Source of the DNA: Methanobacteriota archaeon
Lineage (GTDB): Archaea; Halobacteriota; Bog-38; Methanoflorentales; Methanoflorentaceae
NCBI GenBank assembly: GCA_003158275.1
Contig: PMIN01000091.1
Span: 4,877 to 48,617, forward strand
Reading direction: 5' to 3'
Length of the DNA: 43,741 bases
Under the pieces are notes generated by a model. It had not been told where the DNA came from. It did not search any database and worked only from the letters and a program-made list of their open reading frames with translations. This document shows, in pieces, positions 1 through 43,741 of the stretch. Positions within the stretch are counted from its first letter, which is position 1, and every line of letters starts with the position of its first letter. The position numbers and the translations under genes were made by a program.

Positions 1-2
1 TA

Positions 3-1079
3 ATCACGTTTGTGGCCGCGTACAACTACGTGCCACAGACCTATTTCAGGACATTTCAACAGGCGAAACGATACTCGATCGTTTCGGTGCTTCAAGCCGC
101 CCTCTACGTTATACTCATCGCAGCGTTCGTGGTGGGTGGTCTCGGACTCGCCGGGGCTGTTTTCGCGTACCTCATCGACTTGCTGCTCATAGCCCTGATC
201 TCGACCTATTACGTGGTGAGAGATATCGGGGTGACCATGCCGAGGTTCTCTGAGCTAAAGGCGTATCTAAAATACGGCCTGCCTTTTGTGCCCAGCAGCG
301 TGTCGAGTTGGGCGTTAGGCGTAAGCGACCGGTACATCATTACGTTCTTCTTAGGTGTCGCGTGGGTCGGGTACTACTCCCCGGGGTACCAGCTTGGCTG
401 GACGATCAGTCTTTTAGCAACGCCCTTTACGATTCTGGTTCCGACGGCCCTCTACGAGCATTATGACGCAAACAGAATAGAGGAAGTGAAGATGATTATC
501 AGGTACTCGGTAAAATACTTCCTCGCCGTTGCCGTGCCTGCAGCGTTCGTGTTTTCAGTTCTGTCGAAGCCCATACTGCTGGTACTAACTACCCCTGCAA
601 TAGCTGCGAACGGCTATCTGATTACGCCGTTTACCGCGTTGAGCTCGCTGCTTTTTGGAGTGTGGTCCATAATCATGATCGTGCTCACCTTTGAAAAAAG
701 GACGGCGGTTATCGGCACGATGTGGATCCTAGGTGCGACATTAAACATCGGACTTAATCTGGTCCTCGTTCCCTATTTTGGGATCATGGCTGCGGCCCTG
801 ACGACGGTGCTGGGCTACGCCTTTGTTTTCGGGGTTACGGCGATTTATTCTGTCCGACACATGACGCTCGGTGTGGACTTTGGCTTCATTCTAAAAAGTA
901 TTTTTGCATCGATCGTGGTGTCGTCGTTTGTTCTGGTATGGCACGCCTCCGGATTGTTGAGCGTTGCCGCGCTGATCGTGAGCTGCGCCGCCGCCTACAC
1001 CGCGATTCTGTTTGCCCTCAAAGGATTTACGGCGAGCGAGATACGATTCTTTAGCGGTTTTCTCGCAAGACAGCGATAA
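3..1079 (+). CDS. Wzx/MATE-type polysaccharide flippase, 5' end cut by the window
   Basis: Integral membrane protein of the polysaccharide-transporter (Wzx-like, MATE-fold) family, expected to flip lipid-linked glycans across the cytoplasmic membrane. The frame is open to the left edge, so the GTG at 12 is not a credible start. About 359 codons are visible, against some 480 for the family, so roughly the first quarter is missing. Many hydrophobic segments are visible. The stretch YGLPFVP followed by SDRYI and GYYSPGYQLG is the usual mid-protein motif, and the same motifs occur in the minus-strand flippase at 4170-5621, a clear paralogue. It ends with TAA and is followed after about 70 bases by the isomerase gene on the same strand, possibly in one operon. 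Family call is sure; the exported substrate is unknown. Confidence 0.88.
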   Translation: MTFVAAYNYVPQTYFRTFQQAKRYSIVSVLQAALYVILIAAFVVGGLGLAGAVFAYLIDLLLIALISTYYVVRDIGVTMPRFSELKAYLKYGLPFVPSSVSSWALGVSDRYIITFFLGVAWVGYYSPGYQLGWTISLLATPFTILVPTALYEHYDANRIEEVKMIIRYSVKYFLAVAVPAAFVFSVLSKPILLVLTTPAIAANGYLITPFTALSSLLFGVWSIIMIVLTFEKRTAVIGTMWILGATLNIGLNLVLVPYFGIMAAALTTVLGYAFVFGVTAIYSVRHMTLGVDFGFILKSIFASIVVSSFVLVWHASGLLSVAALIVSCAAAYTAILFALKGFTASEIRFFSGFLARQR

Positions 1080-1151
1080 AGCATGTGCAAAACGATAAGG
1101 TAGTTGAGCGAGCACTGAGGAATCGAGGTGTGCGGTTATGCTGAGGCATCT

Positions 1152-1886
1152 ATGAAGCTCAAGTTTGGAGGGCAGTTCATCGAACCTGACATCCGCCGGC
1201 TCCACGACATTCGGAACGTCGCGTACGATACGGCTTGGTTCGAGGCGGCGCCAGACCGCGACGCCTATTACATGTACCGCGACCTCTCTCTCACGCCTAC
1301 TGACCGTGAGGCCATTGCCCGCCATCAACTGCGCTACGACATCACGATCATTCCACCGTTTAACATGGGGCTTGAGTTCGTCAAGACGTACGGGCACTAC
1401 CACCCCCGTGTGAACGCAAAGCTCCGTTACACGTATCCGGAAATCTACGAGCTGCTCGAAGGAGATGCGCACTACATGTTGCAGCGCGCGCAGAACGAAC
1501 AGAACGTTGATGAGGTCATCTTGGTCAAAGCGACGCGCGGAGACAAGGTGATCGTGCCGCCGAACTATGGCCATGTGACCATAAACCCGTCGCAACGAAC
1601 GCTCAAGATGGCAAACTGGGTTTGCCGGTCGTTCGATTCGGTGTATGAGCCTTATGCAAAACTTCACGGGGCGGCGTACTATGAACTCATCAACGGCAGA
1701 TTGCTGCACAACAGAGCGTATCATAACGTGCCGGAGCTTAGGGTTCTCTACCCGCGCGAGGTGCCCGACCAGGGGCTGGTGAAGCGAAAACCCATGTACG
1801 AGCTGATCGAGGAGCCGCACCTCTTGGAGTTCCTTACAAGGCCCGAGAAGCATACCGAACTCTTTCAGAAACTCTATGATCGATAA
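1152..1886 (+). CDS. pgiA: Cupin-type glucose-6-phosphate isomerase (archaeal)
   Basis: Interconverts glucose-6-phosphate and fructose-6-phosphate in the cytoplasm; the archaeal cupin family is unrelated to bacterial Pgi. With the ATG at 1152 the protein has 244 residues. The first cupin motif is GHYHP (His82, His84) with Glu97 in YPEIYE. The second is GDKVIVPPNYGHVTIN with His141. These four residues are the expected metal ligands. An in-frame GTG at 1128 would add eight residues, but the GAGG at 1143-1146 sits five bases before the ATG and supports 1152. In this setting it probably feeds fructose-6-phosphate into GDP-mannose and amino-sugar synthesis. The long ORF on the opposite strand is a shadow. 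Confidence 0.9.
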   Translation: MKLKFGGQFIEPDIRRLHDIRNVAYDTAWFEAAPDRDAYYMYRDLSLTPTDREAIARHQLRYDITIIPPFNMGLEFVKTYGHYHPRVNAKLRYTYPEIYELLEGDAHYMLQRAQNEQNVDEVILVKATRGDKVIVPPNYGHVTINPSQRTLKMANWVCRSFDSVYEPYAKLHGAAYYELINGRLLHNRAYHNVPELRVLYPREVPDQGLVKRKPMYELIEEPHLLEFLTRPEKHTELFQKLYDR

Positions 1887-2707
1887 GCGTTTGCGGCGAG
1901 CGTGATGCCTTCTTGCATTCACTCTATCACGTTTCGGGGCGAGCGTACGAGTACTCAGCGCTTGAGCATAACGCAAACTATTCGGCAAGCAGTTCAATCA
2001 ACGTGAGAAAATTTGCAGTGGCCTTGCGCTCCTGCGTCTTTGCACAACAAAATAAGAAGAAAACATGGCTGGAAACGGAGGCTTCAAATCTGCTTGTCTA
2101 AGCTAAAAAAAATGAACTCGCTTTTGCTAATGCACGGCCTACTTCACCGACATGTCTTCATCATGAGCAGCGCGCCCAGCAGCAAATGGTTAAAGATGAA
2201 GCACGACGTTGGGCATTCCAAGGCGATTAAGAAGATGCTACGATAAGTCGCGACGACACTCCTTGCATTAATTTCGAAACGCGAATTGCCGAGAATTCGT
2301 TGCTGGTATCGATATTCTCCCTCGTCCACAAAAAGATTGCTAAGCCACATTAATCTTTTTTTCGGCATTGCCGCATGCTGACACCTAAAAAAAACTGAAT
2401 CGAGTGTTGTAAGCGTAGCAACAATACTGAGTATGGGATTTGTCGAATAGGCCTACGGAAGTTCCATTGTTTTGTTCATTGTGTGCCAAGCTGCCCGCTC
2501 TTTTGAAGCGTAACCGTCTAAGCTTGTTGTGGCGCCGGTCCGATGTTGTCGTGGCAAATCAAGCTGGCCTAGACCGCTAGTGGCTATCGATGAGTTCGTC
2601 CGTAATCCACGCGTGCATCTTTGGTCACTTTCATTGCTCACAATCCTGAGTTGAGCAAATTCACCCATTACACGCTCACGCATGTTTTCTACTATTCATT
2701 CTAGGTC
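1887..2707. other. Intergenic gap without a convincing gene; holds one copy of a diverged repeat
   Basis: No frame gives a recognisable protein. The part at about 2022-2195 resembles 3700-3890 and may be gene debris. In one frame it reads as a short stretch containing KKNELAF before hitting stops. The gap lies between the convergent ends of the isomerase and methyltransferase genes. Confidence 0.5.
2022..2195 (+). repeat. Diverged direct repeat, copy 1
   Basis: Aligned by eye with about 3700-3890. Shared blocks in order are an acaacaa..aataagaa block, a gaggctt..aatctg block, the exact run aaatgaactcgc, and gagcagcgcg followed by agcagcaaa. Similarity is imperfect with small indels (about 65-75% by eye). 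The reading frame is broken by different stops and shifts in each copy, so both look like remnants of one ancestral gene or element. Family not recognised; boundaries are approximate. Confidence 0.55.
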
Positions 2708-3379
2708 TTACTCGCCAGCCTTTTCTACTTCGCACCATATTTCGGGGTGGAAGGTTTTCGATGAGAAGATCTTAGAAAGAACAAAGTCCAAAGCTTTCGG
2801 TATTCGACTATTCCACAAAGACGTGCCCATTGTCGCATTGATCTCGGACACGTTTTTGTAACTTCGTATCTCCCCTGCACTTAAACTTACGATATTACTG
2901 ACCTCTTCGTTTGAAAAACCGCAATGTTGGTGCGTCTTGTCAAGCTGATGGTATTCAACAATTCCGTGTTCCCAAAGTTCCTGGTTTCTCTTTGGTACAT
3001 TAAAAAGGACATTCTCTTGGCAACTCTCGACAGATTTGCTCAATAAAACACACGGATCTTCTACGTGTTCTAACACGTTATACAAAACCACAGTGTCTGT
3101 TTTTGGAAAGGTAAGCGTGGATGCATCGCCTACAATGAGCTCGGCGCCATTCGGGTAAGGATAACCGCCGTACCGTCGCGCATCAATGCCCACGTATCTG
3201 CCTGTCCATCCGTGTTGACTCAAAAAGCTGTATAGTCGGCACGTACCGCAGCCCACGTCAAGGATATCCCCTTTTTGGTACTCTAAAGTCAGTAAGTCAG
3301 TTGGGTGCACAGATCCATCTGCTTTCCACCCAAAATCAAATTCTCTTTTGACTATTTCTGAACGTGCGTTTCTGACCAT
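2708..3379 (-). CDS. Class I SAM-dependent methyltransferase
   Basis: 223 residues, a normal size for a stand-alone class I methyltransferase. Motif I is ILDVGCGTCRLYSFL near residues 39-53. The acidic end of strand 2 is YVGIDARRYGG, and the post-motif region has VGDAST, then VVLYNVLEHVEDP, the usual motif IV/post-IV signature of the UbiE/Methyltransf_11 type. The acceptor cannot be read from sequence; in this cluster a sugar or lipid-linked glycan is likely. The ATG start has no strong ribosome-binding site; a TATA-like cgttaaatagag lies some 60 bases upstream. It stands alone between two gaps and ends with TAA. Confidence 0.8.
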   Translation of the reverse strand: MVRNARSEIVKREFDFGWKADGSVHPTDLLTLEYQKGDILDVGCGTCRLYSFLSQHGWTGRYVGIDARRYGGYPYPNGAELIVGDASTLTFPKTDTVVLYNVLEHVEDPCVLLSKSVESCQENVLFNVPKRNQELWEHGIVEYHQLDKTHQHCGFSNEEVSNIVSLSAGEIRSYKNVSEINATMGTSLWNSRIPKALDFVLSKIFSSKTFHPEIWCEVEKAGE

Positions 3380-4169
3380 TTCTTGGTGCCAGTTTTCGAC
3401 TGTGCTATGCTGTTAGTGGAAAAGTTCACAACTCTATTTAACGTTGGTGTGGGAAGTTTGTTATTCGATGATTGAGATTGCCTCTCCGTACTTTGCTGCA
3501 GAATCTCCCGGCTGCTTCTTAGAGTGTATAAAAGAACCCAAACGTGCGATGAACGGCGGCGCATCTGTTACAGCGCGTAGCAGGACGAACGAATTATGCC
3601 GCATCCGTCATTCTTTGTAGCGACGCACATTGCTCAACGGAAACTAGGCCCTCCCGACACCGTTAGGCCACAGGTGGATATTTCCACGCCTCACATCGGA
3701 GCGAATGCGCGCTCGGCCGCGTTTTTTTGACAACAACGAATAAGAATAGAAAAAAAATGTGGCACAAGTGGAGGCTTTGAATCTGTATGTCGAGATAAGA
3801 AAAATGAACTCGCGTATGCGATGCTGCCTATGTCGTCGAAATTCATGCGGGTACGTATTCACGCGTGAGCAGCGCGTTTAGCAGCAAACGGCGCATTGCT
3901 AAGCGATTCGGAGATCGGTATCCCGGACGCATCTCTTCGCCAGTTGTTTCTTTCGGCGATGCTTTTGTCCGCGTAACGTCTAGGAGTGTTACGCGACACT
4001 TATCCAGTTTGAAGAATTCAGCACACGGCGTTACACGGATGCAAATCTTTCGGGCGTTGCGTAAACATTGATAAACTCCATAAGGCTAATAGCGACACGA
4101 CATTTTTGGCGCACGCATTTTAAGAATAAATAAAGCAACACTCGTTTTTTTGACCTTCAACTAAACGCG
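3380..4169. other. Intergenic gap with gene debris and an orphan TATA-like box
   Basis: No intact gene seen. A plus-strand TATA-like tgtataaaag lies at 3525-3534, inside a 50-codon ORF (3468-3620, beginning MIEIASPYFAAESPG) that looks faintly like a GT4 N-terminus but goes nowhere. Copy 2 of the diverged repeat is at about 3700-3890. After it a plus-strand stretch reads through ARLAANGALLSDSEIG before a TAA. T-rich and A-rich tracts near 4130-4155 may serve as a terminator for the flippase gene. Confidence 0.45.
3700..3890 (+). repeat. Diverged direct repeat, copy 2
   Basis: Partner of the copy at about 2022-2195, in the same orientation, with the methyltransferase gene between them. The best conserved part surrounds the exact run aaatgaactcgc near 3803, followed by gagcagcgcg and agcagcaaac near 3866-3888. 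Stops and a one-base shift break the frame differently from copy 1. No terminal inverted repeats or target duplications were found by eye, so I do not call it an insertion sequence. Confidence 0.55.
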
Positions 4170-5621
4170 TTAGTCGTAGCCTCTATAAATGTTATATATG
4201 AGCTTAATTTCACGTATGGTGAAACCCCTGAGCACAAGCAGAATACTCAAATAGATTGCTGCGGCAACTGCGATCGATAACACTATGCTGAAAAGCCCAG
4301 ACGGATTCCATACGCGCAGAAACAGGGCGATAATACTCGAGCTGCAGACACTCTTGACGACGAATCCAGCGCTTACGTCGAACTTGAAATATCTAGATGA
4401 ATAGATTGCAGTCAACGTGAAAGCGAGCAGGAACGCGAGGAATGTTGTCAGTGCAGCACCTACAAGGCCCAGGTAAGGGATAAGTACTAAGTTCAAACCG
4501 AAATTCAGTGCGGCGGCGAGCATCCATATCGTGCCAATGGTGGCGGTCTTCTTTTCTAATGCGATAATGGTAACAATCACTGAGTATGCCCCAACGAGTG
4601 CAGTTCCTGCGGCAACAAACGGCGTAACTTGATAGCCGTTTGCTGCAATCTGCGGCGTGGAGAGCACAAGTAAAATCGGCTTTGATAAGACCGACAAGGC
4701 AAATACGCAGGGGAGAACCATTCCGATAAAATACTTCAGTGAGTATGTCAGGATCGTGCGTATCTCCGCTATGTTGTTTTCATCGTAGTATTTTGATAGA
4801 ACCGCAGGAAGCAGCACCGCTAAAGGTGCCGAGATCATGCCGATAGTAGTCCCCGCAGTGTACCCCGGCGAATAATAGCCTACGGCCGCGGTACCTAAAA
4901 AAAGTGCAATAAGATAACGATCGCTTGAATTTACGAGCCAACTCGATAGGCTGCCAGGGACTAACGGGAGGCCATAATTCAGATATTGCCTTATGTTCGT
5001 TAGCCTGGGGACAGCAAAACCAATCTACGCGACGATGAGATACATCATGACGAAGAACACTGTAAGCTGCTGGATTAAGAGTGCGATCACGGCGCCCTCT
5101 AATCCGTCACCTGAAAGGACGAAATAGGCTACAAGGGCCGTATTCAAGTACGCGTTAAAAAGATTTAACCAGGTGTACCTTTTGATCTGTTGGAATGTCA
5201 CAAAATATTGTAAGACAAACCAATTCAGGCAGGCGATTAAGATGTTCGGTACAAGCAGCAGGGCTGTGGTGAGATTGTTTTGAAATAAGCTCCCCGCTAT
5301 TTGCGGCGCAAACAAAAGAAACAGCCCGGAAACAACCAAGCTCGCGATCAAAACGATGAATCCCGTGGAGTAGAACAGCTCTTGGATGTCGCGTTTGTCC
5401 TTGGCTGCGGCGCCAAACCGAATCAGGGAACTTTGGAGTCCTAAAGTCGCGAGCGTGGGCACCAAGCTGAGAGTAATTATAATCAAAGCAAATGTTCCGT
5501 AATCAGCTATAACAAGGTTCCTTGTTAGAATAGGAAGCAGAATGACATTGCTGAGAAAGACGAGCGGAGTTATTACTGCGCTCAATCCTATTCGCCTAAC
5601 AGTGAGTGTGTATTTTCCCAT
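4170..5621 (-). pseudogene. Wzx/MATE-type flippase interrupted by one in-frame TAG
   Basis: Full-length flippase frame of 483 codons with a single amber codon at codon 199 (5027-5025 on the minus strand). Both halves are in the same frame, and the bridge 5024-4839 has no further stop. It reads YGLPLVPGSLSSW, SSDRYLI and GYYSPGY, matching the paralogue at 3-1079 residue for residue. Start chosen at the ATG at 5621 (MGKYTLTVRR), preceded by AGGA; a TTG at 5681 would add 20 residues. In the paralogue the amber position falls next to an Asp (VRDIG versus VA-stop-IG). Either a fresh nonsense mutation, a sequencing error, or readthrough. TAG is an ordinary terminator for about ten genes here, so general recoding is unlikely. 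Confidence 0.85.
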
Positions 5622-6697
5622 TACGTGCTTCCTGTACGATTCATCTATCTGGACTGTTGGAAGGCGTGCTTTGATCTGCAATTACCGTGTAACGCTTAGC
5701 CCAAATGGTAGGTTGACGTTCGAACTGCAGTATCATCTCAGTTTTGCGCAGCATTTCTTCGTGAAGTTGTCGTAGACTCTCGCGGCTGGCCTGAGAACGG
5801 AACTGAGATGGAGGAGACATTCACGGCTTAGTCACGAAAGACATCGGCATTTGATCTTCATTCTCACAATCAGTCAATTTAAGAAATACTCATTGGTTCG
5901 CACCAGCATAGCTATACAAAATACCGGCTGAACATGATTCTTCCGAGCTGCCCCGTCTCCATTTGGAAAAGTCCCATGCTTTAGCGAGTGAGGTAGTACG
6001 CCGGTTCTGATCATCTATTGCGCCCGCATAAATAAGCCTGCACCGAAGGTGCTCAAACAGCGATCGGCCCGTCTCATCATTCGAACGTTCTCGTTAAATG
6101 AAGCCCGCGTATTTAGCTTCAAAAAACGGCGAAATTGTTTCTAGTGGCGACTCGCAAAGCATAAGTGGTGCCGCACTCGCGAAACACCTGGTACGGCCCA
6201 GATTGTAAATTGTATTGGCAAAAGAGGTCACCAGAAGAAGATCGTTACAGTTCAGCGTACGAGGAACTCTCTACGAGGAAAAATGGCCCTGCGCTCCAAG
6301 TTCTGTTTTTTCTTGTGGATTTAACGGCCATGAGCTCTCTTGTACTCTCACAAAGCTTGTCTTCGTATCGTTCTTGTTCTAGATGCTGCTTTCAGTGGTC
6401 GACGAAAGTTGGCGAAAAAAGATCCAACTTGTCTCTAACGCTGCTAAAGATAAACAACGTATGATGCTGGTGGATCGTCCGATGCAGCTAGGCATTGATT
6501 TAAATCAGGCCTTTACTAATCAAGATCACAAGATCGAATTTAGGGTCTGCAGTGCTATAATTCGTGAAGGTTTTGCCGCACTAATCGTTTATGAAAGCAT
6601 CTCCAGGAAGAAGCGGAATTGCTTTGGCGACTCTCCGAGTTTTCGAGAGACTGAACGATTTTACCCTCATATTGCTTGATTGGAACAACAGTCTATT
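5622..6697. other. 1.1-kb gap without a convincing gene
   Basis: The longest gap in the window. Plus-strand ORFs at 6165-6464 and 6383-6679 (99 and 98 codons) have no recognisable motifs and overlap one another, so I do not call them. A TATA-like ctatacaaaata lies near 5912-5923 on the plus strand with no good gene behind it. It may be decayed coding sequence. Confidence 0.4.
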
Positions 6698-7714
6698 CTA
6701 TTCGAAAATACGGCGACAAAATTCTTCTACGCACCCGTAACGCCAGTCCTTTCTGAAGTTCGACGCCAGGCACTTCACGTAGGCATTCAGCGTTTTTTTC
6801 GCACATATTTCGTTTTCCGCTGTCAATTTCACGGATAACACACAGAGTGAGTAAACAAACGCGATTGCAAATTGCCATCGTGATAAGCTTTCAGTGAGAA
6901 AATAGAGCCACGAAAAGGTCAGTGAGGATCTATTCTTCGCACAACAGTGCTCACCGCGACTGGTATTGGTTACGTAACCTAAATGTTCTGGACGAAGCCT
7001 ATTGATAACCGCCCCGGGCTTTGATTCATCTCTTGGCCGAAGTGGGGACTCTTGCATAACTTTTTTGCGCCGAAGGTCTGGGTGTCGGACTTCGGCCGCA
7101 TCGACAGGTATAATGGCTAATTTTGCTCGCAACGCGCGGCGCGCGTAATCATAATCTTCAAAACCGACAAAGAAGTGGCAAGCATCATAATATCCGATCG
7201 AGTCCATAACTTTCTTTGAAATAAGAACCCCGTGCGTACCAAAAGCGTCGATTTCGTACTTGTTTGCACCCGAACGAACCGGACACAGATGTCCAAAGAA
7301 GTTCTTTTTCAACTTTGTAACGGCGACCCAGGGCTTGTCTATATCGACCTTTTTGGGACAAAGAATGTCACCGTCGTGAGCGCGATTCAGCAATTGCGCG
7401 AGACAGCGATCTGATGCAACTCCGTCCTGATCTAAGGGCCATATCCAGTCGAAATCGTTCTCGTGGGCAATCTTCATTGCGTGGCAAAAGCCGCCGGCAG
7501 AGCCCACGTTGTTTTTGGTCTTTTGATACTGGGCAAATGGATATTTTTTAGAGTAGGTGTCGAATATTTTTCTGTTTTCCTCCAAGTATCTTCGATCTGA
7601 GTTATCGATAACAATGAGTCCACTTAAAGCGTGCCCTTGATTTGCGAGTGACGAGAGAAGACGCGCGAGTTCTTTTGGATCGTTGTAGGCGACTGTTGCT
7701 GCGCAAACCCGCAC
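6698..7714 (-). CDS. GT2 glycosyltransferase, galactofuranosyl/rhamnosyltransferase-like
   Basis: 338 residues; GT-A fold enzyme using a nucleotide sugar on the cytoplasmic face. The N-terminus RVCAATVAYND and LIVIDNSD (about 34-40) are the family's first strands. NNVGSAGGF (68-76) is typical of GlfT-like GT2 enzymes, and DQDG at 95-98 takes the place of the DXD metal motif. GFEDYDYARR near 170 is the usual acceptor-side acidic motif. The C-terminus is more hydrophobic. The GTG start at 7714 is preceded by GAGGG at an eight-base spacing, which supports it. It lies 163 bases downstream of the GlpA-like gene on the same strand and may be co-transcribed. The sugar is unknown. Confidence 0.85.
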   Translation of the reverse strand: MRVCAATVAYNDPKELARLLSSLANQGHALSGLIVIDNSDRRYLEENRKIFDTYSKKYPFAQYQKTKNNVGSAGGFCHAMKIAHENDFDWIWPLDQDGVASDRCLAQLLNRAHDGDILCPKKVDIDKPWVAVTKLKKNFFGHLCPVRSGANKYEIDAFGTHGVLISKKVMDSIGYYDACHFFVGFEDYDYARRALRAKLAIIPVDAAEVRHPDLRRKKVMQESPLRPRDESKPGAVINRLRPEHLGYVTNTSRGEHCCAKNRSSLTFSWLYFLTESLSRWQFAIAFVYSLCVLSVKLTAENEICAKKTLNAYVKCLASNFRKDWRYGCVEEFCRRIFE

Positions 7715-7877
7715 TTTCTTTTCCCTCGTCGTTTTATGATCGACTGCAATTCATGTGTGTTTCGCGCCGATGACCTTTGTTGAGGCAGTCCCGTGAAGGT
7801 TACGGTCTTCAATGTTGAGGCTCTCGCAAACTGTTGTCATACAAAAAGCCGTTTGATTTTGCGAAGTAGGTCAAGGT

Positions 7878-8999
7878 TTAATCGGCATTGAGGGGCTCTT
7901 TCGACGTTCTGCACCGCGCGTTGCATTGCGCTTTTTGACAAACAGCATCAGCTATCTTTTCCGCCATTAATCTCGCCGTTGTTAGCTTTCCCCCAATAAT
8001 GTGGAACACGTTGCTCGGATCTTCGAGCACCTTAAAATCGCGAGACTTCAAGCGTCCGTCGGCTGCTTGCCTCCCCCCCTCGACCGTTCCGTCATCGGCT
8101 TCTGCGAGTGCCCGTACACCTGTAAATGTGCGCAGCGTAGGCCGGCGCTTTACATTTGGAAGAATGCGAGCGAGTTCATTTGTTAGATACGTGTTAGCCC
8201 ACGGTTCAGGATATGCATCTTCTGGTCGCTGGATTGTTGTGGAGGTCGTGCCCAACCAGCCGTATCCATTGTGCACGATGTACGCATCTGCATCTGACGG
8301 CTCTCGCAAATGCTGGATACCTCGTGAACAGAGCGCATTTTGGACTATAATCGTTCCTTGGCTGTAGGTTAGTGGAATGCTAGCGTTAACTTTACTAGCC
8401 ACAGTATTTACCCACGGACCGGTCGCGTTAATTAGGTAGTCAGTCGTCAATGTGCCCAGGCTAGTAGATATCACGAATTCCTCTTCAATTTCTCGTATCG
8501 ATCGAAGCTCCTGGTTTTCGAAAAGACTGCCGCCATTTTGCTTTGCAGAATAACAGTTCAGCCAACAAAATCGCTGCGCATTTATGTTTTTGTCGGCCGT
8601 TTCCACCGCAACGTTTAGATCTCTATTCAATTCAGGAATCTCCTGAAATACTTCATCAATATCAACTTCTCTCGCTCGAATGTGTAGCTTTTTGGCTGCC
8701 TGCAGCGCAGAGAGTGCATATTCACTGGTTACACCGACGAAGTAATTCAGAATATCTCCGACTACTTCTGAAGCGATATTAGAAACAATTTCGTTCTCTT
8801 TGGCGCATTCTTGCGCAACTATAGGATCTTTCAAAACGTACCGCATCCCACCCAGTAAGTTTTGATGAGAAGACGAAGTTGTGCCACCCGCGATAGTTCG
8901 TTTTTCGATGAGAGCTACAGAGAAGCCCCTCATCGATAAATCCCGGAAAGTCGAGGTGCCTGTAGCGCCACCACCGAATATAACGACATCATATCTCAT
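7878..8999 (-). CDS. FAD-dependent glycerol-3-phosphate dehydrogenase-like protein (GlpA-type)
   Basis: 373 residues. The N-terminal FAD-binding motif is FGGGATGTSTFRDLSMRG, followed by LIEKRTIAGGTTSSSHQNLLGG and RYVLKDP, which tracks the GlpA signature (GTT...H..LLH.G.RY). A second dinucleotide-fold element is INATGPWVN, and the C-terminal HIIGGKLTTARLMAE is the family's conserved end of the DAO domain. It lacks the C-terminal domain of GlpD and the iron-sulphur-binding tail of GlpA, and no glpB or glpC is nearby, so its electron acceptor is unclear. Its ATG overlaps the stop of the upstream cytidylyltransferase-like gene by ATGA, implying translational coupling. It may oxidise glycerol-3-phosphate or a related polyol phosphate to tune a CDP-activated building block; that role is inference. 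Confidence 0.8.
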   Translation of the reverse strand: MRYDVVIFGGGATGTSTFRDLSMRGFSVALIEKRTIAGGTTSSSHQNLLGGMRYVLKDPIVAQECAKENEIVSNIASEVVGDILNYFVGVTSEYALSALQAAKKLHIRAREVDIDEVFQEIPELNRDLNVAVETADKNINAQRFCWLNCYSAKQNGGSLFENQELRSIREIEEEFVISTSLGTLTTDYLINATGPWVNTVASKVNASIPLTYSQGTIIVQNALCSRGIQHLREPSDADAYIVHNGYGWLGTTSTTIQRPEDAYPEPWANTYLTNELARILPNVKRRPTLRTFTGVRALAEADDGTVEGGRQAADGRLKSRDFKVLEDPSNVFHIIGGKLTTARLMAEKIADAVCQKAQCNARCRTSKEPLNAD

Positions 9000-9754
9000 G
9001 CGTTCCTCGCTCGAGCATTGATTTTTTTTCGGAGGGTTCGTGCTCGAAGCAGATCATCGTACGTGTCTATTTCGCAGCGAAGCAGCCCGTTCGTGAAGAC
9101 TACGTGCATCGCTGATGGATGTTTGAGCAGAAGCCTATTTAACGGTTCGGAGTACCACTCCGGTTTCACTCGCGGCTCTTTTAGCATGTGCGTGAACTCG
9201 CTTAAGAGTGGACCGCTCAGCCTAATCATGCTCGTATATGCTGCATTGCCCTGAACGGATTTTCCAATGCTCGCAGCGAAGCCATTTTTCACCAGCACTT
9301 TGCAGTCTTCTGGTTCTATTTTTTTTTCGTTGTCTACGATGCAGACATTGTCGTGCGGTGATTGGACAAGCTTCCGCAATAGACCAAATTCGAACAATAT
9401 GTCTCCGTCTAAAATGAGTATGGAGTCAGTCTCGGGATCGATGTGTTCGAAGGCTAGCGACAAACTATACGCGTTATCGGTCTCGTGAAAAACTTTATTG
9501 TGGACAATAGTAATAGGTATACCATATTCCGACCTTGCGATATGCTCTACGATCAAATCACGTTTGTAGCCTACGACTATTAGCTCGCGCTCGATGTTCA
9601 GTTTTGCCAAATGGCGGATCTGGTAATCGAGGATAGTCTCGTCACCGAGGGATAGCAAGCACTTTGGTATATCTTCTGTCAGCGGCCTTAGCCTCGTAGA
9701 CCTGCCAGCTGCGAGAATTATCGCTTTTGCCTTGTCCTTGCTTCTTTCTCTCAT
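8996..9754 (-). CDS. Nucleotidyltransferase, LicC/PntC-like (probable CTP:phospho-X cytidylyltransferase)
   Basis: 252 residues, a single NTP-transferase Rossmann-type domain. The signature AIILAAGRSTRLRPLT (about 11-26) and the lysine in DIPKCLL bind the nucleotide triphosphate. ILDGDILFE near 107-115 supplies the metal-binding Asp. The later EPEDCKV and SIGKSV segments match the layout of the phosphocholine/phosphonate cytidylyltransferases more closely than glucose-1-phosphate thymidylyltransferases. No acyltransferase domain, so not GlmU. Context (coupled GlpA-like flavoprotein, divergent CDP-glycerol-type transferase) favours CTP as donor and a glycerol-like phosphate as acceptor, but substrate is inference. 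TagD, the usual glycerol-3-phosphate cytidylyltransferase, belongs to a different fold. Confidence 0.8.
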   Translation of the reverse strand: MRERSKDKAKAIILAAGRSTRLRPLTEDIPKCLLSLGDETILDYQIRHLAKLNIERELIVVGYKRDLIVEHIARSEYGIPITIVHNKVFHETDNAYSLSLAFEHIDPETDSILILDGDILFEFGLLRKLVQSPHDNVCIVDNEKKIEPEDCKVLVKNGFAASIGKSVQGNAAYTSMIRLSGPLLSEFTHMLKEPRVKPEWYSEPLNRLLLKHPSAMHVVFTNGLLRCEIDTYDDLLRARTLRKKINARARNA

Positions 9755-10115
9755 AGATTATCACGCGACCTGGCGACTGTCAACAGCTCGAATTCTTTGG
9801 CGAATACATTAGCAAAATGCGGATGCAGGCGGGAACAGATGGTTTCTGGATCACGTTCGTTAATCCAACCCTCGGACGATAAGAGTCACAAGAAAAACCT
9901 ACTAATAAAACTATTGATGTAGTCTTTGGTTTAGAGACGAGGGCATTACCTTCATCCAAAAGTCCGTTCCCCCGCCACTGAGGGACACCTTTCTCGGCGC
10001 CGGGGTCTAAAGGAGAAATATGATAGAGGGGGGGCTATACATGTAGTTATAGTTCCCTGACAACGTTTCTTAATAATAAGTACCACCCTGAAAAATCACA
10101 AATGGAAGGTCCCAC
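9755..10115. other. Divergent promoter region of the CDP/glycerol-phosphate module
   Basis: Lies between the minus-strand cytidylyltransferase-like gene and the plus-strand CDP-glycerol-type transferase. A plus-strand TATA-like ttaataataa at about 10070-10079 lies some 40 bases before the ATG at 10116, and GGAAGG sits just before that start. No clear box was seen for the minus-strand gene. No gene inside. Confidence 0.45.
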
Positions 10116-11378
10116 ATGGAAATGCTGAGCCGCCCTACGCAAAACTTGATGGCGTTCGTTAGAGCGAATCACACAGCTTGGCTTATTTTGAGTTTTTTTG
10201 GGGATCTCTTGTGGTTAGCGACGACGATTCTACCTAAGGATAAGACTTTGTGGATTTTCGGCGCGTGGTGGGGCGATGCATATGCGGATAACAGCAAGTA
10301 CCTGTTTGATTACGTGAACAGCAATCAAGACGTGATTAGAGCCGTATGGTTGACAAAAAACAAGGCGGCTTATGATTTGGTGAAAAGCCACGGCTATGAA
10401 GTTTATTTGTTGAACAGCGTCCGCGGGTTCTTGTTACGTGTGAGGTCGGGTGTTTGGGTGATGTCGTCGGGGATATTTGACTTTAACTCTTATCATATGT
10501 GGCCTGTAGGGCGGGTGAAAATCGTTCAGCTTTGGCACGGCACTCCGCTAAAGACGCTAGGATATGACGAGCACCACCACGTCAGTCTAAGCCGTGGCGC
10601 AAACCTTGCGCGATTGCACGTGCTCCCATTTAACAAACGAGTGAGGCATGACGATCTATACATCGCTCCTTCAGAAGAGGTGCGATCCAAAATAGCGATG
10701 GTTTTTGGAGTTTTGCCAGAAAAAGTAAAAATAACGGGCTACCCCCGGACCGACGCATTGTTTGCTCGCGATAAACCAAAAGTTCCAATGACGGTTTTGC
10801 TGCACAAGTTAAAGGCCACATCTACGTTGGCGATATACATGCCGACTCAGCGCCACGAAGGAGAAGAAGGCCTTGGTTTTCTCCTGAGCGACTTGAAGTC
10901 TGTCAACTCAAGATTAGCTGAATTGAACATCATCTTGTTAGTTAAGTTGCATTTTTGCCATTTGGGTGAGCTTCATTCGTTAGATCGGTCTCTTAGCAAT
11001 GTGCTTTTTGTGAAAGATGAGGACATCGATCAAGACATCTACACTATTCTGTCCGAAACAGATTTGTTGATCACGGATTACTCAAGCATCTATTTTGATT
11101 ACTTGCTTCTCAACAAGCCGATCATATTTGCTCCATTTGACCTTGAAACGTTTATCGCGAACGACAGGCCGCTGTTCTATAACTACGCTGACGTAACTCC
11201 TGGGCCCAAAGCCCGAAACTGGACCGAAGTCATCGAATGCATGGAAGATATCGCGCGCAAAGGCGACGCGTACGAAAAGCTGAGGCTCAAAGTAGACAGC
11301 ATATTTAATGCCTACCACGACGGGAACAGCAGCCAGCGAGTCTTCCAAGCAATCACGGCAGAATTGCTTCGCGTATAG
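10116..11378 (+). CDS. CDP-glycerol glycerophosphotransferase family protein (TagB/TagF-like)
   Basis: 420 residues, a peripheral membrane enzyme family that transfers a polyol phosphate from a CDP-polyol to a lipid-linked glycan or growing chain. Family motifs in order: QLWHGTPLKTLG (about 138-149, with the catalytic-type His), TGYPRTD near 208, IYMPTQRHEGE near 240, a conserved His in KLHFCH near 272, and LLITDYSSIYFDYLL near 312-326 that binds the CDP moiety. An N-terminal hydrophobic stretch (WLILSFFGDLLWLATTIL) may anchor it to the membrane. It is transcribed away from the cytidylyltransferase/GlpA-like pair. The member cannot be assigned as primase (TagB) or polymerase (TagF) from sequence. 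The amino-acid coding is relatively AT-rich. Ends with TAG. Confidence 0.9.
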   Translation: MEMLSRPTQNLMAFVRANHTAWLILSFFGDLLWLATTILPKDKTLWIFGAWWGDAYADNSKYLFDYVNSNQDVIRAVWLTKNKAAYDLVKSHGYEVYLLNSVRGFLLRVRSGVWVMSSGIFDFNSYHMWPVGRVKIVQLWHGTPLKTLGYDEHHHVSLSRGANLARLHVLPFNKRVRHDDLYIAPSEEVRSKIAMVFGVLPEKVKITGYPRTDALFARDKPKVPMTVLLHKLKATSTLAIYMPTQRHEGEEGLGFLLSDLKSVNSRLAELNIILLVKLHFCHLGELHSLDRSLSNVLFVKDEDIDQDIYTILSETDLLITDYSSIYFDYLLLNKPIIFAPFDLETFIANDRPLFYNYADVTPGPKARNWTEVIECMEDIARKGDAYEKLRLKVDSIFNAYHDGNSSQRVFQAITAELLRV

Positions 11379-12032
11379 GTTGCCTACCACTAGCGGTCCG
11401 AGCTGGGCTCTCTCGGAAGAATTTGCGGGGAGATTAAGCAATCGTAGGAAACTACTCAGCCGATTGTTAAGTCATTAGAGCTCCAAAAAACAAGGGCTGA
11501 CGTAGATGCGGCTATATAAGCGCCTAAACAGAACAAACGAGAAGAAAGCCATGAGTAACCCGCGCCAAAGATGATCTGCTTAGAAAATGAGCGAGGCGGA
11601 CCGGCTATTCTAGAGGACCTAGCGCCCAAACTACTGATGTCATCAGCGCTTCATACAACGGGACCAAACCCGCGAGGTATGAAAAAGTTGAGGTCGGCGA
11701 GGCCGATGGGGATTGACTGCCTACGGTGCCCAGCGTGCTCCCGGTCTACGAACGCTCTATCGGAGATTGCTTGCTCGTACCCCCGAAAGGGTTTTTGCCC
11801 AAAAGTTACCTTGCCACGCGTCTGTCTCTTCTTAAGGTCAAATGATTAGTTAGCAAGGTCCTGTTGCTGCATTGTTGAGCTTGTAGATTGACGCTTTTCC
11901 ATCCCTCACGTTGAGATTCTCCGAAACCTTCTTTCACGGAGATGCTGCTGCGACATTGAGAGGGCCAAACGTATGATTATGCAGCACCAATATTGCGGTG
12001 CAGAGGTCCTTAGCAACTTGGCCGAAAAAATA
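11379..12032. other. Gap with orphan promoter and possible decayed gene
   Basis: Contains a strong plus-strand TATA-like box (11512-11520) with only a seven-codon ORF behind it. One frame after a stop at 11588 reads for about 41 codons, meets a TGA at 11714, then runs to 11844 through YERSIGDCLLVPPKGF, which looks protein-like but is not recognised. This may be a decayed gene. Confidence 0.4.
11512..11520 (+). promoter_or_regulatory. Orphan archaeal TATA-like box
   Basis: ctatataag is a near-consensus archaeal TATA element. A start about 25 bases on would be near 11540, but the first ATG there (11551) opens a seven-codon ORF. It may be a relic promoter or drive a non-coding RNA. Confidence 0.4.
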
Positions 12033-13124
12033 TTAGCTGTGACGATTTACGAATTCAATCAAGCGTCGCGTGCTTTTCTCCCACGTGAACGCTGCGATTC
12101 GGTCTCTCCCAGCAAGTGCAATTTTCACCCTCAGCTCTTCGTCTGACAGGAGTCGAAGAACGTTGTTCGCCAAGGACGCAAAGTCATCGGGATCTGATAC
12201 CAAAGCAGTCCTTTCATGCTCAGCATAATCGCGGTTTCCTCCACAATCGGTTGTTGCAACGGCACATCCGCATGCCATCGCTTCGGCTGGCGGTAGGGCA
12301 AAACCTTCTGCGGCGCTGCTGCAAAGGCATATCGATGCTGCGTTGTAGAGTTTAATAAGCTCGCTCTCACTTACATAGCCGTGGTATTCGCTCCACGAAG
12401 GTGGCGCCACAAGCTGCTGTTGTAAGGGGCCGAAGAGACTTGCTTTGAGGTCCGGGACGGCGTCTTTGCATTTCAATAGTACGGATAACCCAAATTGGGA
12501 TCGCTTATACGGCTTTGGAGAATACAACATAACAACCCTTTTCGCTCGTCTGCGAACACTATTTGTGACGCGAAAGCGGTCATGATCGACGGCTATCGGT
12601 ATCACTTCAACGTTCTCTTCAGGTACGCCAGATTGCAAAACTAGTTCAGCCAGCCAGCCAGAAATTGCAATTTTTTTCAGTGGCAACCGCCAGGTTTGTT
12701 CTAACTCGTGTTGATTAGCCATCCACGGTGCAAAATCCATGACAAGGTAAAACTTGGCCCCTTTATCGACATGGCACTCACTTACCCGTGAAGCAGTACG
12801 CCACCACGTGGCAAAAATGGCATCTGCGTTAGGAACGCGACGTGCGTCAAGATCTGTTGCTTTCACCAGCTTTACGTCCTTATGTAAACTGTACCAGCTG
12901 ATCTTGGGTTTTCTGCTCTTGTAAACGAGTCGTGCTCGGCGGCTATCTAGCCACGAAAACTGTGCAAGTGGGAAGCGGTAAGGAGAACGCTTCCGGGGTT
13001 CCTGCAGATAAACGATTGTCGCTTCATGCCCATTGCGAACTAGGCAGTTGGCGTATTCGTACGCCACTTTAAACCCCCCTACGGGATAATTCCTGTAGTC
13101 TGGCAGCACAAACGTGATCTTCAC
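12033..13124 (-). CDS. GT4 glycosyltransferase
   Basis: 363 residues, GT-B fold. The N-terminal domain begins KITFVLPDYRNYPVGGFKVAYEYA, the usual glycine-rich GT4 start. VVMLYSPKPYKRSQFG begins the C-terminal domain. The donor-binding signature is EGFALPPAEAMACGCAVATTDCGG near 270-293, including the E-x7-E type motif. It retains all parts of a functional enzyme. The GTG start at 13124 is preceded by GAGGTG with a five-base spacing, so it is well supported. It stands alone between two gaps. Donor and acceptor are not predictable. Confidence 0.88.
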   Translation of the reverse strand: MKITFVLPDYRNYPVGGFKVAYEYANCLVRNGHEATIVYLQEPRKRSPYRFPLAQFSWLDSRRARLVYKSRKPKISWYSLHKDVKLVKATDLDARRVPNADAIFATWWRTASRVSECHVDKGAKFYLVMDFAPWMANQHELEQTWRLPLKKIAISGWLAELVLQSGVPEENVEVIPIAVDHDRFRVTNSVRRRAKRVVMLYSPKPYKRSQFGLSVLLKCKDAVPDLKASLFGPLQQQLVAPPSWSEYHGYVSESELIKLYNAASICLCSSAAEGFALPPAEAMACGCAVATTDCGGNRDYAEHERTALVSDPDDFASLANNVLRLLSDEELRVKIALAGRDRIAAFTWEKSTRRLIEFVNRHS

Positions 13125-13950
13125 AATGCACCTCTGCGACGCTGCGCATTGCAGCGTTCTTGAACAAAAATTGGGTTATCAAGAGGCGACGTGATAAGCT
13201 TCTCGCGGAGCGCCTTCTCGCCAATTATGATGTGGCAGAGCTTTTCTTTGCTTCCATGAGATGCCTCGGTGTCGTTCTCGGCATTAACTGCGCCTCGACA
13301 ATTGCACTGCTCACTTTCGGTGATCACGAGTCGTATTCCTCTAGGTTTGTGGCCGCTTTTAACAGATTAATGGTGTTGGCGAGAGCTAAAGGCGCCTCTT
13401 CTTGAGATATTCTGCGTCATTGGCCATTCAAGCATCAGGATCTTGCTAGATGCTGCTACTTCTTTGTTCGGCTTGGCGTTCCTTGTCCCGATCTGTGAAG
13501 CCATTACAAGAAACGAAATCCGTATATTTCATCTTGTCGTAAGGCGAGACCCCGATTATTACGTGATGCTTCAGTCGCTCGGCGACCAGAATGTTTATTT
13601 CTTCTCAAAGTGTCCAATAGCCCTTGGGATCACGCGGAAGGATTGGCACAAATGATGTAAGAAGAGACTGAGTCGCAGCGTTCACGTGGGAGAAAAGCAC
13701 GCGACAGATATTGAATGCATCAACCTGTTGACTCGTTTGGGGTTTTTATGAACTGATAACGCACTTGCAATCATGGATATGAATTAATTCTGTTGTTCAG
13801 CATAGCTGTATTAATCTAACTCTTGCGATTGAAGCTAGAAGAGGTTGGGACATCAGCTGCTTAACGAAACTCCGAAATAACGATGAGAGGTGAAGAAGCG
13901 GCTCGCGGCGGGCTATAATCGTTCTCTCTAGCCATTCTAATGCCAAATAA
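13125..13950. other. Gap with glycosyltransferase debris
   Basis: No intact gene. A minus-strand fragment at 13151-13249 resembles part of the GT4 at 15106-16377. A 70-codon plus-strand ORF at 13443-13655 reads somewhat like protein (VRRDPDYYVMLQSLG) but is not assigned. Next to the methyltransferase end, a minus-strand frame from 14024 to 13797 contains LEWLERTIIARREPLLHL, which could be a frame-shifted or decayed tail. Confidence 0.45.
13151..13249 (-). pseudogene. Fragment of a GT4 glycosyltransferase
   Basis: The minus-strand frame reads KEKLCHIIIGEK and, after a short linker, DNPIFVQERC. The intact GT4 at 15106-16377 has GEKMCYIIIGEK followed by ENDIFLRKVA at the same spacing. Flanking sequence in the same frame does not continue the match, so this is a short relic, not a gene. 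The match is by eye and short. Confidence 0.45.
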
Positions 13951-14649
13951 CTATGCGTCAGTTGAGCCGTAGTCAATGTGAATGTTGCCGTGTCTCTCTT
14001 GACTGTGACCCGTGAAGAGAACAATTCCCTTAGGTGTGTTGATCCGTCGTCGGGTTAGGAAGTAGCGACTCCAGGCGTCAGCTATAACGGACTCGTCCTC
14101 TCGGCACGTATCGTGCAAAAACACGATGCCGTTTTGTTTCAAATATAACAGGAAAAACGGTATCGCGGGCTGTCGCGCGCACGGACATAGCGTCCTCGGG
14201 GGGGCATCAACTATCAGTATGTCAACTCTTTTGTCTAGGATGCATCTGAGTGCGTCTTTAGAGAACCAGCAACCATAGTCATCTTTCACATATGGGATAT
14301 GGTGCAAGATGACGGTGTCATCGAGTGCATACCTCGTTATCTCGTCTTGGAGTTGCTGCGCGTAGCTTTCCTCCCCTTCGACAGATATAATATGCGCATC
14401 ATCAAAAAGCCGGCTCACAATATGCGCTAGCACGAGCGTCGAAGTACCCGAACCCAGCTCCACCACGTGCACGCTTTCGTCAGCCCGATAACCGCCCAAG
14501 ATATCGATGATAACTTCAAAATCACAAACATCCATCGACCAGGATCGATTTCGCTTAAGCGCGAACGGCAGTCGATGCTTCCTCAGAAACGCGTACCACT
14601 CGACCTTTTCTTTAATCAAAATACTGTGCTTTCCGAAAAAACCAGACAT
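13951..14649 (-). CDS. Class I SAM-dependent methyltransferase-like protein
   Basis: 232 residues. Motif I is VHVVELGSGTSTLVLA at about 60-75, the acidic strand-2 end is IISVEGEE, and RVDILIVDAPPRT around 140-152 is the motif IV region. FLHDTCREDE follows. The glycine-rich loop and Asp/Glu positions suggest it binds SAM; the acceptor is unknown. The N-terminus (KHSILIKEKVEWYAFLRKH) is charged and not a signal peptide. The ATG at 14649 has no strong ribosome-binding site. A different frame overlapping the 3' end looks protein-like, so a late frameshift that changed the C-terminus is possible. Ends with TAG. Confidence 0.7.
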   Translation of the reverse strand: MSGFFGKHSILIKEKVEWYAFLRKHRLPFALKRNRSWSMDVCDFEVIIDILGGYRADESVHVVELGSGTSTLVLAHIVSRLFDDAHIISVEGEESYAQQLQDEITRYALDDTVILHHIPYVKDDYGCWFSKDALRCILDKRVDILIVDAPPRTLCPCARQPAIPFFLLYLKQNGIVFLHDTCREDESVIADAWSRYFLTRRRINTPKGIVLFTGHSQERHGNIHIDYGSTDA

Positions 14650-15105
14650 AATCTCAAATAATGTTACACAGGCCGCTCGCCAAGTTTTGTTTAACGTCGG
14701 AGTTTATAGCTGTTGTTCAAAGCCCAAAATATAGATGATAGAAGTCGCTCGCGTCATTGCTGACGCATCTCGGGATAAGCTAGCGATCGCACTCTTTGCC
14801 GCATAGCAAGCGCTTAAATTTGGCGCACGCGATCAACCTACCCAGCACTATACACGTTAGTCGCAGCTTCATGATATGAGAACGGGCTGTGGCATCACGA
14901 TCGGATCGACGCAGGACAATGTTAGTGGTCTACTGAAGTGAACTAACGGTCGTTGCCACTCAAAAGTACTAAAACTTGAATCACGCAACGCTGTGGCAAA
15001 GAGTGTTGAGATCCGCGATTCCTATTTTAGCCAATAGAGCGGCATAAGATCGGTTTGGAAATTGCGGCTCTCCACCCCCCACGTACTCGACGCGTGTAGC
15101 ACATT
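14650..15105. other. Gap, no gene seen
   Basis: I find no convincing ORF, repeat or RNA. A minus-strand TATA-like gctataaactc near 14703-14713 could serve the methyltransferase gene, with a leader of about 30 bases. Confidence 0.4.
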
Positions 15106-16377
15106 TTAGCGCGCAACTCTCTGATAATTCTGCATAATTGCTTCGTACATTTTTTCACTATTCGTTTTTCGTCCGAATTCTTTGACGAAATTGGGGTAAT
15201 ACGCATCAATATTGTTCGCAAATTGGGGGTTTAGTATTAGCGTCTCAATCGAAGACCTTATGAGTGAGGTTTCATCCCAACCCAGTGCTATTCCTATTCC
15301 ATGCGCCTTGATGAATTTCGTTGTCAAAATATATTCATCGGCTACGGAAAGTATCGGTAATTTGCACCCGACGTATTCCAATATTTTAACCCCCAGCGCA
15401 TATTCAACAGGAAATCCCCTCGAAAGCGCATAAAATCCTACATCACTTGCTAAAAGAAGCCCAAGCACGTCGTTGTGGGCAACTTTGCGTAAAAAAATGT
15501 CGTTTTCTGGGTCACCGTTTGCTTCAATCTCTTCTGTGACAACGTCAGAGTCTTTCTCCCCGATTATGATATAGCACATCTTCTCCCCGTCACGTATCAG
15601 ATCTTGGAGCGGCTTGATTAGTATTTCAGGCTTGTAGTAATCTTGAATCGTTCCAACATAAATCACGTATTTAAGGTCTTCATCAATGGGGATACCATAT
15701 TTCTCCAATATCGCGCACTTATCGGACGTTTGCCGAACCTCTTCGAGTTCAGACAAGTTTATCCCGTTTGGGACTGAAACGACCGGCTTGTTTGGGTTAG
15801 TAAGTCGCTGAAGATCATTCACCAAAGAATCGTAAACTGAGGTCAATAAGAATGCCCTTTGACAGGCCTTTATGAATAGTGCATATGCAACACTAGAAGT
15901 CAGCGCATTTATGACTCGACTAGACCATGGATTGTTGCGGATCGCCCATTTTGCTAAGTGCTTGTTAGTCCAGTCATCTCGGATATCTATGCAATACCGA
16001 ATTCCCAGCAAGAGGGATACCAGGTATATTGCGATCGCAGGGCTATACGTCGGGACGCTAGTCAGGATGAGATCAGGGTTATACTCTCTCACTTCTCTAA
16101 CGGCAATTAGAGTCGTTATTAAGAGCGTAAGAGGGTTGTTTTGTGGAAGTTTACCGAGCAGCCGCTGGAAATGCTTGAGTTCATAGCGTATAACGGTCAC
16201 GTTGTCCGTTGTTTTGTTCACGGCCCTCATTTTTTTAGAGGTCGATCTCGGACTCTGAACTACAATTCGGGCGTCAACTGCGGCGCGGTCGGATATAACG
16301 TCAACTAAATCACGCATGCGTAATGCTGACGCAGTAACGTCTGGAGGATACTCTTCCAACATCAGCATCAATCTCAT
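15106..16377 (-). CDS. GT4 glycosyltransferase, WbuB/WcaI-like
   Basis: 423 residues, GT-B fold. The N-terminus RLMLMLEEYPPDVTASALRMRDL and the central TSVPTYSPAIAIYL...DIRDDW follow the pattern of the WbuB/WcaI subfamily (fucosaminyl- and colanic-acid-type transferases). PVVSVPNGINLSEL (about 200-213) precedes the C-terminal domain, which opens YVIYVGTIQDYYKPE. KILEYVGCKLPILSV near 350 is the donor-binding region. A hydrophobic segment around 107-125 may contact the membrane. Start chosen at the ATG at 16377; a GTG one codon earlier is possible. GGTGG lies about ten bases upstream and a TATA-like aagtaaataaaa about 40 bases upstream. Confidence 0.87.
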   Translation of the reverse strand: MRLMLMLEEYPPDVTASALRMRDLVDVISDRAAVDARIVVQSPRSTSKKMRAVNKTTDNVTVIRYELKHFQRLLGKLPQNNPLTLLITTLIAVREVREYNPDLILTSVPTYSPAIAIYLVSLLLGIRYCIDIRDDWTNKHLAKWAIRNNPWSSRVINALTSSVAYALFIKACQRAFLLTSVYDSLVNDLQRLTNPNKPVVSVPNGINLSELEEVRQTSDKCAILEKYGIPIDEDLKYVIYVGTIQDYYKPEILIKPLQDLIRDGEKMCYIIIGEKDSDVVTEEIEANGDPENDIFLRKVAHNDVLGLLLASDVGFYALSRGFPVEYALGVKILEYVGCKLPILSVADEYILTTKFIKAHGIGIALGWDETSLIRSSIETLILNPQFANNIDAYYPNFVKEFGRKTNSEKMYEAIMQNYQRVAR

Positions 16378-16380
16378 CAC

Positions 16381-16824
16381 TTAAATGCCACCATTAGGTG
16401 TCCTTCAGCCAGTTGTTTTATTTACTTTTGTCTGCAGCGGAGAAATCCTTCAGCTTCTGAGCCTGCAGAGACCTGTATCCTTCGATTTGTCCGAAAATTG
16501 TGATTTTGCGCGAGCAAGGCTAACGTGCGACGGCCGGAAGATCTCAGAACCTGTGCTATCCCGCTTGTGCACATATTGAGCAAAAATAAGTTCTAGACGT
16601 CGAGAATTAGAATTACGTCGACGATTCTGGGTCTCCGTAAACTTGGTCACGTGCAATGGTCATCCCATCTTGCTGCTTTTTTAAAGCGCAACGCTGTAAG
16701 ATCGTCCAGAGACAAACGCAGGTATTTGAGAGCTGACTTCGCGTAGGCGTCTAACACAAAACGACGGATCTTCAACACACGGTAGCTTCCGCAGCAAAAT
16801 CTCGCACGCCAGCTGACGTGCTAG
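16381..16824. other. Gap, promoter of the GT4 gene only
   Basis: Apart from the TATA-like stretch near 16417-16428 and GGTGG near 16389 for the minus-strand GT4, I see nothing. Short ORFs on both strands lack motifs. Confidence 0.4.
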
Positions 16825-18102
16825 TCAAGAAATTTCATTAGCGAGCTTCGCCCCCCGCCCGAGCAGGCGATGCGTGAAGCCTGCCTTCTGCCACTTTTCC
16901 TTGTCGAGAATGTTTCTCGTGTCTATAACGTTCGTATGACGCATTAAAGGGGCAAGAGCCATAGGATTTATGTTACTAAATACGTCGTGGTCGGTAGCGA
17001 TTATAATACAATCGCTGTCGCGCACTGCTTCCTCGAGCTTAAGCAGAGGATAATCGCGCGTTTTTTTTACTACGGGATCATATACCTTTACACCCCATCC
17101 TTGATCTTCGGCTAATTCAATAATCCGCAGCGACGGAGATTGTCGGTAGTCGTCCACGTTTCCTTTGTACGCAATACCAAAGACTGCGATGTTTGGCGGA
17201 TCTATGTTCACTATTTGCTTAACAATCGCTATGACGTGGTCAGGCATACGGTCGTTAATCGTTCGTGCCGCACGAACAAGGTCGCTCGGCGCGTTTCCGG
17301 TGCAAAGGAACCACGGGTCTACAGCGATGCAATGACCACCGACCCCTGGGCCCGGCCTTAAGATGTTTACACGCGGGTGCTTGTTCGCAAGTTCAATAGC
17401 TTGCCAGATGTCAATTTGGACATCTTCGGCAATGAGAGCTAACTCATTCGCTAAGGCTATATTCACGTCTCTGTACGTGTTTTCTATCACCTTGCACATC
17501 TCAGCCGTGCGCACTGTCGTGATATGAATCGCGCCTTTGACAAAACTGGAATACAGCGTTCTTGCTGCATTCGCCGATGTCTTGTTTGGGGCCCCAATAA
17601 TCCTGTCGTTGTAAACCATTTCGCTGACTAGGTTAGACGGCATCGCCCGCTCAGGGCAATAAACTAAGTTAAAATCCTTACCGGATTTTAGGCCTGCTGT
17701 TTCGAGGACGGGGACCAAAACCCTTTCGGATGCTCCTGGAGGGATAGTAGATTCGACAATTACAAGGGTGCAGTCTCTTAAAAATGGGGATATCATATGC
17801 ATCGCTGATCTGACCCATCTCAGATCTGCTTGCTTTGAGTCTTCGTCAAACGGCGTTGGCACGGCGATAATATAGGCATCAGCTTCCTCAGGTTCTTTTT
17901 TTGCACAAAAACTGCCGGAATTGCGAACATTCTCCAACAAGATATCAATGCCTGCTTCTTGCAAGTGTGAAATGCCGTTGTTTAACATCCTGACGATATT
18001 TTCGTCGGTGTCGACTCCGACGACTTGATACCCACTTTGCGCGACCAGAATCGCTGTCGGCAGGCCGATGTGGCCTAGACCCAATACGCATACGCGCTTC
18101 AT
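16825..18102 (-). CDS. wecC: UDP-N-acetyl-D-mannosamine dehydrogenase
   Basis: 425 residues from the ATG at 18102. Oxidises UDP-ManNAc twice to UDP-ManNAcA using NAD+. VCVLGLGHIGLPTAI at the N-terminus is the NAD-binding Rossmann motif. ESTIPPG, YCPERAMPSNLVSEM and NDRIIGA follow, the WecC-type series. The catalytic Cys is residue 258 in GPGVGGHCIAVDPWF. The C-terminal substrate domain has GIAYKGNVDDYRQSPS. The longer GTG start at 18123 is possible, but GGAG lies eight bases before the ATG. A closely related UDP-GlcNAcA-type dehydrogenase cannot be fully ruled out by eye. No UDP-GlcNAc 2-epimerase gene is in the window. A small upstream frame ends in ATGA at this start. Confidence 0.9.
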   Translation of the reverse strand: MKRVCVLGLGHIGLPTAILVAQSGYQVVGVDTDENIVRMLNNGISHLQEAGIDILLENVRNSGSFCAKKEPEEADAYIIAVPTPFDEDSKQADLRWVRSAMHMISPFLRDCTLVIVESTIPPGASERVLVPVLETAGLKSGKDFNLVYCPERAMPSNLVSEMVYNDRIIGAPNKTSANAARTLYSSFVKGAIHITTVRTAEMCKVIENTYRDVNIALANELALIAEDVQIDIWQAIELANKHPRVNILRPGPGVGGHCIAVDPWFLCTGNAPSDLVRAARTINDRMPDHVIAIVKQIVNIDPPNIAVFGIAYKGNVDDYRQSPSLRIIELAEDQGWGVKVYDPVVKKTRDYPLLKLEEAVRDSDCIIIATDHDVFSNINPMALAPLMRHTNVIDTRNILDKEKWQKAGFTHRLLGRGAKLANEIS

Positions 18103-18413
18103 TTTGTCTGCTCCGAGACGCACGTACGGTTAACTGATTTCGCCTCTAGATATCCCCTTCGATCTGACAAAGTCCAGTACTGAATCGTACCCAGAAGCGT
18201 GACTTCGTCAATTTTTGCCCCAGTTCTGCAGATCGCGAAATCATGGCTTGCCACATGAGATTCTAGGCGGCGCTGATAGCCTTCGACTGGGCTTGCCACG
18301 AAGACAACCTCGACACAGGATGTCGCGGCTTTCCGTTCCTCACAGACTTGCCCAAACCAATCTGACGCAAGAAGGCCAATATGAGTGCATATCGACCAGT
18401 GTCGGCGTTCCAA
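18099..18413 (-). CDS. Possible small gene or gene remnant coupled to wecC
   Basis: 104 codons ending in a TGA that overlaps the wecC ATG as ATGA, the arrangement typical of coupled genes. The middle (ASDWFGQVCEER, VEVVFVASPVEGYQRR, DEVTLLGTIQYW) reads like soluble protein, but I recognise no family and the first residues look random. It could be the 3' end of a decayed gene that once headed the wecC operon. Together with about 115 bases beyond it, it fills the gap 18103-18529. Confidence 0.25.
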   Translation of the reverse strand: MERRHWSICTHIGLLASDWFGQVCEERKAATSCVEVVFVASPVEGYQRRLESHVASHDFAICRTGAKIDEVTLLGTIQYWTLSDRRGYLEAKSVNRTCVSEQTK

Positions 18414-18502
18414 CGCTAACGCCCAGGCCGACTCGCAATCTTTTACGGGGATCCTTCGGTTGGCAGTTTGGTGGTGCTTGCAGGTGAGCTGAACGCGTTA
18501 AG

Positions 18503-18519
18503 CCTGCGCCTAGCGCAGG
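18503..18519. terminator. Short hairpin after the GT2 gene
   Basis: Perfect seven-base arms cctgcgc and gcgcagg with a three-base loop, beginning 11 bases after the stop of the minus-strand GT2 at 18530. There is no T-tract, so termination is uncertain; it may be a 3'-end stabilising hairpin. Confidence 0.3.
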
Positions 18520-18529
18520 ACAATATCTA

Positions 18530-19465
18530 TCAAGTTCTTGCTGGAGTGACGAGTAAGCGCTTGTAGAAGAGTGTGGCGACACGCTTCATGAAATGAAACC
18601 CTCTCTCCCCGAACAAGGTTGACAATGCGAGCAAAAACGTCGCTGGGTTTTTGTCGTCGGTCCTGAACGCTTTCAGCATATACGCTTTGCAACGGCTAAA
18701 TTCGCCTGCCGCATCGAAGAGGAACGCAGTGATCCGAAAATGCCTCGCCAAGCCCTGTGGTCCGACGTACCGCAGTATATCGTTCTGATTTTTTTCCACG
18801 ATGCGTTCGCGGCTCAGCGCTTGCAGCAAGCTATCTTGGTTCATGGAATCTGGCTCACCCGTGTAGATAATCGCGCACGGTTCATCCACGGTGACGAATT
18901 CGTAGTATCTCGAAAGGGATATGCACGTATCCCAATCTGTAAGAGCGAAAGTGCTCTCATCTAAAAATCCAATTTGTCGTAAGCAGTTCGTCGGTACGAG
19001 CATGCAACAGTAACTTGGCCCAGGTTCAGCAAGCATTTCGGGGTACACGTATCCATTGTACTTTTTCAAGTATTTGATCTTGTAAGAACCGTCTCCTGCC
19101 GTCCACCACATTGCCGTCAATGCAATGTGGTTCCCACCCCTCGCGTTAATGGCAGACAGCTGTAAGTCGGTCTTTTCAGGAATCCAAACGTCATCTGAAT
19201 CCAAAAAAGCGATATACTCCCCGCACGAGTTCTTTATTCCGGTGTTGAGTGCTGCCTGCTGTCCTTTTCTTTTCTCGTGGCACAAGTACTTTACTTGAGG
19301 ATGCTGCAAGAAAGGTTGAACAGCGTCGGACGTGTTGTCGGTGGACCCATCATCCACGACCAATATTTCAAGATCTTGATGCGTTTGGTGGAGGGCGCTT
19401 TCGATGCTCCGTCCGATCACGTGTGCCCTATTATAGGTAGGTATGATGACGCTTACCTTTGCCAA
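18530..19465 (-). CDS. GT2 glycosyltransferase (type A, copy 1)
   Basis: 311 residues. KVSVIIPTYNRAHVIGRSIESAL is the GT2 N-terminus, LVVDDGSTD (about 34-42) binds the nucleotide, GEYIAFLDSDD (about 82-92) has the DXD motif, and LTDWDTCISLSR near 175 is the acceptor-side ED-like motif. No membrane segments. It is about 70% identical by eye along its length to the GT2 at 22744-23682, so they are paralogues. The start is TTG, supported by AGAGGT seven bases upstream, and the leader resembles that of the paralogue. Probably adds one sugar to a lipid-linked glycan. Confidence 0.9.
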   Translation of the reverse strand: MAKVSVIIPTYNRAHVIGRSIESALHQTHQDLEILVVDDGSTDNTSDAVQPFLQHPQVKYLCHEKRKGQQAALNTGIKNSCGEYIAFLDSDDVWIPEKTDLQLSAINARGGNHIALTAMWWTAGDGSYKIKYLKKYNGYVYPEMLAEPGPSYCCMLVPTNCLRQIGFLDESTFALTDWDTCISLSRYYEFVTVDEPCAIIYTGEPDSMNQDSLLQALSRERIVEKNQNDILRYVGPQGLARHFRITAFLFDAAGEFSRCKAYMLKAFRTDDKNPATFLLALSTLFGERGFHFMKRVATLFYKRLLVTPART

Positions 19466-20180
19466 GCTAACCTCTTACGAATAGAAAAATGAGTGGCGTG
19501 TTGCATGGGCTCTTGGAGCTCTGCGACCCATTGTCTGCGTTGTCCTTGTTGCCTCAACCGATGATCCCGAGATATTGGTGAACATAATTGGGGCAGGAGT
19601 TCCCACCGCTGCTGAAGGGCTGTCTCTGATGACTATAACGATTGCGCGTCAGATGCCATGTATCAATGCGCTCAACTTCAGCGACGCGGCCAATCTACTT
19701 CGGCCGTAACAGATACTTTTTGCATCTGCACAACGGGGACGCATTTTGCTTGTTAGAGATGTTTCTCGCATTTATAGATGATATAGTCGCTTGTAAAGTT
19801 ATCTAGAGTCACTGCTTATCGTCCCTGTTTGCACTCTCGCTGGGTAAAAAAGCCAAGATGATTGCGTAAATTAGCGTTAAGCTGTAGAAATTAGCAGAAA
19901 CCGGCACGCGAAGCTTAGACGCACACTATTTGCTTCCGGTTGGCTGTAATCTGTCATAGGGACATTTCGTGAATGAATTCGTACGCGACGCCGGTTGGTG
20001 CTAAACCGCGCTAATGCAGATCGTGTTGCTTCGACGTTGTCCGCGACAAAATGCGGCCGCCAATGTTTTGAGGTCAGTACTCGCTTTAACTGAGCGCGAA
20101 GAAGGTCGAAAGAATCACTTTGAGCAGACACGGAGCCACTCTGGCCCCCGCGGCTGATCCCCACATACCGCAGCTCGTAC
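19466..20180. other. Gap with one protein-like, ATG-less frame
   Basis: On the plus strand a frame after the TAG near 19479 stays open for some 70 codons, to a TAA near 19710, and reads IVCVVLVASTDDPEILV and IGAGVPTAAEG, which is protein-like but has no proper start and no family I know. A minus-strand ORF at 19877-20164 lacks motifs. The first 35 bases next to the GT2 start resemble those before its paralogue. Confidence 0.4.
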
Positions 20181-21152
20181 CTAACCGTTGGCTGGGGTCC
20201 CCCGAAGTCCGTCTATTATGCCTTTGACAAACAGCTCTACAGCTTTATTTTTCTTCTGATAAGCCGCGATGACGATAACACTTAACGGCGCCTTTATTGT
20301 AAAGAAGGTGAGAAGGAACACCAGATACTGCAGCTTTGTCGTTCTTTTTTGCATTAGCCAGAACATGTTCCTAGTGGAGTAGTACACCCTGTTTTCGTGG
20401 GAGCTAGATTTGCTTCCCTTATGCCAAATCGTAGCTTGTGGAACAAAGACGGTAGCATACCCGGCGCGCTGCCCCCTCAAGCACCAGTCAACGTCTTCAA
20501 GATAAGCAAAATACGTTGCGTCGAGTAGCCCTATCTTCTTGATTACCGCCCTCTTCGCTAATACGCACGAGGCCTCGACGAAATCGACTTCTTTTTGTTC
20601 ATCGTACTGGCCTACGTCAAACTCCGCCGCGCCTTTGTGGCGAATCTTTCCGAGCCACGCGTTAAACGAACCGCCTGCAGAATGTAAAAGCGCGGAGCGC
20701 TGCACGGGGTCCAAGGGCATCTTTCTCCACCCAAATGTCTTCCATACAGCGTACTCTGCGGACTCGCCCTCGTAGAGACGGTATATCTTTGGTCCGGTGA
20801 AGCCGATCAGACCGTCGCTTTCGGCCTCTTGAACCAAATAGTCGAGGAAATGCGCTTCTACCACTGTGTCATTGTTGAGCAGCAATACGTAGTCCGCCGC
20901 CATGCTGAGGGCGAGCTCGATTCCGACGTTATTTCCCGCTCCAAATCCTGTGTTTGAATTGTTCCTCGCTATTTGGACCTCAGGATACCTTTCCTTTAAG
21001 AATTCGACTGACCCGTCCGTGGAACCGTTATCGACTACCAATATTGTGTAGTTCGGGTACATGATCGTGCCAAGGGAGTCTATGCATTCGGCTGTATCCT
21101 CTTTTCCGTTCCAATTCAAAACGACTATAATAACCCTCGGACGAGTGTTCAT
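20181..21152 (-). CDS. GT2 glycosyltransferase, rhamnosyltransferase-like (type B, copy 1)
   Basis: 323 residues. RVIIVVLNWNGKEDTAEC and LVVDNGSTDGS (about 35-45) form the nucleotide-binding half. YVLLLNNDTVVE near 88-99 carries the NND variant of the DXD motif. YLEDVDWCLRGQRAGY near 218-233 and IWHKGSKSS are the typical C-terminal motifs of this WcaA/RfbN-like group. A hydrophobic segment near the C-terminus (LVFLLTFFTIKAPLSVIVIAA) suggests membrane attachment. Related to the GT2 genes at 24142 and 40948. A TATA-like attatac stretch lies about 50 bases before the ATG. Ends with TAG. Confidence 0.9.
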   Translation of the reverse strand: MNTRPRVIIVVLNWNGKEDTAECIDSLGTIMYPNYTILVVDNGSTDGSVEFLKERYPEVQIARNNSNTGFGAGNNVGIELALSMAADYVLLLNNDTVVEAHFLDYLVQEAESDGLIGFTGPKIYRLYEGESAEYAVWKTFGWRKMPLDPVQRSALLHSAGGSFNAWLGKIRHKGAAEFDVGQYDEQKEVDFVEASCVLAKRAVIKKIGLLDATYFAYLEDVDWCLRGQRAGYATVFVPQATIWHKGSKSSSHENRVYYSTRNMFWLMQKRTTKLQYLVFLLTFFTIKAPLSVIVIAAYQKKNKAVELFVKGIIDGLRGTPANG

Positions 21153-21342
21153 CTGCTGATGCGTTCTCTTACTGAAACAGTGTGTTGTGTATAGTTGTAT
21201 AATTTCATCATATTCTTATCCCTTCAAGCTGCAGAAATAGGGACAGACAGAACGCGTTCAATGATAGCGTCTGAAAATCATCGTGAGGTTCGCCGTGGAA
21301 GAAATGAGCTTAAATAGCCGTGTTTTTATGCGACTGTCTCCT

Positions 21343-22506
21343 CTAGCGCTCGCGGCGCTGTTTCAACGTAAGAATATAATCGTACATCTCCTCAATCTTC
21401 TCCACCATTTTGCGATCACCAAAATCGCTTGCCTGACTCAGCGCCGCCTTTTGAATCCTTTCTCGAAAATCTGAGTTTTCAATAAGTCGTTTGCAGCTCT
21501 CGTAGATATCGTTCTCAGCGTTGATCAGCAAGCCGGATACTTCGTTCGTGATATAAGAATTAAATGGGTACGCGTCAAAGGCAACAACGACTTTTCCAGC
21601 GGCCATCGCCTCTTTCGCCGTAATAGCACCTGTATCTCTCATGCCCGGAATCAGAATGATGTCGCATTGATTGAAGAATGTGATCGAATCGTGCGGCGTA
21701 CCAATATACGTGAAATTGGTAAATTGGCTCATCTCCTTTACGATGCGTTTGAAGTACGCGCGATCGTACTGGGGGCCGGCGAATATCACCTTGACGTTTT
21801 CATACTCTCGCAAAATCTGAGAGAGGGGGGCGACCAAACGGTGCACGCCTTTAAGCGGAGCAAAACGACCGATGTAGCCAATAACAGGTTCGTTCTCTGG
21901 TCTCGGGCTGTTCACCGCGTTGCCGAACTTGGCTAAGTCTACCCCTACAGGAATCACCCATATTTTCCTCTCGGCGATCCCGAGGTCAGTTAGATAATGC
22001 TTTTCGGCCTGCGTAAACGTCGTTATAGCGTCTGCATATCTGAACTGGGTGTGCAGAAGTGCTCTCCAATAGAGGCTTCGTTTTGCCCTCTGATACCCTA
22101 GTTCGGAGAAATCAGCTCGCATAACGATGGGGGTGGACATGAACCTCTTGAGGATGCACGCGAGATATGAAGAATAGGCCCACGGCCCATAAGCGTGAAT
22201 GATGCTATAGTTGCATAAAGCGCGAGGCCCTGGAAGATAAACTACCGTTTCGAAAAAAGGTAACTTGACTGCTGGATAGTGGTGAATATCGACTCCGCTG
22301 AGATCCCTCTCCCATTCTCTAAACGAGCTGCGTGGGCTCCGACTCCACTCATCGTTATAGGTTGACGTAACGACAGTCACATTATATCCTCTTTCTAACT
22401 GGAGAGCAATAATTCGCTGCTGATCACGGTCGTAACGCGCGTCGAATATATCAATTAGATGAAGAACAGAATAACGAGGCTTTCGGTCTTCACTCGGAGC
22501 TTCCAT
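21343..22506 (-). CDS. GT4 glycosyltransferase
   Basis: 387 residues from the ATG at 22506. The N-terminal domain contains YSVLHLIDIFDARYDRDQQRI and VVTSTYNDEW, and IVMRADFSELGYQ in the middle. IWVIPVGVDLAKFG precedes the C-terminal domain, which has IGYIGRFAPLKGVHRLV and DIILIPGMRDTGAITAKEAMA, the donor-binding signature with the E-x7-E type region. An in-frame ORF continues upstream to 22647, but the extra 47 residues look random and a TATA-like box with proper spacing favours 22506. It is 190 bases from the GT2 at 20181 and 238 bases from the GT2 at 22744, all on one strand. Confidence 0.87.
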   Translation of the reverse strand: MEAPSEDRKPRYSVLHLIDIFDARYDRDQQRIIALQLERGYNVTVVTSTYNDEWSRSPRSSFREWERDLSGVDIHHYPAVKLPFFETVVYLPGPRALCNYSIIHAYGPWAYSSYLACILKRFMSTPIVMRADFSELGYQRAKRSLYWRALLHTQFRYADAITTFTQAEKHYLTDLGIAERKIWVIPVGVDLAKFGNAVNSPRPENEPVIGYIGRFAPLKGVHRLVAPLSQILREYENVKVIFAGPQYDRAYFKRIVKEMSQFTNFTYIGTPHDSITFFNQCDIILIPGMRDTGAITAKEAMAAGKVVVAFDAYPFNSYITNEVSGLLINAENDIYESCKRLIENSDFRERIQKAALSQASDFGDRKMVEKIEEMYDYILTLKQRRER

Positions 22507-22530
22507 TATTCCTAACCCGATCGTATTTGT

Positions 22531-22541
22531 TCTTAAATATT
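22531..22541 (-). promoter_or_regulatory. TATA-like promoter of the GT4 gene
   Basis: Minus strand reads aatatttaaga, about 30 bases before the ATG at 22506. The predicted transcription start is close to 22510, giving a nearly leaderless mRNA. This decides the start against the longer frame. Confidence 0.5.
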
Positions 22542-22743
22542 GTTTATTTGCATAAGGACCATAGCATTGACGTCGCGTGAGGGCGTTTCGGTCGCTTGCA
22601 AGCGTGCCCTCGACGCTGCAGCGCCGGCTCTTCGATCCGCACGTCAAGTTTTATTGGGGGTCCGGACGCTATGGGGGGGCTTGGTGCGTCGTATACCTCG
22701 GCCGTGATCGCGTCGCATTCGTGCTGGTACCGAGCTCTTTGGC

Positions 22744-23682
22744 CTACGCCCCAAATTCCGGTGGTGTGGACAACAAGCGCTTGAAGATGGGCGTGGTAAC
22801 ACGTTTGCCAAAATGAAACGCGCCCTCTCCGAATAACGTTGAGAGTGCCAGAAGAAACAACGCTGGATTTTTGTCGTCAGTTCTGAACGCTCTCAGCACG
22901 TATGCTTTGCAGCGGGCGAAGTCTCCTCCAGCATCAAAAAGGAATGCGATTATCCTAAGGTGTCGCGCCACACCGCGCCGCCCGATAAATCGCTGCATGT
23001 CGTCCTGATTCTTCTCAACGATGTGCAGCCAGCCGAGCGCCTTTGCAAGGGCATTTTTTGAGATAGAATCTGGCTGGTTTCCGTAATATATGGTGCACGG
23101 CTCGTCTAAGGTAGTGAACTCGTAAAGCCGCGAAAGGGATATGCACGTGTCCCAATCTGCCAGTGCGAGAGTGCTTTCGTCTAGAAAGCCAATTTCTTTG
23201 AGGCACGCTGCTGGCGCCAACATGCAACAAAAATTTGGCCCTGGTTCAGCAAGCATTTGTGGGTACACGCGGCCTTCATATTTCTTCAAGTACTTCGTCT
23301 TTTTTGAAGCATCTTCTGCGATCCACCACATTGCGGTCAACGCAACACAATTTGAGCCCTTCTTGCTGATTGCTGATAGCTGCAATTCGAGTTTCTTGGG
23401 AATCCAAGTGTCGTCGGAGTCCAGAAATGCAATATACTCGCCGCCTGCATTTTTTATTCCAGTATTACGTGCAGCCTGATGCCCTCGTCTTTTTTCGTGA
23501 TGAAAGTAGCGCACTTGCGGGTACTGCAGGAAGGGCTTGACAGCGTCGAAGGTTTCATCGATAGACCCGTCATCTACAACCAATATCTCAAGATCCTGAT
23601 GCGTTTGGTTTAGGGCACTTTCGATACTCCTTCCCACAAGGTGTGCCCTGTTGTATGTAGGTATGACTACGCTAACCTTCAC
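22744..23682 (-). CDS. GT2 glycosyltransferase (type A, copy 2)
   Basis: 312 residues, paralogue of 18530-19465 with no gaps apart from the ends. KVSVVIPTYNRAHLVGRS, LVVDDGSIDET, GEYIAFLDSDDTWIP and LADWDTCISLSR are the GT2 motifs. GTG start at 23682 preceded by GAGGG. Differences cluster in the region after residue 200, which could alter the acceptor, while the shared C-terminal FRTDDKNPA...LLALSTLFGE is nearly unchanged. It probably uses a similar sugar donor. Ends with TAG. Confidence 0.9.
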   Translation of the reverse strand: MKVSVVIPTYNRAHLVGRSIESALNQTHQDLEILVVDDGSIDETFDAVKPFLQYPQVRYFHHEKRRGHQAARNTGIKNAGGEYIAFLDSDDTWIPKKLELQLSAISKKGSNCVALTAMWWIAEDASKKTKYLKKYEGRVYPQMLAEPGPNFCCMLAPAACLKEIGFLDESTLALADWDTCISLSRLYEFTTLDEPCTIYYGNQPDSISKNALAKALGWLHIVEKNQDDMQRFIGRRGVARHLRIIAFLFDAGGDFARCKAYVLRAFRTDDKNPALFLLALSTLFGEGAFHFGKRVTTPIFKRLLSTPPEFGA

Positions 23683-24141
23683 CGCAGTACCCTCTTGTCA
23701 ATTCGCGAAATGGCACGGCGCATAACAGAATTATACAGCTGTGCTTGTGCCTCTCGGACGGTGTTTGACTTGAACACAAATCCTGTTATTGACGATATGT
23801 GTGAACGGCGGGGACGACCTTACTCGTCGTTTAGTGTGCTATCGTAAAGCGACTGCAGCCATGCACGTTTTCGGCTGTAAATCATACTAGACAAACTTGC
23901 TATCCACAGATCTTCTTGGCCGATGATACACCTTTTTCGCAACCCGCCTTTAACGAAGGACCTATGACGCGACGCTCGGATTCGCTGGGATCTGACTTGT
24001 GTGCGTGTCGCTCTATCACAGATCAGCTCCGATGCAGATAAAACGTCGGGCGACAGCTAATGATTTGAGTGCGTGCAAAAATACCCCCTTCATTGTTATC
24101 ATCGAGTTCTTTCGTGTCCGAATGTCAGAGATATAGCTGTG
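23683..24141. other. Gap, no gene seen
   Basis: Apart from the leader of the GT2 gene next to it (similar to the leader at 19466), nothing recognisable. Short ORFs lack motifs. Confidence 0.4.
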
Positions 24142-25026
24142 CTATCCGTTTTGAATTAGTCCGTCAGAAGCGCCTTTCAAGAGAGCCTTGAATGCTTCCA
24201 CATTCTTGTCGAAGAACAGGAACCACATGCTGTCAAACCAGATTGCTCCAAGAAAGAAGAACAGGTAGAATAGCAGCCGTTCGCGTGGAGACGCGTACCT
24301 TTTCTCTATCCAGAATCGATTTCTCGTGTGATAGTACGTGCGGAGGCCAAGTGCCCTTCTCCCCGTGTAGGCCTCTTTATGCCAAACCTTTGCAGTGCAG
24401 ACGCACACAATTTTGTATCCCGCTTTTTTTGCGCGTTCACATAAGTCAACGTCTTCCCAATAGGCGAAGAACGCGGGATCGAAACAGCCAATGCGCTTAA
24501 ACAGGGCTGTACTGGCAAGAAACATTCCTGCGTAGTCCACTTGCATTGTCTTCCCGGAGGCGCCATCTACACCTCGCCATTTCAAATAGTGTGGGCGGCC
24601 GGTACCCCAGCTCATCTTCGCTCCTGCTGCTTGGACAACGGTGGGGCGGTCCGCGTGGTACAGGACTGGCCCGGCAATCCCTATGGATGCGTCATTTTCA
24701 AAAGCAGCGACAAGTTTTTTCAAGGCGTTGCGATCTAACGTTATGTCATTGTTGAGTATGAAAACGTATTTGGCCTCACCTCTCATAGCAAATCTAATGC
24801 CGATATTTTGACCCTCGCCATATCCTAGGTTCTGCTCATTTTCGATAAGGTGGACGTGAGGGAAGTCACGGCGGATAATATTCTGTGAGCCGTCAGTTGA
24901 ACCATTGTCTACCACTACAATACCATAATTTGGATAATCCAGTTCGCTTGCTGAATTCAAGCACGCGTGCAACACATCTTTCCCGTTCCAGTTTGGGATT
25001 ATGATGCTCACTTGTGGAGTTGCCAT
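24142..25026 (-). CDS. GT2 glycosyltransferase, rhamnosyltransferase-like (type B, copy 2)
   Basis: 294 residues from the ATG at 25026. QVSIIIPNWNGKDVLHAC, VVVDNGSTDGSQ, YVFILNNDITLDRN and FAYWEDVDLCERAKKAGY are the family motifs; VWHKEAYTGRR follows. A C-terminal hydrophobic segment (LLFYLFFFLGAIWFDSMWFLFF) suggests membrane attachment. The frame continues upstream to a TTG at 25137 that overlaps the previous gene, and an ATG at 25092 is also possible. I prefer 25026 because the family begins only a few residues before the first beta strand. None has a good ribosome-binding site. Closest relative in the window is 40948-41829. Probably co-transcribed with the GT4 at 25127. Confidence 0.87.
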   Translation of the reverse strand: MATPQVSIIIPNWNGKDVLHACLNSASELDYPNYGIVVVDNGSTDGSQNIIRRDFPHVHLIENEQNLGYGEGQNIGIRFAMRGEAKYVFILNNDITLDRNALKKLVAAFENDASIGIAGPVLYHADRPTVVQAAGAKMSWGTGRPHYLKWRGVDGASGKTMQVDYAGMFLASTALFKRIGCFDPAFFAYWEDVDLCERAKKAGYKIVCVCTAKVWHKEAYTGRRALGLRTYYHTRNRFWIEKRYASPRERLLFYLFFFLGAIWFDSMWFLFFDKNVEAFKALLKGASDGLIQNG

Positions 25027-25126
25027 GTCTACACACGCTTGCAAGGTCTGAATCGGTTCTAAGCGATTGACGATAGGCGGGACGTGGTTCATTGCGAGAA
25101 ATGGCTTGACGAATAGCGCTCGCGTT

Positions 25127-26245
25127 TCACGTCTCAATTATGCTGCGATACGCCCGCAAGTAGTCACCTGCTACTTCGTCCCATACTCGCACCTTTCTAC
25201 TCAATTGACCTACGGTGACATCATTGTTATAAACGTTTAATATCAAGTTGGCAAGGGCCTCCTCGTTCGGCGGATAATCAATGCCAAAACATCCAGGTTC
25301 TAGCAGAAACTCGGTAAGCGCCGATGTATTGCTAACGATGCAAGGTGTTCCACGGGCCAGCGCCTCAGCAACAACAAGCCCGTACGCTTCCGTCTGCGAA
25401 AGCAAAAGAAGCATGTCTGCATTGGCATACTCTTGCTCTAGCGTTTCCGGTGGGAGACGCGCGACCCATCTAACTGCCCCATCAAGACCAAGGCGTTTGC
25501 TGCTATTTCTCAGTTCGTTCGCGTAATTTCCCTCCCCAACAATTGTGAGAGATGAGCTAATCCCGTGCGCCTCTTTTAGTTCGGCCATGGCTCCTAAGAT
25601 GAATTGTATCCCCTTGTATTTCTCGACGCGCCCAACGTACAGGAGTGGAATAACCCCTCCTCTTTCTTTCGCTGTTCTTCTCTTGTTTATCTTTCCGACG
25701 CCGATTGGAATAGTGCACACCTTCTTACGCGGTATCGAAAAATCAAGCTGAATCAATGACGCTTCGTAGTCTGATATGCAGATGAACGCATCAACATTTC
25801 CAAGGATCCATCGTCCAAACGGGCGCAGAATCTTAAGCAAAACGCTAGCCCCCTTTGTATGTCCTTCAGCATGATAGTACGGTGAGAAAACTACCTTCCC
25901 TTTCGTGCGAACGACGTCCTTAAGGAGAAAAGCCATCTGCAAGCTTAGTAACGAGTGATAGTTGTGTATGTGGACTACGTCGCACGTACTAAAGGCGCGC
26001 CGGTTTCTTACACAGTAAAGAAACATTTCGGGACTGAGCTCGAACAAGCGTTTACTAATGCGCGAAGAAAACCGCTTGATATGAACCCCGTTGAGTTCCT
26101 CCTCCTTTTGCACGGCGCACGTATTGAGTGTTAGAAGAGTACACGCGTGGCCTCGTTGAGCAAGTCGTTCAGCAACCTCTTTGACCACTACCTCGACGCC
26201 GCCGACACGCGGATAATAATTTGCCGTAATGATTAGTATCTTCAT
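25127..26245 (-). CDS. GT4 glycosyltransferase
   Basis: 372 residues. KILIITANYYPRVGGVEVVVKEVAERL is the standard GT4 start. CTIPIGVGKI closes the N-terminal domain, PLLYVGRVEKYKGIQFIL opens the C-terminal one, and SQTEAYGLVVAEALARGTPCIVSN near 285-308 is the donor-binding E-x7-E motif. The ATG at 26245 is preceded by GGTGA. It is the first gene of a minus-strand run that continues with the GT2 at 24142. It lies head-to-head with the plus-strand GT2 at 26579. Confidence 0.9.
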   Translation of the reverse strand: MKILIITANYYPRVGGVEVVVKEVAERLAQRGHACTLLTLNTCAVQKEEELNGVHIKRFSSRISKRLFELSPEMFLYCVRNRRAFSTCDVVHIHNYHSLLSLQMAFLLKDVVRTKGKVVFSPYYHAEGHTKGASVLLKILRPFGRWILGNVDAFICISDYEASLIQLDFSIPRKKVCTIPIGVGKINKRRTAKERGGVIPLLYVGRVEKYKGIQFILGAMAELKEAHGISSSLTIVGEGNYANELRNSSKRLGLDGAVRWVARLPPETLEQEYANADMLLLLSQTEAYGLVVAEALARGTPCIVSNTSALTEFLLEPGCFGIDYPPNEEALANLILNVYNNDVTVGQLSRKVRVWDEVAGDYLRAYRSIIET

Positions 26246-26578
26246 CGATTCACCGCGTGCGTGCCGGTCATGATAACAAAAGGCAGCGAGGCGCGTATTT
26301 CTATTTTACGTTCGCTGGTAACTCTGAGCTCCTATGTCGTCGTAAATCTTGTCCTCACGGCTCCTAATACTTCCGACTGCGCGTTGCTTAAATGGTGGGT
26401 AGATGCGCCTGTTGTTCTATTCCTAGGCTTATCGTGCCTCGAAGGGCACGCAAGGCATAGGTCGTTCTCCGAATCAGCGCGGAATTTAGTCAGCGATCTG
26501 AGCTATCAGGGCCCAAACAGCAACCTTTATGTCACGAGCCCCAACAGTACGTACATTCAAAAAGGGCATACGAGCGCC
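26246..26578. other. Divergent promoter region, with an in-frame extension of the GT2
   Basis: The plus-strand frame of the next GT2 is open back to a GTG at 26261, only 16 bases from the opposite start, but these 106 codons show no GT motif. A plus-strand TATA-like cctttatgt at 26525-26533 lies about 50 bases before the ATG at 26579. Confidence 0.4.
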
Positions 26579-27553
26579 ATGGCCTCCACGGAACTTCAGC
26601 AGGATCGTCAGAATGTAAACACGGCACTAGAGGCCGTTATTACACCTTCACAGCTCTCGAAGGTCATTGTTGGCATTCCGTGCTACAACGAAGAAGTGGC
26701 GATTGGCAGTCTTGTCTTGCGCGCCTTCCAATACGCGGATAAAGTCGTCGTCATTGATGATGGGTCAACTGATAAGACGACGCAGGTTGCACGTCTCGCT
26801 GGCGCTGAAGTGATCGCGCAGGAGTCGAACAGGGGCAAGGGAGCTGCGCTGCGCGAGTTTTTTAAATACGCGAGCCAACAGCGCGCCGACATCATCGTCA
26901 TTCTCGACGGAGATGGCCAGCACGATCCTGATGACATTCCGAAGCTCTTGGCACCGTTGTTGAGTGACGAAGCCGACGTTGTCAACGGGAGCCGTTACTT
27001 GGACGGAGACGGTCACAGCACGCCTCGCTACCGCAGATTTGGACAGGTTGTGCTCGACAAGTTTACTCGTGTTGCGCTCAGCAAGGATGTGGACATCACC
27101 GACACGCAGAGCGGGTTCCGCGCATTCTCGATTAAAGCGGTGCCATATTTTAGATTTAACTCAAACAGGCTCGCGATCGACAGTGAGATGCTCATGGACG
27201 CTGCAAAGGCGCAACTGCGGATCGCGGAGGTAGGAGTGACCGTTCGCTATGACGTGGGGCGCTCCTCCGCGCATCCCGTGCGGCACGGCGTGCAGGTGCT
27301 AGCGGGCGTGTTTCGCAACGCTGAGTTTAAGAACCCCTTGCTCGCGTTCACCGCCCCTGGCGCGTGCCTTATCGCAGCAGGGCTGGCAGTCGGTGTTTAT
27401 ATCATAAATGACTTTCTTAAGTTCGGGAAGGTAGTGTTTGGGCCGGCGATGCTTATGGTTCTCTTCATCGTCGTCGGGACACTTATGGCGGTGACGGGGA
27501 TACTTCTCCACTCTGTGTCGTCACTCGCGTCATCGCCGGAGGAAAACCGCTAG
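26579..27553 (+). CDS. GT2 glycosyltransferase, dolichol-phosphate mannose synthase-like, with two C-terminal membrane segments
   Basis: 324 residues. VIVGIPCYNEEVAIGSLV, VVVIDDGSTDKT, NRGKGAALREFF and VILDGDGQHDPDDIPKLL (DXD) are the polyprenol-phosphate sugar synthase motifs, followed by DITDTQSGFRAF. It is expected to transfer a sugar from a nucleotide sugar to dolichyl phosphate at the inner face of the membrane. Two hydrophobic segments (LLAFTAPGACLIAAGLAVGVYII and AMLMVLFIVVGTLMAVTGILL) end the protein, as in many archaeal members. Start chosen at the ATG at 26579; the frame runs upstream but without motifs and into the opposite promoter. A strong terminator follows. GC-richer than the genes to its left. 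Confidence 0.88.
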   Translation: MASTELQQDRQNVNTALEAVITPSQLSKVIVGIPCYNEEVAIGSLVLRAFQYADKVVVIDDGSTDKTTQVARLAGAEVIAQESNRGKGAALREFFKYASQQRADIIVILDGDGQHDPDDIPKLLAPLLSDEADVVNGSRYLDGDGHSTPRYRRFGQVVLDKFTRVALSKDVDITDTQSGFRAFSIKAVPYFRFNSNRLAIDSEMLMDAAKAQLRIAEVGVTVRYDVGRSSAHPVRHGVQVLAGVFRNAEFKNPLLAFTAPGACLIAAGLAVGVYIINDFLKFGKVVFGPAMLMVLFIVVGTLMAVTGILLHSVSSLASSPEENR

Positions 27554-27580
27554 TTGTGCGGCTTTGCTCCTCCACCCGTA

Positions 27581-27606
27581 GTTTCGGCGCGACGCCGAAC
27601 TTTTTT
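27581..27606 (+). terminator. Hairpin plus T-tract terminator
   Basis: Arms ttcggcg and cgccgaa around a three-base loop, followed at once by six T. It lies 28 bases after the stop of the GT2 gene. Sequence alone makes this the clearest terminator in the window. Confidence 0.7.
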
Positions 27607-28006
27607 CGTTACCGACCGAGGACAGGTGTAGGGTTCGTGCGGCCCACGCGAACGGCGTTTGCCGTAACTTCTGGACCGTACGCGGGTAAGCTGTGAGATT
27701 CGGACCTTTGGTTCGAGTCGTGCTTATCTGAAACAGGGGCACTGTCGCGAATCGGCCGCGAGCGTTTGCGTCGCGAGTCTGAAAATATCTGGCATTTGTC
27801 CGACGGCAACTACGGATACGTCGCTGTTGATTTGCAACGAGCATACAGCGCGCTGCCATCGGAGTGGCTGACGTGCATGGCGCATCTTTTGAAGCAGCAT
27901 CCGCACCTCTTTTCTTTGGCGCTACGAACGAACGCGTTCGACGCAAATGCCTCTCTGATCGTTAGTTCTTAAGGCTGTTTCTGTCAGCCTAGAGTGCGTG
28001 AGCCAC
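27607..28006. other. Gap, no convincing gene
   Basis: A 68-codon plus-strand ORF (27766-27972) containing WHLSDGNYGYVAV could be a small gene, but it has no family or ribosome-binding site that I can see. Overlapping minus-strand ORFs look like shadows. Confidence 0.4.
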
Positions 28007-28258
28007 CTATCGCATGGTTAATACGGGCAAAAATCTCACGAAAATGACGATGAGAAAAAGAACGATAAGTGGTATCGCGAACGCAACATAGGCCGTCTGA
28101 ACGTGTCTGCTCCAATAGGGCGTCTCGACAAGGGTGGCTCGTGCGAAAAAGAGAAGCATGAGCGCAATCGTCGCAAGCGAACTGATTTCCATAACCGTTG
28201 CGGTTGGGGCGATCGACAGCGCGTGCACCGAGGCGACCGCTATGGAGGCGAGTGACAC
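28007..28258 (-). CDS. Small membrane protein with two to three hydrophobic segments
   Basis: 83 residues from the GTG at 28258. ATVMEISSLATIALMLLFFA and YVAFAIPLIVLFLIVIFVRFL are clear membrane helices joined by a short polar loop (TLVETPYWSRHVQ). I recognise no family. A TATA-like cttaagta lies 23-30 bases before the GTG, suggesting a leaderless mRNA. It follows the DUF1616 gene on the same strand after about 80 bases and may be a partner of it. A longer overlapping frame (to 28280) has no hydrophobic pattern. Confidence 0.5.
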   Translation of the reverse strand: MSLASIAVASVHALSIAPTATVMEISSLATIALMLLFFARATLVETPYWSRHVQTAYVAFAIPLIVLFLIVIFVRFLPVLTMR

Positions 28259-28339
28259 GATGACACATGGACTGTCTCATACTTAAGTGTGCGTGACGCG
28301 TCCACGCTTTGTAGCGCGCTTATGGGTTCAACGCAGGGC

Positions 28340-29272
28340 TCACGCAGTGACGTTTACCCACAGGTGAGTCGTCTGCAATGGTGTTGTGTCGTTGTAGCCA
28401 TACAGTAGGAAGCTCAGCTGCATGTCCTCGCCGATTCTGTCAGGCCGTACGGTCACGGGTTGCTCCCAGTTTTCATTGTTCGCGAGGTGGAGTGTCTCGG
28501 TGGAGAGCGTGCTCGAGCTGGCGTTGTCGCTCAACGTGGTTACCAAGGTGTAGTCCATGGCGCGCTGCTCGTGGTTGGTGACGCCCACAATCATCGATTG
28601 TTCCTCTCCCAAACGAAACTGAGAGGGATAATCTTGAGCTTTACCATCGGGACCGAGAATGTAAAACGCTGTGTAGGCCTCGCCCCCTGTCGGCGCAGCA
28701 ACCAGATAAATCGTTAGGGATAGGGCGACTACTGAGACAAGCACGAGCACTATGGCAAGCGTTTTTTCAAGCTTGCCATCAAGTTTTCCCCAAGGAGGCG
28801 CTCGTTTTGTGCCTGAAACGCGAGGAACAGAGACGGCAAAGCGCCGCTCCACGGGTAGCGAGCGGCGCCGCACGTAGGCGCTGACGGTTGTCACAAGCGC
28901 GAAGATTGACACGACGGCTACGACAGGCGCTGCTCGTAGCCCGAGTGGGGTGTAGCTCGCGAGGAAGCTCATGCCACCAACGATAATGACGCTCAAGACG
29001 AGCGAAAAGCCGACCCTTTCGACGTGCGTTATGTCAGCCTTCAGCGGAAAAATGGCGGCGAGCAGTGCATAGCCTGGGATGAAAAATATGAGGGTAAGGC
29101 CTATGATTGAGCGGGCCGGAGCGTTGTCAGCGACGGGAACGAAAAAGATAATGACCGCTACAGCGATAACGATCGAAATAAGCGCTAAATCGAAGTAAAC
29201 TTGAAAAAAAGGCGCATCTCCAGGGCTCGTACTGTGTCCTGCGTCAGGGATGCTTGAATTGCTTCGTGTCAC
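28340..29272 (-). CDS. DUF1616 membrane protein
   Basis: 310 residues. N-terminal part (about 25-150) has four membrane segments, with IFFIPGYALLAAIFP, the family's recognisable FxPGY motif. Another membrane segment near 172-193 leads to an extracytoplasmic C-terminal domain with FYILGPDGKAQDYP, IVGVTNHEQRAMDYTLV, the family's second signature. Function of DUF1616 is unknown; in archaea it is often found in glycosylation clusters. The GTG at 29272 is preceded by AAGGAG at a longer than usual spacing and by a TATA box about 70 bases upstream. Its C-terminal domain is repeated as a separate protein at 34380-34799. Confidence 0.85.
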   Translation of the reverse strand: MTRSNSSIPDAGHSTSPGDAPFFQVYFDLALISIVIAVAVIIFFVPVADNAPARSIIGLTLIFFIPGYALLAAIFPLKADITHVERVGFSLVLSVIIVGGMSFLASYTPLGLRAAPVVAVVSIFALVTTVSAYVRRRSLPVERRFAVSVPRVSGTKRAPPWGKLDGKLEKTLAIVLVLVSVVALSLTIYLVAAPTGGEAYTAFYILGPDGKAQDYPSQFRLGEEQSMIVGVTNHEQRAMDYTLVTTLSDNASSSTLSTETLHLANNENWEQPVTVRPDRIGEDMQLSFLLYGYNDTTPLQTTHLWVNVTA

Positions 29273-29340
29273 GTCTTCTGCGGATGCTCCTTAGGTTGTT
29301 GATGACCGACGTGTGATCGCAGACTCAATGGGGGTCATCG

Positions 29341-29350
29341 ATATATAGCT
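29341..29350 (-). promoter_or_regulatory. TATA-like box upstream of the DUF1616 gene
   Basis: Minus strand reads agctatatat. The predicted transcription start is near 29318, giving a leader of about 45 bases that includes AAGGAG. Confidence 0.5.
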
Positions 29351-29478
29351 ATTGTCGGTTCGCACCGCTATCGGAGCGCCCGGCGCCTTCAACGATATTC
29401 GTGCGCCGGGGCTTTTCGGGCGCGCTGTTTTCAGGTCTAGCACCCGCCAAACTGTTGAACCCTCTGCGCATTTTGATT

Positions 29479-30396
29479 CTAGACGAGGTAGCCGTAAAAG
29501 AAGCCGAATCCCCAAAAGACGAGGACCATGCCGACGAGAAGCGCTTGCTTCAGCGCAATGCGGGACCGATGGGCGATTGCATCGCGCAATTTTGCGGGGA
29601 AGAATTCGAACAGCAGGGTCGAAAGGTATTGCCGCCTCGTTTTCGGGGAGACGCGATGTCTAGCAACCTTTATCATGTGTCCTTCTGACGTTCCGCCGGC
29701 AAACGCCCGCTTGAGCAAAGCGTCGATTTTGAGCCTCTTCTCCGGGATCGCGTGGAAGACCTTCACATCGGGATTACACAGGATTTTGAAGCCCGCTTTG
29801 CTCACCCGCCAGACGAGTTCGGTGTCCTCGCCGCCAAGCCACTTTTTTCCCATCAGCCCGAGGCGCTCGTCAAAGAGTCCGACGCGGTCAAGCACCGTTC
29901 GTTTGACGGCCATGTTCATGCCGAAACTACGCTCGACCTCGTACGTCGTTGCCGAGGTGACGTACGAGCAGCTAATCATCCAGTACAGCTCCTCGGGCAG
30001 CCATGAACCATCGCTTTCCCATCGTGGGACGGTCAACCCTGTTACCGCGCCCACGCGCGCGTCGCCTGCGAAAGACCCGACTATCGCCTGCACCCACTTG
30101 GGGTCGGCGATTGCGTCGTCGTCGATAAACGCTATGATATCCCCGCTGCTTTCCCTAATCCCCACGTTTCTCGCATAGGACACGCCGCTGAGCTCTTCGT
30201 TGAACTTGAGTTTCACGTTGTGCCAGCCGTATACCCCCGCATCAGAGGCCACCTGGCGGTAGAGGGTCGTGTTCTGGTCAATGACGACGATAATCTCACC
30301 GACCGGATGCAGCTGATGAACGAGGGATTCGATCGTGTCGAGCAGGTGGTGGTACCGTTCGAGCGAATATGCACATATTATGGTGGTGACGTCCAC
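29479..30396 (-). CDS. GT2 glycosyltransferase, AglG/AglI-like
   Basis: 305 residues from the GTG at 30396. DVTTIICAYSLERYHHLLDTI and IIVVIDQNTTL are the first motifs, GVSYARNVGI and IIAFIDDDAIADPKWV carry the metal-binding DDD, and LGGEDTELVWRVSKAG is the acceptor-side ED motif. A C-terminal hydrophobic segment (QALLVGMVLVFWGFGFFYGYLV) anchors it. Similar enzymes add sugars (often hexuronic acids) to dolichol-linked N-glycans in haloarchaea; I infer a similar job here. Start 30396 is supported by GAGGG eight bases upstream, while the frame upstream to 30537 looks random. Ends with TAG. Confidence 0.87.
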   Translation of the reverse strand: MDVTTIICAYSLERYHHLLDTIESLVHQLHPVGEIIVVIDQNTTLYRQVASDAGVYGWHNVKLKFNEELSGVSYARNVGIRESSGDIIAFIDDDAIADPKWVQAIVGSFAGDARVGAVTGLTVPRWESDGSWLPEELYWMISCSYVTSATTYEVERSFGMNMAVKRTVLDRVGLFDERLGLMGKKWLGGEDTELVWRVSKAGFKILCNPDVKVFHAIPEKRLKIDALLKRAFAGGTSEGHMIKVARHRVSPKTRRQYLSTLLFEFFPAKLRDAIAHRSRIALKQALLVGMVLVFWGFGFFYGYLV

Positions 30397-30719
30397 GGAA
30401 GATTCCCTCTGACGTTCGTGCGCTGCCTGCGCAGGCACTTTCTGCGGGGCGCTGTGATGGCCGTTTGTTTTTTGGATAGATAAAGTGATGCATTTCGTGG
30501 GTGGACGCCGGCGCTTGCACGCTCCCGTTTTGCTCATCTGCTACCCAGGCAGCTATCTTGCTCCCGCTCAACGTGCGCTCGTCGCGAGTGCACGTCATCG
30601 CTTGACACCCGGGGATGGCAAAGCTTATGAGCACATTGAGACATTGTGCGAAACGAATCTGGTTCTCGAAAGGCGTGCTTGCCCTATCGGAACGGTTAGT
30701 AAGGCTGGGGGATGCTGAA
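30397..30719. other. Divergent promoter region
   Basis: Between the minus-strand GT2 and the plus-strand membrane protein. A minus-strand TATA-like ctttatcta near 30478-30486 lies about 85 bases before the GT2 start. The plus-strand frame extends back to 30615 without hydrophobic or known motifs. Confidence 0.4.
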
Positions 30720-32447
30720 ATGGCAGTAACTGTGAGGACGAAACTGCTTGTCGCAGCACTACTCACCGCAATGTCGTGGATGCTGTGGGCGCTCGCTCTC
30801 ATTCCGATTAAAATGAGTGGTTTGCAGGTCGGCAGCTTCGGATTGGCCGCTAGTCTCCCCCCCGTTTTTTATTTTGCAAGCGTTATCCTGAGCATCGCGT
30901 TTATCGTCAACCTCGCGACACCAGGCGAAGGCCGATGGAGAGACGTGCTCTTTGTGAGTCAGGTGGCCCTTCTGATAACGTTTCTTTTTGTCACGCCGGC
31001 GCTAATCGAGCCGTTTCCGAGGTTTGAATCGACGTACATCGTCATGGGGCTTACCTCTATAGTGACGGCCACCGGCACCATTAATCCCAACGTTTCGACG
31101 TTGTTTAACTGGCCAGGCGCTTGGGCACTCTTTTCCACTACATTTCAGGTGTTGGCCTCATCAGAGGCGCAGCTCGTCTTCGTTAAGTACTATACCGCCT
31201 TTGTGGAGGCGACGTATGGAATCCTCCTCTACGTTCTCTACCGCGGATTCTTTAGCAAGAGGCAAACCTATTTGGCGCTTTTCCTGTTCTACATAATGAA
31301 TTATGTCGGACAAGACTACTTGAGTTCTGAGTCGGTGGCGTATATTCTCTTTCTCGCATTTTTGGCGATCTTGTTCGCCCACGTGATTCGCGCGCCGACG
31401 CGAACGATTCGATATCCCTCGGTTGCTGTTGCGTTTCTCCTATCCATCACTTTTCTGTCGCTCGTGGTAACGCACTTCCTCACCTCTTTTGCCCTCCTTG
31501 TATTTTTTTTCATAGTGGCGTATTCTTCCCGAGTTGTTGCAAAGGTGAGACTCGACCGATTTGTGCCGCCGTACGTGCTGGGTTTTATCGGCTGGATGCT
31601 GTTCGGCTCTGCCGCATATTTTGATTATATATTCCACCTTGAGGCGGCAGCGCCGATAACGGAAAGTCTTCCGTCAGCTGTTTCGCAAGGAGTTCAGCCA
31701 GGAATTGTCGCGGGGAGAAGCGTTCTAGGGGCTGTCAGCAGCGCGACTCACACGTTTATTTCAAACGTAGGTATCTTTTGGGCCTTATTTGTGGCCGCTG
31801 TCGGGACTGCATGGTTTGTCTATCGTTATATCCGGACTCGGAAGTTTGAAAAGATAGACGCAGTCTTCATCGCGCTGCTTATTGGCACAGCACCAATAAT
31901 CATGTTGCCTGGGTATAGCGGGGAGCTGCTGTTCCGCGGTTTCTTGCTGATACTTCCGGCGCTCGTTTATTTCCTCGTAAAAAACGCGCGTTTTCGCGTG
32001 GTGCAGGTAGCCGTGGTCCTAATCCTGCTCGGTGGGCCGATGTTGCACGTCGTTGTCGCATATGGCAACGAAAGCTTCAACTATGTAAGTCCGTCCGAAC
32101 TGTCAGGCTATGACTTTTTTAATCAGACCGTCAGCAATGCTTCCGTTTATGCGTTCTTCCCCATTGGAGACTACTTCAGCCTTCAGAACTACTCCCAACA
32201 AAACACTCTGGCACTTAATGCGCTTATAAACCGAGGACCGATAAACGCGTCGCTACAAGCCCGGCTTTTGAATAAAGGGCCATCTTACGTGTTTTTTACG
32301 CGCGGAGACGGCGCACTTGTTGGAACGCTGTATGCGACACAGCTGAATGCATATCAAAACGCCCAGAACCGGGTAGCAACCTCCGCGTATTTCAACTTGA
32401 TCTACTCGTCGAGTGGCGTTGACCTGTACCAGGTGCGGCCCCAATGA
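30720..32447 (+). CDS. Large multi-span membrane protein, polymerase- or GT-C-like
   Basis: 575 residues from the ATG at 30720. About twelve hydrophobic segments fill residues 1-440. They are followed by a soluble, presumably extracytoplasmic tail of some 120 residues that ends SSGVDLYQV. The tail's end resembles the NxxYDNGxxxVY endings common in archaeal GT-C/DUF2206-type membrane proteins, and the layout fits a Wzy-like polymerase or GT39-like transferase, but I see no catalytic signature, so this is only a class call. An ATG at 30615 in frame would add 35 residues without membrane character. GGGGGA lies shortly before 30720. Confidence 0.7.
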   Translation: MAVTVRTKLLVAALLTAMSWMLWALALIPIKMSGLQVGSFGLAASLPPVFYFASVILSIAFIVNLATPGEGRWRDVLFVSQVALLITFLFVTPALIEPFPRFESTYIVMGLTSIVTATGTINPNVSTLFNWPGAWALFSTTFQVLASSEAQLVFVKYYTAFVEATYGILLYVLYRGFFSKRQTYLALFLFYIMNYVGQDYLSSESVAYILFLAFLAILFAHVIRAPTRTIRYPSVAVAFLLSITFLSLVVTHFLTSFALLVFFFIVAYSSRVVAKVRLDRFVPPYVLGFIGWMLFGSAAYFDYIFHLEAAAPITESLPSAVSQGVQPGIVAGRSVLGAVSSATHTFISNVGIFWALFVAAVGTAWFVYRYIRTRKFEKIDAVFIALLIGTAPIIMLPGYSGELLFRGFLLILPALVYFLVKNARFRVVQVAVVLILLGGPMLHVVVAYGNESFNYVSPSELSGYDFFNQTVSNASVYAFFPIGDYFSLQNYSQQNTLALNALINRGPINASLQARLLNKGPSYVFFTRGDGALVGTLYATQLNAYQNAQNRVATSAYFNLIYSSSGVDLYQVRPQ

Positions 32448-32918
32448 TCAACCTCGCCTGTCAGCGCTGATAACCTCGACAAGGGTCAAGGTCGGTCGGT
32501 GAAAACAGTGTGCGATTACTGCGTTCTCAACGGCGCCTTTGGCGCTGTCAGCACAAGCGCAACTCGGCCCGCTATAGCGCACGGCAAACGAAACCCGCTT
32601 TGTGAGCATCATCGTGCAAAAAAACGTCAAGAGTCCTATTCGGCTTGTAGTAGCGATCAGTGCTTGCAGTCAAAAAAGGACTTGCGCTCGTTCTTTTAGA
32701 GACGGGTCGTACGGCGATGGGTCGTACGGCTATTGCTTGTATAATCTGGCATAGATAAACTTCACCGCATTCAGGCTTGCTCGTTGCCGTCGTCTGAAGA
32801 CAAACAGTCACTTCACGTTGTGGTGGCGCTGGTGGTTATCGTTTGCACGCGCGACGCCTTTTGGTTAGCGTCGGCAGTGCAGAGTTGCACGTTAGCGCAC
32901 TTAGCACATTGCTTTGAA
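32448..32918. other. Convergent gap, no gene seen
   Basis: Lies between two convergent genes. It contains a short tandem direct repeat of gggtcgtacggc at about 32703-32732. Small ORFs lack motifs. Confidence 0.4.
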
Positions 32919-34025
32919 TCACTTAACTTGTTTTTGCAAGTTCCACAAAAATATAACCACACCTGCGGGTGCAGCAACCGAAAGCAGTGCCCACAGCCAT
33001 TGAGTCCGCGCAGCTTGCAGTGGCGCAAGAACCTGTGACGGAGCGTTTGACGAAGACGCGAAAGTTTGCGTGGCAGGGTGGGTGCCGTTCAAAGTAGCAA
33101 AAGTGACGTCGTTGTTTTTTAAGTATTGTATGTAGTCCCTTAATACCCCGAGCTTTGTCGAATTTACTGTGTCACCGAACGGTCCAGTTGAAAAGTACCG
33201 GTAGTGGTACACGACCACGATGTCTTGGACGTTTGGATTGCTGAGCAGCGGCGCAGTCTGGTTGATCAACAATTGGAGGACTGCGCTCGCATTCCCTCTG
33301 AGGTCCGGGAGTGCTATACTCTGGGTTTCCGATCTGAGCTGGCCGTCTTGCATCGTTGGCTGGACGTCTTCGGGGCAGGAAGAATATACGGTGAAATTGA
33401 GGGCAGCGAGTGCCTTAAGAGTATTGTAATCGCCTATGTTGTAGGGCGGGATGAAGCTTGTCGGCGCGGTGCCGAAAGCACTCTGCATTAAGTTCTTCCC
33501 TTCCGCTATCTCCGCGTATTGCTCGTCGTATGGCATCCCTCGAAACTCACTCGGTACTTGCCCACCGTAGAGCTCATGATTATCGTGGTGATCATAGCCG
33601 TGTTGGGCAAGTTCGAACAGGTTGTTTGACGCGAGAGATCGCAGGTATGCGACAAACGCAGTAATCCCTGCATCACCCTGGTTGGTGTTCGCGAGGGACG
33701 CGAGCGGAATCACCCCGAACGGTATAGGCCCTTCCTCATATGCTAAGGGATTGCTGCTATTACTTTCAATATAGCTCGCGAGCGACGGGAGCGGAATCAC
33801 TCCGAGCGTTACCGGAACGCCCTCGTCGATTTGAATCTGGTTCACCGCTTTGAGTGTGCTAAAACCCGAGTTCGCTGTGACGTCATCGTCTCTGAACATG
33901 ACGCATTTGTACTGTCCATCTGACCCCGCTATCGTGGCAGAAGGCACAAGTGCGGTCGTGATCAGCAGGAGGAAGCACACTGACACTGCTACGGTCAGTA
34001 GTTGACCACGGGCACTCCCGTTCAT
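32919..34025 (-). CDS. DUF2334-like polysaccharide deacetylase family protein, membrane-anchored
   Basis: 368 residues. An N-terminal signal or anchor segment (LLTVAVSVCFLLLITTALV) and a C-terminal one (WLWALLSVAAPAGVVIFLW) place the domain outside the cell. FRDDDVT (44-50) carries the metal-binding Asp residues, QHGYDHHD (141-148) the His residues, and FIPPYN near 191-196 the family's conserved loop. This matches DUF2334 within the NodB-like superfamily; it may deacetylate or bind an extracellular glycan. Residues 73-84 (LGVIPLPSLAS) recur at 102-112 (FGVIPLASLAN), a 29-residue tandem duplication in the active-site region. Strong TATA box upstream; neighbour of the free DUF1616 domain. Confidence 0.8.
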   Translation of the reverse strand: MNGSARGQLLTVAVSVCFLLLITTALVPSATIAGSDGQYKCVMFRDDDVTANSGFSTLKAVNQIQIDEGVPVTLGVIPLPSLASYIESNSSNPLAYEEGPIPFGVIPLASLANTNQGDAGITAFVAYLRSLASNNLFELAQHGYDHHDNHELYGGQVPSEFRGMPYDEQYAEIAEGKNLMQSAFGTAPTSFIPPYNIGDYNTLKALAALNFTVYSSCPEDVQPTMQDGQLRSETQSIALPDLRGNASAVLQLLINQTAPLLSNPNVQDIVVVYHYRYFSTGPFGDTVNSTKLGVLRDYIQYLKNNDVTFATLNGTHPATQTFASSSNAPSQVLAPLQAARTQWLWALLSVAAPAGVVIFLWNLQKQVK

Positions 34026-34379
34026 GCGAAAACCCTGTTAAAGCTCTAGGGAGTCACCTTATATAGAAGTGGTGTTGCCGAGGGCGTCCTGGTCGTTTGT
34101 TCAGAAGGGGTGGTCATTCCTGAGGGTCAACGCGGGAAACGCGGTTGCGTCTTGTCGCTCAACCAATCACAGGACAACGCAAACTTGATTTTTTCCGCTT
34201 TACGCAGGCCGTACGGCCGCCGATCCATATCACGGCCCATCTGCGGGGACGCTTCAGTATAACATCGTGTGGGCTCGCGGCCGCACGAGATAGTCTCAAG
34301 CGTGCAGCAGCGTTGCTTGTGCCATCTTCGCGGCACAAGAAAACATTTATGAGCGAGCGCGCGGAATTAGACCTAAGGT
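34026..34379. other. Divergent promoter region
   Basis: A strong minus-strand TATA box at 34058-34068 serves the DUF2334 gene. A plus-strand acatttatga near 34343-34352, 28-37 bases before the GTG at 34380, may serve the small DUF1616-like gene. No gene inside. Confidence 0.5.
34058..34068 (-). promoter_or_regulatory. TATA box of the DUF2334 gene
   Basis: Minus strand reads ttctatataag. It is close to the archaeal consensus. Transcription would begin near 34037, about 12 bases before the ATG at 34025. Confidence 0.6.
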
Positions 34380-34799
34380 GTGAATCGTAAACTTCTTACG
34401 TGGGTGCTCGCGGCCGTTTTAATCCTCGCGGTTTGCGGAACGATACTGATCATCGTACTTCCGCAGCCAGGCGAACCGTTTACTGAGCTGTACCTGTTAG
34501 GTGCGAGCGGAAAAGCCTCAGATTATCCGACGAATCTCACAGTCGGCCAGAAAGCCAATGTGACCGTCGGTGTCGTCAATCACGAGAACGCGGACGTCGA
34601 CTACACGCTGGTGGCAACGCTGGCCAACAAAACTATTTCGAACCAATCTTTCGGCCTCGCTAACACACAGCAATGGCAAGGCTCGATCTCATTTACGGCC
34701 ACCACCCGAGGCTCGGGGCAAAAATTGGCGTTTGATTTGTACAAGCAGGGCGACGCGAACGTGTATAGGTCAGTATACCTTTTTGTCACCGTCACGTGA
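34380..34799 (+). CDS. Free-standing DUF1616 C-terminal domain protein
   Basis: 139 residues. One N-terminal membrane segment (LLTWVLAAVLILAVCGTILII), then an extracytoplasmic domain with LYLLGASGKASDYP and VGVVNHENADVDYTLVA, which aligns directly with the C-terminal domain of the DUF1616 protein at 28340-29272 (FYILGPDGKAQDYP, VGVTNHEQRAMDYTLV). The multi-span N-terminal part is missing. The GTG start fits an almost leaderless mRNA from the TATA-like box upstream. Likely role: an outward-facing accessory domain; function unknown. Confidence 0.75.
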   Translation: MNRKLLTWVLAAVLILAVCGTILIIVLPQPGEPFTELYLLGASGKASDYPTNLTVGQKANVTVGVVNHENADVDYTLVATLANKTISNQSFGLANTQQWQGSISFTATTRGSGQKLAFDLYKQGDANVYRSVYLFVTVT

Positions 34800-35047
34800 C
34801 CAAACGGACGCTTGTGCGTTCTGGCGCACGTGTGCGTGAGCAACAAGATCGGCTGCGCGCCCTCTCGCGCGCCCCCGGTGTGTTTGGCCAACGATCCGAT
34901 GCGCCAGACGAAATAGTTCTGTCGCGAAGCAAGCCCCTTTGAATGGGAACGGGCTTCATTGCCAGCCGATGGGCATTTGAGCGTGACGGCATATTCTTAT
35001 AGGGGTACTACGATCAACGAACTACTGATTGAAAGAATGGTGGGATC

Positions 35048-36010
35048 ATGCCGACAGCACTGATAACCGGCATTACAGGACAAGACGGCTCATATCTTGC
35101 TGAACTGCTTCTTGAAAAGGGCTATGAAGTCTACGGTCTAGTGAGGCGACTAAGCACCCCCAATGAGACGCGAATAGAGGCGATCATAGATGAGCTCGTG
35201 CTGCTCGAGGGCGATCTCACCGACCAGTCGTCGCTCAACATCGCGCTGCAGACCGCCATGCCTGATGAGGTCTACAACCTTGCCGCACAATCGTTTGTCG
35301 CCACGTCCTGGAACCAGCCGGAGCTGACCGGCGACGTCACCGGACTTGGCGTCGTTCGCGTCCTGGAAGCGGTGCGGCACTTCTGCCCCACAGCACGGTT
35401 CTACCAGGCCTCGAGCAGCGAAATGTTTGGCACGTCGCCGCAGCCGTCGAAAAGTGAGATCACGCCATTCCACCCGCGAAGTCCGTATGCCGTAGCAAAA
35501 GTGTTTGGGCATTATGCGACGATCAATTATCGAGAGAGTTACGGGCTGTATTGCTGTAACGGTATCTGCTTCAACCACGAGTCTCCGCGGCGCGGCATAG
35601 AGTTCGTGACGAAGAAAATCTCAGACGGAGTCGCGCGCATCTCTTGCAACCAGGCGAACGAGCTTCGCTTAGGCAACCTAGAAGTGCGCCGCGACTGGGG
35701 TTTTGCCGGCGATTACGTGAAGGCGATGTGGCTCATGCTGCAGCAGGATGAGCCTGATGACTACGTGATCGCCACCGGCGAGAACCATTCGGTGAGGGAC
35801 TTCGCCGCGCTCGCATTCGATCACGTCGGTTTGGACTGGGAGAAGTACGTCACAATCGACGAGCGATTTATGCGGCCCGCAGAAGTACCTGATTTGAAGG
35901 GAGACGCGTCAAAAGCCCGTGCCAGGTTGGGCTGGGCACCCGAGACCTCGTTTGAGGCACTCGTGCATATGATGGTGGAGGCCGATGTGGCACGATACAG
36001 CCAAGCCTAA
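35048..36010 (+). CDS. gmd: GDP-mannose 4,6-dehydratase
   Basis: 320 residues. Converts GDP-mannose to GDP-4-keto-6-deoxymannose in the cytoplasm. GITGQDGSYLAELLLEKGY is the NADP-binding motif, ASSSEMFG carries the catalytic Ser/Glu, and SPYAVAKVFGHY the Tyr-Lys pair. CFNHESPRRG, RLGNLEVRRDWGFAGDYV and NHSVRDF are the Gmd-specific motifs. It is somewhat shorter than bacterial Gmd (about 345-370) but complete. GGTGGG lies just before the ATG, and a TATA-like tattcttata lies about 50 bases upstream. First gene of the gmd-GT4-GT4-DUF2206 operon. The next enzyme (Fcl or Rmd) is not in the window. Confidence 0.93.
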   Translation: MPTALITGITGQDGSYLAELLLEKGYEVYGLVRRLSTPNETRIEAIIDELVLLEGDLTDQSSLNIALQTAMPDEVYNLAAQSFVATSWNQPELTGDVTGLGVVRVLEAVRHFCPTARFYQASSSEMFGTSPQPSKSEITPFHPRSPYAVAKVFGHYATINYRESYGLYCCNGICFNHESPRRGIEFVTKKISDGVARISCNQANELRLGNLEVRRDWGFAGDYVKAMWLMLQQDEPDDYVIATGENHSVRDFAALAFDHVGLDWEKYVTIDERFMRPAEVPDLKGDASKARARLGWAPETSFEALVHMMVEADVARYSQA

Positions 36011-36073
36011 GGGATTAACCCTTACTCGTCTCTTTACCGCGCACACTGTCTCCGTTGAACACGTCCAAGCCCA

Positions 36074-37249
36074 ATGCGGCTTACCGAAGTATCTAAAATG
36101 AAGGTGACGTTGGTTCGAGGGCGGGGGATAGAGCCGGGCATAAACAAGATAGCGAGGGCGCTCGCAACGCACGGCTATTCGGTCAAGCTGCTGATTTGGG
36201 ACCGCGATGGTGTTGCCGGATCGTATAATACGGCGTTGTACCCCACGTACAAGTGTCGGATCAGGGCCCCATACGATCGACCGGCGGCGCTGCTGTACCT
36301 GCCGCTCTGGTGGGCATATGAGCTCGTGTTTCTTCTGCGAGACGATAGCGATGTCATACATGCAAGCGACTTAGATACGCTGCTCCCGGCCATACTCGCC
36401 AAACTCATCGGGAAGCGACAGCTCTGCTATTTTATCTATGACTTCTACGCAGATAATTTGCCTGACGGGGGATTTCAGGGGCTGAGGAAGCGCATTAGAC
36501 GGTTTGTCGGGCACCTTGAACGCACGGGAATCGGCTTCGCTGACGTGCTGTTTTTGGTGGATGAATCGCGCTTTGAAGAGGTCGACGGAGCACACATTAA
36601 GGAACTCTATTACGTCTACAACTCCCCGATTGATTGCGTAACAAGGCTCCATGCGAGTGCAGGAACCGCATCGAGGGCGCCTGCCGGCGAGATGGTTATA
36701 TTTTACGCAGGGGCGATGCACAGGTCCCGTGGGCTCAACTATATGTTCGACGCGGTGAGCGGTGTCGAAGGCGTGCGGCTTAAAGTGGCGGGGCCGATCA
36801 CTGACAACGAAGGGGTTCTGGACGAACTGAACCGCGTCGGGAGCAAGGCGCAGTATCTCGGGTTCTTGTCCTCGTACGACGACGTCATCAGGGAGACGCT
36901 GAAGGCGGATCTCTTGTTCCGGTTTGAAGATCCGAGGGTCCCCAAGACGAAGTATGCGAGCCCCGCCAAACTGTTTGAAGCAATGATGTGCGGAAAGCCG
37001 ATCATCGTAAGCGACGGTACTACAATGGCGAACATCGTTCGAAAGGAGCGGTGCGGGGTGGTGGTGCCGTACGGCGACGTGCCTGCACTCACCGACGCGC
37101 TAACAACGTGTAGGGAGGACCCGTCGCTCCGCGCCGAGCTCGGCAACAACGGGCGTCAGGCGTACGAAGAGCGTTACAGTTGGACGATCATGGAAGAACG
37201 CGTGCTTAACGGCTATCGCTCTCTTGGCCCGCTCGCGCGCACCGTTTGA
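36074..37249 (+). CDS. GT4 glycosyltransferase
   Basis: 391 residues, or 383 from the second ATG at 36098 (MKVTLVRG), which fits the usual GT4 start better. VIHASDLDTLLPAILAK and CYFIYDFYADNL lie in the N-terminal domain, MVIFYAGAMHRSRGLNYM opens the C-terminal domain, and SPAKLFEAMMCGKPIIVSDG near 307-326 is the donor-binding motif. It follows gmd after 63 bases and overlaps the next gene by four bases, so it probably uses the Gmd-derived sugar; this is inference. Confidence 0.88.
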   Translation: MRLTEVSKMKVTLVRGRGIEPGINKIARALATHGYSVKLLIWDRDGVAGSYNTALYPTYKCRIRAPYDRPAALLYLPLWWAYELVFLLRDDSDVIHASDLDTLLPAILAKLIGKRQLCYFIYDFYADNLPDGGFQGLRKRIRRFVGHLERTGIGFADVLFLVDESRFEEVDGAHIKELYYVYNSPIDCVTRLHASAGTASRAPAGEMVIFYAGAMHRSRGLNYMFDAVSGVEGVRLKVAGPITDNEGVLDELNRVGSKAQYLGFLSSYDDVIRETLKADLLFRFEDPRVPKTKYASPAKLFEAMMCGKPIIVSDGTTMANIVRKERCGVVVPYGDVPALTDALTTCREDPSLRAELGNNGRQAYEERYSWTIMEERVLNGYRSLGPLARTV

Positions 37250-38451
37250 GGATTGCCGTGAATGTCTTAGACATCACTATTCACGTAGGTCTCTCGCAGC
37301 CGAAGAATGGAGCACAGGAGAGGTACGCCAATCTCACAAAACAGCTCACTGCCAGAGGTAACAATGTTATCGTGCTCGAAGCCGCGGAGTTCGTCGATCC
37401 TGAAGACGCGACGCTTGCCACGATTTACTCGTACAGCGATCTCAAGTTCGTCGGTCGGACGCTGCGCGTTTTTCGCGACCTCGCACCGAGTTTTGTGCGC
37501 AGCGTCATACGAATACTGCGTGAGAACACCGTCGACCTCATTCAGATCTCGCATCCGAGCGGCGCTTTCGCCGTGAAGTTCGCCACCACGCTGACGGGCA
37601 GTAATGCACCGCTTGTCTATGCCCCTCACAACGTCGAATCGGAGCTCGTTACCGAGACTTTTTCCAGCGACCTCCAGTATACCTGGATCGAACGGGTCGT
37701 CCTTCCGCGGTATATCTTCTTGCTTGAGCTTCTCATCTGCCGGTTTGTCGCACAGCACGTTATCGCGGTAAGCGAGCGCGATAGGGGCATTATCATTAGG
37801 CGATTTCGACTTGCCCCTACAAAGATAACGGTCGTACCGTCCGGCTGTAGCTTGGATCAGTTGCCCAACGACGAAGAGAAAGCTCTCGCACGACGTGAGC
37901 AGGGCATAAGCGAGCACGCGCGCGTCATCCTGTTTCACGGCTATTATCCGTACCCGCCTAATCGCGAAGCGTTTGACGTCATTGAGCGGTACATCGCACC
38001 CAGACTAGGAACGGTCAACACAAACGTCTTGTTTTTGGTGGGCGGCACCGGCGCGCCAACATTTGAGCGAGAGAATGTGCGTTCAGTCGGCTTCATTGAG
38101 GACTTGCCGCGTTTTCTCGCCGCAGGAGAGATCGCGATCGTCCCGATAGGCACCGGAAGCGGAACGCGGCTAAAGATCTTGCAATACATGAATAGGGGGC
38201 TCCCCATCGTAACGACTGAAAAGGGTATCGAGGGCGTAACAGCACGCAACGGGGAACACGCGCTCATCGTGCCGACGATCGATGAACGATTCATCGACAA
38301 CGTGGCGTGCCTTCTTGAAAACGAAAGCGAACGAGCACGGTTAGGTGCTAACGCACGAAAGCTGCTTGAAGCGAAGTACACATGGAACGCCATCGGCGCG
38401 CAATTGCTCGGCGCATACAAGCGCGTACTGGAGGGCCGCCATGGTCCTTAA
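37246..38451 (+). CDS. GT4 glycosyltransferase
   Basis: 401 residues. RIAVNVLDITIHVG, LVYAPHNVESELVT (about 122-135) and HVIAVSERDR belong to the N-terminal domain. ITVVPSGCSLDQL ends it. VILFHGYYPYPPNREAF and IVPIGTGSGTRLKILQYMNRGLPIVTT (in pieces, near 300-325) form the donor site. The TTG start overlaps the previous stop as TTGA; a GTG four codons later would cut into the first beta strand, so TTG is preferred. The 3' end overlaps the next gene by 11 bases. Confidence 0.87.
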   Translation: MRIAVNVLDITIHVGLSQPKNGAQERYANLTKQLTARGNNVIVLEAAEFVDPEDATLATIYSYSDLKFVGRTLRVFRDLAPSFVRSVIRILRENTVDLIQISHPSGAFAVKFATTLTGSNAPLVYAPHNVESELVTETFSSDLQYTWIERVVLPRYIFLLELLICRFVAQHVIAVSERDRGIIIRRFRLAPTKITVVPSGCSLDQLPNDEEKALARREQGISEHARVILFHGYYPYPPNREAFDVIERYIAPRLGTVNTNVLFLVGGTGAPTFERENVRSVGFIEDLPRFLAAGEIAIVPIGTGSGTRLKILQYMNRGLPIVTTEKGIEGVTARNGEHALIVPTIDERFIDNVACLLENESERARLGANARKLLEAKYTWNAIGAQLLGAYKRVLEGRHGP

Positions 38452-40804
38452 TCCTCTCCTCATGAACGACTGGCCGCGCAAAAAGGCACTCATAGCAGTC
38501 CTCACCTTACAGTTTCTTGTCTGGGCCCTCATCGGACTCGACGCCGCAGGGGTGCAGATACCGCTTTTGCGGGGCCTGTTTGCCTTTGTGTACCTCTTGT
38601 TCGTTCCCGGTATGCTTGTCCTTCGGGCCCTCCGCCTGCACCAGCTCGGCGGCGTGCGCACGCCGCTCTTCGCCGTTGGTCTGAGCGTCGCGACTGTCAT
38701 GGGGACAGGACTCCTCATGGCCACAGTGTATCCGCTTCTCGGATTCGATAGGCCGATCACGCTTGTTCCGGTTGTGGTGACGGAAGGCGTCATCATTACC
38801 TTCCTCGCCGTACTGACTTATCGGCGCGATCCGGGTCTAACTGACGAAGGCGTCATTGATCGACGTGACGTGGTAACGCCGTCCGTATTAGCGCTGTGTG
38901 TGCTCCCATTTGTAAGCATATTTGCAACGTACGCGATGAATGCGTACGGCAGCAACGTGCTCCTGCTCGCACTCATCATCATTATCGCGATCACGGCGTT
39001 TTGGATCAGCACATCGGCATCCGTTCCAAAGAAGCTTTATCCACTCGCAGTATTCGTAATCGCGGTCGCCCTCCTCTATCACGGATCGCTGATCTCGTCT
39101 TACGTCTCGGGGTGGGACATCCAAAAGGAGCTCTATACCGCGAACGCTGTGCTTACCAACGCCCAGTGGAATGTGCACGCGCCTGGCGCAATCAACGGCG
39201 TGCTGAGCATTACGCTTCTTGCTCCACTTATCTCAATCGTGTCAGGCGTGAGCGTGGTGTGGGTTTTTAAGACGATCTATCCTCTCTTGTTCGCTCTCGT
39301 ACCGGTCGGTCTCTTCGTCGTGTTCAAAAAACAGACGAGCGACAGAATTGCCCTCTTAGCCGCCTTCTTTGTTACCTTTTTGTTCACTTTCTTCACCGAA
39401 ATGCCCGCACTCGCGCGACAGGAAATCGCCGAGCTGTTTCTGGTCCTGCTCTTAATCCTGCTAGTTGACAAAGGCATCGGACGCGCGCCCGGGAAAGCGC
39501 GCCTTTACGCGCTCTATGCAGTGTTCGCTGCGTCTGTTGTTGTGTCGCACTACGGGCTCGCGCTCATCTTCATTGTATATCTCGTCGTCGCGTGGCTGGT
39601 GCTTTTCCTCTTCGACAACCCGGCTATGCGCCACTTACATAGGGCCGCTCCTTATGGGCTGCAGGCAAAGCCTACGTCTCGCCCGAAACGGATGCTGACG
39701 CTGCCCTTCATCTTGTTGTTCGCGGCCTTCACGGCTGTGTGGTACGCGACGCTCGGGTCCGCGGCACTGAGCGCTGAAATCGCCCCTCACCTCACCGACA
39801 TTGATCGCACGCTTCTCTCCTCTCCTAATGTCTCCATCGTAATCGGAATCGGCGCTGCTGCGTATGTCTGCGCTCTTGTGATCGTCTACGTGCTCGCCGC
39901 GCGCGCCCAGCGGAAGGCTCCCACGTTGCCGCGACTGTTCGGGGCGCCGGTCGCTGTTCTCTCTGCGTCGCTCGCGCTCGCGCGTTATTACGGGCTTTCG
40001 ATTAACGAACTGCTCCAGCTCGGGACACTCTCGCCTCTCCACGAGGGGGCGGAGCTCCTTTACCTGCTCGGCCTACTTCTCATCGTTGTGGGGCTCGCGG
40101 CACTCGCGCTCCGTCGTTGTCGTTTCACGTTTGACCCAGAGTTCGCCGCGCTCGCGCTCGCGAGCCTTGCGGTGTTGACGACAGCAGCCGCCATACCTTT
40201 ATTGGCCGCCACTATCGGCACGACGAGACTCTATCAGATCTCAACGCTCCTGCTGGCCCCCTTCTGTGTTACCGGAGCGCTGCTGATCGTCGGGGTTCCT
40301 GCACGCTTGCGCGCGAAACGGCGTGAAAGGACAGGCGTGAGCCTCGCTTACAAGCTGGTCGCAGCGCTCTTTGTTGTGATGCTGTTGTTCAGCACTGGGC
40401 TCATCTACGAGGTCACGCGGCAGGATCCAACCTCATATTTCCTAAATAACTCCATTGATGGTCCTATTTTCAATGCGAGAGAGGTGGCTGGGGCTCAGTG
40501 GCTCTACTCGGTGAAAAGTAGTGACACGGGCACTGCGCCTGTGTACACCGACGTCTATCGCAGCCTTCTGCTATCTAGCATTGATTCCAATAATTCGTTC
40601 GAAATCCCCACTTACGCGCCGCACACGCCACTCGCCGCGTACGTCTTTCTGGGGACGTTCAATTTGCTCACAGGAACGACCGCGCAGGAATCTGGCGAAA
40701 CATTCCTCAACGGCACGGTGATATACCACGCAAGCTTGGCCGGTATCGCGGACACTCGCAATCGTATTTTTGACGACGGAGGCGCCGTCGTATACTACCG
40801 TTAG
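38441..40804 (+). CDS. DUF2206 large membrane protein
   Basis: 787 residues from the ATG at 38441, which has GGAGGG five bases upstream; the frame is open back to 38345, but that part is a shadow of the GT4 gene. The N-terminus (VQIPLLRGLFAFVYLLFVPGMLVLRALRLH, here in pieces) is the typical DUF2206 opening. About fifteen hydrophobic segments follow, then an extracytoplasmic tail of about 120 residues ending RNRIFDDGGAVVYY, the NxxYDNG-type end. DUF2206 proteins occur in archaeal glycan clusters and may be GT-C-type transferases or polymerases; no activity is established here. Last gene of the gmd operon. GC-rich coding by eye. Ends with TAG. Confidence 0.85.
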   Translation: MVLNPLLMNDWPRKKALIAVLTLQFLVWALIGLDAAGVQIPLLRGLFAFVYLLFVPGMLVLRALRLHQLGGVRTPLFAVGLSVATVMGTGLLMATVYPLLGFDRPITLVPVVVTEGVIITFLAVLTYRRDPGLTDEGVIDRRDVVTPSVLALCVLPFVSIFATYAMNAYGSNVLLLALIIIIAITAFWISTSASVPKKLYPLAVFVIAVALLYHGSLISSYVSGWDIQKELYTANAVLTNAQWNVHAPGAINGVLSITLLAPLISIVSGVSVVWVFKTIYPLLFALVPVGLFVVFKKQTSDRIALLAAFFVTFLFTFFTEMPALARQEIAELFLVLLLILLVDKGIGRAPGKARLYALYAVFAASVVVSHYGLALIFIVYLVVAWLVLFLFDNPAMRHLHRAAPYGLQAKPTSRPKRMLTLPFILLFAAFTAVWYATLGSAALSAEIAPHLTDIDRTLLSSPNVSIVIGIGAAAYVCALVIVYVLAARAQRKAPTLPRLFGAPVAVLSASLALARYYGLSINELLQLGTLSPLHEGAELLYLLGLLLIVVGLAALALRRCRFTFDPEFAALALASLAVLTTAAAIPLLAATIGTTRLYQISTLLLAPFCVTGALLIVGVPARLRAKRRERTGVSLAYKLVAALFVVMLLFSTGLIYEVTRQDPTSYFLNNSIDGPIFNAREVAGAQWLYSVKSSDTGTAPVYTDVYRSLLLSSIDSNNSFEIPTYAPHTPLAAYVFLGTFNLLTGTTAQESGETFLNGTVIYHASLAGIADTRNRIFDDGGAVVYYR

Positions 40805-40947
40805 CGACGGGCACGCTATCGCTCCGGACATTTAGGTGATTGAAGAATTGGTTATAGTGCGTTTGGCATAACGATTAATCACCTTGAAGTTTGCAATGGA
40901 ATATGGCCTAATTGGGCTGAATTTAGGCTTCTCAGGTCGTTTCATCA

Positions 40948-41829
40948 TTACAACTTTAGAAAGAGTCCATCAAAAACACCCTTGCATTGTGATCTGAAGG
41001 CTTTGTAATCCCTTTTGCGAAGCAGGATGACGGCGCTGCGTAGCCAAAACGTAAAGAAGAAAAAGGATAGCAGAAATGAGATCCATTGCTTCTGGGTCGC
41101 GTGGGTTTTCCAGAACCAAAACTTGTTTCTCGTGTAGTAATACTCATAAAATCCACTCACTCGTCTTGCAGTGTACGATTGCTTGTGCCACACTCTGGCG
41201 GCCGAAACGCACACAACCCGATAACCTGCTTTTTTTAAGCGGAAACATAAATCGGTGTCCTCCCAATATGCAAAGTACTTCCTGTTAAACAGTCCGACAC
41301 TTTCAAGGACTCTTGGGTCTGCAAAAAAGAAGCTAACGTAATCTACGTCTGCTATTTTAGTCTTGACGTCAATCTCACTGACGTGGGGAAGGGCCACAGT
41401 TCCTGTGTTCCAACGTAAGTTTCCGCACCCATAGTCGATCGTCGCCTTCTTTTTCATCGAGTAAACGATCGGTCCTGCCGCCCCGATCGTCGTATCTTTT
41501 ATCAGGGTATCTGATAGCTCCGCGAGTACATTGCGGTCGAGAACAGTATCGTTGTTAATTGTGAAAACATAATCGGCTCCGCATTGCAGCGCAGCTCGAA
41601 TACCAATATTCTGCCCTTCAGGAACCCCCTCATTTACTTTGTTTTGAATCAAATGAACGCCCGGAAAAGCGTCCGTTACAAATGCCTGGGAGCCATCAGA
41701 AGAGTTATTGTCCACCACAATGACGGTATAATTTGGATAGTCCAGCCTCTGAACGGAATTAAGGCACTCGTTCAACACCTCTTTTCCATTCATGTTCAGA
41801 ATAATAATGACAATTTTGGGAGTATACAT
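40948..41829 (-). CDS. GT2 glycosyltransferase, rhamnosyltransferase-like (type B, copy 3)
   Basis: 293 residues from the ATG at 41829. KIVIIILNMNGKEVLNEC, VIVVDNNSSDGSQ, YVFTINNDTVLDRNV and FAYWEDTDLCFRLKKAGY are the GT2 motifs, and VWHKQSYTARR follows. It is related along its whole length to 24142-25026, even to the hydrophobic stretch before the C-terminus and the final GVFDGL, so the two probably arose by duplication. The usual NWNG is NMNG here. A TTG nine bases upstream is possible, but the TATA-like box fits 41829. Confidence 0.88.
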   Translation of the reverse strand: MYTPKIVIIILNMNGKEVLNECLNSVQRLDYPNYTVIVVDNNSSDGSQAFVTDAFPGVHLIQNKVNEGVPEGQNIGIRAALQCGADYVFTINNDTVLDRNVLAELSDTLIKDTTIGAAGPIVYSMKKKATIDYGCGNLRWNTGTVALPHVSEIDVKTKIADVDYVSFFFADPRVLESVGLFNRKYFAYWEDTDLCFRLKKAGYRVVCVSAARVWHKQSYTARRVSGFYEYYYTRNKFWFWKTHATQKQWISFLLSFFFFTFWLRSAVILLRKRDYKAFRSQCKGVFDGLFLKL

Positions 41830-42390
41830 CTTTAACAAACCTATCGCTGCATTATTATTGAACTCTTCTCACACACGAGGTGACATAGACTGAGGTTGTT
41901 TAGTTTGCGGCGCGTAGAGGTAACGCGCGTGAGCAGTGTGACTGAACAACGAGACAAGCTAAACAGCCGCAGATCCACGCCCATCAGACATTGCCGCGCT
42001 TTGCTAGCGTATTCGATGAAAGCAGGGTCAGGACGAAAGAAGACATTACCCCCTCTTGTGCCGTTTCAAGGAGGCAACGGTGGCCACTCAGAGCTTGAAA
42101 CATGAGCGCATCAAAAGAGAGCGCGAGCGCACAGATGCGGCAGGCTATCAGCTTATCCAGGCAACTCCTACTTATTGGGGGCCGTGCGGCATACGTGCGA
42201 GATAGATACACGGTTAAACCAGCAATGAACAAAATATGCAGGCGCCAGTCGAGCAACCGAGCGCGTTTTTCACAGGCTTAACTTCAATGCCTTACCGATG
42301 AACGGGCTGGTCGGAAACTAGATGAGCAGACCCGCCAAGTGTTTTTCAGAAGGTACGTCTCCCGACAATCCATAGTAGGCGGGAATAATA
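41830..42390. other. Divergent gap, no convincing gene
   Basis: Apart from the TATA-like box above, there is a 90-codon minus-strand ORF (41984-42256) starting with a hydrophobic HILFIAGLTVYL, but no family and a poor continuation. Possibly debris. Confidence 0.4.
41851..41860 (-). promoter_or_regulatory. TATA-like box of the GT2 gene
   Basis: Minus strand reads caataataat, centred some 27 bases from the ATG at 41829. This predicts a leaderless mRNA. Confidence 0.4.
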
Positions 42391-43218
42391 ATGATCTCTG
42401 TAATTTGCGCTTATAACAATGAGCAAACGTTCAAGACTTGCTTGCTTAAAAGCCTGTCAGAACAAAAAACCAATTGTGAGATCATCGCAATAGACAATAC
42501 AAAGAGTCGATTCAAGTCTGCCGCCGAAGCGTTTAACTGGGGCGCCGCAACGGCTGCGGGAGACTACTTGATGTTTGTGCATCAGGATATCGATCTATAT
42601 TCAGATTCGTGGTTTGACGGTACAGAAGAACTATTAGATTCCTTACCCGATCTCGGCATTGCTGGAGTGGCAGGAATAAGCGAGCCCGGTTGGCCCTCTA
42701 AGAAGCGACGCAGCTATACGATCCATCGCACGACGCAAGCGCAATGCCGAAATGTCATCACTCACGGTCCGCAACGGGAGCGGTGGGGCACGCCTATACA
42801 AGCGCCAGAACCAGTGCAAACCCTCGATGAGTGTCTTGTGATAATCCCAAAATCGATATACAAGATAATGCAATTTGACGAAGTTACGTGCGACAGCTGG
42901 CATCTCTACGCGGCCGATTACTGTTTGAGCGTTGCGGAGCTGGGGTTTGGCGTTTATGCAATCCCTAGGTCCGTCTACCATCAGTCAAAAGGCTACAAAG
43001 AGCCAAGCACGTTGAGAACCACTGTAGCCCTCGCACTCCCTGAAGAGTACTACCGCACCCTAGAACACGTACTCAAAAAACACAAGGACCACTACAAATG
43101 GATTCACACGTCGGTCGCGTCCTGGAATACGACATATCCGCTTGGTTTGCAGAAGGCGAAGCTTGTTATCAGGGACTTCATCGTATCCCGTATATTCAAA
43201 AATAGCTGCAATGGATGA
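42391..43218 (+). CDS. GT2-like glycosyltransferase of the HQD type
   Basis: 275 residues. ISVICAYNNEQTFKTCLLKSL and IIAIDNTKSRF start the GT-A domain, with FNWGAATAAGDYLMFVHQDIDL near 49-70: the HQD motif replaces the DXD, as in the Glyco_tranf_2_5/StrF-like group. DECLVIIPKSI and a region with SWHLYAADYCLSVAELGFGVYAIP form the acceptor side, and YHQSKGYKEP follows. No membrane segment. The ATG follows an A/T-rich gaataata, and GGCGGG is 8-13 bases upstream. The sugar is unknown. Confidence 0.85.
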   Translation: MISVICAYNNEQTFKTCLLKSLSEQKTNCEIIAIDNTKSRFKSAAEAFNWGAATAAGDYLMFVHQDIDLYSDSWFDGTEELLDSLPDLGIAGVAGISEPGWPSKKRRSYTIHRTTQAQCRNVITHGPQRERWGTPIQAPEPVQTLDECLVIIPKSIYKIMQFDEVTCDSWHLYAADYCLSVAELGFGVYAIPRSVYHQSKGYKEPSTLRTTVALALPEEYYRTLEHVLKKHKDHYKWIHTSVASWNTTYPLGLQKAKLVIRDFIVSRIFKNSCNG

Positions 43219-43741
43219 TAAACAACGACGACCTTCAAAACCTTGATCTTGTCTTCGCACGATGCCGACGAGGTTATCGCTCATAATTTGTGATCTATGC
43301 TATCAAGAGCTTTGAGTCGCTGTGTATGGGACCTAATTTGATTATGGGGATACTTTGTTTGGCCCATGATATTCCGACTCGGTGGCAGCGAACAGTACGT
43401 GAGGGGCGTTCTTGGAAGTCACGTCGATCTGCTAAGTGGATCTACAGAAGAGCATTTTCAATGCCAGGGAGATAAGGAAGTTTAAAAAGCGAGCCAAGGC
43501 GTTGAAACGAGCCGAACAGCGATCATGGGGCATTTCGCGTGAGAAAATGGACGAAGCAGCGAACTTCGCAGCATCGTGCTGAGATCTGGCGCAGGCGGTC
43601 CGAAGAACGTACTTAGGCTCTCTGCGGGTAGGCAGGAGCGACCTAGCTATCGTTAGGTGTCGCAGCAACTCACGGATCGGGGATGAGGCTGCCTCGTTTC
43701 GTTGCGAAGGCGGCAATAGAGCAGCTTCAGGTCATGTATCT
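43219..43741. other. Gap at the right edge, possible decayed coding sequence
   Basis: A 61-codon ORF at 43290-43475 (FESLCMGPNLIMGIL, RWQRTVREGRSWKSRR) is followed in another frame by a 48-codon ORF. That second frame continues after one TGA, open to the window edge. It looks like a gene broken by a frameshift and a stop, but no family is recognised. Confidence 0.35.
43436..43582 (+). pseudogene. Short basic ORF, possible gene fragment
   Basis: 48 codons from a GTG, ending in TGA. It is rich in Lys, Arg and Ala (REIRKFKKRAKALKRAEQR, then SREKMDEAANFAAS) and looks helical. The same frame stays open beyond the TGA to 43741. Not assigned to a family. Confidence 0.25.

Follow-up and report, generated by a model that had tools for sequence, protein, structure and literature searches.

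Organization of the locus

The three open reading frames of the original prediction were all found where it had placed them in the window (the whole stretch of 43,741 nucleotides analysed here), as was the ATGA overlap between the nucleotidyltransferase stop and the flavoprotein start, which suggests that these two genes may be translationally coupled (Table 1). No remnant of GpsA or of a second nucleotidyltransferase was detected in the intergenic region between the divergent genes, and no RNA families were detected in the window. The GT2-family glycosyltransferase gene is downstream of the flavoprotein gene in genome G021 too. Among the named loci, those nearest to the window are from metagenome-assembled genomes (MAGs) of peat archaea, which, together with a match to the archaeal-type glycerol-1-phosphate (G1P) dehydrogenase, upholds an archaeal origin.

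Table 1. Genes and other features at the locus, in window coordinates
Feature	Position	Strand	Remarks
GT2-family glycosyltransferase, GlfT1/rhamnosyltransferase-like	6698..7714	-	downstream of flavoprotein
GlpA-like FAD-dependent polyol-phosphate oxidoreductase (flavoprotein)	7878..8999	-	373 aa; DAO domain only; conserved in 6 loci
ATGA overlap, nucleotidyltransferase stop/flavoprotein start	8996..8999	-	4 bases
LicC-type nucleotidyltransferase, predicted CTP:glycerol-phosphate cytidylyltransferase	8996..9754	-	252 aa
Divergent intergenic region, cytidylyltransferase/TagF-family gene	9755..10115	.	361 bases
TagF/TarF-family (PF04464) CDP-glycerol glycerophosphotransferase	10116..11378	+	420 aa; putative by family

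Sequence families of the three proteins

The TagF-family protein matches Pfam Glyphos_transf (PF04464; 1e-70, 239 bits against a cut-off of 22.1), and its closest solved sequence is TagF (3l7i). Its residues H141 and H279 align with the catalytic histidines of TagF, which we take to be those of the WHGTPLK and RMHY motifs, and are invariant in six archaeal sequences. All NCBIfam equivalog scores are below cut-off (TarF 134.2/550, TarL 75.8/1000 and TarB 47.7/500 bits). The protein probably transfers phosphoglycerol from CDP-glycerol.

The nucleotidyltransferase matches Pfam NTP_transferase (3.6e-16), carries the N-terminal nucleotide-binding signature motif AAGRSTRLRPLTEDIPK, and has LicC (1jyk) as its best sequence match in the PDB; residues 9-242 align, nearly full length, to LicC-type relatives of about 250 aa. 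The claim that it is not TagD was borne out, the TagD-type HxGH motif being absent from its translation and its Pfam family being a different one. The top NCBIfam scores are from sugar nucleotidyltransferase models, mostly over residues 10-143 and far under cut-off. A fold search with its structure model (pLDDT 63) returned RmlA (listed first), IPCT and LicC alike, so the substrate is not decided by the fold. In the tree the enzyme falls in a clade of its own, and its use of CTP is predicted from the family.

The flavoprotein matches Pfam DAO (2.2e-33), and its closest solved sequences are glycerol-3-phosphate dehydrogenases. The GlpD residues R54, Y55, R317, R332 and K354, which we take to form the glycerol 3-phosphate (G3P) site, are conserved in the alignment as R53, Y54, R296, R320 and K338 (invariant in 6/6 copies), and the position of GlpD H233 is occupied by T216, canonical GlpA being without histidine there too. 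The score for the GlpA equivalog TIGR03377 is below cut-off (267.4 against 552.8 bits), and the aligned protein stops before the Bfd-like cysteine domain of GlpA, i.e., the C-terminal FeS domain is absent. Neither glpB nor glpC was recognised among its neighbours in the six loci read, and no gene for a low-potential electron donor was recognised near the cassette. A plain catabolic GlpA role was rejected for want of glycerol kinase, FeS domain and GlpBC. Methanocella-like GlpA relatives (family f9) were rejected as functional counterparts because they have housekeeping surroundings with no nucleotidyltransferase nearby. An AlphaFold model of the flavoprotein was discarded (pLDDT 33), and a search for its viral relatives found none.

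Recurrence of the gene set

A second set of nucleotidyltransferase, flavoprotein and TagF-family genes, collinear and on one strand, is present on contig C140 of the same genome, and the trio recurs in relatives. The original prediction had staked itself beforehand on such co-occurrence, which was borne out: among seven genomes of the genus (MAGs with 61-92% completeness, G000 having only 70%, so that absences are soft) the flavoprotein was found in four and the TagF-family PF04464 gene in exactly the same four. The flavoprotein always comes after a nucleotidyltransferase of the same clade (6/6 copies; clade support 100/100), a pairing kept across two archaeal families, and dN/dS values of 0.10-0.23 indicate purifying selection on the trio. 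In view of the collinear second copy, the recurrence in relatives and the purifying selection, the grouping is not due to chance. The proposal that this archaeal glycan island contains a CDP-polyol module is supported. A genome-wide scan over GTDB contigs, made with the alignment of the flavoprotein, gave four loci only (three from peat and one from Methanophagales); it depends on exact matches to short patterns, and distant relatives escape it. In an ANME-1-type genome a CDP-alcohol phosphotransferase gene comes after that of the flavoprotein.

GpsA cassettes and sources of glycerol phosphate

GpsA is the NAD-dependent enzyme that converts DHAP to sn-glycerol 3-phosphate. In other archaeal families its gene overlaps or directly follows that of a LicC-type nucleotidyltransferase beside a PF04464 gene (L116-L119, L042 and L132), and the window's own species also has one GpsA cassette (L035). 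The nucleotidyltransferases of the GpsA cassettes fall in two other clades of the tree than the flavoprotein's partner, so the pairing with a dehydrogenase arose more than once. In G000 the flavoprotein occupies the GpsA position of the cassette, and no GpsA is coupled to the nucleotidyltransferase. GpsA was absent in 7/8 genomes checked, G000 included, the sole exception being the genome of the window's own species with the GpsA cassette. Glycerol kinase and PEP mutase were found in none of these eight genomes (G000 being only 70% complete), and G1P dehydrogenase was found in all of them. The other usual sources of G3P were not found in G000, G001, G031 and G219. The listing of archaeal GpsA in PMC5059525 is limited to Archaeoglobi, Methanobacteria, Methanomicrobia and Woesearchaeota.

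Proposed role of the cassette and alternatives

The reading we prefer, with a probability of about 0.6, is that the cassette, in a peat methanogen, supplies and transfers CDP-glycerol for a surface glycan, the flavoprotein replacing GpsA as the supplier of G3P. The flavoprotein would interconvert DHAP and sn-glycerol 3-phosphate and is here probably a reductase, in the place that GpsA holds in other archaea; we infer its direction, stereochemistry and electron donor. The coupled LicC-type enzyme, so placed by family, would form CDP-glycerol from glycerol phosphate and CTP, and the TagF-family enzyme, recognised by its family and catalytic histidines, would pass the phosphoglycerol to a putative acceptor, a glycan from the surrounding glycosyltransferases. 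A separate sn-3 pool would hold glycan precursors apart from lipid precursors, because the lipids use G1P from G1P dehydrogenase. Since GpsA holds the position in equivalent cassettes and the other usual G3P sources were not found in G000, G001, G031 and G219, the flavoprotein more likely makes the polyol phosphate than oxidises it or a CDP-linked alcohol, as had been suggested. Against the CDP-glycerol reading, characterised GlpA and GlpD enzymes oxidise G3P and reversal needs a low-potential electron donor; furthermore, the TagF-family gene of the window is oriented divergently, and the gene most closely related to it (75% identity) is in the GpsA cassette of G021. A more specific proposal, which we make tentatively and would not bet on, is a new archaeal CDP-glycerol route, in which a short GlpA-type flavoprotein would reduce DHAP with electrons from a carrier of methanogens (e.g., F420H2 or ferredoxin) and would make sn-glycerol 3-phosphate solely for phosphoglycerol surface glycans, with lipids of the opposite enantiomer.

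The same cassette might instead handle a polyol other than glycerol, the flavoprotein acting as reductase of a different ketose phosphate (that of tetrulose or of ribulose) while CDP-erythritol, CDP-ribitol or a similar compound is formed by the nucleotidyltransferase. LicC-type enzymes accept diverse phosphates and the one in the window has its own clade, GlpA-family flavoproteins are located in polyol clusters elsewhere (e.g., in Rubrobacter), and PF04464 is common to TarL-type ribitol polymerases; however, it is the three-carbon enzyme GpsA that replaces the flavoprotein in equivalent cassettes, and the G3P-site residues are conserved, so that we consider this unlikely and plain glycerol phosphate a better candidate for the activated unit than the exotic polyol originally envisaged. 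Next in probability, and likewise unlikely, is that the nucleotidyltransferase takes G1P from the lipid pathway while the flavoprotein oxidises G3P (the wrong enantiomer, or a product of glycan turnover) to DHAP. This agrees with the G1P dehydrogenase in every genome checked, with G3P oxidation by known GlpA enzymes, a short archaeal one included (PMC11962113), and with a passage in PMC8262930 (citing Rodrigues 2017) according to which the CDP-glycerol-forming activity of Archaeoglobus fulgidus favours G1P, which makes sn-1 stereochemistry possible. On the other hand, GpsA at the equivalent position makes G3P, no glycerol kinase was found as its source in the eight genomes, and GlpB/GlpC and the C-terminal FeS domain that would pass electrons to quinone are missing.

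The DAO superfamily is catalytically broad and the flavoprotein is tightly coupled to the nucleotidyltransferase, both of which speak for oxidation of a CDP-linked alcohol or of the finished phosphopolyol to a keto or acid decoration; with the small phosphate site kept as in GlpD/GlpA and flavoprotein and GpsA exchanging positions, we hold this to be very improbable. Still more so is phosphonate or phosphocholine tailoring by the PntC/LicC pathway proper: LicC is the best PDB match, and a related archaeal locus (L133) carries PEP mutase, a nucleotidyltransferase and a CDP-alcohol phosphotransferase, but the pathway was rejected because PEP mutase was not found in the eight genomes, no lic or phosphonate genes were recognised within the window, and neither pathway is known to employ a GlpA-like partner. 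The least credible explanation is an ordinary sugar-1-phosphate enzyme with accidental neighbours, to which the leading NCBIfam models and the first place of RmlA might point, whereas those partial matches far under cut-off contrast with the nearly full-length LicC-type alignment, and the pairing is kept across two families.

Comparison with known systems

In TarIJL, as proposed for the cassette, the polyol phosphate comes from a reductase dedicated to it. The teichoic acid systems of Gram-positive bacteria (TagD/TagF and TarI/TarJ/TarL) and TagF-like capsule polymerases accompanied by TagD-type enzymes (PMC8262930) resemble the cassette in joining a cytidylyltransferase to a PF04464 transferase, but the cassette has a LicC-type instead of a TagD/IspD-type nucleotidyltransferase, a flavoprotein in the place of the NAD(P) reductase, and an archaeal host with G1P lipids; its logic would be theirs, built from different parts. 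The archaeal GpsA clusters (L035 included) share with it the coupled G3P dehydrogenase gene and the adjacent TagF-family gene, although GpsA is unrelated to the flavoprotein. LicC, PntC and inositol-1-phosphate cytidylyltransferase (PMC6697681; PDB 1jyk, 6pd1, 4jd0 and 2xme) are like the window nucleotidyltransferase in sequence family, fold and signature motif, and differ from it in clade and partner genes. The short archaeal GlpA, i.e., the G3P dehydrogenase of S. acidocaldarius (PMC11962113), and GlpABC have the same DAO fold and conserved G3P site, and the short forms lack the FeS C-terminus as the flavoprotein does; in contrast, these systems serve catabolism and come with glycerol kinase and with CoxG or GlpBC as partner. 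Here neither the kinase nor such a partner was found, and the partner is a nucleotidyltransferase.

The locus bears on a question of the lipid divide, namely that a bacterial-type G3P dehydrogenase is kept by some archaea despite their G1P lipids. For part of these archaea, gene order offers a testable answer, sn-glycerol 3-phosphate for surface glycans, the proposed supplier being GpsA in some lineages, whereas in peat methanogens and one ANME-1-type genome it is probably the flavoprotein. If true, teichoic-acid-like chemistry would be present in uncultivated methane producers abundant in thawing peat. The families of the parts are known and their combination is new; within the literature searched, the exact trio is indeed undescribed in archaea, whereas TagF-family genes as such have already been annotated there, e.g., in Methanobrevibacter (PMC5816558).

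Composition and recurrence of the trio

Gene and domain calls place a glycan-biosynthesis island, rich in glycosyltransferases, in the window. The three genes of the original prediction (a GlpA-like flavoprotein, a LicC-type nucleotidyltransferase and a TagF-family, PF04464, gene) were borne out there, as was the ATGA common to the nucleotidyltransferase stop and the flavoprotein start. The window is contig C241, 4877-48617, of genome G000, a MAG of 2.1 Mb (70% complete). Its genome matches, and the equation of the GTDB genus Bog-38 with Methanoflorens, a hydrogenotrophic methanogen (PMC10805028), make a Methanoflorens-type peat methanogen the very probable host.

Genes of the two trio copies in the window's genome
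Gene	Contig	Position	Strand	Remark
DAO-family FAD protein (flavoprotein), 373 aa	window	7878-8999	-	closest NCBIfam, GlpA
Nucleotidyltransferase, 252 aa	window	8996-9754	-	best solved relative by sequence, LicC
PF04464 protein, 420 aa	window	10116-11378	+	domain match
Nucleotidyltransferase	C140	2189-2917	same as other two
Flavoprotein	C140	2921-4045	same as other two
PF04464 gene	C140	4171-5433	same as other two

The second copy, on contig C140, has all three genes on one strand, and this collinear order recurs in two further genomes (G001 and G031); in G021, a genome of the window's species, the flavoprotein cassette is followed by one glycosyltransferase gene and then a PF04464 gene. Between the copies, dN/dS is 0.10-0.23 across the three genes. 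Among 394 genomes of the phylum the high-scoring flavoprotein family has six members (694-762 bits; next matches up to 211), all directly preceded by the same nucleotidyltransferase, and the flavoprotein and PF04464 are both present in the same four of the seven genus genomes and both missing from the same three. The predicted co-occurrence in relatives thus held; the trio is more than a chance grouping, and the cassette is real and conserved.

GpsA in the flavoprotein's slot

In other archaeal families the flavoprotein's slot is filled by GpsA, the NAD-dependent glycerol-3-phosphate dehydrogenase. At loci L116-L119, L042 (family f3) and L132 (family f21) the gene for the LicC-type nucleotidyltransferase either overlaps gpsA or stands immediately before it, and the PF04464 gene adjoins; at L043 (G095) the coupled pair is kept with the PF04464 gene ~10 kb off (genomes G227, G105, G130, G079, G257, G125 and G095). 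G021 carries a GpsA cassette ~12 kb from its flavoprotein cassette, and the PF04464 protein of this GpsA cassette is 75% identical to that of the window. GpsA is found in few archaeal groups (PMC5059525); its presence in PF04464 clusters suggests a glycan role there, and coupling to the nucleotidyltransferase is a possible reason why those archaea keep it.

A tree built from 42 nucleotidyltransferases, weakly supported in its deeper branches, placed the flavoprotein-linked sequences in a single clade (support 100/100) and the GpsA-linked sequences of f3 and f21 in a separate one; the GpsA-linked sequence of G021 fell into a third, along with a phage gene that neighbours gpsA and a gene of Solidesulfovibrio that overlaps PF04464. 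LicC-type enzymes thus seem to have been paired with glycerol-phosphate dehydrogenases on more than one occasion, and this repeated pairing speaks for the dehydrogenase as the supplier of the substrate. In Cobetia phage Carin-5 (L033), gpsA stands in a row with genes for a LicC-type nucleotidyltransferase, a glycosyltransferase and a glycerophosphodiester phosphodiesterase.

PF04464 was found in 44 of the 394 genomes. A LicC-type nucleotidyltransferase is often its neighbour, and the further partners differ: GpsA, a GDPD gene together with a nucleotidyltransferase-HAD fusion (haloarchaea-like genomes), or a nucleotidyltransferase-aminotransferase fusion. At the haloarchaea-like loci L121 (7950-10520), L124 and L130, the PF04464 gene is accompanied by genes for a phosphodiesterase of the GDPD family and for a fusion of a LicC-type nucleotidyltransferase with a HAD phosphatase.

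Predicted activities

The window's PF04464 protein matches TagF (3l7i; 7.7e-23) with both catalytic histidines kept, lies far under the TarF, TarL and TarB equivalog cut-offs, and by sequence cannot be assigned to single addition or polymer formation.

Relatives of equal length align over almost the entire nucleotidyltransferase, sugar-1-phosphate enzymes mostly over the N-terminal half. CTP is its likely substrate, since LicC, PntC and the inositol-phosphate enzymes use CTP. A phosphonate product is disfavoured because PEP mutase was not found in any of the eight genomes checked. In the ANME-1-type genome G219 a CDP-alcohol phosphotransferase gene comes directly after the nucleotidyltransferase-flavoprotein pair and overlaps its end, and no PF04464 gene was found; a different transferase using the same kind of CDP-alcohol supports a CDP-alcohol product. 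LicC-type genes also lie beside apparent CDP-alcohol phosphotransferases at L009, L011, L020, L023, L027 and L030 (mainly f4), possibly as split inositol-phosphate enzymes. An archaeal phosphonate-type cluster at L133 (G063, 3902-9417) has a fusion of PEP mutase with a nucleotidyltransferase, what look like the halves of a phosphonopyruvate decarboxylase, an Fe-alcohol dehydrogenase, a LicC-type enzyme and a CDP-alcohol phosphotransferase.

The flavoprotein scores 267 bits against NCBIfam GlpA, under the 552.8 cut-off. The GlpD phosphate-site residues R54, Y55, R317, R332 and K354 are kept as R53, Y54, R296, R320 and K338; the GlpD H233 position is T216, and canonical GlpA likewise lacks that histidine. 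GlpA is thought to hand electrons to GlpB via an FeS C-terminal domain (PMC11962113); the flavoprotein lacks this domain, and neither glpB nor glpC could be recognised near its gene. Glycerol kinase was not found in any of the eight genomes and GpsA not in seven, and all eight have a G1P dehydrogenase match; the genomes are 61-92% complete and single absences therefore soft, the pattern also standing in the more complete G001 (90%) and G219 (92%). Since no other G3P source was found, the flavoprotein most likely works from DHAP to G3P.

In our judgement the cassette is a CDP-glycerol/teichoic-type module in a new variant form. That the trio is a CDP-polyol module of some kind is quite probable; for the full explanation, with glycerol as the polyol and a G3P-supplying flavoprotein, we put the probability at about 0.6. 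A TagF-family gene of Methanobrevibacter ruminantium is annotated as teichoic-acid biosynthesis (PMC5816558), and PMC8262930 cites CDP-glycerol chemistry for archaeal glycerophosphoinositol. No description of the flavoprotein trio or the GpsA trio was found in the literature, the coverage of which was partial and gives weak evidence of novelty.

Rearrangement of the island

Compared with G021 (contig C17), window 2698-11365 and 34332-42531 show the island rearranged within one species, in blocks 70-86% identical and differing in order; ~13 kb holding the GpsA cassette in G021 is missing from the window, between the PF04464 and nucleotidyltransferase genes. A polysaccharide flippase gene (window 4170-5621, minus strand) has one in-frame TAG stop and is either broken or affected by an assembly error; its G021 counterpart (L036, 12382-13833) is an intact 483-aa frame. 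A second, partial flippase gene lies at the start of the window.
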